From Geothrix terrae (GTDB taxonomy: Bacteria > Acidobacteriota > Holophagae > Holophagales > Holophagaceae), in contig NZ_JAKZLA010000002.1 in the NCBI RefSeq assembly GCF_022808775.1, positions 558,001-622,000 of the forward strand: a stretch of DNA of 64,000 nucleotides, given 5' to 3'. Every line of letters starts with the position of its first letter. The stretch's first letter is position 1. The translations under genes and the position numbers were made by a program. The notes below the pieces were generated by a model. It ran no database searches. It saw only the letters and a list, made by a program, of their open reading frames with translations, and had not been told where the DNA came from. Shown here piece by piece: positions 1 to 64,000 of this stretch.

Positions 1-869
1 CCCGAGTGGTGCCCGAGCAGAAGCTGCGCCTCGTCGCCGCCCTCAAGGCCAACCGCGAGGTGGTGGCCATGACGGGCGACGGCGTGAACGATGCCCCGGC
101 CCTCAAGGCCGCCCACATCGGCGTGGCCATGGGGGGCCGGGGAACGGACGTGGCCCGGGAGGCCGCCGACCTGGTGCTGCTGGACGACGACTTCTCCTCC
201 ATCGTGGCCGCCGTCCGGATGGGCCGGCGCATCTTCGACAACATCCGCAAGGCCGTGGCCTTCATCCTCGCCGTGCACATCCCCATCGCCGGGCTGTCCC
301 TGCTGCCGGTCTTCCTCGGCTGGCCCCTGCTCCTGCTTCCGGTCCACATCGTCTTCCTGGAGCTGGTGATCGATCCTTCCTGCACGCTGATCTTCGAGGC
401 GGAGGCAGCCGAACCCGACGTCATGCGCCGGCCGCCCAGGGATCCCGAGGAGCGCCTGTTCAGCCTGAAAGCCACCGGGCTGGCCCTGCTCCAGGGAATC
501 ACCGCCCTGGCCGCCTGCGTGGCGGTCTACCTCCTGGCCCGGCCCACCCATGGCCATGACGCGGCGCGCGCCCTCACCTTCGCCGGCCTGGTGGCGTCCT
601 TCCTCGCCATCATCCTGGCCAACCGGTCCTGGTCGCGGAGCATCCTCGGCAGCCTGCGGAGCCCCAACCCCGCCCTCTGGTGGGTGCTGGGGGGCACCAC
701 CGCCTGCCTGGCTCTGGTGCTCGCCTGGCCCGTGGCCCAGCGCCTCTTCCACTTCGCCCCCCTGCATGGCCTGGATGTCCCGCTGGCCCTGGGGGTGGGC
801 TTCGCCAGCATCCTCTGGTTCGAGGCCTTCAAGCTCCTGAGGCACCGAGCCGCCCCGGCCGGAGGCTGA
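1..869 (+). CDS. Cation-translocating P-type ATPase, C-terminal part (cut by window start)
   Basis: This is the C-terminal 288 or so residues of an ATP-driven cation pump; the reading frame is already open at the first bases, so the true start lies outside the window. The hinge motif TGDGVNDAPAL is followed by a GTDVAREAADLVLLDDDF segment typical of the P2-type (Ca2+/Mg2+-like) pumps. About six hydrophobic segments follow, as expected for the C-terminal membrane domain. The phosphorylated DKTG loop and the first membrane helices are not visible, so the transported ion cannot be named. The gene ends 3 bases before the next ATG, suggesting one transcript with the metallophosphoesterase. Confidence 0.9.
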   Translation, partial: RVVPEQKLRLVAALKANREVVAMTGDGVNDAPALKAAHIGVAMGGRGTDVAREAADLVLLDDDFSSIVAAVRMGRRIFDNIRKAVAFILAVHIPIAGLSLLPVFLGWPLLLLPVHIVFLELVIDPSCTLIFEAEAAEPDVMRRPPRDPEERLFSLKATGLALLQGITALAACVAVYLLARPTHGHDAARALTFAGLVASFLAIILANRSWSRSILGSLRSPNPALWWVLGGTTACLALVLAWPVAQRLFHFAPLHGLDVPLALGVGFASILWFEAFKLLRHRAAPAGG

Positions 870-872
870 GCC

Positions 873-1964
873 ATGTTCATCGGCCTCCTCCTCCTGGTCT
901 CGGCCCTGGTACTGGCCCACGTGGCCTGGCGCACCGCCTCGGTGCCCTGGTTCACACGCTGGTCGCGGCGGCACCTCGGGGCCGCCTTCGCGGGGGCCTG
1001 GGTCCTGATGCTCGCCGGGGGGATCCTGGGACATGAAGCCGCCTTCCCCGGCGCGGGCTGGGTGGCCCTCGCGGGCATGACCGTGCTGGGCCTCCTCTTC
1101 CTCGCCTTCGCCGGCCTCCTGGCCGTGGACCTGGCCACGGGGTTCGGCCTGTGGTTCCGCGCCGCGGCGCCCCGCCTGCGCGGGTGGGCCCTCCTGGCCA
1201 GCCTCGGGTTGGCCGGCCTCGCGACCGTCCAGGGCCTGCGCCCGCCCGAGATCGTGGCCTACGAGGTGGGCCTGCGCGGCCTGCCGCCGGAGCGGGATGG
1301 CCTGGTGGTGGCGGCCCTGTCGGACCTCCATGTGGGCGCCATCCTGGGGCCGGACTGGCTGGCGGCCCGGGTGGCGCAGGTCCAGGCCCTGAGGCCGGAT
1401 CTGGTGGTGCTCCTCGGGGACGTCTTCGAGGGACACGGCCGGCCCGACCCCCGCGCGATCCAGGCCCTGGGCGGCCTGCATGCCCCGCTGGGCGTCTGGG
1501 GGGTGGATGGGAACCACGAGCACTACGGCGTTGCCGGGGCCCCCCTGGAAGCGGCGGGGGTGCGGGTCCTGCGGAACGCCCTCGCCAGCCCCGTGCCCGG
1601 GCTGGTCCTGGCCGGCCGGGCGGACGCGGGCCGGAGCCTCCGCCAGGCCGCCTGGACCGTGCCCCGGGAGCGCCCGGCCGGCGCCCTGGTGCTCTTGTCC
1701 CACCGGCCCACCCAACTGGAGCTGGCGGCCCGCTCGGGCGTGGGGCTCATGCTCTCGGGCCACACGCACGCCGGCCAGATCTGGCCCTTCGGAACCCTCG
1801 TGGGGAGGGTCTATCCAACCCTGTCCGGACGGGCCCAGGTGGGGGACATGACCCTGATCGTCAGCCGTGGCACCGGCACCTGGGGCCCGCGCATGCGGCT
1901 GTGGCGGCGGGGCGAGATCAGCCTGATCCGACTGCGGTCGGTGGAGAGCCGGTCAGGCGCCTGA
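873..1964 (+). CDS. Membrane-anchored metallophosphoesterase (YaeI/YkuE-like)
   Basis: A 363-residue protein with three or four N-terminal hydrophobic segments (roughly residues 1-20, 35-55, 65-90, 105-120) followed by a calcineurin-like phosphoesterase domain. The metal-binding blocks are all visible: SDLHVG, GDVFEG, GNHEHY, LSHRP and GHTHAGQ. Relatives of this layout act at the membrane on phosphodiester or lipid-phosphate substrates, but the substrate here is unknown. The start has a GGAGG ribosome site about 8 bases upstream. The 3' end overlaps the convergent aat gene by 12 bases. Confidence 0.85.
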   Translation: MFIGLLLLVSALVLAHVAWRTASVPWFTRWSRRHLGAAFAGAWVLMLAGGILGHEAAFPGAGWVALAGMTVLGLLFLAFAGLLAVDLATGFGLWFRAAAPRLRGWALLASLGLAGLATVQGLRPPEIVAYEVGLRGLPPERDGLVVAALSDLHVGAILGPDWLAARVAQVQALRPDLVVLLGDVFEGHGRPDPRAIQALGGLHAPLGVWGVDGNHEHYGVAGAPLEAAGVRVLRNALASPVPGLVLAGRADAGRSLRQAAWTVPRERPAGALVLLSHRPTQLELAARSGVGLMLSGHTHAGQIWPFGTLVGRVYPTLSGRAQVGDMTLIVSRGTGTWGPRMRLWRRGEISLIRLRSVESRSGA

Positions 1965-2633
1965 CCAACTCCCCGGCCGGCCCTCCGCGCGGAGCGCCTC
2001 CGCCAGCTCCGCCAGAAACAGGGCGCGGGGCACGACCTGGAAGCCATAGCCCCTCAGGCCTTCGTGGGGCAGCTGGCCGTCGATCATGGCGAAGCCCCAG
2101 GCCTTCAATCGCGCGTCCAGGGCCTGGAGGGCGGCGCGGCTGGCTTCGGGCTCCAGGCTGAACATGCTCTCGCCGAAGAAGGCGCCGCCCAGGGACACAC
2201 CATAGAGGCCGCCCTTCAGCTCGCCGTCCCGCCAGGCCTCCACGCTGTGGGCGTGGCCCGCACGGTGCAATGCGACGTAGGCTTCGCGCATCTCCGGCGT
2301 GATCCAGGTGCCGTCCTGGCCCGGGCGCGGCACGGCGGAGCAGTGCCCGATGACTCGCTCGAAGGCCGCGTCGAAGCGGATCTCGAAGGGGCGGTGGCGC
2401 AGGCTCCGGCGGGTGCGGGCCGACAGGTGCAGGTGGCCGGGGCGCAGCAGGGCTCGCTCGGTTGGTGACCACCAGAGCAGCGGATCGCCCTCGCCGTACC
2501 AGGGGAAGATGCCGCTGCGGTAGGCCAGCAGGAGGCGCGGCACGCTGAGGTCTCCGCCGATGGCCAGCAGCCCATCCTCCGCCAGCTCCGGGTCCGGGAA
2601 GACCAGCGCCTTCGTCAGCCGAAAGACAGGCAC
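1953..2633 (-). CDS. aat: Leucyl/phenylalanyl-tRNA-protein transferase
   Basis: Aat moves Leu or Phe from aminoacyl-tRNA to the N-terminus of proteins beginning with Arg or Lys, creating a degron read by ClpS and destroyed by ClpAP. The 226-residue product has the family hallmarks GIFPWY near residue 40, WWSPTERALLRP, and the EAWRDGELKGGLYGVSLGGAFFGESMFS region (positions about 130-160, given here in pieces: ELKGGLYG, GGAFFGESMFS). The start is a GTG that overlaps the clpA stop by 19 bases, so aat was the last gene of a clpS-clpA-aat operon. The integrated element to its right now separates it from clpS and the clpA promoter, so its expression may depend on a new promoter or on read-through. 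Confidence 0.93.
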   Translation of the reverse strand: MPVFRLTKALVFPDPELAEDGLLAIGGDLSVPRLLLAYRSGIFPWYGEGDPLLWWSPTERALLRPGHLHLSARTRRSLRHRPFEIRFDAAFERVIGHCSAVPRPGQDGTWITPEMREAYVALHRAGHAHSVEAWRDGELKGGLYGVSLGGAFFGESMFSLEPEASRAALQALDARLKAWGFAMIDGQLPHEGLRGYGFQVVPRALFLAELAEALRAEGRPGSWSGA

Positions 2634-3281
2634 GGCCGGCCGTCCTTGAGGTCCACGGTGGCTGTGCCGCCCTTGGCCAGGGGCCCGAAGAGGATGGCCT
2701 CCGCCAGGGGCCGGCGCAGCTCGCGCTCGATGAGCCGCGCCATGGGCCGGGCGCCGAAGGCCGGGTCGTAGCCCTTCTCCGCCAGCCAGGCCCGCGCCGG
2801 GGGCGTGCAGACGAGGCTGACCCCCTTCTCCCTGAGCTGCTCTTCCAGCTCCCGCAGGTGCTTGTCCGCCACCCGCTCCATCTCCCGCCGGCCCAGGGGC
2901 GCGAACTGGAGGATGGCGTCCAGGCGGTTGCGGAACTCGGGGCTGAAGGCCTTCTCGATGGTGCCAGTGGCCGAGCGCCGGCCGCCGGCCTCGGCGAAGC
3001 CCACCTGCCGGGCCGACAGCTCGCGGGCGCCCACGTTGGTGGTCATCACCAGCACCGTGTGGCGGAAGTCCGCGCTGCGGCCGTGGCTGTCCGTGAGCGC
3101 GGCGTGGTCCATCACCTGGAGCAGGATGCCGAAGAGGTCCGGGTGGGCCTTCTCCAGCTCGTCCAGGAGCAGCACAGCGTGGGGCTGCTTCCGCACGGCA
3201 TCCGTCAGCAGGCCGCCCTCCTCGTAGCCCACATAGCCCGGCGGCGCGCCGATGAGCCGCGCCACCGTGTGCTTCTCCTGG
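2615..3281 (-). pseudogene. clpA: ClpA C-terminal remnant, severed by element insertion
   Basis: The frame encodes the last part of the second ClpA AAA+ module from [17 protein letters not shown] to the C-terminal CLSFG. The N-terminal domain, the first AAA+ module and the second Walker A are missing. The second Walker B ([11 protein letters not shown]), sensor and arginine-finger regions are intact, and the sequence shows no frameshift or stop. The break falls exactly where similarity to the intact clpA ends. The frame stays open for about 88 more codons into the element (to 3547), so a chimeric product is possible but has no obvious purpose. It is the original host 3' end, since it is contiguous with complete aat. 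Confidence 0.9.
3269..3281. other. Left attachment-site core (attL)
   Basis: GTGCTTCTCCTGG is shared exactly with 21076-21088 and marks the point where the left clpA copy stops matching. On the coding strand it lies in the codons for QEKHxVAR just after the second Walker A of ClpA. The true crossover could be anywhere within or near this core. Confidence 0.7.
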
Positions 3282-3509
3282 GAATCCGCCAACCCAGGGT
3301 TTTGGGGCCTCTTCGAGTTATTTCCGTGGGTTTGTGACTTCCCGAGCCAGGTGTTGAGGGAGAAGTCCGTGAATTTTCTCCCTCGTCGTTCGATGAAGCC
3401 AAATCCCGCCTGGCGCCTGACGGGAGGCCCTGGCATCAGGGATAGACGCCGGGGGGTCCAGGGGCGAGAGCCAGGGTCCAGGTGGCAGGGGCCTGAGCCT
3501 TTGGCCGCC
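3282..3509. other. Left end of element, no gene
   Basis: These 228 bases lie between the attachment core and the stop codon of the first recombinase gene. By analogy with other elements the recombinase arm-binding sites could lie here, but I cannot define any. The clpA remnant frame runs through it without a stop. Confidence 0.4.
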
Positions 3510-4589
3510 TTAGCTAACATGGCGACCCTCATCCAGTGGCAAGCCATTAACCTTGGAAAGCACCATCAATCCTTCCCGCATGTCTTGTAGGCCCTCTTCC
3601 CAGTAGTACTTGGTGGTCGTGGCAGGATCAGCATGGCGAAGGATACGCTGAACCACAGCAAGGGGAACCCCTCTTCGAAGCAGCGAAGTCGAGAGACTAG
3701 CCCGCAGACGATGGTGAGTCATTGGCACCTCTAGCCCCATGGACTTCGAAGCGGCTTTGACCACGAGATCGGTGTACCTGGTGTTGTGACGCCCCCATCG
3801 TCCCGGGCACATCAGCTCCCCTTTCTTCCGGGGCTGCTTTGCGAACCATTCGGCCATCTCGGGAAGGACCGGCAGGTAGAGGATCTTCCCGTTCTTCTGG
3901 CGTTCGTCGATGCGATAGGTCATCTCATCTTCGTCGTAGTCGTCCCAGTGAAGGCGCTGGGCCTCGGACACTCGAAGGCCAAGATAGAATAGGCTGCGGA
4001 TCATGATCTGGGCGTGAAGGCTTCCGATCCGGTCCACATGAGTGAAGAAGACTTCTACCTGCTCTTCGCTCAGCACCTGCTTGGGGTCTCGGGGAACATC
4101 TATAGTGGGATACTCCAGCGGTGTGTTGTGAAGCCCACGCTTCCGGGCGAGTTCAAGGACACTTCTCAGCCTTGCGAATACCAGCCTCTGGCTCCCAGGC
4201 TTCATCTTCGCTACAAGCCTTGGGAAGAGTTCGTCCAAGTGCATCTGCATATCCTTGAGTGGTGCATCTTGAAAGTGCGACCAGTGGTGCTGGTGATTGC
4301 TACGGAAGAGGCGAACCGTCCTCGCGGCTAGACGCGGAGCTTGAACCTTGAGATACAGGTCGAAGGCCTCCTGGAAGGTGGCCTTTGATGTCGTCCGGAC
4401 ATCGATGGACTCCAAGGCCAGGGCTGAACGCAGCTTCAGCAGGTACGCCTTGGCAGACCTGAGGTCCCGGCAGCCTGTCGAACCAGTCTTCAACTTCCCG
4501 TGATACATGAACCGGAAGTGGTAGATGCCTCGGCGCAGACGAAGTCCATCCTTGAGACCGGAATCCTTCTTCGCCTGGATGGGCATCAT
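3510..4589 (-). CDS. Tyrosine recombinase/integrase 1
   Basis: A 359-residue site-specific recombinase that would cut and rejoin DNA through a tyrosine-phosphate link. The catalytic set is visible: Arg in YLGLRVSEAQRL, the Lys-bearing QKNGK turn, HHRLRAS, the LRHADPATT box and Tyr in TKYYWEEG. The N-terminal part holds an arm-binding-like segment and a SAM-like core-binding domain. It is the gene nearest the left attachment core and points towards it, the usual place for the integrase of the element. It is clearly related to the recombinase at 7114-8160. The start is one of two adjacent ATGs; the second is at 4586. Confidence 0.93.
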   Translation of the reverse strand: MMPIQAKKDSGLKDGLRLRRGIYHFRFMYHGKLKTGSTGCRDLRSAKAYLLKLRSALALESIDVRTTSKATFQEAFDLYLKVQAPRLAARTVRLFRSNHQHHWSHFQDAPLKDMQMHLDELFPRLVAKMKPGSQRLVFARLRSVLELARKRGLHNTPLEYPTIDVPRDPKQVLSEEQVEVFFTHVDRIGSLHAQIMIRSLFYLGLRVSEAQRLHWDDYDEDEMTYRIDERQKNGKILYLPVLPEMAEWFAKQPRKKGELMCPGRWGRHNTRYTDLVVKAASKSMGLEVPMTHHRLRASLSTSLLRRGVPLAVVQRILRHADPATTTKYYWEEGLQDMREGLMVLSKVNGLPLDEGRHVS

Positions 4590-4626
4590 TCACCCCAGGG
4601 CCATGGGGCCGCAAAAGGCGGGTCGA

Positions 4627-4658
4627 GGCCACCCCCCTTTTCCCACAGGGGGGTGGCC
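4627..4658 (-). promoter_or_regulatory. GC-rich hairpin upstream of integrase 1
   Basis: GGCCACCCCCC (4627-4637) and GGGGGGTGGCC (4648-4658) form a perfect 11-bp stem with a 10-base loop. It lies between the stop of the small gene at 4741 and the integrase start at 4589. No T-run follows on either strand, so it may be an attenuator rather than a simple terminator. Confidence 0.5.
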
Positions 4659-4740
4659 CCGGCACCAGTAGCGAGCAGTCGAGTGGTCTGCGCGTGGGCA
4701 GGTCCACCCGGCTTTCCCTACCCTTCATCAGCCATGACCA

Positions 4741-4917
4741 TCATTTCCGGCGGAGAGAGAGAAACCGGCCGCGATCGTCACGAGGCTGAACACCGAGAAG
4801 GTTCGCGATGAAGTCCCGTTCGGCTTCGAGCTGCTTGGCCATCCAACGGTAACCTCGGATTTCACTCTCGAGGGATCGGAGTGCGGTGATGGGGTTGAGT
4901 TTCTTAGGGTGTTTCAT
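4741..4917 (-). CDS. Small basic protein, unknown function
   Basis: A 58-residue protein starting MKHPKKLNPI and ending RGRFLSLRRK. The ATG at 4917 is chosen because it has a near-perfect AAGGAGG ribosome site 6-7 bases upstream; the frame is open further upstream but without such a site. The middle (residues about 10-40) is charged and probably helical. Its size, charge and position directly before an integrase fit a small DNA-binding accessory factor such as an excisionase, but no helix-turn-helix can be claimed. Confidence 0.55.
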   Translation of the reverse strand: MKHPKKLNPITALRSLESEIRGYRWMAKQLEAERDFIANLLGVQPRDDRGRFLSLRRK

Positions 4918-5079
4918 GTCTTTCCTCCTTGGTCCGGACAGCCCGGAACCTGCTGGGTTATTAAGCTGGTCTGAGTGGAATTGCAGTTCTGTCTGAGTGC
5001 AGGCGGACCTCGTACGCATACAGATGCGGCACTCCAGCAGGACGGGTGCCCTGACCTGTCGAAGATCGAAGCCATGGGT

Positions 5080-6297
5080 CTAGGCCGCGCCTTTGAGGCC
5101 GCGTGACCTTGCCATCAACCGATCAGCCGCTTCCGGCCCCTTGGCCATCGCCTCTTCGAGATAGTCCAACTGCCGGATGATCTTGGCTGGCCGGTCCATC
5201 TTTCGCTTACGGCCTGGATAGCTGAAGCGATCTCGGATCTCACGCTCGTACTCTGCCCTTCCGACCTTGGTCGCGAGGTCATTCCACAAGGCGACTGAAG
5301 ACTGGATGGCGATCACAGAGTGAGCACTGAGCGCCGGGTAGGCTCCGGGGGCTCGGTACGCGCCGAAGTTCCCCAGGACGGAGCAGAACTCGCATTGGCA
5401 ATAGTCATTCAGCGCATCGCCATCTGCGACCTCTGGGTCTTTGCGGCCAATCTTCAAGGTCCGCAGGGCACCATGGCTGTTGTACAAGTACGAGGCGAAC
5501 CGCCCTCCCTGCCAGCTGCTGGAATCCGAAGTCAGGTTCGGGAAGTAGCGCCCAAGCCAAGCTGCCACTGGAATTTGAAGTGGGCCGCTGATCCCGAAGA
5601 GATGCACCCGCTGTTCGCGTACGCCAAAGTCTCGGTAGAGGACGGCGGCCCCTCTCAGCATGCAGTGGGGGTCGATATTCGAGTCCTCGGAGATCGCCCA
5701 GCCTTGAAAGGCGGCAGGAGCATTGACGTACTCGATCCAAGAACGCCACTGATCGCCTGTAACGCCGTGGGCTACATTGATCAGCTCCAAGCCCTCTCGC
5801 CTCTTGGCCAGAAAGATGCCGTTGTGCCCTTTCTGGATCTTCGCCAGGATGCGGAAGACCTCTGAGGTAGTGTCCACATCCCTACGAGGTGGGTAATCAA
5901 GGGCCATCCCAGCGTCAGCGCAGGCGTTGTAGACCTCGATGACTTTGTGAGGATCCACATAATCGGAAGCGCCTGACTTGATCTGCCACCCGCCAGAGTC
6001 GCAAAGCATCTTCACCCCAGCATCGGCGGCAAATCTCCCCTCCCCGGCGTTCAGGTGATGCGCACTCGCCATCCACCATTCGCAATGCTTCCCGAGGATG
6101 GTGTCGCGGTGGAAGTAAGGGCCGATGCGCCTAAGGGTGTATCCCTCCTTCAGGCGGGCGGCCTGAACGATTGGATCGTGGATGAGTGATCCAGCGTCCA
6201 GCCGGTATTCGATCCTTCGGCCCCTCCCTTCCCGAATCCACAAGTGCCATTGCAGGAACGCAGGTGTCGCCCCAGAGGGGATCCAGGTGTAGCCCAT
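5080..6297 (-). CDS. TGT/DpdA-superfamily base-exchange enzyme
   Basis: A 405-residue protein with the layout of the tRNA-guanine transglycosylase superfamily, whose members swap guanine for a 7-deazaguanine in tRNA or, for DpdA, in DNA. Visible blocks are CDSGGWQ (D100), ALDYPPRRD (D134), NVAHGVTGDQW (H177-G178), GWAISED, VHLFGISG and LTSDSSSW (D258). A CQCEFC cluster (C300, C302, C305) corresponds to the zinc site. D100 and D258 sit where the TGT catalytic aspartates are expected. The SDSSSW block resembles the DSTSW block I associate with DpdA rather than the DCVxPTR of bacterial Tgt. ATG 6297 is preferred over TTG 6303 because AAGGG lies 9 bases upstream. No other dpd or queuosine gene is in the element. 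Whether it acts on DNA or tRNA is inference. Confidence 0.65.
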   Translation of the reverse strand: MGYTWIPSGATPAFLQWHLWIREGRGRRIEYRLDAGSLIHDPIVQAARLKEGYTLRRIGPYFHRDTILGKHCEWWMASAHHLNAGEGRFAADAGVKMLCDSGGWQIKSGASDYVDPHKVIEVYNACADAGMALDYPPRRDVDTTSEVFRILAKIQKGHNGIFLAKRREGLELINVAHGVTGDQWRSWIEYVNAPAAFQGWAISEDSNIDPHCMLRGAAVLYRDFGVREQRVHLFGISGPLQIPVAAWLGRYFPNLTSDSSSWQGGRFASYLYNSHGALRTLKIGRKDPEVADGDALNDYCQCEFCSVLGNFGAYRAPGAYPALSAHSVIAIQSSVALWNDLATKVGRAEYEREIRDRFSYPGRKRKMDRPAKIIRQLDYLEEAMAKGPEAADRLMARSRGLKGAA

Positions 6298-6303
6298 CTT
6301 CAA

Positions 6304-6495
6304 GCCCTTTCAGCGGGCGGGGTGATCCCGCGCTGGGCTTGCTAACCTTTGGGCACCTGAATTCAGAGTCTATGAACATCTAAAATAAATATTTATTTAT
6401 ATTTATGCCAAATATGGCTAGGCTGTTCGTGCCACCTATCATGGCGGGTAGCCTCGCGCCTCCTGTCCCTATCACTGACGGAGTTCGATGAAGCC
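6304..6495. promoter_or_regulatory. AT-rich divergent promoter region with 16-bp palindrome
   Basis: This stretch separates the divergent TGT-like and zinc-ribbon genes. It contains a perfect palindrome AAATAAATATTTATTT at 6383-6398 in a locally very AT-rich block, quite unlike its surroundings. It probably holds both promoters and may bind a regulator. Confidence 0.45.
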
Positions 6496-7119
6496 ATGCT
6501 CTTGAGCCTCAAGCAGTTCGAGCGCCGGTTTCCCAACGACTTGGCCTGTCAGGCCTACCTAGAGAGGCTGCGATGGCCCCAAGGGGTAGGTTGTCCAAGG
6601 CCACAGTGCTACCCAACGGAGCCTCCATGGCGCCCATCTCGTGGTCGGCGACTGATATGCCGGAAGTGCCGCGCCCAGTTCTCGCCCACCTCGGGAACCC
6701 TTCTTGATGGCCTCCACACCCCCTTGAAGGTCGTGTTCCTATCGGCCTGGTGGCTCACGGTCGGCATCCACCTATCGACTATCGAGCTACAACAGCGTCT
6801 TGGCCTTCCTCACTACCGGGTCGCTCAATCTCTTCGCTTACGCTGGCGCCTTGCGATGCTCGAAGACCTTGGGATAGACCTTAGCGAATTCGAACTCGCC
6901 GGGAGGATCGGAACCCCGGGTGGGATCGAGCAGAGGTTCCGCGATATCCACCAAGAGGTTCTCCCAGGCGTTCAGACCTATTCGACTGGCAGCAAGGAAG
7001 CCTTCGATCTCCTTCTTAGGTGTTCCCTTCGGCTCAAGCCAATCAAGGAGATAGACCTACGGAGATTCTTCCGAGGCGAGGTAGCCATCCATCGCGAGGG
7101 AGAGCCAAACAGTTTATGA
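6496..7119 (+). CDS. Zinc-ribbon protein, IS1595-type transposase N-terminus without DDE domain
   Basis: The N-terminal 70 residues match the pattern of the zinc-ribbon domain of IS1595-family transposases: FERRFPNDLACQAYLERLRW, then CPRPQCY and CRKCRAQF as metal-binding pairs, then SPTSGTLLDG. A normal transposase continues with a DDE catalytic domain of 150-200 residues; here the remaining 130 residues show no DDE signature. It is therefore either a decayed transposase or a reused DNA-binding protein. The frame is intact. Its 3' end overlaps the convergent second recombinase by 6 bases. No terminal inverted repeats were found around it. Confidence 0.55.
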   Translation: MLLSLKQFERRFPNDLACQAYLERLRWPQGVGCPRPQCYPTEPPWRPSRGRRLICRKCRAQFSPTSGTLLDGLHTPLKVVFLSAWWLTVGIHLSTIELQQRLGLPHYRVAQSLRLRWRLAMLEDLGIDLSEFELAGRIGTPGGIEQRFRDIHQEVLPGVQTYSTGSKEAFDLLLRCSLRLKPIKEIDLRRFFRGEVAIHREGEPNSL

Positions 7120-8160
7120 GAGATTCGCCAGCGCACTACGCATGTCCTGAATATCTGTCTCGATGTACCAGGCCACGCAGGTTTCAACGCTCGCATGGCG
7201 AAGCAGCTTCCGGATCAACTCCAGCGGCACTCCCTTCTTGACCAGAACCGTGGCCAGTGTTGCTCGAAGGCGGTGATGGCAAAAGGTACTGGGGAGTCCC
7301 ATCTCTGCGACCGCTCGCTTGAAAGGACGAGTGGTGTACTTCGAACCATGTGGCTCGTCCCGTTTGTCCCGGGGACACATGTAGACACCCAAACGTGGAA
7401 GGCGAGCAAACCAATCAGCCATCTCCTCCATTACTGGAAGCACTGAGACCTCTCCGCTTTTCTGCTGATCGATGGTGTAGGTCTGGTGCTTATCGTCATA
7501 GCAGGACCACCGAAGTCGATAGGCTTCCTGCTCCCGAAGACCAAGGTAGTACATCGTTCTCACCATCACGCTCTGGTGCAGGTTTGCGAACTGGTCCAGA
7601 TGAGAGAAGAACACTTTCACTTGTTCCTCTGTCAGCACCAGTTTCGGTGTGTGGGGGACCTTGATCTTTGGGAGATCGAATTCGATGCGGTGAAGCCCCC
7701 GCTCACCCGAGAATTTCAGGATGGCGCTGATCCGGTTGAAGTGCGCGGCCATCGTGGACTGCGCGTATTTGGTCCGGCATTTGTTGTAATGGGCATCGAG
7801 GACAGGTTGAAGATCTTCTAGATGCAGATCGCGCCACTGATGCCATGTTTGCCGCCAGTGGCTTTCCATCATCTGGACGGACTTCCAGGACACACGAGGT
7901 CCCATGACCTTTAGCCAGAAGTAGTAGGCGTCCCCAAATGTCGGCGCGGGTTTGGCTTGAGATCCTTGATCCCGTCGTTCCGACATCAACCTGATACGAA
8001 TTTCACCAAGGCGCTGCGTTGCACCCATGAAATCACTAAGCCCGGTACTGCCTTGGTGGATCCTCCCCTCGCGCATAAATCGATATCGATAGATCCCATC
8101 CCGATCAAGGCGCAACCCGCCCACCAGCGGAGTTGTGTTTGATGATGTCTCTCCCGCCAT
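7114..8160 (-). CDS. Tyrosine recombinase/integrase 2
   Basis: A 348-residue site-specific recombinase with Arg in YYLGLREQEAYRL, HHRLRATLATVL, the LLRHASVET box and Tyr in VAWYIETD. It is collinear with the recombinase at 3510-4589, sharing EEQVxVFFxHxD, LPVxxEMAxWFA and DMR near the C-terminus, so the two are paralogues. The upstream flanks are also alike: both have a C-run followed by TTTTCCCA and then GGCACC before the start codon. Paired recombinases can act together or mark two merged elements; the sequence does not decide. Confidence 0.92.
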   Translation of the reverse strand: MAGETSSNTTPLVGGLRLDRDGIYRYRFMREGRIHQGSTGLSDFMGATQRLGEIRIRLMSERRDQGSQAKPAPTFGDAYYFWLKVMGPRVSWKSVQMMESHWRQTWHQWRDLHLEDLQPVLDAHYNKCRTKYAQSTMAAHFNRISAILKFSGERGLHRIEFDLPKIKVPHTPKLVLTEEQVKVFFSHLDQFANLHQSVMVRTMYYLGLREQEAYRLRWSCYDDKHQTYTIDQQKSGEVSVLPVMEEMADWFARLPRLGVYMCPRDKRDEPHGSKYTTRPFKRAVAEMGLPSTFCHHRLRATLATVLVKKGVPLELIRKLLRHASVETCVAWYIETDIQDMRSALANLS

Positions 8161-8285
8161 CCCAGCACCCCAGGCTTCAAGGGCTCTGCCCCGCCCCCTT
8201 TTCCCATCAGGAGCCTGAGGCTGGCACCGTGTATTCGCACCCTGCGGAATCCAAAAATCAGGGAATCAACCCAGGTTGATCGCGG

Positions 8286-8852
8286 CTACTCGGTGGCTTT
8301 GGCGAGAGCGCTCAGGATGTCTCGATAGATGCTTTCCTGAAGCACCTCGCGGTCCTCAGCTGGGCCATCTCCTTCGAGGTCCTCCATGAATCCTCGGACG
8401 CAGGTGCTGGCTGCGCCTTCGAGTGCCGACCTGATGCCTGCTTCGGCCATCACATCAGGAAAAGCGACCCGATATCCGTGAACAGCGCGGTCCAGGGCTT
8501 TCGTCGAGGCGGTCCTGGCGCCACGCAATCCCCTAGCCTTCCCTGGGTCATCTCCCGCCATCGCATGGAAGGCACAGATGCCAGCCTGAGCTTCCACAAG
8601 GATCTGCCATGCCCTGGCTTCTCCGAGCAGTTTCTCTTCGTCCTGATCCCCGAAGATGTCCCGCATGGCCTTGAGGCGGTCAGAAAGCCCAAGGCGCTGG
8701 GCTCGCTCCTCAGACGGGGCACCGGCCTGGACCGCATGGTTGAGTTGCCGTTCATCTCCTAATGCTCGGTAGAGCCGGATGAGGAATCGAGAGGCCACGA
8801 CTGACCGTGCAGTCCAATCGTCAACGATATGGGCAAGAGCATTCGAGGTCAT
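8286..8852 (-). CDS. Unknown protein coupled to ArsR-type regulator
   Basis: A 188-residue, mostly alpha-helical, acidic soluble protein; I recognise no family. It begins in a four-base ATGA overlap with the stop of the ArsR-family gene upstream, so the two are translated together. There is no signal peptide and no metal-binding Cys/His pattern. Cotranscription implies it is controlled by, or works with, the regulator. Confidence 0.7.
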   Translation of the reverse strand: MTSNALAHIVDDWTARSVVASRFLIRLYRALGDERQLNHAVQAGAPSEERAQRLGLSDRLKAMRDIFGDQDEEKLLGEARAWQILVEAQAGICAFHAMAGDDPGKARGLRGARTASTKALDRAVHGYRVAFPDVMAEAGIRSALEGAASTCVRGFMEDLEGDGPAEDREVLQESIYRDILSALAKATE

Positions 8853-9184
8853 AGGTTGCTAGCTGTTTGGGGGACTTGGGCTTTTCGTGGTGCGTTCAGG
8901 ATGGCCGGAAGGAGGCCTGGAAAGCGCATTTCCAGGTCCTCTCGACGAAGTGAGACGAACCGTTTGGTCCCCTGTATCCGGGTCATTATTGCGCCGGCCT
9001 CTCGAAGCGCCTTGAGGTGGTGAGTAAGGGTGCTATTGGAGATTGGGAGCCCGAAGGAACCGCAACTTCGCTCTCCCAGGTGATCTAACTGTTTCACGAT
9101 GGCTAGTCGAGTGGGATCGCCGAGGGCTGCGAGGAGTGTACTTAGGGCAATTCGGTCCTGGTTTGGGTGATTGGGATATTTCAT
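8849..9184 (-). CDS. ArsR-family winged-helix repressor
   Basis: A 111-residue winged-helix protein: LLAALGDPTRLAIVKQL starts the domain and SNSTLTHHLKALREAGAI is the recognition helix region, followed by the wing TRIQGTKRFVSLRREDL. ArsR-family proteins usually repress their own operon and release DNA on binding a metal or other signal. The Cys in GERSCGSFG is not enough to predict a metal. The likely operator is in the AT-rich region just upstream. It is the first gene of a two-gene operon with the unknown gene. Confidence 0.85.
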   Translation of the reverse strand: MKYPNHPNQDRIALSTLLAALGDPTRLAIVKQLDHLGERSCGSFGLPISNSTLTHHLKALREAGAIMTRIQGTKRFVSLRREDLEMRFPGLLPAILNAPRKAQVPQTASNL

Positions 9185-9267
9185 CGTATTGATACCATCA
9201 TATTTATGAGTAATAATTTATTATAATATGCAAATTTATATATTAGTTTTGAATTTTTAAAAATCTA
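9185..9267 (-). promoter_or_regulatory. AT-rich promoter/operator region of the arsR operon
   Basis: These 83 bases are almost all A and T and lie between the arsR start and the stop of the next gene upstream. A TTGCAT on the minus strand (9223-9228 region) could be a -35 element, but the low complexity makes any exact call unsafe. Confidence 0.35.
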
Positions 9268-10401
9268 TTAGCATGGATATTCCTGTCCCCACTTGCGCTC
9301 GAACCATTCCCAAATTGACTTCATTTGCCCACACCTATCCCCCAGATCACTCCCCGGCAGGGCCATAAACCAATCCTTTAAACCTTTGTAATCTTTACCC
9401 TTGCGATAGAAATAGGGGATCACCTCCAGGAGGGTGTGATGCCAGGTGCCATCCTCGACAAAGTCCGGCAACTCGAGGTCATTCTTCCCGAAGGTGGCCA
9501 CAAGGCCTGCACATACAAGTTCTAGCTCACCCTTGACTCGGTATAGCTTGCTCCTCTGGCCGATGAAGTAGGTCGCATCGACCACCTCAAGGAGGCCGAT
9601 GTTCTTCAAAGCGGAGAGGGCCAGGCTCACGTTCTTCTGCGGAAACTTGGCTCCCAGGCTCGCCTCCGCGCTCGCGATCACGGCCATTTGAGCGATCCCA
9701 ATGCTTTCCATGGCCCGCTTGGGGCTGCTACAAACCCAGCGGACCAGGAACCACATGACCTCCTTGATGGCGGGACTGCGGATTGTCGAGCGCCGGAAGG
9801 CTTCCTGGATAGCCTCAATGGCTGGTTTGGGGAGTTCGTACACCGTCCAGGCCTTCTTCGCCTCATTGGCCGCCACTTCCGGTTGAGAGGGAGAGACCGG
9901 CTCCAGGTCCTCGAAAACCCGCCCCCTTGCGAAGAGGGAGTACATGGGCTCGTCCATGAAGCAGTACTGGCAAGCGGCAGGCTCAGAATCGAACTCCCAC
10001 CCGGTCCCCTCTAAGAGGCCGTGCAGTGTGGCGTGAGCGACCTTGACATTCATCTGTAAGCCAACAGGCATCCTCACCTTGAAGAAGACCTTCGCGTAAC
10101 CACTAAGCGACGGAACAACGAAGCCAACACCTTTGAATCGATCCCGAAGGTGCTCCCGAAATTCCTCCCAGGATTGAAATGAGGCGGGGAGATGTTTGTC
10201 ATCGAAGTCCGCGATGACGATTGGGTCTCGAGTACTCCAGAAGTCGAATCGAGGACGATATTTCTTGACTGTTTTCTTTGTCAGTTGTTTTATAAAACTA
10301 TCGTTATATAAACTGCGATACCTGCCCTTGGTTTGCTCTGGGATCATGTATAAGATAGGCGATCCATCTACAATAATGGCATGTTCTGTGGTTGCATTCA
10401 T
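9268..10401 (-). CDS. Possible replication/primase-like protein
   Basis: A 377-residue protein I cannot firmly assign. Residues about 60-115 contain IVIADFDDKHLP followed by SLSGYAKVFFKVRMP, an arrangement reminiscent of the N-terminal domain of VirE/primase-polymerase-type proteins (acidic DxD-like pair, then SxSGxxK). The C-terminal half looks like winged-helix or helical DNA-binding segments (AIKEVMWFLVRWV, FPQKNVSLALSALKNIGLLEV). Repeats of ACTATTATCCC lie 110-220 bases upstream of its start, as iterons lie upstream of rep genes. A 10-bp inverted repeat abuts the start codon. Together these make a replication-related role plausible, but it is inference. Confidence 0.4.
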   Translation of the reverse strand: MNATTEHAIIVDGSPILYMIPEQTKGRYRSLYNDSFIKQLTKKTVKKYRPRFDFWSTRDPIVIADFDDKHLPASFQSWEEFREHLRDRFKGVGFVVPSLSGYAKVFFKVRMPVGLQMNVKVAHATLHGLLEGTGWEFDSEPAACQYCFMDEPMYSLFARGRVFEDLEPVSPSQPEVAANEAKKAWTVYELPKPAIEAIQEAFRRSTIRSPAIKEVMWFLVRWVCSSPKRAMESIGIAQMAVIASAEASLGAKFPQKNVSLALSALKNIGLLEVVDATYFIGQRSKLYRVKGELELVCAGLVATFGKNDLELPDFVEDGTWHHTLLEVIPYFYRKGKDYKGLKDWFMALPGSDLGDRCGQMKSIWEWFERKWGQEYPC

Positions 10402-10432
10402 TTCTCATATCTCCGTCAATGGGATATGAGAA
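10402..10432 (-). promoter_or_regulatory. Inverted repeat abutting start of the replication-like gene
   Basis: TTCTCATATC (10402-10411) and GATATGAGAA (10423-10432) are perfect 10-bp inverted repeats around an 11-base spacer. On the minus strand the GGAG ribosome site lies at the edge of the spacer and the start codon follows immediately. It could be an autorepression operator or an mRNA hairpin hiding the ribosome site. Confidence 0.6.
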
Positions 10433-10513
10433 TTTTCATTTCATATTATTAGATCATTGAAATTTACCCCGTAGATTCGATTCCAAGTTCCGGTTTCCTA
10501 TCCATTTTGAAAT

Positions 10514-10620
10514 GGGATAATAGTCCTTGCCACTCACTACAGCCACATAGTGGAACAATATGGAGAACTATGATCCCGTTGTAGGGGGCAAATACTATTA
10601 TCCCAAAAGACTATTATCCC
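10514..10620. repeat. Iteron-like repeats of ACTATTATCCC
   Basis: The 11-mer ACTATTATCCC occurs at 10594-10604 and 10610-10620 (both followed by AAA), in inverted orientation at 10514-10524, and with one mismatch (ACTATGATCCC) at 10567-10577. Four copies within 107 bases cannot be chance. The location upstream of a possible replication gene and in a non-coding stretch suggests a protein-binding array such as an origin or operator. Confidence 0.7.
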
Positions 10621-11067
10621 AAATACAGGTGCCAATTTATCAACTTCAGGTCGATCTATGGCCTCTATACCTTGCTTCGACCATTTCACCAAGGGACTAC
10701 GGATAACCGGTAGATACATGATGATCACAGGCCTATAACACCTTCTCCAGCATGACCTCTGCGTTAATCGATCTAATTATCATTTGTAGTCCTCATGACC
10801 TTGGCTACTCGTCGAGGCCCATCGAGGGCCTTACCCTTCCATCCCCCAGGTCAAGCGCCCTTCCGCGCTGTCTTGAGCGGGTTGTGCGCAGACAAACGGG
10901 ATTCCCAGACCAAGAGGCTTCCGGACGTCCTGAATGAGTCGATCGGGCGACTGAACCCCAGGACCAAAGTAAACTACCGGACGACCCAAATTGATGGGGC
11001 CGAGGAACCCTTGGGCTGACGATCGGACGACATACCGGCGAATCACGAGGATCTACCGGTTTCCCCC
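10621..11067. other. Non-coding stretch, no recognisable gene
   Basis: Between the repeats and the LytTR promoter I see only short frames on both strands with no ribosome sites or family likeness. The part at 10800-11040 is GC-richer and could be a decayed gene fragment, but no parent can be named. Confidence 0.4.
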
Positions 11068-11095
11068 TTGTCTTATGATAGTAGGACGCTATATT
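11068..11095 (+). promoter_or_regulatory. Probable sigma-70 promoter of the LytTR gene
   Basis: TTGTCT (11068-11073) and TATATT (11090-11095) are separated by 16 bases and lie about 30 bases before the start codon, which has a GAGGGG ribosome site. The elements are close to the -35 and -10 consensus. Confidence 0.5.
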
Positions 11096-11123
11096 CCAAA
11101 ATCGCCTTGAGGGGGGTTACTTA

Positions 11124-11876
11124 ATGAGCAATTTAGCACTAACAGTATTAATTGTAGATGACGAGGAGCTTGGCCGAGCCATTGTAAAAGAATGCATCAG
11201 TCGTAGAAATGAAAGCATCTCGATAATCGAATGTGATAATGGATTTGAGGCTATTAAATTAATATCTCAAAATAAATTTGACGCTGTATTTTTAGACGTA
11301 CAAATGCCCAGGTTATCCGGATTAGAAGTCGCAGATGCAGTTGCTGGCGAGGTTCCAATTATTTTCGTTACAGCATTTGATACATATGCTGTGAGAGCCT
11401 TCGAATTAAGCGCTGTAGATTATGTGCTCAAACCGTTTACTTTTGATCGATTGAATGCGGCGCTCGATCGAGCCATATCAATCAAATTGAACCCAAAGAC
11501 CGCAACTATTAATTATTCCGAGTTGCGAAAAAATGCAGAAAACAAAGAATATTTAACAAAAATAATCATAAGGGACCGCGATCATATTTATAAAATTCCA
11601 GTTGAGGATATTATTTACATCCAAGCTCAGGATTCATACATTTTAATTAAAACAAAAATCAAAGAATTTCTCAAGCTTCAACGAATTTCCGAAATCGAAA
11701 AATTACTTAATCCAGCCCAATTTATTCGAATTCACAGGTCCTATATTATACCAGTAGGCCGTTTAGTAAGCATGAAGAAAAATGAATCAGAGAGTTGGAA
11801 AGCAGTTTTAAACAGCGGAGATATTATTCCAATAAGCAAGACTCGCTATAAAGCTCTTTTGGGATATTTGGAGTGA
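11124..11876 (+). CDS. LytTR-family response regulator
   Basis: A 250-residue two-domain regulator. The receiver (residues 1-120) has the acidic pair in VDDEE, the phospho-acceptor Asp in AVFLDVQMP, the Thr/Ser-type switch in IFVTAFDTYA and Lys in VLKPF. A LytTR DNA-binding domain follows (residues about 150-250), with IIYIQAQDSY, FIRIHRSYII and IPISKTRYKAL. No histidine kinase gene is beside it, so it is an orphan. The gene is strongly AT-rich and full of Ile, Lys and Asn codons ending in A or T, unlike the chromosome on either side, which marks it as acquired from a low-GC source. Confidence 0.9.
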   Translation: MSNLALTVLIVDDEELGRAIVKECISRRNESISIIECDNGFEAIKLISQNKFDAVFLDVQMPRLSGLEVADAVAGEVPIIFVTAFDTYAVRAFELSAVDYVLKPFTFDRLNAALDRAISIKLNPKTATINYSELRKNAENKEYLTKIIIRDRDHIYKIPVEDIIYIQAQDSYILIKTKIKEFLKLQRISEIEKLLNPAQFIRIHRSYIIPVGRLVSMKKNESESWKAVLNSGDIIPISKTRYKALLGYLE

Positions 11877-12149
11877 TATACCCCAAGCACATTTTATCGG
11901 ATAGGAGCTTTAGTCCTAGAGGTGCCACCGGCTTTTACGCTGGGTAAGAGTTCGCCACCAGGTAGATTCTCTGTTGGATTCCCCTGGGCCAAGGGGATAA
12001 TGGACCCTGGATTGCTTGAGTGGCGCATCCGGGAGGACCCTTCATCCAAACCCAATCCCATCCGGCAGAGAACCACATTCTGTAACAAATCACCTATTGC
12101 CAACTTTTATCAATTAACCAGTGAACTCAACCCTATTGCTGGGAAATGC
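11877..12149. other. Gap between LytTR and methyltransferase genes
   Basis: No convincing gene here. The methyltransferase frame is open back to 11922, but the extra 76 residues lack conserved features and a ribosome site, so this part is treated as leader. Confidence 0.4.
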
Positions 12150-13406
12150 ATGAAAAAAACGCCCTCGCTTCCCGACATCAAGCCCCAAAGCAAAGTGGCG
12201 AAGTTAAACAGAGAGCTTTATCTAGACAATAATCACACATTCCCCATCGGAGAAGTTTCTCTAGCTGTAGGTATGGCCCCAACTTTTATCCGTAAGGTAG
12301 TTGGAAATAAAAACAAACTTAATATAACAGACGTTTTAGAACTACTTGAGCAAGATACATATGGTGAGACCTTTGTCCCACGAAGCATGGTTATTGACTA
12401 CTTGCTTAGCCGACCTAAAAAACATGATCTGGAGGCTATTCCAACTGCCGGCTTAAACCACATCCTTCTTCATGGACATGCACTAGATAGATTGGCGCAA
12501 ATCCCCAAAAAGAGTATTAACTGTGTGGTTACCTCAACACCCTACTGGGGATTACGAATATATAAGGAACCCTTTTTCGCGAAATGGGCCGACGGCGACT
12601 ACGCTCCATATGGACACGAACAAACTCCAGAAGGATTCCTCCGGCACACAACAGAAGTCCTAGCAGGTCTATTTGATGTCCTGGCCGATGACGGCTCAAT
12701 CTGGTGGAACGTGATGGATTCCTTTAATACGCGAACTCAGATTCGCGGGAATGCTGTTGAGGCGCTTAGAGCAATGCAGGGAAAGGACAAGAAGGCCTGG
12801 GGAGATCATGAGTGCCGACGCTATAGCGCAGGGCATACGTATCTCAAAGATGGTGAGCAGTGCTTGATTCCAGCTCGTATAGCCGAACGCGCTGCACGCA
12901 TTGGTTTTTATGTTAAGGCCGTCATCACCTGGGCAAAGACAAGCACACTTCCCGAACCACAAGAATCGCGTGTAAGCAAAAATCTGGAGTATGTTTTGCA
13001 CCTAGCAAAAATTCGAACGCCGTTTTTTAACAAAGATGTTTATCGAACCCTTCCGGCAATGCTTGGCGGAAGAAACAACGGCTGGGAAACCGATAAGCTT
13101 TCTGATGTCTGGACGCTACCAACCTCTAGCGGGCGGGATGGTCACGGTGCCCAATTCCCAATCGCTCTCCCAGCCAGATGCATCGCGTTATCGACAGAGC
13201 CTAACGGGGTCGTGCTTGACCCATTCGTCGGGGCCGGGAACTCAGGCGTGGCTGCACGAGCTCTTGGTAGGAAGTTTATTGGCATAGATGTCTGCAAAGA
13301 ATACCTAATTACCGCAGAAAAAAATATTTCAAATGCAGTCCCCACCGATATGAACCTAATCGCTAAGCAAACCTTTCAACAACCGTCCCTAGATATTCCT
13401 CAGTAA
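12150..13406 (+). CDS. Beta-class DNA amino-methyltransferase (probably N4-cytosine)
   Basis: A 418-residue S-adenosylmethionine-dependent DNA methyltransferase. Catalytic motif IV is TSTPYWGLR (residues 128-136), before SAM-binding motif I LDPFVGAGNSGVAA (about 356-369), the order of the beta class. A TSxPYWG form is common among N4-cytosine enzymes, though N6-adenine cannot be ruled out. Residues 25-75 look like a small helix-turn-helix that could help target choice. ATG 12150 is chosen over an earlier in-frame start at 11922. The 3' end overlaps the convergent mcrC-like gene by 44 bases, so it probably protects host DNA from that nuclease or modifies its target. Confidence 0.85.
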   Translation: MKKTPSLPDIKPQSKVAKLNRELYLDNNHTFPIGEVSLAVGMAPTFIRKVVGNKNKLNITDVLELLEQDTYGETFVPRSMVIDYLLSRPKKHDLEAIPTAGLNHILLHGHALDRLAQIPKKSINCVVTSTPYWGLRIYKEPFFAKWADGDYAPYGHEQTPEGFLRHTTEVLAGLFDVLADDGSIWWNVMDSFNTRTQIRGNAVEALRAMQGKDKKAWGDHECRRYSAGHTYLKDGEQCLIPARIAERAARIGFYVKAVITWAKTSTLPEPQESRVSKNLEYVLHLAKIRTPFFNKDVYRTLPAMLGGRNNGWETDKLSDVWTLPTSSGRDGHGAQFPIALPARCIALSTEPNGVVLDPFVGAGNSGVAARALGRKFIGIDVCKEYLITAEKNISNAVPTDMNLIAKQTFQQPSLDIPQ

Positions 13407-14559
13407 CGGAAAGATTGCTCATCGGAAGAAATACGGTTGTAACGAGAATACCCTGTGGAGTTATGTACTCCCGAGAAACGACAGATCCTCCCGTGTAAAG
13501 GGGAGCCAGAATAAGTCCACGCTTTAAGTTGTTTGAGGTCAAATAAGCATGCATTTGATAGTGATCATCGATCGTTGGTTCTTTGTATTTTGCATCTGCG
13601 ATTAATAATGGCACGCCATTTCTGTAAACAACAATATCGGGATCCAACTCGAAACTTCCATTTGTATAAAGTGTTGTTTTCCCGAGCCCACCTTTAACAA
13701 CAATATATCCATCTCTGATATATCTATCACTAATAATATTACGAAGATACTTCTCAAAGACAGTGGCAGTTTGCATTAAAATTGCGTCCCCTTGAAGCGT
13801 CGCAACATCTCCATAACCCAATCCATTATTTCCAAGAACAACCTTAGATAGCATCAGCGCTTTTCTATAATAATCGCGCGGTCCACCGTACAGCTCTGAA
13901 GCAAATCCCCGCTCAATATACTCCAAATCTGAGCGTATAGATTGACTCCTGTTGAATCGTTTCAGCCATTTTTCATATACCCCGCTCAGGGAACCTAGGT
14001 CCGCCTGTTTAAGCAATGGTAAAGCACGTATTACTGCTTCTGTGATTATTCGATTTTCGGGAATATCGGAGGTTTTTTCACTAACCGTGTACACAATAGG
14101 GTCACGACTATGGCAAGAAATATTCAAGGCCGTTTCAACGACATCCAATTGGCCAATAGCAAAGGTTCCACTCTTTTTAACCCTAACCCTTCCCTGCTTT
14201 GGGCTTCGCTTTAATATTTCTGAAATTGATAATATTAATTGTCTAGCAACAATTGAGTCTATATTTTCTTCATTTTCAACAGAATATGAAACAAAACTTT
14301 CATACTCGCGCTCCAAGTCGGGCTGAATTCCTTCCGATTTAAAAAGCAACCTCAAAAAATTAACTTTACTGATCTTTGGAATAATATGAAGAGTGTCTCC
14401 GTTCCGTAGGGGGAGTGCCCCAACAAGCCCCTGGACCTCGACTCCCATTCCTCTGTGTCCAATATGCAGAGAGATCCCCTTGGGCAGCGGCTCGGGCATA
14501 TCGAGCGGTCCAAGCCCAGAAAACCAAGTAATTTCTCCCTCTTTTGCCACCTTAATCAT
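13363..14559 (-). CDS. mcrC: McrC-like nuclease subunit
   Basis: A 398-residue protein of the McrC/LlaJI type, the nuclease partner of an McrB NTPase. The PD-(D/E)XK active site is visible as ELDPDIVVYRNG followed by LLIADAKYKEPT (D308, D322, K324). The N-terminal half is the domain that contacts McrB. It starts in an ATGA overlap with the mcrB stop, so the subunits are made together. In characterised systems McrBC cuts DNA bearing modified cytosines; in LlaJI-type systems relatives act as ordinary restriction enzymes with their own methylases. The neighbouring methyltransferase favours the latter reading. Confidence 0.85.
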   Translation of the reverse strand: MIKVAKEGEITWFSGLGPLDMPEPLPKGISLHIGHRGMGVEVQGLVGALPLRNGDTLHIIPKISKVNFLRLLFKSEGIQPDLEREYESFVSYSVENEENIDSIVARQLILSISEILKRSPKQGRVRVKKSGTFAIGQLDVVETALNISCHSRDPIVYTVSEKTSDIPENRIITEAVIRALPLLKQADLGSLSGVYEKWLKRFNRSQSIRSDLEYIERGFASELYGGPRDYYRKALMLSKVVLGNNGLGYGDVATLQGDAILMQTATVFEKYLRNIISDRYIRDGYIVVKGGLGKTTLYTNGSFELDPDIVVYRNGVPLLIADAKYKEPTIDDHYQMHAYLTSNNLKRGLILAPLYTGGSVVSREYITPQGILVTTVFLPMSNLSVTEEYLGTVVERFA

Positions 14560-16088
14560 ACAGATGTCGCAAACATCTCATCGATCAGGTTATCAATCTT
14601 TTCTACTTCCTGGTGTTTAAGATCTCCCAAGAAATTGACAAGAACCGGGCGAATTCTCGCCTTATAATAGTGGATGATTTCCATGTTTTCTGGATTTTTC
14701 GATAGTGCCGCAAAATAACCATGCCCCAAAGGATAGATGGTCAAAATTTCTGCAAAGACCTGTGAAAGCTTGCTACGAATCGCCTCTGGCATTCCCTTCT
14801 CAGTGAGCATGCCTACGAGGTCCTCTGGCCGAGGCGGGAATTCCACGGCAGCAATCCGGCCTAAAAGAGCATCATCAATGTCCTCTGTGGACTTATCAAT
14901 TGTATTCATTGTCAACAAAAACAATGTTTCCTTGGGTATCGAAAATTTCTTCCCGCTTCTAAGCACGATCCCATTGGCTTCACCACGGTAATTATCCTCG
15001 ATTAAAGAAAATACCTCTCCTAAGGCTTGAGAGATTGCTGTGCGATTAATTTCTTCTAAAACAATTGTCGATTTTCCGGATTCGATAGCTATTTTTAGTG
15101 GACCATCAGTCCAAGCCCAATTCCCATCTGCATCAGGCTTAAATCCTTCGACAAGATGATCATATCCCCAGCCATCATGAATTTGTATGGTACAACGAGA
15201 CTCATCAGCTCTCGGAATAATTGAATCAATTAATCGAGTTTTACCTGTTCTCGGGGGACCATAAAGCAGTATGGATTTTGCATCTAGGCTTATGAGAGCG
15301 CGCACATCCTGCTCAGGTGCAGATCGCATCCAAGCTGGCATATTTAATCCTGAAACCATGCTATTCACCCTCCTATTGTAGTGACTGAAGTCTTCACTAA
15401 AGACTTTTACAGTTGGCTTTTCTGAACCATCTATAAAAGGAGCACAAATCTTGTACAACTGATCATCAGTTCGTGGGGCAGATTGTGTGTCAATTACGAT
15501 ATCATCATCAACAAAAACAACTTCTTTCTCTACCGGAGAAATGCCCAGCTCTCTAATCATGTCTTCCACAAGGAAGATGGCCGGATCCTGGCCGACTGGA
15601 ATTGGTGTCTGCCGCCCAAACCACACCGCAAAAGAAATGATTGGAATCGACACCCGTGATTCGTTGTTTAAGGCGAAACCCGACTCTCCAATGCCAAGCC
15701 CCAAGGGGTAGTGACGACCAGGGGCAACAAGAAGTCCCTCCTCCTCAGCACTTGAGATATCAAGAAACCCTGTCGGATCACAAGTCACCACGGAACCACT
15801 AGATGCCCACCGTTGAATCGTTGACTGAATGATTGACCTTGACGCATCATGTTTCATAGTTAAATAGCGCGGGGTGTGTGCGAATGGAATGAAAAATCGC
15901 CCGTCAGCAGCCCCACAAGAAAATAGCCGCTTCAACGATTCAGTTGAATTTGATGTATCGACCCTAATCGAGGGTGCGGAAAAGGCCATGCCCATATGCT
16001 TCAGGGTGAACCAAATCTTCAGCAGGTGCCCCGCAGTCCCATGCAGTCTTCCGAGAGCCGACTCGAGAGTAGTGTCAGACACATACAT
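14556..16088 (-). CDS. mcrB: McrB-like AAA+ NTPase subunit
   Basis: A 510-residue protein whose C-terminal half is an McrB-type AAA+ motor: Walker A GPPRTGKT (277-284), Walker B VLEEINR (343-349) and the McrB-typical MNTIDKS block near 393, then LLGRIAAVEF. McrB uses GTP to move DNA towards the cleavage subunit. The N-terminal ~240 residues differ from E. coli McrB and would determine which DNA is recognised; I do not recognise the fold. The ATG at 16088 follows a GAGG ribosome site. The gene is AT-richer than the flanking chromosome. Confidence 0.85.
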   Translation of the reverse strand: MYVSDTTLESALGRLHGTAGHLLKIWFTLKHMGMAFSAPSIRVDTSNSTESLKRLFSCGAADGRFFIPFAHTPRYLTMKHDASRSIIQSTIQRWASSGSVVTCDPTGFLDISSAEEEGLLVAPGRHYPLGLGIGESGFALNNESRVSIPIISFAVWFGRQTPIPVGQDPAIFLVEDMIRELGISPVEKEVVFVDDDIVIDTQSAPRTDDQLYKICAPFIDGSEKPTVKVFSEDFSHYNRRVNSMVSGLNMPAWMRSAPEQDVRALISLDAKSILLYGPPRTGKTRLIDSIIPRADESRCTIQIHDGWGYDHLVEGFKPDADGNWAWTDGPLKIAIESGKSTIVLEEINRTAISQALGEVFSLIEDNYRGEANGIVLRSGKKFSIPKETLFLLTMNTIDKSTEDIDDALLGRIAAVEFPPRPEDLVGMLTEKGMPEAIRSKLSQVFAEILTIYPLGHGYFAALSKNPENMEIIHYYKARIRPVLVNFLGDLKHQEVEKIDNLIDEMFATSV

Positions 16089-16514
16089 TTCAACCTCGCC
16101 ATCAAGTCTCGAATCGCCACCAGCTTTCTACACTTTCGACAAGAAACGAACTGATTCTACACGAATTAGACTCGAACCTCTCATTCCGTGGTGCCGTGCT
16201 ATGGCAATCTCCTGACCTTTTCTACACCAAGAATGATGACATGGTTGGATTCGAAAGATTTTGTTTAGGCGCCGGAAGGTCTTCTCCTACACCGCGGCTG
16301 AGGGCAACTGATAGCCGGTACCTGCATTTAGCTCCAGTAATGAAGCACTTGGCAAGACCGATCCCTGAAGGTTCCAGTGTGAGCTTCGTGTCTGCTGCGG
16401 CTCTGGGGCTCCCAGACGATGAGTAACCCCTCCCACCTGTAGGGGTCTCTGGCGGTAACGATCCGCCGTGACTCTGCGGCGGCCCCCTGGGGATATTGGT
16501 CCCATGGAGGGCCC
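16089..16514. other. Intergenic stretch upstream of mcrBC, no clear gene
   Basis: This gap probably holds the mcrBC promoter at its left side. A small hairpin GGCGG-N7-CCGCC lies at 16451-16467. Short frames on both strands show no family likeness. Confidence 0.4.
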
Positions 16515-16901
16515 ATGCCCCAGCATCCGGGCCTATGGCTCACCCAGATCCGATTGAATTCGTCTCAAACCCTACTATCGGAATCGGATCTGCTTTGCCT
16601 ACCAGGGCTAACAAGCTCGTCAAGGAATCCGAGGCGCCTTGAGGAACAGGTGGTTCACCTCCACCTCTTCGCAGGGGCCTACTCCTTCTGGGCCGCAGCG
16701 GCAGACTATCAGTCGGGTGACTTCATCGGGTTCTCCAGAGACCACGCCTCGGATCCCGGAGGGCGATGGGGTGTCGTGCCCTACATGCGCTTGTTAGATA
16801 TACGGGTGTCCATCAAGATCGATGGCGCGATGGCCCTAATACCCCTGGAGCGTGACCGGCACTTCCAATCCATGTCGCTTTGGAAGGCGCTGGAGTTGTA
16901 G
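16515..16901 (+). CDS. DUF2958-like protein
   Basis: A frame of 128 residues whose C-terminal 85 residues recall the DUF2958 family found on plasmids and integrative elements: FWAAAADYQSGDFIGFSRD, then WGVVPYMRLLDI, ending in IPLERDRHFQSMSLWKAL, where the family usually has an ERDxxFxPxPL block. Function of that family is not known. The N-terminal 35 residues show no likeness, and the start may be further in. Confidence 0.5.
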   Translation: MPQHPGLWLTQIRLNSSQTLLSESDLLCLPGLTSSSRNPRRLEEQVVHLHLFAGAYSFWAAAADYQSGDFIGFSRDHASDPGGRWGVVPYMRLLDIRVSIKIDGAMALIPLERDRHFQSMSLWKALEL

Positions 16902-16930
16902 CGACAGACCAACCACCCTTGGTTCTGACC

Positions 16931-17218
16931 TCAACCAATCGCGTCATTCCCGGCCTTCACCCGTTCATACCCAGTCAATCCGCCCAGCTGATGATGTCGG
17001 CAATAGGCCTGGAAGCCCTGGGACACTTCCTTGTCCCGCATGAGCACCTTGAATGCTCGAAGGAGGAGATCGCTTCGTGGGCTATCCAGAACCAGGTAGG
17101 AGTAGCTCAATTCCACATATGGCGTGAAGTTTCCTTGCTTGGCCTGCTCCATAGCTCGTTCCTCCCACGGGCGGAGCGGTTGCTCAGCGTGAGGCCTTCT
17201 ACCTGGGCGAGACCACAT
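16931..17218 (-). CDS. Small unknown protein downstream of repeat protein
   Basis: A 95-residue frame that overlaps the 3' end of the gene at 17199 by 20 bases, as an operon partner would. A second in-frame ATG at 17152 gives a 73-residue product starting MEQAKQGNFTPYVEL. The opposite strand also has an open frame here, so coding is likely but not secure. I recognise no family. Confidence 0.4.
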   Translation of the reverse strand: MWSRPGRRPHAEQPLRPWEERAMEQAKQGNFTPYVELSYSYLVLDSPRSDLLLRAFKVLMRDKEVSQGFQAYCRHHQLGGLTGYERVKAGNDAIG

Positions 17219-17825
17219 TAAGGACCCCTTGTACAGCGGTGGCGCGAAATGATGGGCACCCGTGGGCTACAAGTCGGCCTCGGATCTGGGAATTCAATCC
17301 GAGGCCAACCAATTTCGGGCAGTCGATGACCAGGACATCTCCGAGGTAATGGGTTTCCAGGCCGTCTGGGAGTTGTCGTAGGGACCCGCACCGCTCGACG
17401 CGGATGTGGCCAAACACCGAGGTGAGCCCCCTTCCGAGGTCCAGGAGCCTGGGACAGTCAGAGATCCGAGAATCTCCGCGAAGGACAAGGTACGGAGGAA
17501 TGCGGCGAATCTCGGAGTCATCTTGGATGAGCAGCCTTCCTGCTGGGCCGATCCAACGGGTGAACTGAGCCCACTGATCAACTCTTTGAAGAAACCTCAG
17601 GGCCAGTCTTCGATCCTGGAACTGGAGCGCTATGGATAGAGGGTGGATGTCGAATCTCGTGAGGAGGTTCTGGATGCTGTCCCGTGAAAGGTTTCGGGGT
17701 AGTAAATGAGCGAGAAGAGCCACTCGGTAGGGGACATGGGGTTCCTCCCGGAGGATGACCGCGAGGGCTTCCAGGGGTGTCGAGCCCTTCCGGAGAAGAT
17801 GGCGGTACAGACGGTCCTCGTTCAT
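17199..17825 (-). CDS. Protein with leucine-rich/beta-helical repeats
   Basis: A protein of about 208 residues starting MNEDRLYRHLLRK. The N-terminal half is helical; the C-terminal half has repeats of the type L-x-V-x-G-x-L-x-I-x-x-C-P-x-L-x-x-L, for instance ISDCPRLLDLG, VERCGSLRQLPDGL and VIDCPKLVGLGL, spaced about 22-25 residues apart. Such repeats form a solenoid used for binding. The frame is open back to a TTG at 17948, but that part is only Pro/Ala/Gly-rich. No signal peptide is present, so it should act in the cytoplasm. Confidence 0.6.
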   Translation of the reverse strand: MNEDRLYRHLLRKGSTPLEALAVILREEPHVPYRVALLAHLLPRNLSRDSIQNLLTRFDIHPLSIALQFQDRRLALRFLQRVDQWAQFTRWIGPAGRLLIQDDSEIRRIPPYLVLRGDSRISDCPRLLDLGRGLTSVFGHIRVERCGSLRQLPDGLETHYLGDVLVIDCPKLVGLGLNSQIRGRLVAHGCPSFRATAVQGVLNVVSPR

Positions 17826-17966
17826 ACCTGTGAATCGGCCCTCAGGTGGTGGATTGCTGCCATCCAAAACGGGCTCAGGGGCGCTCTGGGGCGCCCCTGA
17901 GGGGTTTGGGTCGGGCTGGGGGGCTCGGACAGGTCTATTGGGAACCAAGGTGGCGCCCCTATCGAG

Positions 17967-18560
17967 CTACACCTTCACCTTTTCGGGTTTGACATTCTCT
18001 TCCAGTCGGAAGCGGAGGGTGCCATCCTCCCGGCGACCCAGCTCCTGTTCGTACTTGATGAGGGTGCGGGTGAGGGCGTCCCGCTGCTCGGTGAGCTGGG
18101 TGATGAGCAGGTCCACCATCTCCTCGGCGGGGGCCTTCGGGTTAAAGAGGCTCACCACGCGGGCCTTCGCACGATCATGGAGACCCGTTCGAGCAGCCTT
18201 GGCCTTCTTCCACCTCGGGATCAGTTTGAGCGCCGCACTCTCCTCGGCGGCCTTCTTGATGACATCCACCAGGGTCCAGCCGTTCTCCCAGGCCAGCTTC
18301 ACGAAGCCCGGCTGGAGTTCGTCCTTCAGGATGTCCTCCGCGTTCGGGTACTTCAGCACCCGGTTGGCCGCCTTCGTGGCCACGATCCGGGCGAGCCGAT
18401 TATCCTTTGTGTCCTCGCTCCCCTCGAAGAGGTAGTAGGAGATCTCGACCTTCTTCCCGGGCTTGGTCACCAACAGCAGGGGCGTCCGCTTCTCCGGGGC
18501 CGTGTTGGGGGCTTTGGGTGCCAGGTCCTTCTTGGGGCTGATGGGCTGGGTGATGGCCAT
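17967..18560 (-). CDS. Unknown protein with shared PNAE domain (copy 1)
   Basis: A 197-residue cytoplasmic protein. ATG 18560 is chosen for its GGAGG ribosome site 8 bases upstream. Residues 27-110 (PLLLVTKPGKK, YLFEG, YPNAEDIL, WTLVDVIKKA) align by eye with a segment of the neighbouring gene product (18894-20189). The last 60 residues are a charged helix ending in RREDGTLRFRLEENVKP, which also has a counterpart there. The family is unknown to me. It is read in the same direction as the paralogue, with about 330 bases and a terminator between them. Confidence 0.7.
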   Translation of the reverse strand: MAITQPISPKKDLAPKAPNTAPEKRTPLLLVTKPGKKVEISYYLFEGSEDTKDNRLARIVATKAANRVLKYPNAEDILKDELQPGFVKLAWENGWTLVDVIKKAAEESAALKLIPRWKKAKAARTGLHDRAKARVVSLFNPKAPAEEMVDLLITQLTEQRDALTRTLIKYEQELGRREDGTLRFRLEENVKPEKVKV

Positions 18561-18854
18561 GATTCGATCCTCCAGGTTGCTTGGGCGATCTGCCCAAGGA
18601 GATGGGGAAGCCCTGCTCTCCCCTACCTGGATATTCACGTCGCCTCACAGTCCTGGCACGCCGTGACCTGCGGAATCCCGCGTCAAACCTATCTTTCAGC
18701 AAGCTACCTGCGTGTGAACCAGATGGTTGGCCCACTGAACCCCGAAAGGAATTTAGTCCGCATATATCGGGCGTTGGGCCAGTATCCATATGCTTGATGG
18801 CCTCGCGTCCAAGCCGGATTGGATCTGGCCTTCCCAACCGCACTAAAATCAAGG
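18561..18854. other. Leader region of PNAE copy 1
   Basis: About 290 bases with no gene that I can support. It follows the terminator of the upstream gene and must contain the promoter for the gene at 17967-18560. Confidence 0.4.
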
Positions 18855-18884
18855 CTGTCCGTAGTCTCCGTAGACTACGGACAG
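18855..18884 (-). terminator. Rho-independent-type terminator
   Basis: CTGTCCGTAGTC (18855-18866) and GACTACGGACAG (18873-18884) form a perfect 12-bp stem with a 6-base loop. On the minus strand it begins about 10 bases after the stop at 18894 and is followed by a short run of T. Confidence 0.75.
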
Positions 18885-18893
18885 GCCGGGCTT

Positions 18894-20189
18894 TCAATTT
18901 GAACGCGGTTTGTTTTTCGGCCACCGCTGGCGGATCTTCCCCGATTCATCGCGTTCATTCGCCCTCTCCCAGGCCTCGGCCTGCTCAATGGCCTTCTCCA
19001 AGTTCCGCATGAGGTGTTGAAGGCGCTCGGCCAACTCCCTCGGTGTTTTACCGGGTTCCAGGTTGATCAGGACCTGGGCGAGCTCCTCAACTTCGCGTTG
19101 ATCAATGCTCTTCCTCCTCGGCTTTGAGGAGGACGCCGGGTCCTCCGAACTTAGCCTCTGAGCCTCCTTGACGACTGCGACCATGGCCCATGGCTTTGCT
19201 GACTCAATGAATGCCCGAGGAATTTTGGAGATCTCCGACTGAGCCAAGAACCATTCGGCATTCGGCTGATCTAAGACTGTCATCGCAAGACGGAGAGCCC
19301 GCTGTGATAACTGGGCTTTCGGGTTGGTGTTGCCCTCGAATTGGAAGAAGCGCTTCTTTGATGCGAGAGCCCTCCCATCCTTGTCATTGACCACGAGGAG
19401 AAGGGGCGGGCGACCTGAAGCCCTCCCCTTGGAATCAGAATCAGAGGCTCCCTTCGCTGCCGACTTGGTCTCAACTTGCGCCAGTTTTTCCTCTGGCACT
19501 TTCCTCTTCCCAACAAGGGGTAGGGTTGGTTCCCAATCCGTGATGGCAAGGTGAACCGGAGTGCACTCCCATGGAATTCGCTTCTTCCCCGTGCTCTCAC
19601 GGATGATCAATTCCAAGTGGTCCTTGTCGGGTCGCTCCTGTCCCAATTGCCATGCGGAGTGCTGAAGCTCTCCGGCGAGGCTCATTACCTTCCGCGCTTC
19701 CTTCTGGTCGAAATACCGAAGGGAGGGTTCAGCCCCCTCATCTCTCCTCCCTTCCTCCTCCAGCATCAAGTGGGCAAGGTTGAATGAATGGACTTGATCG
19801 AGATGGGTTTCAAGATCTTCCATAGATCCTTTCCACCTTGAACGAAGGGGACTTTCCCCTCCTTCCTCCTTCTTCCCCTTCGGTGCTTTCTTGCAATGAG
19901 ACAGGGCAAATGCACGGGTCCCAGGGGCATCACCGGACACCTCAGAGATGAGCCTTGATAGAGGCTTGAGCACAATGCTGTTTTCCGGGCGTGTTCGGGA
20001 GCTTGGTTTAGGAGGATCCTCCAAAAGATTGATCAGGTGGCGATCGACTCCGGAGCCTTCCAAAACGCCTTGAGCCAACTCATCCGAGAGTTGGCCGAAT
20101 GTCCTGAAGGTTGTCGAAATGGAATCCATAAAGAGGTTTTCGACTAGGGTGCCCACGGACATCTCCAACTTGTTGCATAGACGATACAT
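18894..20189 (-). CDS. Unknown protein with shared PNAE domain (copy 2)
   Basis: A protein of about 431 residues from ATG 20189 (TTG 20201 and ATG 20162 are alternatives; none has a good ribosome site). The C-terminal part holds PPLLLVVNDKDG, RFFQFEG, DQPNAEWFL and WAMVAVVKEA (residues about 261-346), which line up with the smaller neighbour at 17967-18560. The end, a long charged helix with RANERDESGKIRQRW, also resembles that neighbour. The N-terminal 250 residues are extra and contain Lys/Glu-rich low-complexity stretches. No membrane segment or known motif is present. Confidence 0.65.
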   Translation of the reverse strand: MYRLCNKLEMSVGTLVENLFMDSISTTFRTFGQLSDELAQGVLEGSGVDRHLINLLEDPPKPSSRTRPENSIVLKPLSRLISEVSGDAPGTRAFALSHCKKAPKGKKEEGGESPLRSRWKGSMEDLETHLDQVHSFNLAHLMLEEEGRRDEGAEPSLRYFDQKEARKVMSLAGELQHSAWQLGQERPDKDHLELIIRESTGKKRIPWECTPVHLAITDWEPTLPLVGKRKVPEEKLAQVETKSAAKGASDSDSKGRASGRPPLLLVVNDKDGRALASKKRFFQFEGNTNPKAQLSQRALRLAMTVLDQPNAEWFLAQSEISKIPRAFIESAKPWAMVAVVKEAQRLSSEDPASSSKPRRKSIDQREVEELAQVLINLEPGKTPRELAERLQHLMRNLEKAIEQAEAWERANERDESGKIRQRWPKNKPRSN

Positions 20190-20340
20190 TAATCTGATCA
20201 ATTTTATGCATTAATTTTGCAATGAGCTACGCCACTTAGCAAATAACGACGCAATCTTTTATGACGCGCCAAGAGATTTAGGATCTTGTGGCGAATCCAG
20301 GGAATCCTTCGCATTTGCCAAGCCAGTCAGGACGCGGGTT

Positions 20341-20384
20341 GGAGCCCCGACCTGGTACCAGATTTGGACCAAAAACGGGGCTCC
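20341..20384 (-). promoter_or_regulatory. Inverted repeat at inner edge of element-borne clpA segment
   Basis: GGAGCCCCG (20341-20349) and CGGGGCTCC (20376-20384) are perfect 9-bp inverted repeats, 26 bases apart, spanning the point where similarity to the left copy ends. It lies 40-80 bases after the stop of the hybrid clpA and may end its transcript, or mark how the segment was captured. Confidence 0.45.
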
Positions 20385-20440
20385 TCCGCCAGCTCCGGAT
20401 CCGGAAAGACCAGGGCCTTCGTCAGCCGAAAGACAGGCAC
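20382..20440 (-). pseudogene. aat: 5' fragment of aat carried by the element
   Basis: The first 20 codons of aat (GTG start, [20 protein letters not shown]) lie after the clpA stop exactly as at the left end, then similarity stops and unrelated sequence follows. It can make no enzyme. Its presence shows that the element captured more than just the clpA 3' end. Confidence 0.85.
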
Positions 20441-22674
20441 AGCCGGCCGTCCTGGAGGTCCACGGTGGCCTTTCCGCCCTGGGCCAGGGGTCCGAACAGG
20501 AGGGCCTCGGCGAGGGGGCGGCGCAGCTCGCGCTCGATGAGCCGCGCCATGGGCCGAGCCCCGAAGGCCGGATCGTAGCCCTTCTCCGCCAGCCAAGCCC
20601 GGGCCTTCGCGGTGCAGGCGAGGGTCACGCCCTTCTCGGTGAGCTGGGTCTCCAATTCGCGCAGGTGCTTGTCGGCCACGCGCTCCATCTCGGCGCGGCC
20701 CAGAGGCGCGAACTGAAGGAGGGCGTCGAGGCGGTTGCGGAACTCGGGGCTGAAGGCCTTCTCCAGGGCGCCGGTGGCCGTCTTCCGGGCCCCGGCCTCC
20801 GCGAAGCCCACCTGACGGACCGACAGCTCCCGGGCGCCGACGTTGGTGGTCATCACCAGCACCGTGTGGCGGAAGTCCGCGCTGCGCCCGTGGCTGTCCG
20901 TGAGCGACGCATGGTCCATGACCTGGAGCAGGATGCCGAAGAGGTCCGGGTGGGCCTTCTCCAGCTCGTCCAGCAGCAGCACCGCATGGGGCTGCTTCCG
21001 CACAGCGTCCGTGAGCAGGCCGCCCTCCTCGTAGCCGACATACCCGGGCGGTGCGCCGATGAGCCGGGCCACGGCGTGCTTCTCCTGGTACTCGCTCATG
21101 TCGAAGCGCAGGAACGCGATGCCCAGGGCCTTGGCCAGTTGCTTGGCCAGCTCCGTCTTGCCCACGCCCGTGGGCCCCGCGAAGAGGAAGCAGCCCATGG
21201 GCTTCAGGGGATCCCGCAGGCCAGAGCGGGCCAGCTTGATGGCGCCGGCAACGGTCTCACAAGCGGCGTCCTGGCCGAAGATCTGCGCCCGGAGCTGCGC
21301 TTCGAGGGTCTGCAAGGCCTCACGGTCGTCCGCACTCACCGAGTTGACGGGCACCCGCGCCATGCGGGCCACCACGGCCTCGACTTCGGCCGGGCCCACC
21401 TGCTTCGCTCGCGCCTTCTTCGGCAGCAGCTTCTGGGCGGCGCCGGCCTCGTCCACCACGTCCAGGGCGCTGTCCGGGAGCTTGCGGTCTGTGAGGTGCT
21501 TGGACGCCAGGCGCACGGCGGCTTCCAGGGCCTCGTTCGAGTAGGTCACGCCGTGGTGCGATTCGTAGGCCGACTTCAGGCCCTGGAGAACGCCCAGGGC
21601 ATCTTCTGCGGAGGGCTCATTCACCTCCACCACCTGGAAGCGCCGGGAGAGGGCGCGGTCGCGATCCAGGGAACCCTTCAGATCCTGGAAGGTCGTGGCG
21701 CCGATGCAGCGCAGCTCGCCCGAAGCGAGGGCGGGCTTCAGCAGGTTGGCGGCATCCATGGCGCCGCCGCTGGTGGCCCCCGCACCCACCAGGGTGTGCA
21801 GCTCGTCCACGAAGAGGATGGCGCCGGGTTCGTCGGCCAGGGCCTTCAGCACGGCCTTGAGGCGCTCTTCGAAGTCGCCCCGGTAGCGGCTGCCGGCCAG
21901 CAGGGCGCCCAGGTCCAGGGCGAAGATGCGGGCCGCCTTGAGGGGTTCCGGCACCTTCTTCTCGTGGATGCGGCGGGCCAGGCCCTCCACGATGGCGGTC
22001 TTGCCCACACCGGGCTCGCCCACCAGCAGGGGGTTGTTCTTGCGGCGCCGGCAGAGGACCTGCGCCATGCGCGTGATCTCGGCGTCGCGGCCCACCAGGG
22101 GATCCAGCCGCCCCGCCGCGGCCCGGGCCACCAGGTCCGTGGCGTAGGCCTCCAGAGGGTTCTCGGCCACGGTGCCCTCATCTTCCTCCACTTCCTCCGC
22201 CCGCTTCTTCGCCGGTGCCTTGGCCTTGGAAGCCGCGGGCCCGTGGCTCAGCACCTTCAGCAGGGCCAGCCGCTTCACGCCGTGCTTCTCCAGCAGGTGG
22301 CGGGCGTGGCTGGCCTCCTCCTCCAGGAAGGCCGGCAGCAGCTCGCCGCCGCGGACCTCCTTCCGGCCCGAGCTGAAGGCGTGGACCAGGGCCCGCTCCA
22401 CCACCCGCACGAAGCCCAGGGTGCTGTGGGGCTGGACCTCCTCGCCCTCGGGCACCGGCTCGAACAGGCGCTCCAGGGCGGCCTCCAGGTCGCGGCGAAG
22501 GGCGTCCAGCTTCACGCCACAGCCCTTCAGCGCCCGGGCCGCGTGGGGATCATCCAGCAGGGCCAGCAGCAGGTGCTCCAGGGCCACATCCTCGTGGCGC
22601 CGCGCCTTGGCCAGCTCGAAGGCCCGCTGGAAGCCCTGGTTCAGGTCCGCACTGATCTGAGGAGATTCAGGCAT
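20422..22674 (-). CDS. clpA: ClpA ATPase of the ClpAP protease, hybrid gene
   Basis: A full-length 750-residue ClpA, which unfolds substrates and threads them into ClpP. It has the N-terminal Clp repeat domain (1-145), an Ala/Lys/Glu-rich linker, AAA+ module 1 with GEPGVGKT and [12 protein letters not shown], and module 2 with GPTGVGKT and [12 protein letters not shown]. Codons up to the QEKH region come from the host; the rest (20422-21088) is element-borne. It starts inside the clpS 3' end (8-base overlap), giving the usual clpS-clpA order. The junction leaves no frameshift, so the host keeps ClpA despite the insertion. Confidence 0.95.
21076..21088. other. Right attachment-site core (attR)
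   Basis: GTGCTTCTCCTGG, identical to 3269-3281. To its right the sequence is host clpA 5' part; to its left is the element-borne clpA 3' part. Confidence 0.7.
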
Positions 22675-22984
22675 CCTCGGCCTCCACGGTGAGCAGCAGG
22701 GGGAAGCCCTCGCGCTCGGCCAGCTGGCGGCCGCGCTCGGCGCGGGTCTCGGCCACGTCCCTGGTGTAGACGCCCGCCACGCCCACGCCGGCCTTGTGCA
22801 CGGCCAGCATGATCACCGTGGCTTCGGCTTCCGGCTTGCGGAAGACCGTCTTCAGCAGCCACACCACGAACTCCTGGGTCGTGTAGTCGTCGTTGTGGAG
22901 GAGCACCTTCCACAGGCCGGGCTCCTTCACCTTCGCCCGCTGGCGGGTGAGAACCTGGCCCGCCTCCTTCGACTGCCTGGCCAT
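22667..22984 (-). CDS. clpS: ClpS adaptor
   Basis: A 105-residue ClpS, which hands N-degron substrates to ClpA. Typical features are WKVLLHNDDYTTQEFVVWLL and the VMLAVHKAGxGVAGVYTRDVAE region, seen here as IMLAVHKAGVGVAGVYT. ATG 22984 is preferred because GGAGG lies just upstream; the frame is open further but with non-conserved residues. It leads the clpS-clpA(-aat) operon. Confidence 0.95.
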   Translation of the reverse strand: MARQSKEAGQVLTRQRAKVKEPGLWKVLLHNDDYTTQEFVVWLLKTVFRKPEAEATVIMLAVHKAGVGVAGVYTRDVAETRAERGRQLAEREGFPLLLTVEAEDA

Positions 22985-23006
22985 GGATGACGCCTCCGCG
23001 TCCAGT

Positions 23007-23339
23007 CTAGGCGAAACGCACGAACCCGCCCCGGGCCAGCTCGCGGATGAACAGGGCCGCCCGGAAGCCGGCATCGGGCTCGCCGGGGTGGGCCTGGGCC
23101 ATGGCCTCCATCACCTGCGCCACGGTGCGTGTGCCATCGCAGGCCTGCCACAAGGCGGTGCCACGCGCATCCAGCTTCACGCGGAAGACGGGCTTCCGCA
23201 TCAGCTTCAGCAGCCAAGCCCAGCGCTGGGAGAGGACCTTCGGACGGAGCAGGATGAGGGTGCCGCCCTCGCCGGGTTCGGCGGCCAGGGCCTGGACCGG
23301 CACGAGGGCCAGGAAGGATTCATCGGGGAAGGGGTTCAT
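23007..23339 (-). CDS. PqqD-like protein
   Basis: A 110-residue protein whose C-terminal 70 residues resemble the PqqD peptide-chaperone fold: VFRVKLDARGTALWQACDGTRT, then AQVMEAMAQAHP and a final helix ELARGGFVRF. PqqD-type domains bind precursor peptides for radical-SAM enzymes, but no such enzyme or precursor is nearby. It ends 22 bases before the clpS start on the same strand and may be cotranscribed with it. Confidence 0.7.
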   Translation of the reverse strand: MNPFPDESFLALVPVQALAAEPGEGGTLILLRPKVLSQRWAWLLKLMRKPVFRVKLDARGTALWQACDGTRTVAQVMEAMAQAHPGEPDAGFRAALFIRELARGGFVRFA

Positions 23340-23368
23340 GCTCGGCCACTTTCAGACAGAACAGATGA

Positions 23369-23431
23369 ACCACGAAGACGGAAAGACCACGAAGAAAAGC
23401 TCATCCTTCGTGGTCTTCCTGTCTTCGTGGT
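23369..23431. repeat. Long hairpin of CACGAAG-type repeats
   Basis: Arms 23369-23394 and 23406-23431 pair at 24 of 26 positions around an 11-base loop. Each arm is itself built of two CCACGAAG units. It lies between the PqqD-like gene start and the OPT gene stop. Similar CACGAAG-rich palindromes are scattered in many genomes as intergenic repeats of unknown role; it could also stop transcription of the OPT gene. Confidence 0.75.
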
Positions 23432-23444
23432 GAACGTCAGTACC

Positions 23445-25559
23445 CTAGAAATTGGCACTCGGCGGCGCGGGCTCGTCGGCTTCGCCGGCATTGGCCAGGG
23501 GCACCCTCACCAGGTAGACGGCGATGCCGGCCAGGATCAGCAGGCTGATCCAGAACATGCCGGGGTCGGCGAAGATCTTGTACTTCACCTCGAAGAAGGC
23601 GAAGGACGCGAAGAGCAGGCCCACCAGGGCCTCGCCGGCGATGAGGCCGGCGGCCAGGAGCACGCCGTTGTTCTCCACCCGTACCTTCTGGGCCTCGTTG
23701 AGGCCCCGCTTGGTGCCGATCATCTCCACGGCGCCCTTGATGAGGCCGCCGAGGAAGATGGCGAAGGTGGTCTCCAACGGCAGGTACATGCCCACCGACA
23801 CCAGCATGGGGCTCTTCACCTGCATGAGGATGAAGGCGAGGCCCATCATCATGCCGACGATGATCAGCGGCCACGCCATCTTGCCTTCCACGATGCCCTT
23901 GCTGAGCAGGGCCATGAGACCGGCCTGGGGCGCCGCCAACTGCTTGGAGCCGAAGCCGGCATCCAGGGAGAGCACGGCCTTCTTCTGGTCCGCGGGCAGC
24001 TGCTTCACCTGCTCCAGGGTGTAGGTCTGGCCGTCGGGCGCCGTGATCATCTGCACGTGCTGGGCAGTCAGCTCGGCGATGCGCTTGGTGCCCTGGGCGG
24101 AGATGTCGCCCTCGTGCAGCACCATGAGGGGGATGAACAGCACCACGGAGGCCAGGGCCACGCCGATGAGGTCGCCCATCTCCATGCGCCAGGGGGTGCC
24201 GCCCAGGATGTGCCCGGCCTTGAGGTCCTGGAGCATCTCGCCGGCCACCGCCGCGCTCACGCAGACCACCGCGGCCACGCCCAGCACCGCGGCGACGCCC
24301 TCCTTGCCCTTCACGCCGAGGAGCACCATGACGAGGGCCGTGATCACCAGGGCCGTCAGGGTCAGGCCGGAGATCGGGTTGTTGCTCGAGCCCATGATGC
24401 CGACCAGGTAGCCGCTGATGGCCGCGAAGAAGAAGCCCAGGATCACCACCACCAGGGCCGCCACGAAGGAGACCAGCGGGCTCACCTGGAAGATGCGCCA
24501 GGTGATGAAGAACGTCACCAGGGCCGCGAACCCGAGGCCGAACAGGACGTTGGTGAAGGGCAGGTCCTTGTTGACGCGGTCCACCACGTGCTCGCCAGCG
24601 GCGGCCTTCTTCATGTCGGAGACCGAGCGGGTGAGGCCCGTGGCCAGGCTCTTGCGCATCTTGAAGAGGGTGTAGCCGGCACCCACGAGCATGCCGCCGA
24701 TGGCGATGGGGCGGACGATGAACTTCCACACCGAGTAGGACAGGGCGATCCAGTCGCCCTGGGAAGCCCCCTCGGGCAGGACGCCCGGCGCCAGGAAGTA
24801 GGTGATGATGGGCACCAGCAGGCCCCAGGCGATGATGCCGCCAGAGAAGTTCAGGGCGCCGAGCTTGGGCCCGATGATGTAGCCCACGCCCATGTAGGCG
24901 GGGCTGATGCCAGGGGAGCTGAGCAGCATGCCACCCGCCACCTTGGCCTTCCAGGTGCCGACGAGGTTGATGGTGGTGGTCTTGAAGGCCACGAACCGCT
25001 CCCAGGAGCTGGCGAAGACCGAAATCTGCACCAGGGCCTGGATGGCGGCGCCGATGCCCATGGCGCCGAACAGGAACTTGGTGCCGCTGCCCCCGCGGGC
25101 GCCGGCCTTGTGGATCTCAGCGGCGGCCACGCTCTCGGGGTAGGGCAGCTCGGCGTCCTCCACCATCACGCGGCGGAGCAGGGCCACGAACATGATGCCC
25201 AGCACGCCGCCGCCGAACATGATCAGGGAGCTGGTGACGTAGTGCCCCGCGGTGAAGAACTTGGGCCAGATGCCGCTGATGGCGAAGGCGGGGACGGTGA
25301 AGATGGCGCCGGCGGCCACGGACTCGCCGATGCTTCCGACCGTTCGTGCCATGTTCTCTTCCAGGATGGTGCCCTTCATCAGTTTGATGAGGGCCATGCC
25401 GATGACCGCCGCGGGATAGGTGGCGGCGATGGTCATGCCGGCCTTCAGGCCGAGGTAGGCGTTGGCGGAACCCAGCACCACGGCCATGACGAGGCCGATG
25501 AGCACCGCCCGCAGGGAGAACTCCCGCAGGTTCTGGTCGGAGGGGACAAAAGGTTGCAT
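23445..25559 (-). CDS. OPT-family oligopeptide (or metal-chelate) transporter
   Basis: A 704-residue inner-membrane protein with about 14-16 hydrophobic segments. The start region LREFSLRAVLIGLVMAVVLG with SANAYLGLKAGMTIAATYPAA is typical of bacterial OPT transporters, as are MGSSNNPISGLT and the long central loop. Members carry small peptides or metal-chelates by proton symport; the substrate here is not evident. It stands alone, with about 215 non-coding bases before the next gene. Confidence 0.9.
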   Translation of the reverse strand: MQPFVPSDQNLREFSLRAVLIGLVMAVVLGSANAYLGLKAGMTIAATYPAAVIGMALIKLMKGTILEENMARTVGSIGESVAAGAIFTVPAFAISGIWPKFFTAGHYVTSSLIMFGGGVLGIMFVALLRRVMVEDAELPYPESVAAAEIHKAGARGGSGTKFLFGAMGIGAAIQALVQISVFASSWERFVAFKTTTINLVGTWKAKVAGGMLLSSPGISPAYMGVGYIIGPKLGALNFSGGIIAWGLLVPIITYFLAPGVLPEGASQGDWIALSYSVWKFIVRPIAIGGMLVGAGYTLFKMRKSLATGLTRSVSDMKKAAAGEHVVDRVNKDLPFTNVLFGLGFAALVTFFITWRIFQVSPLVSFVAALVVVILGFFFAAISGYLVGIMGSSNNPISGLTLTALVITALVMVLLGVKGKEGVAAVLGVAAVVCVSAAVAGEMLQDLKAGHILGGTPWRMEMGDLIGVALASVVLFIPLMVLHEGDISAQGTKRIAELTAQHVQMITAPDGQTYTLEQVKQLPADQKKAVLSLDAGFGSKQLAAPQAGLMALLSKGIVEGKMAWPLIIVGMMMGLAFILMQVKSPMLVSVGMYLPLETTFAIFLGGLIKGAVEMIGTKRGLNEAQKVRVENNGVLLAAGLIAGEALVGLLFASFAFFEVKYKIFADPGMFWISLLILAGIAVYLVRVPLANAGEADEPAPPSANF

Positions 25560-25774
25560 CGGTGCTCCTGGAAAGGCGCAGAGGGATGGAAAGAAAGGTC
25601 GGATGGAGCCGATAGTCTAATACATCGCTGTTTGATCCATCCCAGATCCCACGGTGGACCTGGGCTTCCGGGCACTCCGGGGGCCCGCCTCCCGGCAGAC
25701 GACTCCGGGGAAACACGCCTCCCACCCCGTCCGGAGGGGGCCTGACAGACCACCGGCCCAGATCCTGGCCCGGA

Positions 25775-26701
25775 TCACCGCTCCGCCAGGGGTTCGTCCG
25801 GCCGCCGCTCCACGGAGAGGAGGATCACCGCCCCGAGGATCAGGGCCGCGCCCACCCACTGCCAGGGCAGCAGGATCTCGTGGAGGAAGAGGGCCCCGAA
25901 CAGGCAGGCGGCCAGCGGCTCCAGGGTGCTGACGACCGACGCCCGGGCGGCGCCCACCCGGGCCATGCCCGCCAGCAGCAGGGGAATGGGCAGCAGGGTT
26001 CCGACCACGGCCAGCCCCAGCAGGGGCTTCCAGGCGCCGAGGGCCAGCGCCGGCTCCCACCGGTGCGACCCCAGGGCCAGGACCAGGTACATGAGCCCCG
26101 CGCTGGACATGATCCAGGCGCTGGCGACCAGCGAGGGCACCCCTTTCTGGAGGCGCGCCCCCAGCAGGATGTAGGCGGTGTACCCGAAGGCCGTGGCCAG
26201 GCCCATGACGAGGCCCAGGACATCCGTGCCCCGGCCGGGGGCGCCCACCGCCAGGGCCGTTCCCACCAGCGATGCGGCGAGAGCGGCCAGGTCGCGGCCC
26301 GCCAGGCGGTGCCGCCCGGCCAGGACCTCCCACAGGGCCACCATGGCGGGGTAGAGGTAGAGGAGCAGGGCCGTAAGGGCCACGGGGATCCGGCGGGAGC
26401 TGGCGAAATAGAGGCCGCTCTCCACCACGTAGAGGGCGCCCATGCCCACGAAGCCGGCGATCTGGGCCGGCGTGAGGGTGAAGCGGACGCCCCGCAGGAA
26501 CAGCCACAGCCAGAGGGCGCCCCCGGCCACGAGGAAGCGCACCGCCAGGAAGGTGGGGAGCCCCAGGCCCAGGGCGGCCGCCTGGCGGTTGAAGATGGGC
26601 AGGAGGCCGAAGCAGATCCCCGAGATGGCCACCAGCAGGAAGCCCAGCCCCCGGCCTGTGCCTGACCCCCTAGTGGCCGGATTCATCGCGTCGTCGTCCA
26701 T
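25775..26701 (-). CDS. EamA-family (DMT) transporter
   Basis: About 308 residues with ten hydrophobic segments in two repeats (EamA domains), beginning LGFLLVAISGICFGLLPIF and in the second half LGLVMGLATAFGYTAYILLGA. Such proteins export amino acids or other metabolites. ATG 26701 is used; ATG 26686 and an upstream in-frame ATG at 26734 are alternatives without clear ribosome sites. No neighbour suggests the substrate. Confidence 0.85.
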   Translation of the reverse strand: MDDDAMNPATRGSGTGRGLGFLLVAISGICFGLLPIFNRQAAALGLGLPTFLAVRFLVAGGALWLWLFLRGVRFTLTPAQIAGFVGMGALYVVESGLYFASSRRIPVALTALLLYLYPAMVALWEVLAGRHRLAGRDLAALAASLVGTALAVGAPGRGTDVLGLVMGLATAFGYTAYILLGARLQKGVPSLVASAWIMSSAGLMYLVLALGSHRWEPALALGAWKPLLGLAVVGTLLPIPLLLAGMARVGAARASVVSTLEPLAACLFGALFLHEILLPWQWVGAALILGAVILLSVERRPDEPLAER

Positions 26702-26833
26702 CCCAGCAGGGTATCGCGGCCTCCGGCAGGGCATCGCGGCGCGTGGCGCGGCCTTCTTCGGAGGAGGCGGCCCGGCTCCCTGGCATGATGCTCATGTCGG
26801 CGCTGCCATCCCCAGGGTGGGGGCGTCCCCGTG

Positions 26834-27631
26834 ATGTCCCCGGACCCGGTCCCCATGCCCACCCTCACCAGCAAAGCCAATCCGCGCTTCAAGGAGCTCC
26901 TGGCCCGCCTCCGCCCGGGCGGCGCCCACCGCGGGGCGACGCTCCTGCTGGGCGCGAAGCTCATCGAGGCCTGGGCCGAGGCGCGGCGGACCGCCGCCGG
27001 AGCCCGGCTGCGCCCGGCGCTCTGGCTGAGGCTGGAGCAGGCCGTCCCGCACCCGCTGGAGGCGGCCCTCGACCTGGACACGCAGGTGCTCGGCGAAGCC
27101 CTCATGCGGGAGCTGGCCGACGCGGGCAGTCCGCCGGAGCACGCCCTGCTGATGGACCTGGGCCCCGAGCCCGCCGGGCCCCTGGCCGAGCGCGTCATCG
27201 GCGCCTGGGGCATCCAGGATCCGGGCAACCTCGGCGCGCTCCTCCGCAGCGCCGCCGCCTTCGGCTTCCAGGAGGCCCTGCTGGGGCCGGGTTGCGCGGA
27301 TCCCTTCCACCCCAGGGCCCTGCGCGGCAGCATGGGCGCCGCCTTCCTGATGCCCCTGCGCCGGGCGCCGCGCCTGGAGCCGGACGGGGGCCGCTGGTAC
27401 GCCCTGGACGGCGGCCCCGGCGCCGTGCCCCTGGCCGAGGCCGATCTTTCGGCCCCCCTGCGCCTCTGGGTGGGCAGCGAAGGCCACGGCTGGCAGGGGA
27501 TGGACCTGCCCCCGGCCGTGCGGCGCCTGGCCATCCCCATCCAGGGCGTGGAAAGCCTCAACGCCGCCGTGGCCGCAGGCATCGCGTGCTACGAGGCGGC
27601 GAGGAGGCTGGGCCGGGGATCAGGACGATGA
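26834..27631 (+). CDS. TrmH/SpoU-family RNA 2'-O-methyltransferase
   Basis: About 265 residues with the SPOUT knot motifs in order: GIQDPGNLGALLRSAAAFG, WVGSEGHGW and IPIQGVESLNAAVA. These bind S-adenosylmethionine and methylate ribose in rRNA or tRNA. The N-terminal 110 residues form the substrate-binding part (begins LTSKANPRFKELL). The start could be GTG 26831, ATG 26834 or ATG 26855. It ends in an ATGA overlap with lnt. Confidence 0.88.
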   Translation: MSPDPVPMPTLTSKANPRFKELLARLRPGGAHRGATLLLGAKLIEAWAEARRTAAGARLRPALWLRLEQAVPHPLEAALDLDTQVLGEALMRELADAGSPPEHALLMDLGPEPAGPLAERVIGAWGIQDPGNLGALLRSAAAFGFQEALLGPGCADPFHPRALRGSMGAAFLMPLRRAPRLEPDGGRWYALDGGPGAVPLAEADLSAPLRLWVGSEGHGWQGMDLPPAVRRLAIPIQGVESLNAAVAAGIACYEAARRLGRGSGR

Positions 27632-29136
27632 CCCGCGGCTGGCTCCTCCGTCCCCTCGAAACCGCCGTGCTGGCGTGCGTCTTCATGCTCGCCTTCCGCT
27701 TCCCGGGCGCCCTGGGGGGCTGGCTGGAGCCGGCCCTGGCGCTGCTCTTCCCCGTGCTGTTGCTGGAAGGCCTGTTCAAAGGACGCCACGCCGTGTGGAC
27801 CTGGGTGGCGATCCTGGGCGGCCTCCTTCTCCTCTACCAGTGGGTGCCCCAGACCCTGGCCTCCAAGGGCGGACTGCCCTTCGGCCTGGCCCTGCTGGGG
27901 ACGGTCCTGCTAAGCCTCTGGGAAGCCACGGGGCTCTGGCTGGTGGCCCTGGGATCGCGCTGGGCCTTCCGCCGCATCGGGCCCCTGGCCGCCACCTGCG
28001 CGGCCGCCTTCCTCCTGATCGGGTGGGAGACCTGGGGCTTCCATGTCTACCCCTGGACCTGGGGCGCCGCCTTCGGTTCCCTGCCCTGGCCGGCGCGTTC
28101 GGCCGCCTTCCTGGGCGCCTCCGGCCTGTCGGCCCTGGCCTGGGGCGCCGGGGCCTGGACCGCCGCCCACCTGGCCCGGGGCGCCTCCCCCCGGCGGACC
28201 CTGGCGGGGCCGGGCTTCGCCGTGGGCCTGATGCTCCTGCTGGGAGGCGCCTGGCACCTCCTGCCGCGGGAGGGGGGATGGACCCTCGATGTGGCCATGA
28301 TCCAGCCCAACTTCCCGGCGGGCGTGCGCTGGCCGGGGATGGAAGCGGAGATGTGGCGGCGCAGCGACGCGCTGCTGAAGGCCCGGGGCTGGCCGAGGCC
28401 CGGGCGGGCCACCCTGCTGCTCTGGCCCGAGAGTTCGGTGCTGGGCCGGGACGACCGCCGTCCGGACCTGCGGCTTTCCGCCGAGGCCGTGTCCCGGGGC
28501 GTGGCCTGGCTCTTCGGCACCGAGGGAGGTCCCTACAACCTGGTGCGGGGCGAGGCCGCCGGCCGGCCGGCCTTCGTCTTCGCGAAGACCGAGCCCATGC
28601 CCTTCGGGGAGCGCACGCCCGGCCCCGAGGCCTTCCGCCACTGGCTGGACGGGAAGATGGGCTTCGTATCCCAGGAGGCCGGGGAGCTCAAGGAGGGCTG
28701 CGCCTTCGCCGTGCCCACCCCCGCCGGCGACCTGCACGTGCATCCGCTCATCTGCAGCGAGGCCCTCCTGGCCCAGCGCACCCGCCGGGGCTTCGACCTG
28801 GGCCACGCGGACCTGCTGAGCAACCACACCAACGACGGCTGGTTCGATCGCAGCATCGCCACGGACCTGCACGCAGCCCAGATCCGCCTCCGCGCCACGG
28901 AGCTGGGCGTCCCCCTGCTGCGGGCCACGCTCACGGGGAAGTCCGGCGTCTTCCGCGAGGACGGCCGCTTCGAGCTCTGGGGCGAGCCGCTCACAGAGGG
29001 CGCGTATGCCGTGGACCTGAGCTGGCGGCCCATCCGGACGCCGGCCCGCTCCGCCTGGCTGCTGCCGGGGCTGATGGCGGGGCTGGCGCTCGTGACGGTG
29101 CTGCTAGGCTGGAAGGCCCTAGCCCGGAAGGCCTGA
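27628..29136 (+). CDS. lnt: Apolipoprotein N-acyltransferase
   Basis: A 502-residue inner-membrane enzyme that adds the third acyl chain to lipoproteins. Seven or so hydrophobic segments occupy residues 1-215, then a nitrilase domain. The catalytic triad is visible: Glu in LWPESSVLG, Lys in FAKTEPMPFGE and Cys in LICSEAL. NHTNDGWFDRS is a further family mark. The ATG overlaps the stop of the RNA methylase gene and the stop overlaps the next ATG, so the genes form one operon. Lnt fits a diderm cell. Confidence 0.9.
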   Translation: MTRGWLLRPLETAVLACVFMLAFRFPGALGGWLEPALALLFPVLLLEGLFKGRHAVWTWVAILGGLLLLYQWVPQTLASKGGLPFGLALLGTVLLSLWEATGLWLVALGSRWAFRRIGPLAATCAAAFLLIGWETWGFHVYPWTWGAAFGSLPWPARSAAFLGASGLSALAWGAGAWTAAHLARGASPRRTLAGPGFAVGLMLLLGGAWHLLPREGGWTLDVAMIQPNFPAGVRWPGMEAEMWRRSDALLKARGWPRPGRATLLLWPESSVLGRDDRRPDLRLSAEAVSRGVAWLFGTEGGPYNLVRGEAAGRPAFVFAKTEPMPFGERTPGPEAFRHWLDGKMGFVSQEAGELKEGCAFAVPTPAGDLHVHPLICSEALLAQRTRRGFDLGHADLLSNHTNDGWFDRSIATDLHAAQIRLRATELGVPLLRATLTGKSGVFREDGRFELWGEPLTEGAYAVDLSWRPIRTPARSAWLLPGLMAGLALVTVLLGWKALARKA

Positions 29137-29636
29137 TGGACCGCGATCTCCTCGTACCCGAGCCGCTTTCGACCCCGCACGGCACCGTGGCCTTCTTCGA
29201 CGAGACCTGGAGCGTGGACCCCCGCGAGCTCCAGATCTTCTTCCAGGCGGAAGAGGTCTACTGGACCGCGGACCGCACCATCGGCCAGTGGCGGCGGCTG
29301 CTGGCCTGCTCGCGCCTGCTGACGGCCCGGCTCGTGCCCGAGGGCCACCGGGGCGGCCGCCTGGTGGGCGCCACCCGGCTCTGGTCCGACCACGCCTACG
29401 AGGCCAAGCTCTACGATGTGGTGACGGCCCGGGACCTGATGGGCCAGGGCATCGCCACGGAGTTGGTGAAGTGGGCCCTGCGGCACCCCTGGGCGGGCGA
29501 GGTGCAGCGCTTCGTCCTGGAGACCCGCGACGCGGCCAACTTCTACCCCCGCTTCGGCTTCCGCCTGGGCCAGGACGTCGACAGCTTCCACATGCGGGTG
29601 GGCCTCGCCGAGCTCGAGCAGCGGGGCCTGCGGTGA
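29136..29636 (+). CDS. GNAT-family acetyltransferase
   Basis: A 166-residue protein with the GNAT fold: LVGATRLWSD strand, then YDVVTARDLMGQGIATELVKW as the acetyl-CoA binding motif A, and ANFYPRFGFRLG as motif B. The substrate is unknown. It is coupled on both sides by overlapping stop/start codons. Confidence 0.85.
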   Translation: MDRDLLVPEPLSTPHGTVAFFDETWSVDPRELQIFFQAEEVYWTADRTIGQWRRLLACSRLLTARLVPEGHRGGRLVGATRLWSDHAYEAKLYDVVTARDLMGQGIATELVKWALRHPWAGEVQRFVLETRDAANFYPRFGFRLGQDVDSFHMRVGLAELEQRGLR

Positions 29637-30256
29637 ACGAGACCCTCCCCGGCCTCCCCGAGGCCGCCCTGAAGCCCCTGATCCTGGCCAGCAGCAGCCC
29701 CCGCCGCCGCCACTGGCTGGAGGCCATGCGCATCCCCTTCGAGATCCAGGCGCCCGAGGTGGACGAGACGCCCCTCCTGGACGAGGAGCCCGGCGACCTG
29801 GTGCTGCGCCTGGCGGAGCTGAAGGCCGAGGTGGTGGCCGGCCGCAACCCCGACCGCTGGGTCATGGCCGCGGACACCACCGTGGCCGTGGACCATCACA
29901 CGCTCAACAAGCCCCTGGACGTGGAGGACGCCGTGCGGATGCTGGGCCTGATCCAGGGCCGCGCCCACCAGGTGCACACCGGCTTCTGCCTCCAGCGGAA
30001 CGATCAGGTCCACAGCTTCGTGGACACGGCCCAGGTGGTCTTCCGCCCCCTCACCGAGGCCCAGATCCGCTGGTACATCGGCACCCACGAACCCATGGAC
30101 AAAGCGGGTTCGTACGCCATCCAGGGCATCGGGGCCCTGTTCATCGAAGGGGTCGAGGGCAGCTTCTCCACCGTGATGGGCCTGCCCGTGGAGCGCATGG
30201 GCGCCCTGTTCCTCCAGCTGGGACTCCTGAAACCCTGGATGGGCTTCCCCAGGTAG
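29633..30256 (+). CDS. maf: Maf-like nucleotide pyrophosphatase
   Basis: A 207-residue Maf protein, which hydrolyses non-canonical or modified NTPs. It has ILASSSPRRRHWL near the start, VDETP, the catalytic ADTTVAVD, VHTGF and DKAGSYAIQGIGALFIEGVEG (shown in parts GSYAIQG and EGVEGSF). It begins at GTG in a GTGA overlap with the GNAT gene. It is the last gene of this block. Confidence 0.9.
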   Translation: MNETLPGLPEAALKPLILASSSPRRRHWLEAMRIPFEIQAPEVDETPLLDEEPGDLVLRLAELKAEVVAGRNPDRWVMAADTTVAVDHHTLNKPLDVEDAVRMLGLIQGRAHQVHTGFCLQRNDQVHSFVDTAQVVFRPLTEAQIRWYIGTHEPMDKAGSYAIQGIGALFIEGVEGSFSTVMGLPVERMGALFLQLGLLKPWMGFPR

Positions 30257-30744
30257 GGTGGTCAGACCTCACGAAAAATCCCAAACCCCTGACAAAGAAG
30301 AGGTTCCGGGAGGTTATGCGCCGCCTCGGGTGCGGAGGCGGAGCTGGCCTCGTCTCGACGGCCTGCGGCCTGGAGGAAATCGCCACCCCCGCAGGCCTCT
30401 AAATAGAACACCGGATAATCCCCTTAGTCGCTGGATCTGTCTCAGAAAAAAGGGATAAACAATCCTGTGGCACTGATCTATGATGGTGACTTGCGACACA
30501 AATTTGCCGAATGTCGCCCCAGTGTGACCAAGTCCTCTGGACATGAGTGTCGTCTTACTTCAGACGCCGCTCGGCCGACATTCTCTGGACGGAGACGCCG
30601 AGGCCCGGAAGGAGTCCCTTCCGGCTCGCCCGGCACCTGCCAGAATCTCTGGCCATCACCTCCGATCCGTCCCGCGTCCAACCGTCCCTTCAGTCCCCGC
30701 TGGCTCCGGCCACTGCGTGGATCCGAACTTTCCAGGGGTTGTGC
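30257..30744. promoter_or_regulatory. Leader/promoter region of the act-cta operon
   Basis: Nearly 490 bases without a gene. A stem-loop GCCTGCGG (30361-30368)/CCGCAGGC (30389-30396) may end the maf transcript. Inverted GCGACA (30493-30498) and TGTCGC (30512-30517) lie in an AT-rich patch and could be an operator; further TGTCG/CGACA words follow at about 30548 and 30576. The promoter of the respiratory operon should lie here, but I cannot fix it. Confidence 0.45.
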
Positions 30745-31308
30745 ATGCACCAATTCGACCGAGCGTTCCGCTTCGTCCTGCCGGCCGGGGCCGTGGCGGT
30801 CCTCCTCACGGTGCTCGCCGTGGGTTGGTTCACCCAGCCGGATCGGTTCGCCAAGGGCTACGCCCCCGAGCAGCCCATCCCCTTCTCCCATGAGCTGCAC
30901 GCCGGCACCCTCCGCATGCAGTGCCAGTACTGCCACTCCGGCGTGGACAAGTCCCGGACGGCGGGCATCCCCAGCGTGGACCTCTGCATGGGCTGCCACA
31001 AAGTGACCAAGACCGACCGGCCCGCCATTCAGAAGCTGACGCAGATCGCCAACTCCGGCCAGCCCATCCTCTGGCAGCGGGTCCATTCCCTGCCGGATCA
31101 CGTCTTCTTCGACCACCGGCCCCACGTGAACGCCGGCATCACCTGCCAGAGCTGCCACGGCGAGGTGCAGACCATGAAGGTGGTCACCCGCGAGATGGGC
31201 ATGCGCATGGGCAACTGCCTGGCCTGCCACCGGGATCCCCACGCCGCGCTGCCCGCCGGCTCCAAGATCACCCGGGGCGCCGAGAACTGCGCCGCCTGCC
31301 ACCGCTAG
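30745..31308 (+). CDS. actA: Alternative complex III subunit ActA, pentaheme cytochrome c
   Basis: A 187-residue protein with one N-terminal membrane helix (10-29) and five CxxCH heme sites (C60, C81, C134, C158, C182). ActA passes electrons from quinol oxidation by alternative complex III to a periplasmic acceptor. The five-heme count is the usual one. ATG 30745 directly precedes the anchor; the frame is open upstream but without conserved residues. It is the first gene of the operon. Confidence 0.9.
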   Translation: MHQFDRAFRFVLPAGAVAVLLTVLAVGWFTQPDRFAKGYAPEQPIPFSHELHAGTLRMQCQYCHSGVDKSRTAGIPSVDLCMGCHKVTKTDRPAIQKLTQIANSGQPILWQRVHSLPDHVFFDHRPHVNAGITCQSCHGEVQTMKVVTREMGMRMGNCLACHRDPHAALPAGSKITRGAENCAACHR

Positions 31309-31319
31309 GAGCCCCGACG

Positions 31320-31514
31320 ATGGCCGACGAGACCCGCAAGCCGCTGCTCGACCGCGCCGCCGCCCTGCTGGCGGGCCCGCTCCTCCTGGGCCGGGAGGCC
31401 CTGGGCCTCGTCTTCCGCCCGGACCGCGAGACCCCTCCGGAGACGCCGCCGGAACCGGTTCCGCTCCGCATCCCCATCACGCCCCCCGAACACGCCATCA
31501 AGCGCCGCGGATGA
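31320..31514 (+). CDS. Small protein between actA and actB
   Basis: A 64-residue protein beginning MADETRKPLLDRAAAL with an AGGAG site 9 bases upstream and separated from actB by 4 bases. Residues 14-32 are mildly hydrophobic (LLAGPLLLGREALGLVF); the C-terminal half is Pro-rich. I do not recognise it. Position suggests an accessory subunit or assembly factor of alternative complex III. Confidence 0.65.
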   Translation: MADETRKPLLDRAAALLAGPLLLGREALGLVFRPDRETPPETPPEPVPLRIPITPPEHAIKRRG

Positions 31515-31518
31515 CCCC

Positions 31519-34500
31519 ATGAAGACACGACTCCCTGAACACGGCCCCCTCGAGACCCCGCGCTTCTGGCGCACCCTCGAGGAGCGCATCGAGACGCCCG
31601 AGGCCCAGCAGGCCGCCCACGACGAGTTCCTGCCCGGCGCCATCCCGCCATCCCTCGACCTGGGCCCGAACTACGATGACGTTCATGGCCTGCCGCCCCA
31701 GAGCGGCGTCTCCCGCCGCGACTTCCTGGGCCTGGTGAGCGCCGCCGCCGCGCTGGCCGCCACCGTGGCCTGCGACCGCAAGGGCCAGGGCACCGTGGTG
31801 CCCTACACCAAGCGCCCGGTGGAGGTGGTGCCCGGCGTGGCCAACTACTACGCCAGCGCCACCCACGAGGGCCGCCGCGTCTATCCCGTGCTGGTGAAGA
31901 CCCGCGAGGGCCGCCCCATCCACCTCACCGGCAACGATGAGCACCCCGGCGTGAAGGGCAAGACCAGCCCCCGCGTCATGGCCGATGTGCTGCGCCTCTA
32001 CGACCCCGACCGCCTCCGGGCCCCGAAGGCCAACGGCCATGTGGCGGGCTGGGCGGAGGTGGAAGCCCAGCTCCACGGGGCGCTCCGGGGTGCCAAGGCC
32101 GCTGGCAAGCCCGTCCTCCTGGTTTCCGGCGCCGTGGTTTCGCCCAGCCGCAAGGCCCTACTGGCGGACCTCAAGGCCGTCCTGCCCACCCTGGAGCACC
32201 TGGCCCATGAGCCCGCCGCGGGCGATGCCGCCGAAGTGGCGGCCCAGGCCAGCTTCGGCCAGGCCGTGGACCTTCAGCCCCGGCTGGACAAGGCCAAGGT
32301 CATCCTGTCGCTCGGCGCGGACTTCCTGAACGGTGAGGATCCCGAGGCCCAGGCCGCCTGGGGCGCCCAGCGGCGGCTCAAGAGCGCCCAGGATTCCATC
32401 AACCGCCTCTGGGTGCTGGAAGGCCCCCTCACGCTGACGGGCACCAACGCGGACATGCGCGTGCCCGTGGCGGCCACGCGCCTGGCCACCGTGGCCTTCG
32501 CCCTGGCGAAGGAGCTGGCCGCCAAGGGCGCGAAGCTCCCCGCCGGCGCTGATCTATCCGGGATTTCCGCGGGCGCGCCCGCGGAAATCCCGGCAGCCAC
32601 CTGGTCCAAGCTGGTGAAGGACCTCCGCGCTGCGGGCCGGAGCGCCGTGGTGCTCTGCGGCGCCCAGATGCCCGCCGAGGCCCACCAGGCGGCCCACCTG
32701 CTGAACGCCATGCTGGACTCCGAAGCCGTGGCCGTCCGCGCCGCCGAGCCCCTGGCCACGGCGAAGGATCTCGACACCGCCGCCCAGGGCATGGCCTCGG
32801 GCCGCTACGCCGCGGTCCTCTTCTGGGATGTGAACCCCGCCTACACCTTCCCGAAGGCCGCCCAGTGGAAGGAAGCCGTGGCCAAGGTGCCCTTCCGGGC
32901 CTGGATCGGCCAGGTGGAGGACGAGACCGCCGCCCAGTGCCAGCTGCTGCTGCCGGAGAACCACTGGCTGGAGAGCTGGGGCGACTACGCCACGCCCGGC
33001 GCCGCCGTGCTCCAGCAGCCCGCCATCGGGGCCCTCTACGACACCCGCCAGGGCGAGGACATCCTCCTGGGCGTCCTGAAGGCCCTGGGCGCCTCCATGC
33101 CCGAGAGCTACCACGCCTACCTGCAGGCCCGCTGGAAGAAGGAGCTGCCCTTCGGCACGTCCTTCGAGCAGGCCCTGCACGACGGCCTGGTGAAGGGCGA
33201 GGCCAAGGCCTCGGCACCCGCCTTCAAAGGCGCCTCCGTGGCCGCGGCCGCCAAGAAGGCCGCCGCGAAGATCGACGGGATGGAGCTGGTGCTCTTCCCC
33301 GGCTTCGCCACCCACGACGGCCGCCACGCCAACAACAGCTGGCTGCAGGAGACGCCGGATCCCATCACCAAGATGACCTGGGACAACCCCGTGGCCGTGT
33401 CGGTGCAGGACGCTAAGACCCTGGGCCTCGAGGAAGGCGACTGGGTCACCCTCGCCGTCGATGGCGTCACCCTCAAGCTGCCCGCGGTGATCCAGCCCGG
33501 CCAGGCCCAGGGCGTGCTGGCCCTGGCGCTGGGCTACGGCCGCACCACCGGCGGCGTGGCCAAGGGCATGGGCGTCAACGCCTTCCCCCTGGTGGGCCTG
33601 GATCCCTCCAGCGCCCATGTCCGCGGCGGCGCGAAGCTGGCCAAGGCCGGCGGGAAGAAGGAACTCTCCCGCACCCAGAGCCACCACCGCATGGAGGGCC
33701 GCGACCTGGTGCGCTCCCTCACGATGGACGAGTTCACCCACGACCCCCAGGGTCACCACCACGGGCCCGAGCTGGTGACCCTCTACGAGGATCAGAAGTT
33801 CCCGGACCACAAGTGGGGCATGGTCATCGACCTGGCCGCCTGCACCGGCTGCTCCGCCTGCATGGTGGCCTGCCAGTCCGAGAACAACGTGGCCACCGTG
33901 GGGCCCGAGCAGGTGGCCCGAGGCCGTGAGATGCACTGGATCCGCATCGACCGCTACTACGAGGGCGAGCTGGAGAACCCGAAGGTGGTCCACCAGCCGA
34001 TGCTGTGCCAGCACTGCGACAACGCGCCCTGCGAGAACGTGTGCCCGGTGAACGCCACCAACCACAGCTCGGAAGGCCTGAACCAGATGGCCTACAACCG
34101 CTGCGTGGGCACCCGCTACTGCGCCAACAACTGCCCCTACAAGGTGCGGCGCTTCAACTTCCTGGAGTACACCGCCTACAAGACCGAGCCCGAGACCCTT
34201 GTGAACAACCCCGAGGTCACGGTCCGCCCCCGCGGCGTCATGGAGAAGTGCTCCTTCTGCGTGCAGCGCATCAACGACGTGAAGATCCGCGCCAAGGGCG
34301 AGGGCCGCAGCATCCTCGACGGCGAGATCACCACCGCCTGCATGGCCGGCTGCCCCTCGGACGCCATCGTCTTCGGCGACCTGAAGGATCCCAAGAGCAA
34401 GGTCGCCCAGCTGGTGGCCGCCAGCCGCGCCTACCGCGTGCTGGAGGAGCTGGGCGTCAAGCCCGCCATCACCTACCTGGCCGATCTGAAGAACCCCGCC

Positions 34501-34527
34501 GTCGAGGGAGGTCACCATGAAGCCTGA
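31519..34527 (+). CDS. actB: Alternative complex III subunit ActB (molybdopterin-like plus Fe-S)
   Basis: A 1002-residue fusion typical of ActB. A twin-arginine SRRDFLGL (RR at 66-67) with a following hydrophobic stretch directs export. Residues about 100-740 resemble a molybdopterin oxidoreductase that has lost its cofactor role in this family. The C-terminal 240 residues carry four Fe-S clusters: CTGCSACMVACQ (from C775), CQHCDNAPCENVCP, CVGTRYCANNCP, and CSFC with CMAGCP. It overlaps actC by 11 bases. Confidence 0.93.
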   Translation: MKTRLPEHGPLETPRFWRTLEERIETPEAQQAAHDEFLPGAIPPSLDLGPNYDDVHGLPPQSGVSRRDFLGLVSAAAALAATVACDRKGQGTVVPYTKRPVEVVPGVANYYASATHEGRRVYPVLVKTREGRPIHLTGNDEHPGVKGKTSPRVMADVLRLYDPDRLRAPKANGHVAGWAEVEAQLHGALRGAKAAGKPVLLVSGAVVSPSRKALLADLKAVLPTLEHLAHEPAAGDAAEVAAQASFGQAVDLQPRLDKAKVILSLGADFLNGEDPEAQAAWGAQRRLKSAQDSINRLWVLEGPLTLTGTNADMRVPVAATRLATVAFALAKELAAKGAKLPAGADLSGISAGAPAEIPAATWSKLVKDLRAAGRSAVVLCGAQMPAEAHQAAHLLNAMLDSEAVAVRAAEPLATAKDLDTAAQGMASGRYAAVLFWDVNPAYTFPKAAQWKEAVAKVPFRAWIGQVEDETAAQCQLLLPENHWLESWGDYATPGAAVLQQPAIGALYDTRQGEDILLGVLKALGASMPESYHAYLQARWKKELPFGTSFEQALHDGLVKGEAKASAPAFKGASVAAAAKKAAAKIDGMELVLFPGFATHDGRHANNSWLQETPDPITKMTWDNPVAVSVQDAKTLGLEEGDWVTLAVDGVTLKLPAVIQPGQAQGVLALALGYGRTTGGVAKGMGVNAFPLVGLDPSSAHVRGGAKLAKAGGKKELSRTQSHHRMEGRDLVRSLTMDEFTHDPQGHHHGPELVTLYEDQKFPDHKWGMVIDLAACTGCSACMVACQSENNVATVGPEQVARGREMHWIRIDRYYEGELENPKVVHQPMLCQHCDNAPCENVCPVNATNHSSEGLNQMAYNRCVGTRYCANNCPYKVRRFNFLEYTAYKTEPETLVNNPEVTVRPRGVMEKCSFCVQRINDVKIRAKGEGRSILDGEITTACMAGCPSDAIVFGDLKDPKSKVAQLVAASRAYRVLEELGVKPAITYLADLKNPAVEGGHHEA

Positions 34528-35923
34528 TGCCGCCATCCTGCCCGGCGACATCCCGGAAGCCCTGATCGAGCCCGCCCTCACGGTGGGCGTGGTCACCCCC
34601 GGCAGCCTGGACGACCAGGTCCTGGCCTTCCCCGAGACGAAGCCCCCGAAGCAGTGGTACATCGGCCTGGCCGTCACCCTCACGGCCCTCTTCATCGGCG
34701 TCGGCTGCATCGGCTACGTCTTCGTCACGGGCATCGGCGCCTGGGGCAACACCAGCCCCGTGTTCTGGGCCTTCGACATCATCAACTTCGTGTTCTGGGT
34801 GGGCATCGGCCACGCCGGCACGCTGATCTCGGCCATCCTCTTCCTGTTCCGCAAGCGCTGGCGCAACGCCATCGCCCGCTTCGCCGAGGCCATGACCATC
34901 TTCGCGGTCATCTGCGCCGTGATCTTCCCGCTGATCCACATCGGCCGCCCCTGGCTGGCCTACTGGCTGTTCCCCTACCCGAACCAGCGGGCCCTCTGGA
35001 CCAACTTCCGCTCGCCACTGCTGTGGGACGTCTTCGCGGTGAACACCTACTTCTCCGTGTCCGCGATGTTCTGGTACCTGGGCCTGATCCCCGACATCGC
35101 CTCCATGCGCGACCGGGCGACCGGCAAGGTCCGGAAGGTCATCTACACCGTGCTGGCCATGGGCTGGCGCGGTGCCGCCTCCCACTGGCAGCACTACGAG
35201 AAGGCCTACCTGCTGTTGGCGGGCCTGGCCACCGGCCTGGTGCTCTCTGTGCACTCGGTGGTGAGCTTCGACTTCGCCACCTCGGTGGTGCCCGGCTGGC
35301 ACATGACCATCTTCCCGCCCTACTTCGTGGCGGGCGCCATCTTCGCCGGTTTCGCCATGGTGGTGATGGTGCTGGTGGTCGTGCGCGAGACCATGCAGCT
35401 CAAGAACCTCATCACCATGCGCCACCTGGACGTGATGAACAAGGTCATCCTCGCCATGAGCTGCCTCATGGGCTACAGCTACATGATGGAGGGCTTCACG
35501 GCCTGGTATTCCATGAACGAGTACCTCCACCGCTCCTTCATGAACATCATCACGGGCACCTACGGCTGGGCCGGCTGGGTCACCATCAGCTGCAACATCC
35601 TCATCCCGCAGATCCTCTGGTTCAAGAAGGCCCGCGCCAGCTACTTCTGGATGGTCCTGGTGGCCGTGGGCGTGACCATCGGCATGTGGTTCGAGCGCTT
35701 CGTCATCATCGTGGTCTCGCTGCACCAGGACTACCTGCCCTCCGCGTGGCGCATCTACAAACCGACCATGATCGACTTCGGCGTCCTCCTGGGCACCTTC
35801 GGGGTCTTCTTCACGCTCGTCCTGCTCTTCGCCCGGGTGCTCCCGGTCATCGCCACCACCGAGGTGAAGGCGATCCTGCCCGGCGCCCAGCCCTCTCACC
35901 AGGGAGACGACCACCATGCCTGA
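34517..35923 (+). CDS. actC: Alternative complex III subunit ActC (NrfD-like)
   Basis: A 468-residue integral membrane protein with about ten helices, the quinol-binding NrfD/PsrC-type subunit. Conserved stretches include FWVGIGHAGTLISAIL, SVHSVVSFDFATSVVPGWH and GTYGWAGWV. It sits between actB and the fused actDE gene with overlaps at both ends, so stoichiometric translation is likely. Confidence 0.92.
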   Translation: MKPDAAILPGDIPEALIEPALTVGVVTPGSLDDQVLAFPETKPPKQWYIGLAVTLTALFIGVGCIGYVFVTGIGAWGNTSPVFWAFDIINFVFWVGIGHAGTLISAILFLFRKRWRNAIARFAEAMTIFAVICAVIFPLIHIGRPWLAYWLFPYPNQRALWTNFRSPLLWDVFAVNTYFSVSAMFWYLGLIPDIASMRDRATGKVRKVIYTVLAMGWRGAASHWQHYEKAYLLLAGLATGLVLSVHSVVSFDFATSVVPGWHMTIFPPYFVAGAIFAGFAMVVMVLVVVRETMQLKNLITMRHLDVMNKVILAMSCLMGYSYMMEGFTAWYSMNEYLHRSFMNIITGTYGWAGWVTISCNILIPQILWFKKARASYFWMVLVAVGVTIGMWFERFVIIVVSLHQDYLPSAWRIYKPTMIDFGVLLGTFGVFFTLVLLFARVLPVIATTEVKAILPGAQPSHQGDDHHA

Positions 35924-37055
35924 GACGTCCTACGCCGTCCTCGGCGTCTTCGAGACGCCCGACGCCCTGATGAAGGCCATCCCCCAGGTGCGTGCCAGCA
36001 AGCTGGGCACCGTGGAGGCCTACACGCCCTACGCCCTCCACGGCATCGAGGAGGCCCTGGGCCTCCGCCGCTCCCCCCTGGGCGGCATGGTGCTGGTGAT
36101 GGGCATCTTGGGCGCCATCACGGCCTTCGGCTTCCAGTACTGGATCAGCGCCATCGACTACCCGATCATCACCGGCGGCAAGTCGGCTGGTTCCTGGGAA
36201 GCCTTCATCCCCATCATGTTCGAAGTGACGGTGCTCTTCGCCACCTTCACCGCGGGCCTGGGGATGCTGTTCCTCCTGAACAAGCTGCCCTTCTTCGGCC
36301 ACCCGGTGCTCTCGTCCAAGGCCATCAAGGGCATCACGCGGGACCGCTACGTGCTGGCCCTGGAGGCCGAGAGCGAGGCCTTCGACAGCGCCGCCGCCGC
36401 CCGGGCCCTCCAGGCGGCCGGCGCCATCGAGGTCGAAGCCCTGCCCGCGCCGGATCGCAGCCCCTTCCTCACCAGCGACTGGGTCCTGCGCACCCTGGGC
36501 GGCATCTTCACCGCCTGTGTCGTGGCCGGGCTGGCGATGTACTTCGCCACCAAGTGGTTCCCCGTGCTGGCGCCCATGAAATACATCCAGGAGCAGCCCC
36601 GCCTGAACGCCCAGAAGGCCTCCAGCTTCTTCAAGGACGGCCACGGGATGCAGCAGCCGGTGCCGGGCACCGTGGCCCGGGGCTACCTGCCCACGGCCAC
36701 GGGCACCCAGGAGGAGGCGGCTTCGCTGGTGAACCCGCTGCCACGCACCCCGGAGGTCTTCGCCCTCGGGAAGAAGGTCTACAAGAACCGCTGCGAGGTG
36801 TGCCATGGCGCCGTGGCCAATGGCGTCGGCAGCCTGACGGCGGCCTACGGGGCCAAGCCCGCCAACCTGCAGGCCCAGCAGTTCCTGGACTACCCGGACG
36901 GCAAGATCTACTGGGCCATCGTGAACGGCAAGAACGCCATGCCCTCCCACGCCCCCTACCTCTCCGAGCGGGAGCGCTGGGCCGTGGTGGATTACGTGCG
37001 CGCCCTCCAGCGCGCCCAGAACGCCAAGGACGAGGACCTGAAGGTGGCCCGATGA
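35916..37055 (+). CDS. actD: Fused ActD-ActE subunit of alternative complex III
   Basis: A 379-residue protein. Residues 1-180 are ActD-like, with YAVLGVFETPDALMKAI at the start and two membrane helices (about 65-85 and 105-125); a further helix lies near 197-217. The C-terminal ~110 residues are a monoheme cytochrome c (CEVCH, C293-H297; Met in KNAMPSHAPYL), which is the separate ActE protein in other organisms. Fusion should hold the cytochrome next to the membrane subunit. There is no stop or frameshift between the parts. Confidence 0.88.
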   Translation: MPETSYAVLGVFETPDALMKAIPQVRASKLGTVEAYTPYALHGIEEALGLRRSPLGGMVLVMGILGAITAFGFQYWISAIDYPIITGGKSAGSWEAFIPIMFEVTVLFATFTAGLGMLFLLNKLPFFGHPVLSSKAIKGITRDRYVLALEAESEAFDSAAAARALQAAGAIEVEALPAPDRSPFLTSDWVLRTLGGIFTACVVAGLAMYFATKWFPVLAPMKYIQEQPRLNAQKASSFFKDGHGMQQPVPGTVARGYLPTATGTQEEAASLVNPLPRTPEVFALGKKVYKNRCEVCHGAVANGVGSLTAAYGAKPANLQAQQFLDYPDGKIYWAIVNGKNAMPSHAPYLSERERWAVVDYVRALQRAQNAKDEDLKVAR

Positions 37056-38212
37056 GCCCGAACAAGAACACCTCCAACCTCCCCGTCTCCTGGCTCTGGG
37101 GCGCCGTGGCCGTGGGCGCCCTGGGGGTCCTCGGCAGCTACCTCGCCGCCGGCCCCGAGCGCTTCTGGGCCAACTGGGTCTTCTGGTTCGTGCTCCTCTT
37201 CACCCTGGGTCTGGGCTCGCTGTTCATCGTGGCCCTGGAGCACCTGGTCAACGCCAAGTGGAGCGTGCCCATCCGGCGCATCCCCGAGCGCCTGGCCACC
37301 CTGCTGATCCCCGCGGTCCCCGTGGGCCTCATCGCCCTGGCCGCCATCCCGGTGCTCTATCCCGGCGCCCGGCCCGAGGCGGCCCACCACCCGCTGCTGG
37401 CCGGCAAGGCCTTCTGGCTGAGCCTGCCCTTCTTCTCCGTGCGCACCGTCGTGGCCCTGGCGCTCTGCCTCCTGGGCCTCTGGGTGCTCGTGGGCGGCTC
37501 GCTCAAGCAGGACGCCACCCGGGATCCGGCTTTCAACTTCAAGGCCCGCAAGTTCGCGCCGGCCTTCATGGCCATCTTCGCGCTGGTGGTGACGCTGGTG
37601 GCCTTCGACTGGATCTCCGGCCTCACGCCCGAGTGGTACAGCGACATCTTCGGCGTCTACGTCTTCGCCGGCGCCTTCCTCAGCGGCCTGGCGGCCACGG
37701 CCCTGGCGGTCCTGCACCTCCAGGACCAGGGCCGGCTGGAGGGCGTGCGGGGCGACCACCTCTACAACCTGGGCGGCTTCCTCTTCGCCTTCACGGTGTT
37801 CTGGTCCTACATCGGCTTCGCCCAGTACATGCTCATGTGGTACGCGAACCTGCCGGACGAGGTCATCTGGTACAAGGTGCGCCTCCAGGGTTCCTGGCAC
37901 CTCATCACGCTCGTCCTGGCGGGCCTCCACTTCGTGCTGCCCTTCTTCGCCCTGGTGACCCGGGACTCGAAGAAGGACCCCCGGCGCCTGCGCCGCGTGG
38001 CCTACCTGATGCTCGGGGCGCACGTGCTCGACATCTACTGGCTCATCTTCCCCGTCCTCGGCGCCAGCCCCCGCTTCTCCTGGCCCGAGCTCAGCTTCGC
38101 CCTCTTCTTCCTGGGCGGGATCCTCCTCTGGGTCCGCGGCGCCATGCAGAAGGGCGAGGACATGCCCGTCGGCGATCCCTTCCTCCGCGAGGGCCTGGAG
38201 TTCCGCCTATGA
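37052..38212 (+). CDS. actF: Alternative complex III subunit ActF
   Basis: A 386-residue membrane protein with about ten helices, distantly NrfD-like, and the second large membrane subunit of alternative complex III. Family-like stretches include FDWISGLTPEWYSDIFG and GFAQYMLMWYANLPDE. Starts in an ATGA overlap with actDE and ends in one with the next gene. Confidence 0.9.
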   Translation: MSPNKNTSNLPVSWLWGAVAVGALGVLGSYLAAGPERFWANWVFWFVLLFTLGLGSLFIVALEHLVNAKWSVPIRRIPERLATLLIPAVPVGLIALAAIPVLYPGARPEAAHHPLLAGKAFWLSLPFFSVRTVVALALCLLGLWVLVGGSLKQDATRDPAFNFKARKFAPAFMAIFALVVTLVAFDWISGLTPEWYSDIFGVYVFAGAFLSGLAATALAVLHLQDQGRLEGVRGDHLYNLGGFLFAFTVFWSYIGFAQYMLMWYANLPDEVIWYKVRLQGSWHLITLVLAGLHFVLPFFALVTRDSKKDPRRLRRVAYLMLGAHVLDIYWLIFPVLGASPRFSWPELSFALFFLGGILLWVRGAMQKGEDMPVGDPFLREGLEFRL

Positions 38213-38901
38213 AGATCCACGACTACCTCTCCCCCGAAGAGCTGAAGCGCCTGCTGTCCGCGCTGCTGGTGGTGATCGGCTTCATCTCCATCGCCGCCTT
38301 CTTCGGCTTCACCGTGCTGCCCGGCCTGCGCTACCAGGCCAACACGGAGGCCACCGCGGCCCCCGTCCAGGCCGTGCAGGGCGAGACCGGCTGGCTGGAT
38401 CCCACGGACTACCCGGCCCAGGCCCGGCAGGTCATCCCGCCCATCGACCCCAAGACCGTCATGACCCCGAACCCCGAGCTCATGGCCCGCGGCAAGGCGA
38501 TCTTCGCGCAGACCTGCGCCACCTGCCATGGCCCCGAGGGCAAGGGCGACGGGCCGGCGGGGAAGGGACTCAACCCCATGCCCCGCAACTTCACGCAGAA
38601 CGCGGGCTGGAAGAACGGCACCCGCATCGAGGACATCTACAAGACCCTGAACGAGGGCATCAAGGGCAGCTCCATGGTGGCCTACACGGATCTCTCCAAG
38701 CGGGACCGCATGGCTCTCGTCCACGTGGTGCGGTCGCTGGGCGCCTTCGACCACGGTGCCAGCGATCCGAAGGCCACCGCCGCGATGGAGAAGCTCTTCG
38801 CCAGCGCCGGTGAAGTCATCCCCAACCGCATCCCCGTCTCCCGTGCCGTGGACATCCTCTGCCGGGAGTACGCCGAGGCCCATCCTCAAGGCCGGCCATG
38901 A
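38209..38901 (+). CDS. Membrane-anchored monoheme cytochrome c
   Basis: A 230-residue protein with one membrane anchor (residues about 18-38) and a class I cytochrome c domain with CATCH at C103-H107 and a possible axial Met in SSMVAYTDL. It lies between actF and sco and is a good candidate for the electron carrier linking alternative complex III to the oxidase, or an extra ActE-like subunit. Confidence 0.85.
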   Translation: MKIHDYLSPEELKRLLSALLVVIGFISIAAFFGFTVLPGLRYQANTEATAAPVQAVQGETGWLDPTDYPAQARQVIPPIDPKTVMTPNPELMARGKAIFAQTCATCHGPEGKGDGPAGKGLNPMPRNFTQNAGWKNGTRIEDIYKTLNEGIKGSSMVAYTDLSKRDRMALVHVVRSLGAFDHGASDPKATAAMEKLFASAGEVIPNRIPVSRAVDILCREYAEAHPQGRP

Positions 38902-39770
38902 CCTTCCGCCCGCTCCCCGCCGCCTTCTCCGCCCTGACTCTCGCCGCGGCGCTCCTGTGTCTCCCGGCCGGGGCCCAGACGACCAAGCCCGCCCCGGCGC
39001 CCGCCTCGACGTCCACCCCGGCGCCCGCGGCTGTGGAGGGCCCGGCCGCCCCCGCCTTCACCCCCCAGGAAGTGGGCATCGACGAAAAGCTGGGCGCCAC
39101 CCTGCCCCTGGACCTGGTCCTGACCGGGGAGGACGGCCAGCCCGTCACGCTGCGCCAGCTCATTGACAAGCCCACCATCCTGACTCTCAACTACTTCCGC
39201 TGCGCCGGCATCTGCACGCCCCAGCTCAACGGGGTGGTCGAGGTGCTGAACCGCACGGAGGCGGTCCCCGGCAAGGACTTCCAGGTCCTCACGGTCAGCT
39301 TCGACGAGCGGGACACGCCCGAGATGGCCTCGCAGAAGCGCACCAACTACCTCGGCGAGATCACCCGGCCCTTCCCCCCCGCCGCCTGGCGCTTCCTGAC
39401 GGGCCCCGCCACCGCCAGCCGCGCCCTGGCCGACGCCGTGGGCTTCCGGTACAAGCGGGTGGGCGACGACTTCGTCCATGCCGCGGCCATCATCTTCATC
39501 AGCCCCCAGGGCAAGGTCACCCGCTACATGTACGGCGTCACCTACCTGCCCGCCGACCTCCAGCTGGCGGCCCAGGAGGCCGGGCGGGGCGAGGCCCAGC
39601 CCACCATCAACAAGTTCCTGAAGTTCTGCTTCAGCTATGACCCTGCAGGGCGCAGGTACGTCCTGAACACCACGGCCATCAGCGCCGCCGTCACCATCCT
39701 GGCGGCCCTGATCTTCGTGGTCGTCCTCGTCCGCCGGGGCCGCAAGACCAAGTCCGAGGAGGCCGAATGA
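38898..39770 (+). CDS. SCO1/SenC-family copper chaperone
   Basis: A 290-residue protein with a signal sequence (1-26), a Pro/Ala-rich linker and a thioredoxin fold. The copper ligands are C102 and C106 in FRCAGICTP and H194 in DFVHAAAI. Unlike many SCO proteins it also has a C-terminal membrane helix (about 253-276) with a basic tail. It would insert copper into the CuA site of subunit II. Overlaps ctaD by four bases. Confidence 0.9.
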   Translation: MTFRPLPAAFSALTLAAALLCLPAGAQTTKPAPAPASTSTPAPAAVEGPAAPAFTPQEVGIDEKLGATLPLDLVLTGEDGQPVTLRQLIDKPTILTLNYFRCAGICTPQLNGVVEVLNRTEAVPGKDFQVLTVSFDERDTPEMASQKRTNYLGEITRPFPPAAWRFLTGPATASRALADAVGFRYKRVGDDFVHAAAIIFISPQGKVTRYMYGVTYLPADLQLAAQEAGRGEAQPTINKFLKFCFSYDPAGRRYVLNTTAISAAVTILAALIFVVVLVRRGRKTKSEEAE

Positions 39771-41383
39771 CCACCCACGCCACCGCCCAGCCCAGCTACC
39801 TGGTGGACACGGGCTCCCGCAAGGGCCTCATGGCCTGGCTCACCACCACGGATCACAAGCGCATCGCGCTGCTCTACCTCTTCTCGATGATCGCCTTCTT
39901 CCTGGTCGCCATGGGCGTCGGCTTCGTCATGCGCCTGGTGCAGCTGACCACCTTCCAGCACCTGATCACGGCCCGGACCTACAACGCGCTGTTCACGCTC
40001 CACGGCGTGATCATGATCTTCCTGTTCGTGATCCCCGGCCTGCCGGCCGTCTTCGGGAACTTCTTCCTGCCCATCCTCATCGGCGCCAAGGACGTGGCCT
40101 TCCCGCGCCTGAACCTGGCGTCCTGGTACTTCTTCATGGCCGGCGCCATCCTTGCGGTGCTGTCCCTGTTCACCGGCGGCGGGGCCCCGGACACGGGCTG
40201 GTCCTTCTACGCCCCGTTCAGCCTGAAGACCGGCACCAACGTGAGCCTGGCGGTGTTTGGCGCCTTCGTGCTGGGCTTCTCCTCCATGCTGACGGGCATC
40301 AACTTCATCACCACCATCCACCGCCTGCGGGCACCGGGCATGAAGTGGTTCCGCATGCCCCTCATGTGCTGGGCCCTGTACTCCACCTCCTGGATCCAGC
40401 TCCTGGCCACCCCCATCGTGGCCATCACCCTGGTGCTGGTGATCCTCGAGCGATTCTTCGGCATCGGCATCTTCGATCCCGCCAAGGGCGGCGATCCCCT
40501 GCTCTACCAGCACCTGTTCTGGATCTACTCGCACCCGGCCGTCTACATCATGATCCTGCCGGCCATGGGCGCCATCACCGAAATCATCCCCACCTTCGCC
40601 AAGCGCACCATCTTCGGCTACAAGGCCATCGCGTTCTCCAGCATGGCCATCGCCGGCGTGGGCAGCCTGGTGTGGGCCCACCACATGTTCACCTCCGGCA
40701 TGAGCAACCTGGCCACCATGCTCTTTTCGCTGCTGACGATGATCGTGGCGGTACCCAGCGCCATCAAGGTCTTCAACTGGGTGAGCACGCTCTACAAAGG
40801 CTCCATCGACTTCCAGCCCCCGCTGCTGTTCGCGCTCACCTTCATCTTCCTCTTCGCCATCGGCGGCCTCACGGGCGTCATGCAGGGCGCGCTGGCCATC
40901 AATGTCCACATCCACGACACCTACTTCATCGTGGGCCACTTCCACTACGTGATGTTCGGCGGCACCGGCATGGGGTTCTTCGCGGCCCTGCTCTACTGGT
41001 TCCCCAAGATGTTCGGGAAGATGTACTCCAAGACGGCCATCTACATTTCCTGGTTCCCCATCTTCATCGGCTTCAACATGCTCTACTTCGGCATGCTGAT
41101 CCTCGGCATGATGGGCATGCCCCGCCGCTACTACGTCCACCTGCCCCAGTTCCACACCATGCACGTGGTGGCCACGGTGGGCAGCTGGTTCCTCGTGCTG
41201 GGCCTGCTGACCTACTTCGGGACCCTGCTCTACGCCCTCTTCAAGGGCCCGAAGGCTGAGGACAATCCCTGGGGTGGCGTGACGCTGGAATGGACCCTTC
41301 CCAGCCCGCCCATCCAGGAGAACTTCGAGACGATCCCCACCATCACCCACGGCCCCTACCAGTTCGAGCAGGAGTCCAAATGA
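39767..41383 (+). CDS. ctaD: Cytochrome c oxidase subunit I, A2 type
   Basis: A 538-residue heme-copper oxidase subunit with twelve helices. CuB and heme ligands are visible in WIYSHPAVYIM (H256, Tyr 260), VWAHHMFTSG and HDTYFIVGHFHYV. The YSHP-A-V motif lacks the Glu of HPEV, which classes it as an A2-type oxidase, as in Thermus and Rhodothermus caa3. The residue pair Tyr254-Ser255 would stand in for that Glu in proton transfer. Confidence 0.95.
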   Translation: MTTHATAQPSYLVDTGSRKGLMAWLTTTDHKRIALLYLFSMIAFFLVAMGVGFVMRLVQLTTFQHLITARTYNALFTLHGVIMIFLFVIPGLPAVFGNFFLPILIGAKDVAFPRLNLASWYFFMAGAILAVLSLFTGGGAPDTGWSFYAPFSLKTGTNVSLAVFGAFVLGFSSMLTGINFITTIHRLRAPGMKWFRMPLMCWALYSTSWIQLLATPIVAITLVLVILERFFGIGIFDPAKGGDPLLYQHLFWIYSHPAVYIMILPAMGAITEIIPTFAKRTIFGYKAIAFSSMAIAGVGSLVWAHHMFTSGMSNLATMLFSLLTMIVAVPSAIKVFNWVSTLYKGSIDFQPPLLFALTFIFLFAIGGLTGVMQGALAINVHIHDTYFIVGHFHYVMFGGTGMGFFAALLYWFPKMFGKMYSKTAIYISWFPIFIGFNMLYFGMLILGMMGMPRRYYVHLPQFHTMHVVATVGSWFLVLGLLTYFGTLLYALFKGPKAEDNPWGGVTLEWTLPSPPIQENFETIPTITHGPYQFEQESK

Positions 41384-41982
41384 GCGAGCACGTCCACCGC
41401 GACGACTTCGGCGCCCGGCTCGGCATGTGGCTGTTCCTGGTGACGGAGATCGTCCTCTTCGGCGGCCTCTTCATCGGCTATTCGTACATGCGGTACAAGT
41501 ACCCCATGGAGTTCCACCACGGCGGCGCCGAGCTGAACGCCACCCTGGGCGTCATCAACACCGTGGTGCTGCTCACCAGCAGCCTCACGGTGGTGCTCGC
41601 CATCGTGGCCATCCAGCGGGCGGAGAAGAAGCGGGCCATGGCCTTCCTGGGCACCACCCTGGCCCTGGGCCTGACCTTCCTGGTCATCAAGTCCTTCGAA
41701 TGGGCCGCGAAGTTCCACCATGGCCTCTATCCCAACGCCCCGCACCTGGCCACGCTGCCGCCGGGAGAGCAGGTCTTCTTCGGCCTCTACTTCACCATGA
41801 CCGGCCTCCACGGCCTCCACGTCATCGTCGGCCTCTCGCTCCTCTCCGTCATGCTCTGGTGGGTGGCCACGGATCGCATCCGCGCGGACCGCTACATCCA
41901 CCTGGAGAACAGCGGCCTCTACTGGCACCTGGTGGACGTGATCTGGATCTTCCTCCTCCCGCTGTTCTACCTGGCCGCGTAA
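41380..41982 (+). CDS. ctaE: Cytochrome c oxidase subunit III
   Basis: A 200-residue five-helix subunit III. Conserved parts are RLGMWLFLVTEIVLFGGLF, EWAAKFH and TGLHGLHVIVG, and the final YWHLVDVIWIFLLPLFYL. The short form fits caa3-type oxidases. Starts in an ATGA overlap with ctaD. Confidence 0.93.
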   Translation: MSEHVHRDDFGARLGMWLFLVTEIVLFGGLFIGYSYMRYKYPMEFHHGGAELNATLGVINTVVLLTSSLTVVLAIVAIQRAEKKRAMAFLGTTLALGLTFLVIKSFEWAAKFHHGLYPNAPHLATLPPGEQVFFGLYFTMTGLHGLHVIVGLSLLSVMLWWVATDRIRADRYIHLENSGLYWHLVDVIWIFLLPLFYLAA

Positions 41983-41986
41983 GGAC

Positions 41987-42319
41987 ATGACCATGAGCGA
42001 ACACGCCGAACATTCCGCCGATCTCAACACCGTCGAGCAACCCGAACATCCGGCCGAGCACCCGGGCTACGGCACCTTCATCAAGGTCTGGGTGGCCCTG
42101 TTGATCCTCACCGCCGGCCTGGTGGGCATGAGCCATGTCAGCCAGACCTACGCCGTCTGGGGGCTGCTGACCATGACCCCCCTCAAAGCGGGCCTGGTGT
42201 TCTACTTTTTCATGCACCTGAAATACGAAGGCCCCCTGCTGAAGATCGTGATCCTGGTGACCCTGGGCACGCTGCTGATCTTCTTCGCCCTGCTCTTCTC
42301 CGACGTCGCTTTCCACTGA
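41987..42319 (+). CDS. ctaF: Cytochrome c oxidase subunit IV
   Basis: A 110-residue protein with a His/Glu-rich N-terminus and three helices (about 30-50, 60-78, 83-105), matching the small prokaryotic subunit IV (KAGLVFYFFMHLKYE is characteristic). It follows ctaE by 4 bases. Confidence 0.88.
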   Translation: MTMSEHAEHSADLNTVEQPEHPAEHPGYGTFIKVWVALLILTAGLVGMSHVSQTYAVWGLLTMTPLKAGLVFYFFMHLKYEGPLLKIVILVTLGTLLIFFALLFSDVAFH

Positions 42320-42326
42320 GGCACCC

Positions 42327-43280
42327 ATGGACTGGATGAACCAAGCCGCCCTCTCGGCCCAGAAGTCCGATGCGGTCTTCTTCTACGTATTCGGGCTCTC
42401 CGTGGCGTTCCTCATCTTCATCACGGCGCTGATGATCTATTTCGTGGTGCGCTACAGCAAGAAGCGCCACCCGAAGGCCGAGCAGATCGAAGGCCACCTG
42501 GGCCTCGAGATCCTGTGGACCACCATCCCCCTGGCGCTGTTCCTCTCGATCTTCTACTACGGGTGGACCAACTACGAGTACATGCGCCAGGCCCCCCGTG
42601 ACGCCATGGCCGTGAACGTGACGGCGCGCCAGTGGGCCTGGTCCTTCGAATACCCCAACGGCAAGAAGAGCAAGGTGCTGTTCGCCCCCATCAACAAGCC
42701 CATGAAGATGGAGGTCCACAGCGCCGACGTGGTGCACGGCTTCTTCATCCCCTCGTTCCGCCTCAAGATCGACGCCGTCCCCGCCCGCACCAACACCACC
42801 TGGTTCCAGGCCACCAAGCTCGGCTCGTACGACATCGAGTGCACGGTCATCTGCGGCGTGGACCACAGCCTCATGCTGAGCAAGGTCATCGTGGTGCCCG
42901 AGGATGAGTTCAAGGCCTGGTACTTCGGCGGCGACGATGCCCCCGAGCCCGGCAAGGCCATCCGCGCCGCGGAGGCCCATCCCGACCTGAAGGACCTGCC
43001 CCCCGGCCTCGCCGTCCTCACCTCCAAGGGCTGCCTCGCCTGCCACTCGGTGGACGGCAAGCCGAAAGTCGGCCCCACCCTCAAGGCCCTCTACGGCCGG
43101 CAGGAGGAGGTCCTCGTGGCCGGCACCATGCGCGTCGTCACCGTGGACGAGACCTACCTGCGCCGGGCCATCACCAACCCCATGGAGCAGGTGGTGCGTG
43201 GCTATCCGCCCGCCATGCCCCAGACGCCCATGACGGAGCAGGAGCTCAGCGAGGTCGTCCGCTACCTCAAGAGCCTATGA
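42327..43280 (+). CDS. ctaC: Cytochrome c oxidase subunit II with cytochrome c domain (caa3)
   Basis: A 317-residue subunit II. Two membrane helices (about 15-40 and 65-85) precede the CuA domain with CTVICGVDHSLM (C172, C176, H180, M183). A fused class I cytochrome c follows (CLACH, C236-H240; Met in PPAMPQTPM), which makes this a caa3-type enzyme. The order with subunit II last, after subunits I, III and IV, is unusual compared with the common C-D-E-F order. Confidence 0.94.
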   Translation: MDWMNQAALSAQKSDAVFFYVFGLSVAFLIFITALMIYFVVRYSKKRHPKAEQIEGHLGLEILWTTIPLALFLSIFYYGWTNYEYMRQAPRDAMAVNVTARQWAWSFEYPNGKKSKVLFAPINKPMKMEVHSADVVHGFFIPSFRLKIDAVPARTNTTWFQATKLGSYDIECTVICGVDHSLMLSKVIVVPEDEFKAWYFGGDDAPEPGKAIRAAEAHPDLKDLPPGLAVLTSKGCLACHSVDGKPKVGPTLKALYGRQEEVLVAGTMRVVTVDETYLRRAITNPMEQVVRGYPPAMPQTPMTEQELSEVVRYLKSL

Positions 43281-43328
43281 CAGTCCGGGGGACCGGGCTT
43301 GCGCCCTACACCCCCGGACCCCCGCCCC

Positions 43329-43347
43329 CGCCCAGCCAAGCTGGGCG
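43329..43347. promoter_or_regulatory. Short hairpin between ctaC and ctaB
   Basis: CGCCCAGC-CAA-GCTGGGCG forms a perfect 8-bp stem. There is no T-run, so it may slow rather than end transcription into ctaB. Confidence 0.45.
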
Positions 43348-43370
43348 AGGGCTGAACCAGGAGCGATGAT

Positions 43371-44264
43371 TTGAGCGTGGCCGCGATTCCCGTCCCCAAG
43401 CACAGTCCCGTCTCGACCTTCCTCGAGCTGACCAAGCTGCGCATCTCCGGGGCCTCCACGTTCACGGCGGCGGCGGGGTACGTGGCCTTTCTCCGCGGCG
43501 CGGACGCCGGCCTGGTCACCACGCTGATCGGCATCCTGCTCCTGGCCATGGGCTCCAGCGCCCTCAACGAGGTGCAGGAGCGCCGCTACGACGCGCTGAT
43601 GCCCCGCACGGCGGGCCGGCCCATCCCCCACGGCGACATCTCCGCGGGCCGCGCCACCCTGGTGGCGGTGATCCTCGCCGTGTCGGGCTTCCTGGTCCTG
43701 CTGGCGGCCCACAACCTCACCTCGGCCCTGCTCGGGGCCCTGGCCCTGGGCTGGTACAACGGCTTCTACACGCCCCTGAAGCGCGTGAGCGCCTTCGCCG
43801 TGGTGCCGGGTTCGCTCATCGGGGCCCTGCCTCCGGCCATCGGCTGGACCGCCGCCGGCGGCAGCGTGGCGGATCCCTCCATCCTGGCTCTGGCCTTCGT
43901 CTTCTTCATCTGGCAGGTGCCCCACTTCTGGCTGCTGGTGGGCCTCCACGCCGAGGGCTACGAGAAGGCCGGCTTCCCCACGCTGGTGTCCGTCTTCGGC
44001 CGGCCCCGGCTGTCGCGGCTGACCTTCACCTGGACCTGCGGCACCGCCGCGGCCTGCGGCCTGCTGCCCCTGTTCCGGGTGCTGGTGTCCTGGCCCGCGG
44101 AAGTCATGCTCGGCCTGGGCGCCGCCTGGCTCATCGCCGGTTCCCTGCCGCTGCTGAAAGAGGGCCAGGACGCCCCCCTCTACCGCCGCGTCTTCATGAA
44201 CATCAACCTCTTCGCCCTGGTGCTCACCGCCGCCGTCATTCTGGATCCCTTCTTCAGCCGGTAG
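43371..44264 (+). CDS. ctaB: Protoheme IX farnesyltransferase (heme O synthase)
   Basis: A 297-residue UbiA-family membrane enzyme with about eight helices that farnesylates heme B for the oxidase. The first Asp-rich motif is NEVQERRYDALMPRTAGRP and the second region is YNGFYTPLKRVSAFAVVPG. The start is TTG with an AGGAG site 8 bases upstream. No heme A synthase gene is present in the window, so whether the oxidase carries heme A or O is open. Confidence 0.93.
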   Translation: MSVAAIPVPKHSPVSTFLELTKLRISGASTFTAAAGYVAFLRGADAGLVTTLIGILLLAMGSSALNEVQERRYDALMPRTAGRPIPHGDISAGRATLVAVILAVSGFLVLLAAHNLTSALLGALALGWYNGFYTPLKRVSAFAVVPGSLIGALPPAIGWTAAGGSVADPSILALAFVFFIWQVPHFWLLVGLHAEGYEKAGFPTLVSVFGRPRLSRLTFTWTCGTAAACGLLPLFRVLVSWPAEVMLGLGAAWLIAGSLPLLKEGQDAPLYRRVFMNINLFALVLTAAVILDPFFSR

Positions 44265-44337
44265 TCCACGGGCCCCGCTGGGGTACACTCTCGGCCATGC
44301 CCGCCCGCCCAGCCGAATCCGCGCGAAAGCCGCATCC

Positions 44338-47300
44338 GTGGATGTGACGCGCTTCCTCGGGACGCACCGCTACGCCTGGCTCATGGACCTGGGCCAGGGC
44401 GAGGGCTGCACCTTCCAGCTTCTGCGGCGGGACCTGGATGGCGCGCGCTTCCTGGCGCAGATCTGGTCGCCGCTGCCCGCGGAGCGCGACCTGGATCAGC
44501 TGCGCGACACCTTCCTGGCCCGCTTCCTCGACGCCGATCCCCTGGATCCCGTCATCGGCCACTTCGGCTTCGATGACGGTCAGGCCTGGCACCTCCAGGC
44601 CCTCCTGGGAGCGCCCCTCTCCCGCCTGTGGCCGGGCTGGGGCCCGGCCCAGCGCGCCGCCCTGACGCAGCACCTCGCGCGGGAGCTCGCGCGCGACCTC
44701 CACCCGCGGTTCCTGCACCCCGAGGTCATCTCCTTCCGGGCCGGGCTCACCCAGGTCCCGCGCGTCCTCGGCGGGGCTCCCTGGGGCCTGCCGGAGCTCG
44801 CCGGTCTCCTGCCCGAGGCTGTCCCCACCCCGGCCCTGTCCGACGACCTTCCCTGGACCCACACCCGGGACCTGTCGGAACTCATCGCCCGGCCCCTCCG
44901 GGGGCGGAGCCAGGAACTGCCGTATCTCAAGTCCCTCATGCTCGGCCTCAACGCCCCCATCCCCATGGAGCGCATCGTCCTCCTCCAGGGCGAGGAGGGC
45001 GTGGGCAAGGCCCACCTGGCCGCCTGGGCCTGCGCCGTGGCCGAGGGCGAGGGCATCTGGGTCCACCCCCTCGAAGCCTCGGCGGACGAATCCGCCGGGC
45101 GGTTCCTGGGCCGGCTGCTGGAGACCCTGCTGGCCGGCAACGAGGCGGATCTCTATGCCCAGCGTCCCGAGACCGCCCGGGCCCTGTCCCTGCGGATGCC
45201 GGCCTTCGCCTTCCTCACTGGCGGGCGCCACCGGAACCGCCAGGATCCTGGCCCCGAGCCCGAGGAAGTGAAGGCCGCCCTCGAGGCCCTGGATTTCGCC
45301 CGCCTCATCCATCCCCGCCTCGTCCACCTGTCGAACCTGGAGCGGGCCGCGCCGGAGGTGCTGTCGCTGGTGCGGGAGCTGGTCCACCGCTCGGACCTGC
45401 CCTGGCTGCTCTCCCTCACCACGGGCGCCCAGGGCGCCGGGCTGAAGCCCCTCATCGCGGACCTGCGGCAGGAGGCCTCCGCCGCCCTGGTGGGCGTCAA
45501 CCGCATGGAGGACGAAGACCTTCGCGCCATCCTGGACGACCTGCTGGGCCGCCACGCCCTGCCCCCAGCCTACGTGACGGACCTGCTGGCCCAGAGCCTG
45601 GGCAACCCGGGCCTGCTGCGGAACGTCCTGGAGCTGGCCCAGCAGGAGGGCGCCCTGACCTGGGACCAGGACCGCTGGATCCTGGCGCCCGACCGCCCCG
45701 CGGCCCTCAGGGCCCAGGCCGACCTCGTGCAGCAGGTCTTCCTGGGCCGCCTCCAGCGACTCACCCCCGCCGCCGCCACCCTGGTGCGCCTGCTGGCCCT
45801 GGCCGACCGGCCCGTGCCCGCCGGCTCCCTCGGCCGCCTGCTGGGCCTGACGGGCGACGCGCTGGAGGACGCCCAGCAGGGCGCCCTGGGCTCCCGCCTG
45901 GTCCAGCTCCAGGGCGGCCAGGCCCTCATGCCCGATCCCCGCTGGCGGGAGCTGGTGCTCGCCCACACACCCCAGGCCGAACTCAAGCGGCTGGCCCGCG
46001 CCCTCCTGGCGGTCATCCAGGAGCAGGGCGGCCCCGTGGCCCACTCCGTCACGCTCCAGGCCCTCGCCTCCGACGAGGCCACGGCCTTGGCCGCCGTGCT
46101 GGAGGCCCTCGATCACCACCCACCCGGAGCCCCCCAGGAGGCGCAGCGGATGGTGGAGCAGGCCCTCCAGCTCCAGCCCCGGCCCTGGGACGAGGCGCGC
46201 CTGCACGAGCACCTGGCGGATGCCTGGGCCGCCGGCTCCCAGGGGCCTCCCGCGGATGGGGAGGCCCCGGCGCGGCCCGTGACGGACCTTGCCCTGGAGG
46301 CCCTCGACCGCGCCCTGGACGCCCTGGGGCGATCCGCCTTCCACGAGGGCGTCCGCCTGGCCGAGGCCCGGGTGCTGCGGAAGCGGGCCATGCTCCTGCT
46401 CCACCTCCGCCGCCCCGGCGAGGCCCAGGAGCCGGTCATGGGCGCCGCCGCCCGCCTGAAGGACCACCCCCTGCATCCCGAGCAGCCCCGCCTGCGCCTG
46501 GCCCTGGGCCAGCTCCACCTGCTGCAGGGCCACCTGACCAAGGGCATCCGCGCCCTCGAGGAAGGCCTCCACCCCCATGGCCAGAGTGGCGGCGGCCGGG
46601 CTCAGCCCCGGGATCAGGCGGCCCTGCTCACCGCGCTGGGCCTGGCGCTGGCCGCCCAGGGGCAGTTCCAGCGCGCGGCCGGCCACCTCGAATCCGCCCA
46701 GCGCCTGCTGGAGCACGGGCAGGACTTCCGCGGCCTGGTGCCGGCCCAGATCGGCCTGGCCCAGGTGCGACTCGCTCAGGGCCTGGCCGGCCCCTGCATC
46801 ACCCTGCTCCAGGAGGCCCTCCAGACCGCCCGGCTGCAAGGCGACCTCGGCCTCCAGAGCCAGAGCCACCTGGCCCTGGGTGCCGTGCGGAGCCTTCAGC
46901 AGGTCCTGGGGCCGGCCCTGACACACCTGGACCGGGCCCTGGCCCAGGCCCAGCGGCTGGGCGACGCGCCCCAGGTGGCCATGATCCAGGTCTGGCGCGC
47001 GCGCACCTTCGCCGCCATGGGCGATCCCGTGGCGGCGGACCACGCCCTGTTCCAGGCCCAGGGCCGCTCGTCGGGGACCCAGCGCCTCCTGCTGGCCCCC
47101 GAGGAGCAGGGCGACCACACCCTGCTCCAGGGCGACGTGGCCCGGTTCCGCGGCGCCTGGCGCGATGCGGCCCGGCTCTTCAAGGCCGCCGCGGACCAGT
47201 TCGAGGCCTCCGGCATGCTCTGGCGCCACCGGCTGGCCCAGCTCCGGCTGGCCCAGGTGCTGGCCCGGGAATCCCAGCGCACCCGCCAGGAGGCCCCGGA

Positions 47301-47778
47301 GCAGGGCTGGACCATCCTCGAGAACCTCAAGGCCCCTGTGGAGGGCTCGGGCTCCCGCTGGCTGGAGCTGGAGTGGCACCGGGCTCACGCCCTGCTGCTC
47401 TCCACCGTGCCTCCCACCGAGGCCGTGGCGGAGGAGGGGCTGGAGGCCTGGAGCGAGGTGCTGGCCGCGGCCCGGGACCTCCAGTTCCCCGCCCAGGTGG
47501 TGGAGGCCTGCGCCGAGGGCGCCCAGCTCCTGCTCCAGCGCGGCGAGAAGCTGGGCGCCAAGGCCCGCCTCCAGGACGCCTTCCCCAGCTTCCAGGAGCT
47601 CTGGTCCCACCTGCCCGAAAGCCAGGGCACCGCCTTCCTCGGCCGCGAGGATCTGCACCGCTTCCGCCAGACCGTCGAAGCCGCCGGCCTCCGCTGGATC
47701 CTCCCCGACCGCGCCGACCCCCTCCAGGACTGGACCCCCACCCAGATGAACCTGCCGGTGGTGCCCGAAGGCGAATGA
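44338..47778 (+). CDS. Large ATPase with tetratricopeptide-type helical repeats
   Basis: A 1146-residue cytoplasmic protein. Residues 1-190 recall a degenerate kinase-like or sensing domain. An AAA/STAND-type NTPase follows, with Walker A GEEGVGKA (218-225) and a Walker-B-like RLVHLSNLE near 325-333. From about residue 560 to the end are helical TPR-like repeats (for example ALGQLHLLQGHLTKGIRALE, ALGLALAAQGQFQRAAGHLE). This layout is seen in MalT-like and other STAND switch proteins, but no DNA-binding domain is evident. A 17-codon frame (ATG 44297) ends just past the GTG start and might regulate it. Confidence 0.65.
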   Translation: MDVTRFLGTHRYAWLMDLGQGEGCTFQLLRRDLDGARFLAQIWSPLPAERDLDQLRDTFLARFLDADPLDPVIGHFGFDDGQAWHLQALLGAPLSRLWPGWGPAQRAALTQHLARELARDLHPRFLHPEVISFRAGLTQVPRVLGGAPWGLPELAGLLPEAVPTPALSDDLPWTHTRDLSELIARPLRGRSQELPYLKSLMLGLNAPIPMERIVLLQGEEGVGKAHLAAWACAVAEGEGIWVHPLEASADESAGRFLGRLLETLLAGNEADLYAQRPETARALSLRMPAFAFLTGGRHRNRQDPGPEPEEVKAALEALDFARLIHPRLVHLSNLERAAPEVLSLVRELVHRSDLPWLLSLTTGAQGAGLKPLIADLRQEASAALVGVNRMEDEDLRAILDDLLGRHALPPAYVTDLLAQSLGNPGLLRNVLELAQQEGALTWDQDRWILAPDRPAALRAQADLVQQVFLGRLQRLTPAAATLVRLLALADRPVPAGSLGRLLGLTGDALEDAQQGALGSRLVQLQGGQALMPDPRWRELVLAHTPQAELKRLARALLAVIQEQGGPVAHSVTLQALASDEATALAAVLEALDHHPPGAPQEAQRMVEQALQLQPRPWDEARLHEHLADAWAAGSQGPPADGEAPARPVTDLALEALDRALDALGRSAFHEGVRLAEARVLRKRAMLLLHLRRPGEAQEPVMGAAARLKDHPLHPEQPRLRLALGQLHLLQGHLTKGIRALEEGLHPHGQSGGGRAQPRDQAALLTALGLALAAQGQFQRAAGHLESAQRLLEHGQDFRGLVPAQIGLAQVRLAQGLAGPCITLLQEALQTARLQGDLGLQSQSHLALGAVRSLQQVLGPALTHLDRALAQAQRLGDAPQVAMIQVWRARTFAAMGDPVAADHALFQAQGRSSGTQRLLLAPEEQGDHTLLQGDVARFRGAWRDAARLFKAAADQFEASGMLWRHRLAQLRLAQVLARESQRTRQEAPEQGWTILENLKAPVEGSGSRWLELEWHRAHALLLSTVPPTEAVAEEGLEAWSEVLAAARDLQFPAQVVEACAEGAQLLLQRGEKLGAKARLQDAFPSFQELWSHLPESQGTAFLGREDLHRFRQTVEAAGLRWILPDRADPLQDWTPTQMNLPVVPEGE

Positions 47779-47839
47779 CGAATCCGGCCATCGGTGGTCT
47801 CATGGAGGTCCACGGCTTCGACCTTCCAGCGGAGACCCC

Positions 47840-48703
47840 ATGAGCCACCTGCCCGCGGACGCGCGCACCCGCGTCACCCTCCCCCAGCTGCACGCCTGGC
47901 ACCACGCGGGACGGAAGCTCGTGATGGTCACGGCCTACGACGCCGCGACCGCCCGCATCGCCGATGCGGCGGGCGTGGATCTGATCCTCGTGGGCGACAG
48001 CGTGGGGAACGTGTGCCTGGGCTTCGAGAACACGCTGCCGGTCAGCATGGCCATGATGAACCACCACCTGGAGGCCGTGGCGCGCACCCAGCCCGCCGCC
48101 ATGCTGGTGGCCGACATGCCCTACCTGAGCTTCCACCTCAGCGTGGAAGACACCCTGCGGAACGCCGGGGGATTCCTCCAGCGGGGGGCCCAGGCCGTGA
48201 AGCTGGAGGGCGGGGCCAAGCGCCTGCCCATGATCCACGCCCTCATCGACGCAGAGATCCCCGTCATGGGGCACCTGGGCCTCACGCCCCAGAGCGTGAA
48301 CCCCATGGGCGGGTTCAAGGTGCAGGGCAAGCACAAGGGCGACGCCATCCGCCTGCTGGAGGACGCCCAGAAGCTGCAGGACGCGGGCTGCTTCAGCCTG
48401 GTGCTGGAGGGCATCCCCGCAGATTTGGCGGCCAGGGTGACGGAAACCCTGGAGATTCCCACCATCGGCATCGGGGCCGGCCCCCGGTGCTCGGGCCAGG
48501 TGCTGGTCTTCCATGATGTGCTGGGCCTGCTGCCGGGCACTTCGCCGAAATTCGTGCGCCGCTATGCCGAAGGATTCCAAGACCTGCGGGACGCCCTGGC
48601 CCTTTGGGCCGAGGATGTCCGCTCCGGAGGGTTCCCCGACGACCGGGAATCCTATACGCTTCCAGAAGCCGTTCGTCCGGTTCTGACCCAGTGGCACCCC
48701 TGA
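47840..48703 (+). CDS. panB: Ketopantoate hydroxymethyltransferase
   Basis: A 287-residue PanB, first enzyme of pantothenate synthesis, transferring a one-carbon unit from methylene-THF to ketoisovalerate. Metal and substrate residues are in LVGDSVGNVCLG, ADMPYLS, KLEGG, GHLGLTPQSVN and the final GIGAGPRCSGQVLVFHD. It is followed after 46 bases by panC. Confidence 0.95.
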   Translation: MSHLPADARTRVTLPQLHAWHHAGRKLVMVTAYDAATARIADAAGVDLILVGDSVGNVCLGFENTLPVSMAMMNHHLEAVARTQPAAMLVADMPYLSFHLSVEDTLRNAGGFLQRGAQAVKLEGGAKRLPMIHALIDAEIPVMGHLGLTPQSVNPMGGFKVQGKHKGDAIRLLEDAQKLQDAGCFSLVLEGIPADLAARVTETLEIPTIGIGAGPRCSGQVLVFHDVLGLLPGTSPKFVRRYAEGFQDLRDALALWAEDVRSGGFPDDRESYTLPEAVRPVLTQWHP

Positions 48704-48749
48704 TCGCGCCCTTGGTAAACTGACAGGCGCCTTCTGAAGGATCCCGCTT

Positions 48750-49640
48750 TTGTCCATGCGAGTCGTCCGTTCCATCGCTGATCTCCGTGCCCTCCTGAGA
48801 CCCCTGCGGGATGAGGGCAAGCGCATCGGCTTCGTCCCCACCATGGGGTTCCTGCACGAGGGACACGGAGCCCTCATCCGCCAGAGCGCCGCCCGCTGCG
48901 ATGCCACGGTGGTGTCCATCTTCGTGAATCCGACGCAGTTCGGTCCTGGTGAAGACCTGGCCAGCTATCCCCGGGACCTGGAGCGGGACCAGAACCTCTG
49001 CCTGGAAACCGGGGCCACGGTGCTGTTCATGCCGGAGGTTTCGGAGATCTACCCCACGGGCTTCCAGACCCATGTGGAACCCGGCCACCTGGCGGAAACG
49101 CTCTGCGGCCGCTACCGGCCCGGGCACTTCCGGGGCGTGGCCACGGTGGTGGCGAAGCTCTTCAGCATCGTCCAGCCGGACCTGGCCTTCTTCGGCCAGA
49201 AGGACTTCCAGCAGACGGCGGTGATCCGCCGCATGGCCCGGGACCTGAACCTGCCCGTGGACGTGGTGGTGGTGCCCACGGTGCGCGAAGCGGACGGCTT
49301 GGCCCTGAGCAGCCGCAACACCTACCTCGACGAGGACGGCCGGAAGCGCGCGCTGACCCTCAGCCAGGGCCTGCTGGCGGCGAAGGCCGCCTTCGACGAG
49401 GAGGGGGAGCGGGAGCCGGCGAAGCTGCTGGAGACCGCCAGGACCCTCATGACCGGGGCGGACTCCATCCAGTACCTGGAGCTGGTGGACGCCCAGACCC
49501 TGGAACCCCTGCAGGCCCCCGTGGACCGTTCCGCCGCCCTCTGCGTGGCCGCCTACGTGGGCAGCACCCGCCTCATCGACAACGTCCTCCTGACCCCCCC
49601 GGCGATCGGAGCGGGAACCGGCGGCAGCCAGGGCGCCTGA
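48750..49640 (+). CDS. panC: Pantothenate synthetase
   Basis: PanC joins pantoate and beta-alanine using ATP. The nucleotide-binding signature is PTMGFLHEGHGALI, with FVNPTQFGPGEDL, FFGQKDFQQ and LALSSRNTYLDED. The TTG at 48750 has AAGGA 8 bases upstream and gives 296 residues; ATG 48756 would give 294. Confidence 0.95.
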   Translation: MSMRVVRSIADLRALLRPLRDEGKRIGFVPTMGFLHEGHGALIRQSAARCDATVVSIFVNPTQFGPGEDLASYPRDLERDQNLCLETGATVLFMPEVSEIYPTGFQTHVEPGHLAETLCGRYRPGHFRGVATVVAKLFSIVQPDLAFFGQKDFQQTAVIRRMARDLNLPVDVVVVPTVREADGLALSSRNTYLDEDGRKRALTLSQGLLAAKAAFDEEGEREPAKLLETARTLMTGADSIQYLELVDAQTLEPLQAPVDRSAALCVAAYVGSTRLIDNVLLTPPAIGAGTGGSQGA

Positions 49641-49836
49641 AAGGGCTGCTTGGCGAGAGGCTTTTTTGCCCCCGATTGCGCTGCAATCAGTGGCTGAAAC
49701 CTCTCTTCGCAGAAGGAGCCACCATCTTTCGGACTATCCGCGCCTCCTCCCACGGATGGGGGCGTTCTCCCGGGTCGGGGGTTAGAATGACGGCGTCCTC
49801 CAGGCAACCGTCCGGGGACTCATTCCGGGAGGTTCC

Positions 49837-50217
49837 ATGCTCGTCCCGATCCTGATTTCCGCGGCTCTCATCGCCATGCCCCAGGGGCGCGGCCATGGGA
49901 AGCACGGCAACGATGGCCCTCCGGGGCATGCCCGCGGGGGGGATGGTGTGCCTCCGGGCCTGGCCAAGAAGGGCGGCATGCCTCCGGGCCTGGCCAAGAA
50001 GTTCGGTTCCCGGCTCCCCGAGCGGCCCTACATCGCCGTGGATCCCCGCTACACCGACCGGGCCTGGTTCCTGATCGATGGCCGCTGGGAGCTACGCAAG
50101 GGCTTCTCCGTGGGCGTCCAGGCCGAGGTGCGCGATGTCCTCCGCATGCCCGCCGCGCCTCCCCCGGTGCCCCTGCCCAGGGTGGGTGTGGACCTCCACG
50201 TCGCCCTGTTCAACTAG
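49837..50217 (+). CDS. Secreted protein with PPPV/GVDLHV C-terminal module (copy 1)
   Basis: A 126-residue protein with an N-terminal hydrophobic signal (1-15), a Gly/His/Lys-rich stretch with two PPGLAKK repeats, and a C-terminal module of about 65 residues running from YIAVDPRYTDRAWFLIDGRW to PPPVPLPRVGVDLHVALFN. The next gene ends in the same module. Function unknown; probably periplasmic or surface. Confidence 0.7.
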   Translation: MLVPILISAALIAMPQGRGHGKHGNDGPPGHARGGDGVPPGLAKKGGMPPGLAKKFGSRLPERPYIAVDPRYTDRAWFLIDGRWELRKGFSVGVQAEVRDVLRMPAAPPPVPLPRVGVDLHVALFN

Positions 50218-50229
50218 CGAGGAGGCATC

Positions 50230-50772
50230 ATGTTTCGCCCCTTGATGAGCGCCGCCCTCCTGGCGGTCTTTACCCTGACCGCGCAGCCCGCCACGGCCCG
50301 GCCCGACGATCACCGGGGTTGGCGCGGCGAGCGGGAAGAACGGCGTGACGATCGCCGTGATGACCGCAGGGACGACCGCCGGGATGATCGCGAAGACCGG
50401 AAGTACTGGAAGGAGCGCGACAAAGCCGAGCGCAAGTACTGGAAGGAGCGGGACAAGGAAGCGCGCCAATACGAGCGCCACCGCTACGACGACGATGACC
50501 GCGACCACGACCGCGGCCGGCCGCGCCGCTACCGGGCCCCCGGGTGGATGGACAGCTACTGGCGCCCCGGCGACGACCGGCGCTACGTGGCCCTGGTGCC
50601 CGGCGATCCCTCCCGCTGCTACGTCTTCATCGAAGGCCGCTGGGTGCTCCGACAGATCCGCGACCCCCGGGCCCGCCTGGACCTGGAAGGGGCTTTCCGC
50701 CTGCCCGTGGCCCCGCCCCCGGTGGCCCCGCCCCGGCTGGGCGTAGACCTCCATGTGGTGCTCTTCAACTGA
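50230..50772 (+). CDS. Secreted protein with PPPV/GVDLHV C-terminal module (copy 2)
   Basis: A 180-residue protein with a signal peptide (MFRPLMSAALLAVFTLTAQPA, cleavage likely near ATA-RP), a very charged middle with RRDD repeats and two RKYWKERDK units, and a C-terminal module YVALVPGDPSRCYVFIEGRW to PPPVAPPRLGVDLHVVLFN that matches the preceding gene. Only 12 bases separate the two genes. The charged region may bind polyanions or metals; this is conjecture. Confidence 0.7.
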   Translation: MFRPLMSAALLAVFTLTAQPATARPDDHRGWRGEREERRDDRRDDRRDDRRDDREDRKYWKERDKAERKYWKERDKEARQYERHRYDDDDRDHDRGRPRRYRAPGWMDSYWRPGDDRRYVALVPGDPSRCYVFIEGRWVLRQIRDPRARLDLEGAFRLPVAPPPVAPPRLGVDLHVVLFN

Positions 50773-50814
50773 CCAGCCCGACCATTGAACAAGAGAATTA
50801 GGTAAAAATCGAGG

Positions 50815-50841
50815 ATGGACCCAGGGTACACCTGGGTCCAT
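50815..50841. promoter_or_regulatory. Perfect hairpin upstream of panD
   Basis: ATGGACCCAGG and CCTGGGTCCAT form an 11-bp stem with a 5-base loop, 48 bases before panD. On the minus strand it is followed by TTTTT; on the plus strand there is no T-run. It may be a bidirectional boundary or an attenuator in the panD leader. Confidence 0.55.
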
Positions 50842-50889
50842 CCTTATGCGTTGGCCGGGACTCCCTTGAGAGCCTGGACCGGAGGATGC

Positions 50890-51288
50890 ATGCTGCGTCA
50901 CTTCCTGCTCGGTAAGATCCATCGCGCCACCGTGACGAGGGCCGATCTGGACTACGTGGGGTCGATCACGCTCGATCCGCTGCTCATCGAGGCCGCCGGC
51001 TTCATGGAGAACGAGAAGATCGACATCTACGACGTGACCAACGGGTCGCGTCTGTCCACCTATGTGATTCCGGGGATCCCGGGGTCCGGCGAGGTGGGCA
51101 TCAACGGGGCCGCCGCCCACTTGGTGCAGAAGGGCGACCTGGTGATCATCGCCGCCTACGGCTGGATGACCGCCGAGGAAGCCGAGACCGTGGCGCCCAA
51201 GGTGGTCTTCGTGGACGAGCGCAACCGCATCACCGAGCGCCGCCGCCAGGAGCGCACCCCCCTCTGCACCAGCGCCTTCCCGGACTGA
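50890..51288 (+). CDS. panD: Aspartate 1-decarboxylase (pyruvoyl type)
   Basis: A 132-residue PanD that makes beta-alanine for pantothenate. The self-cleavage site is G24-S25 in DYVGSITLD, exactly at the family position, so S25 becomes the pyruvoyl group. ATG 50890 has GGAGG directly upstream. [10 protein letters not shown] and [13 protein letters not shown] are further conserved blocks. Confidence 0.95.
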
Positions 51289-51544
51289 AAAGCTGCAGCA
51301 GGAGGGAAGGCAGGATTAACGGAATTAGAGCCGAATTCTAAACCCTGTTGGTCCACCTTTTAATCCTGACGATCCGGCCTGTGCCTTCGTTTTTCAAACA
51401 ATTCACATCGCCCGCGGAACCTCCCCCGGTTGGCGCGGCATCCTAGGGTCATGGTAGAAATGACCTACCCTTCGGCCTGGCACGGCCCTGGGGCCCGCAG
51501 TCGGGGCATGGCGACCTCCTGCACGGTTCTGAAAGGTTGGTTCC
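51289..51544. other. Intergenic region upstream of rng
   Basis: About 256 bases without a gene; probably holds the rng promoter and 5' leader. RNase G/E genes are often self-regulated through the leader, but no structure could be fixed here. Confidence 0.4.
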
Positions 51545-53071
51545 ATGGAAGTCCGCAAGTCCCTGGTGGTCAATTCGACCCCCCTGGAGACGCGCATCGC
51601 CCTGCTTGAGAACGGCCAGCTCTGCGAGCTGTTCCTCGAGCGGACGATGAACAAGAGCCAGGTGGGGGATGTGTACAAGGGCCGGGTGGCCAAGCTGCTC
51701 CCAGGCATGCAGAGTGCCTTCGTGGGCATCGGCGGGGCCAAGGACGGCTTCCTCTACCTGGATGACCCCATGGCCCAGCGCCTGGGCGCCGACCTGTCCG
51801 CCGAGGAGGACGGGGAGGAGGCCGCCGAGGATCTGCCGCCTCCGCCGCCGCCCCTGCCCCCCCTCAAGGAGGGCGAGGAGACCCTGGTCCAGGTGGTGAA
51901 GGATCCCATCGGCTCCAAGGGGCCCCGGCTCTCCCGCCACCTGAGCTTCCCCGGCCGGTTCCTGGTCTTCATGCCGGGCATCGACCACATCGGCATCTCC
52001 CGCAAGATCACGGATCCCGAGGAGCGTGAGCGGCTCCGCGAGCTGATCCGCAGCCATGCCCAGCCCGGCGAGGGCTTCATCGTCCGCACGGCCGCCATCG
52101 GCGAGAAGGACGAGGACCTGGTGGGCGACGTGGCCTTCCTGCGCCAGATGTGGGCGGAGATCCAGGCCAAGGCCGAGACCGTGCCCGCCCCGGGCCTGGT
52201 CTGGCACGACCTGCGCCTGCTGCAGAAGGTGCTGCGCGACATCTTCCGCGAAGAAGTGGCCAGCTTCTGGGTGGACGATCCCGAGGCCCACCGCGAGGTG
52301 CTGGCCTTCGTGGAGAAGCTGCATCCCGAGTGGGCCAACCGGGTGAAGCACTTCACCTCGGACCTGCCCATCTTCGAGGCCTTCGGCATCGAGTCGGAGA
52401 TCGAGGCCGCGCGCCAGCCCAAGGTCTTCCTCAAGCACGGCGGCTCCATCGTGCTGAACCAGACCGAAGCCCTGGTCAGCGTGGACGTGAACACGGGCAA
52501 GTTCGTGGGGAAGAAGGATCTGGAAGAGACGGTCTACCTCACCAACCTGGAGGCCATCCCCGAGATCGTGCGCCAGCTGCGCCTGCGCAACCTGGGCGGC
52601 ATCGTGGTCATCGACTTCATCGACATGGTGGACCCGACCCACCGGGAGGAGGTGCTGGCGCGCCTCCAGGAGGAGCTGAAGCGCGACCGCAACCACGCCC
52701 GGGCCGGCGGCATCTCCGAGTTCGGCCTGGTGGAGCTCACCCGCAAGCGCACAGGCCCGTCTCTCGAGCGGCAGCTGACCCAGCCCTGCCCCGCCTGCAA
52801 CGGCACCGGCCGCCACCAGAGCCCCGAGACCTCACTCCTAAAGGCCTACCGCGAGCTGGTGCGCCTGGGCGAGCGCCTGCGCGGCGCCGACGTGCGCCTG
52901 ACCCTCCATCCGGATCTGTCCGGCGCCCTGCACCAGGAGGCCCGCGAAGGCCTCCTGCAGCTGGCCCGCCTCCTCGGCGCCCGGGTGCAGTGGATCGAGC
53001 GCCCGGACACCCCGCGGCACTCCGTGGTGATGGACGTGCAGCTGCCCGGCCAGGACAGCGCCACCGCCTGA
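51545..53071 (+). CDS. rng: Ribonuclease G/E
   Basis: A 508-residue endoribonuclease. The S1 domain is at about 35-125 (GDVYKGRVAKLLPGMQSAFVGIG) with an acidic and proline-rich insertion (residues about 78-105). The DNase-I-like catalytic core has Mg ligands in LVSVDVNTGKF and GGIVVIDFIDM, and the Zn-link CPACNGTG follows. The length fits RNase G rather than the long RNase E. Confidence 0.93.
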   Translation: MEVRKSLVVNSTPLETRIALLENGQLCELFLERTMNKSQVGDVYKGRVAKLLPGMQSAFVGIGGAKDGFLYLDDPMAQRLGADLSAEEDGEEAAEDLPPPPPPLPPLKEGEETLVQVVKDPIGSKGPRLSRHLSFPGRFLVFMPGIDHIGISRKITDPEERERLRELIRSHAQPGEGFIVRTAAIGEKDEDLVGDVAFLRQMWAEIQAKAETVPAPGLVWHDLRLLQKVLRDIFREEVASFWVDDPEAHREVLAFVEKLHPEWANRVKHFTSDLPIFEAFGIESEIEAARQPKVFLKHGGSIVLNQTEALVSVDVNTGKFVGKKDLEETVYLTNLEAIPEIVRQLRLRNLGGIVVIDFIDMVDPTHREEVLARLQEELKRDRNHARAGGISEFGLVELTRKRTGPSLERQLTQPCPACNGTGRHQSPETSLLKAYRELVRLGERLRGADVRLTLHPDLSGALHQEAREGLLQLARLLGARVQWIERPDTPRHSVVMDVQLPGQDSATA

Positions 53072-53100
53072 CCGTTTCCGGCAAGTGGTTCGGCCGCCCC

Positions 53101-53288
53101 AAAAGCGAAAAGCCTTTGGCCACCGATTTCAGTGATTGCGGTGATTGGGCCTCGGATGATCCCCGCGCGGGCCGGCCGCAGGCCGCATCCGGCGAAGCCG
53201 GAAGTCATGAGGGGTACCCATGCGGCCTCGGGTGAGGGATCATCTTTTATCAACGAAATTACTGAAATCGGTGGCGAAAACAGCTTTT
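53101..53288. repeat. Large nested inverted repeat (about 190 bp)
   Basis: GCCACCGATTTCAGTGATT (53119-53137) pairs with 53257-53275 at 18 of 19 positions. Inside, GATGATCCC (53155-53163) pairs with GGGATCATC (53236-53244); outside, AAAAGC (53101-53106) pairs with GCTTTT (53283-53288). All share one centre near 53197, so the whole folds into one long hairpin. It contains no gene and lies between convergent rng and HAD genes. It looks like a small non-autonomous repeat or a two-way terminator. Confidence 0.75.
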
Positions 53289-53302
53289 CGTGAGTATCGG
53301 AA

Positions 53303-53983
53303 CTACCCCAGGCACGTCGGGCAGCGCATCCCCAGCTGGAGGTTCTCGATGAGCTCGGGCACGCGGTCCAGGCTGCGCACTTCGTAGAGGGGCGCGTCGG
53401 GATCGTGGTGGGGCCGGGGCTTGGCCTCGCGGTTCACCCAGATGGCCGTCCAGCCCGCCGCCAGGGCGCCCTCCACATCGTCGGTCCAGCTGTCGCCCAC
53501 CATGGCGAGGTTGCCCGGGAAGAGCCCCAGCCGCCGCTGCACGGCTTCGTAGGCCGCGGCCTCGGGCTTGAGCGCGCCCAGGTCCGCGCTCCGGTGCTGC
53601 AGGCGGATGCGCTCGGAGATGCCCAGGCGATCCAGCAGCTCCAGGCCGAAGCTCTGGGTGTTCGAGAGCAGCGCCACCCGAGCCAGGTCACGCACCGAGG
53701 CCACCACTTCCGGTGCCCCGGGGAAGCACTCCGCCTGGTCCCCCGCCTCGCGGAAGGCCTGGGCCATGGCCTCCATCTGCCCGGGCTCCAGCCCCGCGGG
53801 CTCCCGCCAGGCCTCCAGGAAGGCCTCCACAGACGCATAGGGCCGGATCATGCCATCCCGCATGAGGGCGGCGTGCAGGTGCTCCTGCTCGGGCCGCAGC
53901 AGGCCCTTCAGCCGCTGGAACGGGCTGCCCGCCGGGCTGAAGACCAGCGTGTTCCAGAGGTCGAAGACGACGGCGCGGATCAT
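53303..53983 (-). CDS. HAD-superfamily hydrolase
   Basis: A 226-residue HAD phosphatase-like protein: nucleophile motif VVFDLWNTLV, SNTQ (motif II), LKPE (motif III Lys) and GDSWTDDVEGA (motif IV). The alpha-helical cap lies between residues 15 and 85. It ends in a CPTC pair. The substrate is unknown. The frame remains open upstream through a run of Asp-Asp-Ser/Pro codons formed by the 12-bp repeats, but without a start codon there. Confidence 0.88.
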   Translation of the reverse strand: MIRAVVFDLWNTLVFSPAGSPFQRLKGLLRPEQEHLHAALMRDGMIRPYASVEAFLEAWREPAGLEPGQMEAMAQAFREAGDQAECFPGAPEVVASVRDLARVALLSNTQSFGLELLDRLGISERIRLQHRSADLGALKPEAAAYEAVQRRLGLFPGNLAMVGDSWTDDVEGALAAGWTAIWVNREAKPRPHHDPDAPLYEVRSLDRVPELIENLQLGMRCPTCLG

Positions 53984-53993
53984 GCGGGCCCGT

Positions 53994-54050
53994 GGATCAT
54001 CGGGCGAATCATCGGGCGAATCATCGGATGAGTCATCGGGTGGATCATCG
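53994..54050. repeat. 12-bp tandem repeat, 4.75 copies
   Basis: Units GGATCATCGGGC, GAATCATCGGGC, GAATCATCGGAT, GAGTCATCGGGT and a partial GGATCATCG run end to end between the lipoprotein stop and the HAD start. Copies differ by 1-3 bases. Read on the minus strand in the HAD frame they give Asp-Asp-(Ser/Pro)-Pro. Confidence 0.85.
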
Positions 54051-54545
54051 TCCCGTGGTCTTCCGGGTGGTGAAGGGCACGCCGAACTCGATGCCCATCA
54101 CCTCGAAGCGGGCCTCGCCGGCCAGGCTCCAGGTGGCGGACTCGTGGCGGACGGCAGCCGCCGTGATCGGCCCCCAGGCGCTCTTGAGGTCCGCGTAGGT
54201 CATCACCACCTCGGCATGCAGGGTGCTCCGGCCCTTCGGGGCCAGGTCCATGCCCTCCGGGAAGCCGATGGCGCCCAGGGCATGGTCCCCGCCCTGGACC
54301 GCCAGCCGCAGGTTCCCGCCCACGCGCCGGGTGCGGAGGCGCATGTCCGATGCGTTGTCCACGCCCACATCCAGGCGCAGGCGCAGCCGCGACTGCTCCA
54401 GGGGAAAGGCCAGCTCCACCTGGGGTTCCACGCGATCCAGCGAGAAGCGGAGCTGGCGCGCCGCCTCCTGGTAGCGCAGGGCCGGGTTGATGGCGTCGCA
54501 GCCGGCGAGGAGCACGAGGGCCGAGAGGGCGAGGGCGCGCTTCAT
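54045..54545 (-). CDS. LEA/WHy-type lipoprotein
   Basis: A 166-residue protein with a lipobox LVLLAGC (lipidated Cys near residue 15). The rest resembles the LEA type 2 / WHy fold: FPLEQSRLRLRLDVGVDNASDMRLRTRRVGG, shown by VDNASDMRLR and the final GIEFGVPFT. Such proteins sit on the periplasmic side of a membrane with an unclear protective role. It follows queD by one base. Confidence 0.7.
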   Translation of the reverse strand: MKRALALSALVLLAGCDAINPALRYQEAARQLRFSLDRVEPQVELAFPLEQSRLRLRLDVGVDNASDMRLRTRRVGGNLRLAVQGGDHALGAIGFPEGMDLAPKGRSTLHAEVVMTYADLKSAWGPITAAAVRHESATWSLAGEARFEVMGIEFGVPFTTRKTTGR

Positions 54546-54546
54546 G

Positions 54547-54894
54547 TCAGGCTCCGCGGTAGATCACGCAGTTGTCGGTGGTCTCGTACACCTCGACCTG
54601 GCAGAGCTGCGGCAGGGCGGGTTTGAGCTGCTCCCAGATCCATACGGAGATATTCTCGGCCGTGGACAGGGGGATCAGGTCGTTGAGGAAGCGGTGGTCC
54701 AGCTTCGCGATGACCTTCTCGGTCACCACCTTCGAGAGGTCGTCGAAGTCGATGATCATGCCCGTCTCTGAGTTCACCGGGCCTTCGAGCGACACGAACA
54801 GCTTGTAGCTGTGGCCGTGCAGGTTCCGGCACTTGCCGGGGTGGTTGTAAATGAAATGGGCCGCTTCGAACCAGTACTCTTTGCGCAGGATCAT
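54547..54894 (-). CDS. queD: 6-carboxytetrahydropterin synthase
   Basis: A 115-residue QueD that converts dihydroneopterin triphosphate to 6-carboxytetrahydropterin, an early step to preQ0 and queuosine. Zinc ligands are the His of EAAHFIYN and the pair in CRNLHGHSY, whose Cys is catalytic; EVYETTDN is also typical. ATG 54894 is preferred to the GTG at 54903. It is the only queuosine-pathway gene on the chromosome part of the window. Confidence 0.93.
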   Translation of the reverse strand: MILRKEYWFEAAHFIYNHPGKCRNLHGHSYKLFVSLEGPVNSETGMIIDFDDLSKVVTEKVIAKLDHRFLNDLIPLSTAENISVWIWEQLKPALPQLCQVEVYETTDNCVIYRGA

Positions 54895-54911
54895 GGCACT
54901 CACGAAGAAAA

Positions 54912-54931
54912 GGCCCCGCGGTCGCGGGGCC
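54912..54931 (-). terminator. Rho-independent terminator of the SLBB export gene
   Basis: GGCCCCGCG and CGCGGGGCC form a 9-bp GC stem with a 2-base loop; on the minus strand it is followed by TTTTCTT and lies about 22 bases after the stop at 54953. Confidence 0.85.
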
Positions 54932-54952
54932 CTTCATTCTAGCAGCGGCTGG

Positions 54953-57718
54953 CTACTTGACCGCGTTCAGGATCAGGGCCAGCGGCGTCAGCGCCTGGAG
55001 GTTCTCCTGCCAGCTGGTGTCGCGGCGGAAGCGCTGGGGTACCAGGACCGTGTCGCCAGGCTCGACCGCCCGGCCCTCCACCCAGGAATCCAGGATCCGG
55101 CCATCGGCCTTGAGCAGGCGGATGTTCGAGGTGTCCGCATTCCGGGTGGTCCCGCCGGCCAGCTTGAGCAGGTCGGACACCTTGGCCCCTTGCACGACCT
55201 TGTAGGTGGCGAAGGGGCTCGCGGTCTCGCCCACGACGTACGCCGCCTCCGTGGCTCGGGGAACGATGATCTCGTCCCCGTCCTCCAGCTCCACATCCGC
55301 TTGGGCATCCCCCTTCAGCGCCCCTCTGAAATCCACCACCATGCGGTTGAGGTTTCCGGCCAGGAGGCCGTGGAGGAGGGGGTTCTTCAGCAGCTGCCCC
55401 GTGAGGGGTTGGCGCTTGGTCTCGTTGAGGCGCTCGAGGATCTCGTTGATGCCCTTGGCCGTGGGATCCTTCGCCATCAGCCCGGATTCCTCCGCCGCGC
55501 GCTGAAGGGAGGCATCCTCGGTGTTCAGGCGGCGGAGGAACACGGCCGCGCGCGGCATGGCCTCCGAAGTCAGGCCCCCGGCCCGTCGGATCACCTCGGA
55601 CAGCTTGGCGTGCTCTGAATCCAGGGTGTATGAACCGGGGCGGACCACCTGCCCGGTGATCCGGACCGCGCGATGCACCCTGTAGTCGGGCTTCTCGAAG
55701 AGGCTCAAGCGGTCATCGGGCCGGATCCGCGGATTGACCGCATCGTCCAGGAGCGCCACGGGGCTGGCCCCCTCCGTGGACAGCAGCCTGGCCAAGTCGA
55801 GGCGGATCACTTCGCTGGACTCCCCCTCCCGGCTATGCGCCAGCTCGGCGACCAGGCGATCCGCGGATTTGGACGGGATCCCGGCCCGGAAGATCAGATC
55901 CGAGGCGCGCATGCCCTCGTGGAATCGGTAGGTCCCGGGCCGGGCCACGGGGCCCGAGACGGTCACCAGGCGCGGGAGGCGCAGATCCTCCAGCCGGAAC
56001 AGCTCAACCCTGTCGCGGTCCTCGAGCAGCAGGTTGTGGGCAGGGTCCCCCGCCACAGCCTTGTCGACGTCGAAGGTCTGGAAACGGGTCGTCCCGTCCA
56101 GGGCGGTGTGGACGATCTCTCCCCGGGCCCGGTAGGTGTCCGGCAGCACCTGGGATTCCCGGCGGAGCAAGTCCCCCACCTTCAGGCCCTCGGTCCTGGC
56201 ATAGGTTCCGGGCACCCGCACCCATCCGGCCAGTTCCACCACAGGACCTGTCCGTTCCCGGCGCATGGGGGCCGAGAGCACATCCCCCCGGCCCAGGCCC
56301 ACTCGATCCGCGTTCCCTGCAGGCACCTCCTGGCCTCGAACGATCCCCGAGGCATCGCGGTGCCGAAGGGTGAGCGTTCCCTCCCCGGCCTCGGCGGCGA
56401 ATCCGCCCGCAAAACGTAGCGCGTCGGCGGCGGTTTCTCCCGGCTTCATCTCGAACTGCATCGCCGGGGATCGCCCCGACTGCTCCCATCGCCGCAGCCA
56501 ATCCGGGCGGCTCCACTCATCTTCGACCGACGCGTAGGGAAGGTTGGTCTCGGGGTTGATCCGGATCCGGTGGTCCGTGGGTGGCGCTTCCTTGAACCGC
56601 ACCCACTGGCGCTTCAGGAAGGACAGCCGATCCTCCAGGTCCGCCCGCTCTGTGAGGCTGAGGGAGGGGGCTGGCTGAGTGGCCTGGGCCTGGGGCTGGG
56701 CGGGCGCCTCTGCTCCCGAGGCCACCTCCCCGTTGGCGGCCTCCGGACGCGGAGCCAGCTGGGCTTCGATGGCCTTGATTTCCCGCTGGATCCGATCGCG
56801 CCTGTCCTTCAGCGGATCGAGATCCGCGTCTTCCGCTCCGGGCTGATCCTTTTTCCCTGCGCCTTCCCCGCTGGCCACCACCCGCTGGAAAGCCCCCTCC
56901 AGCAGCACCTGGTTCTGGGCCAGGGGCACGAAGATGGTGTCGCCGCTCTGCAGGGCCACGTTGGGGTTGCCCAGGCCCTCGGCCCGGAGGGGATAAAGAT
57001 CCAGGCCGAACACCTTCCTCCCGCCGCGCATGACGCGGATGTCCCGGTAGCTGCCCACGGCCGTGGGACCCCCGGCCAGGCTCAGCACGTTCACCAGGGA
57101 GCTGAGGCTCGACACCAGGTAACTGCCGGGCTTGTAGACCTCACCCAGCACGAAGACGCGCACCTCGCGGAGCTGCGTCACCTGCAGGTTGACCGTGGAC
57201 CGCGAGAAGTTGCGGCCGACCACGCCCTGCACCACCTGCTTGGCGCGGCCCAGCGTGAGACCGCCCACCTTGGCCGTACCCACCTTGGGGATCACGATCT
57301 CACCGCGGCCATCCACCTGCACGGGCAGGTCGAAGGTGGCGCTGCCGAACACATTGAGATTCAGCTGGTCGCCGGTGCCCAGCACATAGTCCTCGGCAAT
57401 GCCGCCCTCGGTGGCGGCCGTGCCCCGCTGGCGCTGGTCGAACAGGTCGGAGGCGAAGCGGCGGGGGCCCTTCTCCCGGGCCTTCATGGCCTTGATGTCC
57501 CGATCCAGCTTCTCCTCCGCCGTCAGGTCCTGGACCTGGGTGGCGGGGGGCGGGACGGTGACACCCTTGGATGGAACCGCGTCCGGCTGCACCCCCGGAA
57601 CCTGCACGCCCGCCGAAGCCGCCGCCTGCTTGAGCGCCTGGAGATCCAAGCCGGGAGGGAGCTGGGCGAAAACAGCCGTGCCGGCCCAGACCAGGCCCAG
57701 AATCATCCTCGTACGCAT
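54953..57718 (-). CDS. Polysaccharide export protein with SLBB domains
   Basis: A 921-residue secreted protein with a signal peptide (cleavage near AVFAQ, residue 18). A Poly_export domain follows (YVLGTGDQLNLNVFGSATFDLPV), then several SLBB domains, for example VFVLGEVYKPGSYLV, VELAGWVRVPGTYA, VTVSGPVARPGTYRF, VRITGQVVRPGSYTL and AYVVGETASPFATYKV. A helical, charged insertion (about 300-390) separates the first two. This is a large Wza-like outer-membrane exporter subunit for a surface polysaccharide. A terminator follows it. Confidence 0.88.
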   Translation of the reverse strand: MRTRMILGLVWAGTAVFAQLPPGLDLQALKQAAASAGVQVPGVQPDAVPSKGVTVPPPATQVQDLTAEEKLDRDIKAMKAREKGPRRFASDLFDQRQRGTAATEGGIAEDYVLGTGDQLNLNVFGSATFDLPVQVDGRGEIVIPKVGTAKVGGLTLGRAKQVVQGVVGRNFSRSTVNLQVTQLREVRVFVLGEVYKPGSYLVSSLSSLVNVLSLAGGPTAVGSYRDIRVMRGGRKVFGLDLYPLRAEGLGNPNVALQSGDTIFVPLAQNQVLLEGAFQRVVASGEGAGKKDQPGAEDADLDPLKDRRDRIQREIKAIEAQLAPRPEAANGEVASGAEAPAQPQAQATQPAPSLSLTERADLEDRLSFLKRQWVRFKEAPPTDHRIRINPETNLPYASVEDEWSRPDWLRRWEQSGRSPAMQFEMKPGETAADALRFAGGFAAEAGEGTLTLRHRDASGIVRGQEVPAGNADRVGLGRGDVLSAPMRRERTGPVVELAGWVRVPGTYARTEGLKVGDLLRRESQVLPDTYRARGEIVHTALDGTTRFQTFDVDKAVAGDPAHNLLLEDRDRVELFRLEDLRLPRLVTVSGPVARPGTYRFHEGMRASDLIFRAGIPSKSADRLVAELAHSREGESSEVIRLDLARLLSTEGASPVALLDDAVNPRIRPDDRLSLFEKPDYRVHRAVRITGQVVRPGSYTLDSEHAKLSEVIRRAGGLTSEAMPRAAVFLRRLNTEDASLQRAAEESGLMAKDPTAKGINEILERLNETKRQPLTGQLLKNPLLHGLLAGNLNRMVVDFRGALKGDAQADVELEDGDEIIVPRATEAAYVVGETASPFATYKVVQGAKVSDLLKLAGGTTRNADTSNIRLLKADGRILDSWVEGRAVEPGDTVLVPQRFRRDTSWQENLQALTPLALILNAVK

Positions 57719-57771
57719 AAAAATCCCCGTAAACAGGTCCAGTGGAAGCGCATCCTCACGCTAGCACGCCG

Positions 57772-58848
57772 TCAGCTCGCCTGCTGGTGGGTGCCGGAAG
57801 GTTCATTCAGGAACGCATGCCTGGGTTCCTTCCGCGGCACGAAGGCGGAACTCGGATTGAGGATGGCCTTATCAATGAACACCCGGGTGGCGAGGAGGAC
57901 CAGCGCCCCGAATCCCAGGAGGGAGATGGTCCTGGCGTGCGGCCAGGGAAGGTCGCGGGTCATGGGCAGGGCCGCCAGGCCGAGCAGCACGGGCGTCACC
58001 AGCCAGGCCCGCCCGCCGAAGCGCTCCAGCAGCCAGTGATGGAGGTGGCTCCGGTCCGCCTGCCCGAGGGGACGCCCACAGTACTTGCGGATCGCCACCA
58101 CCGTCGTCACGTCCAGGATGGGGTAGGCCATCAGCCAGAGGCCCAGTCCGCGGTGGACCGGCAGGGCCCGGTCCATCACCAGGATGGCGAAGAGGCAGCC
58201 CAGGGCCAGGGATCCCGCGTCGCCCATGAAGTGCCGGGCCTTGGGATAGTTCAGCAGCAGCAGGGCGATGAGGGCACCCCAGAGAGGGGCCGATCCCGCG
58301 CCGAGCAGGGCCCCGGGACCCAGGCTGAGCGCCCCCAGCAGCAGGCAGGAAAAACCCAGGGAGAGGCCGTTGAGCCCATCGATCAGGTTGAAGGCCTGGG
58401 GGATCCCCCAGTACCAGAGCATCAGCAGCGGGAAGAACACGAACCCGTGGTCCGGGATGTCGAATCCGAACAGGGTCACGTCCCGCCCGCTTCGCAGGAG
58501 CTCCAGGGTGTGCGCCGTGGCCAGGGGGATGGCCACCAGAAGTCCCGCCAGGGCCTTCCAGCGGGCCCGGAGGTTGAACCGGTCGTCCATCACCCCCAGC
58601 ACTCCCATGCCCGCCACCACGGACCACTCCAGGAAGGAAAGCCCCAGATGAAGCCCGCCCGTGGCCCTGGCGACCAGAAGCGCCAGAAGCAGCGCCAGCC
58701 CCCCGATCCTCGGAACAGGGTTGCCATGGGCCTTGCGGCGCGAAGGCAGATCCATCCAGCCCCGGGGACCGAGCGTCCGCGCCAGGACAAGCACCAGCAC
58801 ACCGGTTCCCAGCGCGGTCAGGAGTGCGATGCCAAGAGGAGAAACCAT
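57772..58848 (-). CDS. WecA/MraY-type glycosyl-1-phosphate transferase
   Basis: A 358-residue membrane protein with ten or eleven helices that moves a sugar-1-phosphate to undecaprenyl phosphate, starting a polysaccharide repeat unit. Mg and substrate motifs are GVMDDRFNL, NLIDGLNGLSLG, HFMGDAGSLALG and the DRSHLHHWLL box of the WecA branch. It lies upstream of, and on the same strand as, the export gene. With the 2-epimerase nearby the sugar may be GlcNAc, though that is inference. Confidence 0.88.
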   Translation of the reverse strand: MVSPLGIALLTALGTGVLVLVLARTLGPRGWMDLPSRRKAHGNPVPRIGGLALLLALLVARATGGLHLGLSFLEWSVVAGMGVLGVMDDRFNLRARWKALAGLLVAIPLATAHTLELLRSGRDVTLFGFDIPDHGFVFFPLLMLWYWGIPQAFNLIDGLNGLSLGFSCLLLGALSLGPGALLGAGSAPLWGALIALLLLNYPKARHFMGDAGSLALGCLFAILVMDRALPVHRGLGLWLMAYPILDVTTVVAIRKYCGRPLGQADRSHLHHWLLERFGGRAWLVTPVLLGLAALPMTRDLPWPHARTISLLGFGALVLLATRVFIDKAILNPSSAFVPRKEPRHAFLNEPSGTHQQAS

Positions 58849-59226
58849 TGGGGGGCCCTGCCATGGGAGGGACGAATTGGCGCAGAGTCAAATCGACGCG
58901 TTTGCACGGGATCAAATCTATTGGATCAGAAGAACACGAGATCAGTTGATCTTCTATTTTGGCCCCCTTCCGCCTCCATGGCTATCCCGGAATTGATTGT
59001 ATTATCCAACCGAATCCGGCCTTCGGCCCCCACGATGCGGGGCAGATGCTATGCTGATCCTGCCGATTTCCACCTGCTCCCCTTCGGCGGCGACCTCTGC
59101 AGGAAGCCCACCTCCCCAGGCCAACCAAGGCCCCCGGCGGACGGGTTTCATGGAGCGATCGCAGGAGCCCCGGCCGGTGCCCGGGCTCAGGGGGGCCCCC
59201 AAAGGGCCGCACGGCCCGGAGACCGC
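58849..59226. promoter_or_regulatory. Divergent control region between WecA-like gene and pnp
   Basis: About 380 bases with no gene. The middle is AT-rich (58900-59010) and should contain the promoters for both directions. No rpsO gene precedes pnp here, unlike in many bacteria. No exact promoter can be given. Confidence 0.45.
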
Positions 59227-61401
<2,175 letters not shown>

Positions 61402-61409
61402 TCGGGGCG

Positions 61410-62558
61410 ATGGTGATGAATCCGCACGTTCTTTGCGCCTTCGGCACCCGCCCGGAAGTGATCAAGATGGCACCCGTCGTGAAAGCCCTGCGCGAGCAGG
61501 GCTTTCGGGTGTCCGTCCTGGCCACGGCCCAGCACCGGGGCCTGCTGGATCAGATGATGGCGACCTTCGGTCTTCATGCGGACTGGGACCTGGACGCCAT
61601 GCAGCCCAACCAGACCCTGGCCTCGCTGACGGGAAGGCTCGTGCCCGCCCTCGACGCGATCCTCCGGGAGGCCCAGCCAGACCTGGTCCTGGCCCAGGGG
61701 GACACCACCACGGTCTTCTGCACGGCCCTGGCGTCCTTCTACGCCGGCATTCCCTTCGGCCACGTGGAGGCGGGTCTCCGGAGCGGCGATCTCGCCGCGC
61801 CCTTCCCCGAGGAGGGCATGCGCCGCCTCTCCGCCGTCCTCACCCGCTGGCATTTCGCCCCCACCGAGACCTCCAGGTCGGCCCTGCTGCGCGAGGGGGT
61901 GCCGGACGCCCAGGTGCATGTCGTCGGCAACACCGTCATCGATGCCCTGCTCGAGGTCGCCTCCCGCGCCGACCTTCCGGATCCCCTTCCCCGGCCTTTG
62001 GGCCCCGGGGAGCGGCTTGTCCTGGTCACACTGCACCGGCGCGAGAACTTCGGCGAGCCCCTCCGGAGGATCCTGGAAGGCCTCAAGGCGTTCGCGGGCG
62101 CCCATCCCGAGGCGCGGTTCCTCTATCCCGTCCATCCGAACCCGAACGTGACCGGACCGGCCCGGGAGATCCTCGGAGGCGTTCCCAACGTCCATTTGGT
62201 GGATCCCCTCGACTACCCCGCCCTCGTCTCGGCCCTCAAGCAGGCCTTCCTGGTCCTCACCGACAGTGGCGGCCTCCAGGAGGAGGCCCCGGCCCTGGGC
62301 AAACCCGTCCTCGTGTTCCGGGAGGTCACCGAACGTCCCGAGGCCATCGAGGCTGGGGGTGTGCTGCTCGTCGGAAGCGATACGGAGCGGTTCCGGCAGT
62401 TGGCGGAGCGCATCTGGAAGGATGATGTCTTCTACTCGTCCATGGGAACGCCCCGATTCCCCTACGGCGACGGGAAGGCGGCCAACCGGATCGCAAGTAC
62501 GCTCGCGCAGGCGTTCGATGGGACAGCCTGTCCTCCGGTGTCGGCGTTCCAAGCCTGA
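61410..62558 (+). CDS. wecB: UDP-N-acetylglucosamine 2-epimerase (non-hydrolysing)
   Basis: A 382-residue epimerase that makes UDP-ManNAc from UDP-GlcNAc for surface polysaccharides. Signature blocks: FGTRPEVIKMAPVV, VLAQGDTTTVF, HVEAGLRSGD, FPEEGMRRLS, VTLHRRENFG and LTDSGGLQEEAPALGKPVL. It starts 9 bases after pnp; ATG 61416 is an alternative start. Cotranscription with pnp is likely. Confidence 0.93.
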   Translation: MVMNPHVLCAFGTRPEVIKMAPVVKALREQGFRVSVLATAQHRGLLDQMMATFGLHADWDLDAMQPNQTLASLTGRLVPALDAILREAQPDLVLAQGDTTTVFCTALASFYAGIPFGHVEAGLRSGDLAAPFPEEGMRRLSAVLTRWHFAPTETSRSALLREGVPDAQVHVVGNTVIDALLEVASRADLPDPLPRPLGPGERLVLVTLHRRENFGEPLRRILEGLKAFAGAHPEARFLYPVHPNPNVTGPAREILGGVPNVHLVDPLDYPALVSALKQAFLVLTDSGGLQEEAPALGKPVLVFREVTERPEAIEAGGVLLVGSDTERFRQLAERIWKDDVFYSSMGTPRFPYGDGKAANRIASTLAQAFDGTACPPVSAFQA

Positions 62559-62575
62559 TCCCCTGTGGAGATCCC

Positions 62576-63436
62576 ATGCAGATCCAGCTTGAAGCTCCAC
62601 GATCCGCGACGCTGGATGATCTCCAGGAGATCTCTGAACTTCTGAATGTGGTGTTCAGGAAAGAGAAGGACTGGGATCGCGAACTGCCGTGGCAGTACAT
62701 CGAGAACCCTTGTGGCCCTGCGCGTTATGTGAATGCCAGGAACGAGGATGGAAGGCTGATCGGCCATTACGCCGTGATTCCCGTTCCAAGACTCAAGGAC
62801 GAAAAATTCAGCCACTACAGGACCTTCTTATCCTTGAATACCGCAGTACATCCAGATGCCCAGGGGAAGGGGATCTTCAAAATCACGGCCGCGAGCCTCT
62901 ACCAAGACCTGGGGTCCCAGGGACCCGCCATGGTGTTGGGTGTCGCTAATGCCAACAGCATCAAGGGATTCATCGGCTCCCTCGGATTCTACGACTTGGG
63001 TCGCATGGATCTGCGGTTCTACCTCCCCTGGCAGTCCCCCAAGGTGCTTCCCGACCGTCTCCTGGAAACGGACCCGGCCTTCCTCGCGTGGCGCTCACGC
63101 CGCCCTGGAACCCGTATCGTCCGGGACATCAGGACCGGCAGCCTCAGCCGCCTGATCCATCACAAGGGAATTCCGCTGGAAGGAATCCTGACCCATGCCT
63201 GTGAGGCCGGCCACCTTGCTCCACTGAAAGTGCCGGCGCGAAGCCTGATACAGGCGCCCCTGCGCCTTTACGCATCCTCCTGCCCTCAAGAACAGGGCGG
63301 AATCCCAGTACCCGAGCGCCTTCGGCCGAGCCCCCTCCACTACATCTGCCGGCCACTCCCCGATGAAAACGCGGCTGGGCTGATCAACCACCTGAACAGT
63401 CGTCGATTTGAATTCCTCGACTTCGACGTGCTCTAG
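62576..63436 (+). CDS. GNAT-family acetyltransferase of polysaccharide locus
   Basis: A 286-residue protein. The N-terminal half has the GNAT core: LIGHYAVIPVP, then LNTAVHPDAQGKGIFKITAASL as acetyl-CoA motif A and NANSIKGFIGSLGFYDLG as motif B. The C-terminal half may be a second, degenerate GNAT-like domain. Position between wecB and a deacetylase suggests it modifies a sugar precursor or acyl chain. It is less GC-rich than its neighbours. Confidence 0.75.
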   Translation: MQIQLEAPRSATLDDLQEISELLNVVFRKEKDWDRELPWQYIENPCGPARYVNARNEDGRLIGHYAVIPVPRLKDEKFSHYRTFLSLNTAVHPDAQGKGIFKITAASLYQDLGSQGPAMVLGVANANSIKGFIGSLGFYDLGRMDLRFYLPWQSPKVLPDRLLETDPAFLAWRSRRPGTRIVRDIRTGSLSRLIHHKGIPLEGILTHACEAGHLAPLKVPARSLIQAPLRLYASSCPQEQGGIPVPERLRPSPLHYICRPLPDENAAGLINHLNSRRFEFLDFDVL

Positions 63437-63440
63437 ACCG

Positions 63441-64000
63441 ATGGGTACGAACTCGCCATCCCACCTGCGAATCCTCACAGTCGATCTGGAAGATTGGTTC
63501 CACCTGATCGACTACGGGGGCAGCGCCGACGTCGAGGGTTGGCATCGATACCCATCGCGCATTCAGGAAAATACGGCGTTCCTCCTGGACTGCTTCAGGG
63601 AGGCTGGGGTCAAGGCCACGTTCTTCTCCCTCGGGTGGGTTGCCCGGAACCACCCAGGTTTGATCCAGGACATCCTGCGCGAAGGTCACGAGATCGGCAG
63701 CCATTCGGATGTCCACGAGATGGTTCGCAAGCAGAGCCCAAGCGGCTTCCGATCCGACCTCAGAGCCTCGATCCGGACCATCGAGGACGCTTCCGGGCAA
63801 CCAGTCCGTTTCTTCAGGGCACCTGGATTCTCCATCACACCGGAATGTCTCTGGGCCTTTGACATCCTCCTCGAAGAGGGGATCACCTGCGACTGCTCGG
63901 TCTTTCCGGGTTCCCACGCCCATGGTGGGTTCGCCCAGATGGTTCCGGGTGGTCCCGTGCGCCTTCGGGTCTCTGCGGGCGTGCTTCACGAGCTTCCTGT
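63441..64000 (+). CDS. Polysaccharide deacetylase (cut by window end)
   Basis: The first 186 residues of a NodB-fold deacetylase; no stop is reached before the window ends. Metal Asp is in LTVDLEDWFH, the HxxxH pair is in GSHSDVHEM, and FFRAPGFS holds the catalytic Arg region. The LEDWFH start and YPSRIQENTAFLLD stretch recall the deacetylases found beside exosortase (XrtA/PEP-CTERM) polysaccharide loci. It follows the GNAT gene by 4 bases. Confidence 0.88.
   Translation, partial: MGTNSPSHLRILTVDLEDWFHLIDYGGSADVEGWHRYPSRIQENTAFLLDCFREAGVKATFFSLGWVARNHPGLIQDILREGHEIGSHSDVHEMVRKQSPSGFRSDLRASIRTIEDASGQPVRFFRAPGFSITPECLWAFDILLEEGITCDCSVFPGSHAHGGFAQMVPGGPVRLRVSAGVLHELP

Follow-up and report, generated by a model that had tools for sequence, protein, structure and literature searches.

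The protein encoded at positions 5080–6297 (reverse strand) of the window, i.e., the whole 64,000-nucleotide stretch of Geothrix terrae DNA analyzed here, is a guanine transglycosylase with the (beta/alpha)8 fold of the TGT superfamily, as judged from its predicted structure, and sequence comparison places it in a deep, isolated lineage of that superfamily. Enzymes of the TGT superfamily exchange guanine for 7-deazaguanines; Geothrix is a bacterium of soil and sediment. The gene lies in an integrative element of the chromosome, is under purifying selection, and may serve to mark DNA with preQ0 supplied by the host.

Gene, conserved residues, and predicted fold

The gene and the codons of its key residues are:
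5080–6297, reverse strand: gene of the TGT-fold guanine transglycosylase (DpdA-like); ATG start at 6297, in-frame TTG at 6303
5998–6000, reverse strand: codon of D102 (DSGGWQ), the base-recognition/acid–base Asp of TGTs; invariant in alignments A2 and A3; aligned with D95 of archaeosine TGT
5524–5526, reverse strand: codon of D260 (SDSSSW), nucleophile position of TGTs; invariant in alignments A2 and A3; aligned with D249 of archaeosine TGT
5320–5400, reverse strand: zinc site C302, C304, C307 (CQCEFC) and H328; invariant in alignment A2; aligned with CSCPVC...LHN of 1iq8

Read from the ATG, the frame encodes approximately 405 residues; the alternative in-frame TTG yields a frame two codons longer (5080–6303, reverse strand; 407 aa), and residues are numbered here from this TTG. 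The ATG is preceded by an AAAGGG ribosome-binding site, both being kept in the sister species (genome G065). No significant match to the protein is seen among the Pfam, NCBIfam, PADLOC, or PHROGs models; in particular, the Pfam TGT model PF01702 and the curated bacterial DpdA model NF041059 yield nothing up to E 1, and a single-sequence search of the PDB gives no match. Hence, it is the relatives and the structure that supply the family name.

The preliminary description, made from the sequence, had pointed to TGT-fold blocks, two aspartates in the catalytic places, and a CxCxxC zinc site, and all of these are confirmed. The blocks DSGGWQ, LDYPP, SDSSSW, and CQCEFC are present; D102 and D260 correspond, in register, to the two catalytic Asp residues of the superfamily (DSGG.Q and the nucleophile DS..); and the CxCxxC...H zinc site is found as well. 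In the profile alignment to 1iq8, D136 of the LDYPP block is aligned with the Asp of LDIP in archaeosine TGT, while the counterparts of the zinc set are the CSCPVC motif starting at C279, and H307. D102, D136, D260, C302, C304, C307, and H328 are all invariant in the alignment of 10 relatives; among more distant relatives from viruses the three Asp residues are retained, but the Cys set is lost in several.

The AlphaFold model, built with eleven sequences, is of moderate quality (pTM 0.73, mean pLDDT 67), with low values in residues 12–71 and around the zinc site. It folds as a TGT and matches solved TGTs at Z about 23 over some 300 residues: the top solved match is human QTRT1 (Z 23.5, 312 residues, 3.5 A; Foldseek E about 1e-9), archaeosine TGT scores Z 23.2 over 298 residues, and bacterial Tgt scores Z about 21. 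Among viral structure models the best matches are phage proteins, that of Motura included, then DpdA2 of Vibrio phage nt-1 (E 1.4e-8). The solved DNA-guanine transglycosylase 7ui4 matches the family profile at E 0.18 and falls outside the 50 best structure matches, kinship still being possible at this level.

The element in clpA and its copy in a sister species

The element, with its borders, contains:
2575–3281, reverse strand: cut-off clpA 3' end beside host aat, left end of the insertion; 707-bp repeat of 20382–21088
3510–4589, reverse strand: tyrosine recombinase (integrase 1); PF00589, E 1.6e-23; 98% identical in the sister species
4741–4917, reverse strand: 58-aa ORF between the TGT-like gene and integrase 1; no family match; kept in the sister species
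6496–7119, forward strand: ORF with an IS1595-type zinc ribbon (PF12760)
7114–8160, reverse strand: second tyrosine recombinase; PF00589, E 8.4e-20
8286–10401, reverse strand: conserved backbone, consisting of a 188-aa ORF, an ArsR-type regulator (8849–9184), and a 377-aa ORF (9268–10401)
10906–16486, no strand assigned: swappable cargo, i.e., LytTR response regulator, DNA methyltransferase, McrC, and McrB; the sister species' copy of the element lacks it
16487–20201, no strand assigned: rest of the element, with ORFs 16515–16901 (forward), 17199–17948, 17967–18638, and 18894–20201 (all reverse); no clear families
20382–21088, reverse strand: right end of the element, with the clpA 3' end that makes the gene whole; repeat of 2575–3281

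The direct repeat of the clpA 3' end (88.9% identical over 707 bp) delimits an element of about 17.8 kb (3282–21088) of the tyrosine-integrase type, inserted in clpA. The clpA–aat junction is uninterrupted, i.e., an empty site, in all 14 congeners checked, and is split, at clpA codon 526, only here and in one sister species (G065). The element uses clpA codon ~526 as its attachment site and restores clpA with its own 3' end. Searches with Aat put the host within Geothrix or beside it, in the Acidobacteriota. The preliminary description of a lone gene in a mobile element is upheld, no partner genes being seen; in agreement with it, the main element ORFs scanned include neither dpdB–dpdK nor preQ0 genes. 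A bacterial dpd system is ruled out, given the missing NF041059 match of the protein and the missing dpd partner genes among the element ORFs.

Two further features of the element may be mentioned. Between the 58-aa ORF and integrase 1, a strong GC hairpin (GGCCACCCCCC...GGGGGGTGGCC) is located at 4620–4660, with no T run. The conserved ORFs 17967–18638 and 18894–20201 have stretches that resemble each other (LLLV..K.GK, RALRLA/ANRVL...PNAE), which suggests a duplicated domain.

In the sister species this element is present too, and its copy of the TGT-like gene is intact (95% identity). Both the element and its flanks show about 82–95% identity in the comparison of the two species, which agrees with one old insertion; the two copies therefore represent a single acquisition. 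Positions 1971–10905 and most of 16487–20127 can be aligned between the species (82–91%), and the TGT-like gene lies within this fixed part; in place of the 5.6-kb block 10906–16486, G065 has a Schlafen/AlbA-type gene, and additional insertions there include genes for a Cap4 nuclease and a DUF3732-like ATPase. Hence, the methyltransferase and McrBC are ruled out as fixed partners of the TGT-like gene, and the suggested tie between them is not supported. The cargo of the G065 element (L065/L009; contig 1, 85001–120000) comprises Schlafen/AlbA_2, a Cap4-nuclease-type protein, a DUF3732-like ATPase, and a histone-deacetylase-like protein.

Comparison of the two copies of the TGT-like gene gives dN 0.027, dS 0.180, and dN/dS 0.15 (407 codons), close to the value for clpA (0.17); 13 of 20 amino-acid differences fall in residues 1–86, and none in residues 87–187. 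The gene is under purifying selection.

Relatives, preQ0 supply, and the likely acceptor

The gene is found in two of 396 genomes of the phylum (Acidobacteriota), both of the same genus. A plasmid search for relatives gives no match. One degenerate motif pattern, run against the species collection, returned 131 stretches and no relatives; this is a single motif, and near genomes may be absent from the collection. Viral contigs yield nothing with the single protein and 54 distant relatives with the profile. By tblastn, 18 phage records are retrieved (E 2e-18 to about 5e-11), all from large phages of about 195–258 kb, some of them annotated as TGT or tRNA guanine transglycosylase. The best relatives are jumbo-phage proteins of Vibrio GR11A/GR7B, Xanthomonas PhiXhv-12, Achromobacter Motura, NCTB, and Pseudomonas Voja-6.

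A phage-only profile, constructed from six distinct jumbo-phage proteins with the TGT-like protein left out, scores the latter at 117 bits, nt-1 DpdA2 at 21.8, host Tgt at 3.0, and 9g DpdA at -0.5; shuffled TGT-like sequences reach at most 1.1 bits (n = 500), so that the relatedness to the phage proteins is not due to chance. In Motura, the TGT-like gene has QueD/QueC genes on one side and QueE/GTP cyclohydrolase genes on the other, and QueC scores above the cut-off in all six jumbo-phage genomes checked. The phages of loci L003, L004, and L008 have two or more QueC-like genes close together, one of which is perhaps altered for a further preQ0-modifying step. Directly 3' of the TGT-like gene, often overlapping it, five of six jumbo phages encode a small CxC...CxH protein, SWIM-like by eye (L003:7169–7645, L004:7193–7657, L005:7296–7700, L007:7208–7819, L008:7253–7705; also L012:9180–9587). 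Against Pfam, it matches no family over the cut-off. It is a possible partner of the phage enzymes; among eight other ORFs of the element it is not found.

In the trees, the TGT-like protein and its sister copy form a very long isolated branch (stem of 2.25–3.5 changes per column). The best reduced tree joins them with the jumbo-phage proteins at weak support (79/82), while a tree forcing a clade with tRNA TGTs is 2 log units worse and is not rejected (p 0.163). The sequence leans weakly toward the jumbo-phage group; the trees fix neither a placement inside the phage clades nor the choice between DNA and tRNA as acceptor. Further DpdA subfamilies, DpdA3 and DpdA4, have reportedly been named; the DpdA groups compared here are NF041059, 9g DpdA, and nt-1 DpdA2, and the jumbo-phage group may be DpdA3 or DpdA4.

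In the host genome, QueC and QueF are neighbors on contig 8; there are also two genes of the PTPS/QueD type and a single ordinary Tgt, and no full NF041059 match. One QueD/PTPS-type gene is located in the window at 54553–54888 (reverse strand; 127.6 bits), 48 kb from the TGT-like gene and far outside the element. Since QueC, QueF, and QueD-like genes are present, the host probably makes preQ0, as its gene content suggests, in line with the earlier proposal that it could supply this base. The ordinary host Tgt is a separate gene, hence the TGT-like gene is not the host Tgt. Phages with a lone DpdA and queuosine-making hosts are known, and phage DpdA and dPreQ0 shield DNA from restriction enzymes (PMC6884629).

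The proposed role, for which we see the case as evenly balanced, is that of a base-exchanging enzyme with which the element marks its own DNA with host preQ0 and becomes less sensitive to restriction. D260 would attack the glycosidic bond of guanosine; a covalent enzyme–nucleic acid intermediate would form and guanine would leave; its place would be taken by a 7-deazaguanine bound by D102 and D136, probably preQ0 from the host, the zinc site being presumably structural. DNA would be the likeliest acceptor, and the DNA of the element, perhaps also that of the host, would carry dPreQ0 and show lower restriction-enzyme sensitivity on transfer or after integration. Against DNA marking speak the depth of the lineage, the weak join with the phage proteins, the missing small partner and preQ0 genes in the element, the failure of NF041059, and the moderate model.

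The main rival reading, which we consider doubtful, is a tRNA-directed transglycosylase, i.e., a second TGT that modifies tRNA of the host (or of an invader), e.g., away from the anticodon wobble position. The best solved match of the family profile is indeed the archaeosine tRNA TGT 1iq8 (E 1.4e-12), with the full zinc motif; the structural matches to tRNA TGTs reach Z about 23; and, as noted, the trees allow a grouping with them. However, one ordinary Tgt is already encoded by the host; at 407 vs. 582 aa, the protein is without the C-terminal domains of archaeosine TGT, the match ending at 355; the Pfam TGT model is not matched; and the nearest sequence relatives occur in phages with 7-deazaguanine genes. 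The constancy of the transglycosylase beside defence genes that vary by species (in this genome McrBC and a methyltransferase; in the sister a Cap4 nuclease, a DUF3732-type ATPase, and a Schlafen/AlbA-type protein) would also fit a role in defence, the enzyme acting on invading DNA or RNA by base removal or exchange, e.g., by converting protective phage 7-deazaguanines to guanine and so enabling restriction. We regard this as improbable: the protein retains every standard catalytic residue of ordinary exchange, and no enzyme with the TGT fold is known to us to perform such base removal or back-exchange, a lack of precedent that counts against it. Just as improbable, if not slightly more so, is the reading that the gene is a phage remnant without a current function for the element. 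This would agree with the occurrence of the gene in no more than two sister species, which fits a single old acquisition, and with the missing partner and preQ0 genes, but not with the intact frame, the conserved start and ribosome-binding site, a dN/dS like that of conserved host genes, and changes that fall mostly outside the catalytic core.

Comparison with known transglycosylase systems

Phages and multi-gene dpd islands are known to mark DNA with 7-deazaguanines. The element is neither: it is a chromosomal integrative element, and its backbone may keep a DNA guanine transglycosylase that stands alone, belongs to a new deep lineage, and uses host preQ0 against restriction while defence cargo is exchanged around it. 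This combined reading we offer tentatively, as possible and short of probable. If it is true, non-viral mobile elements also use base exchange, fed by host preQ0; moreover, a new deep branch of the superfamily could help to show what sets the choice between DNA and tRNA.

Compared with bacterial Tgt (queuosine), the fold is alike, while the Pfam TGT model leaves the protein unmatched. Archaeosine TGT (1iq8) shares the catalytic domain, both Asp residues, LDxP, and the zinc site; the match covers residues 12–355 of 577, and the TGT-like protein ends at the end of the catalytic domain, so that the C-terminal domains (tRNA-binding, including PUA) are missing, and identity in the structural alignment is about 16%. 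The DpdA of bacterial dpd restriction clusters belongs to the same superfamily, while here there is no NF041059 match and no dpd partner genes are found. For phage 9g DpdA, the likeness is that of the superfamily and of the local DSSSW block (CDSSSW in 9g); there is no significant profile match (-0.5 bits; hhalign probability 6%), and 9g DpdA has no zinc motif. The initial view that SDSSSW brings the protein nearer to DpdA than to Tgt therefore stands for this block, but not overall, as archaeosine TGT and DpdA2 are both closer matches to the family profile than 9g DpdA is; membership in the named DpdA families was not borne out, with no match to NF041059 and essentially none to 9g DpdA.

Similarity to nt-1 DpdA2 is seen both in profiles (hhalign probability 95% with the family profile) and in structure (E 1.4e-8); the nt-1 protein, however, is without CxCxxC and sits in a preQ0 gene cluster. 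The DNA of Vibrio phage nt-1 contains dPreQ0 (PMC6884629). The jumbo-phage TGT-like proteins are 19–25% identical to the protein and longer at the C-terminus, and their genomes have QueC and mostly the small CxC/CxH neighbor 3' of the gene, the element being without both; with the TGT-like protein they share the three Asp residues and the complete zinc CxCxxC...H set.
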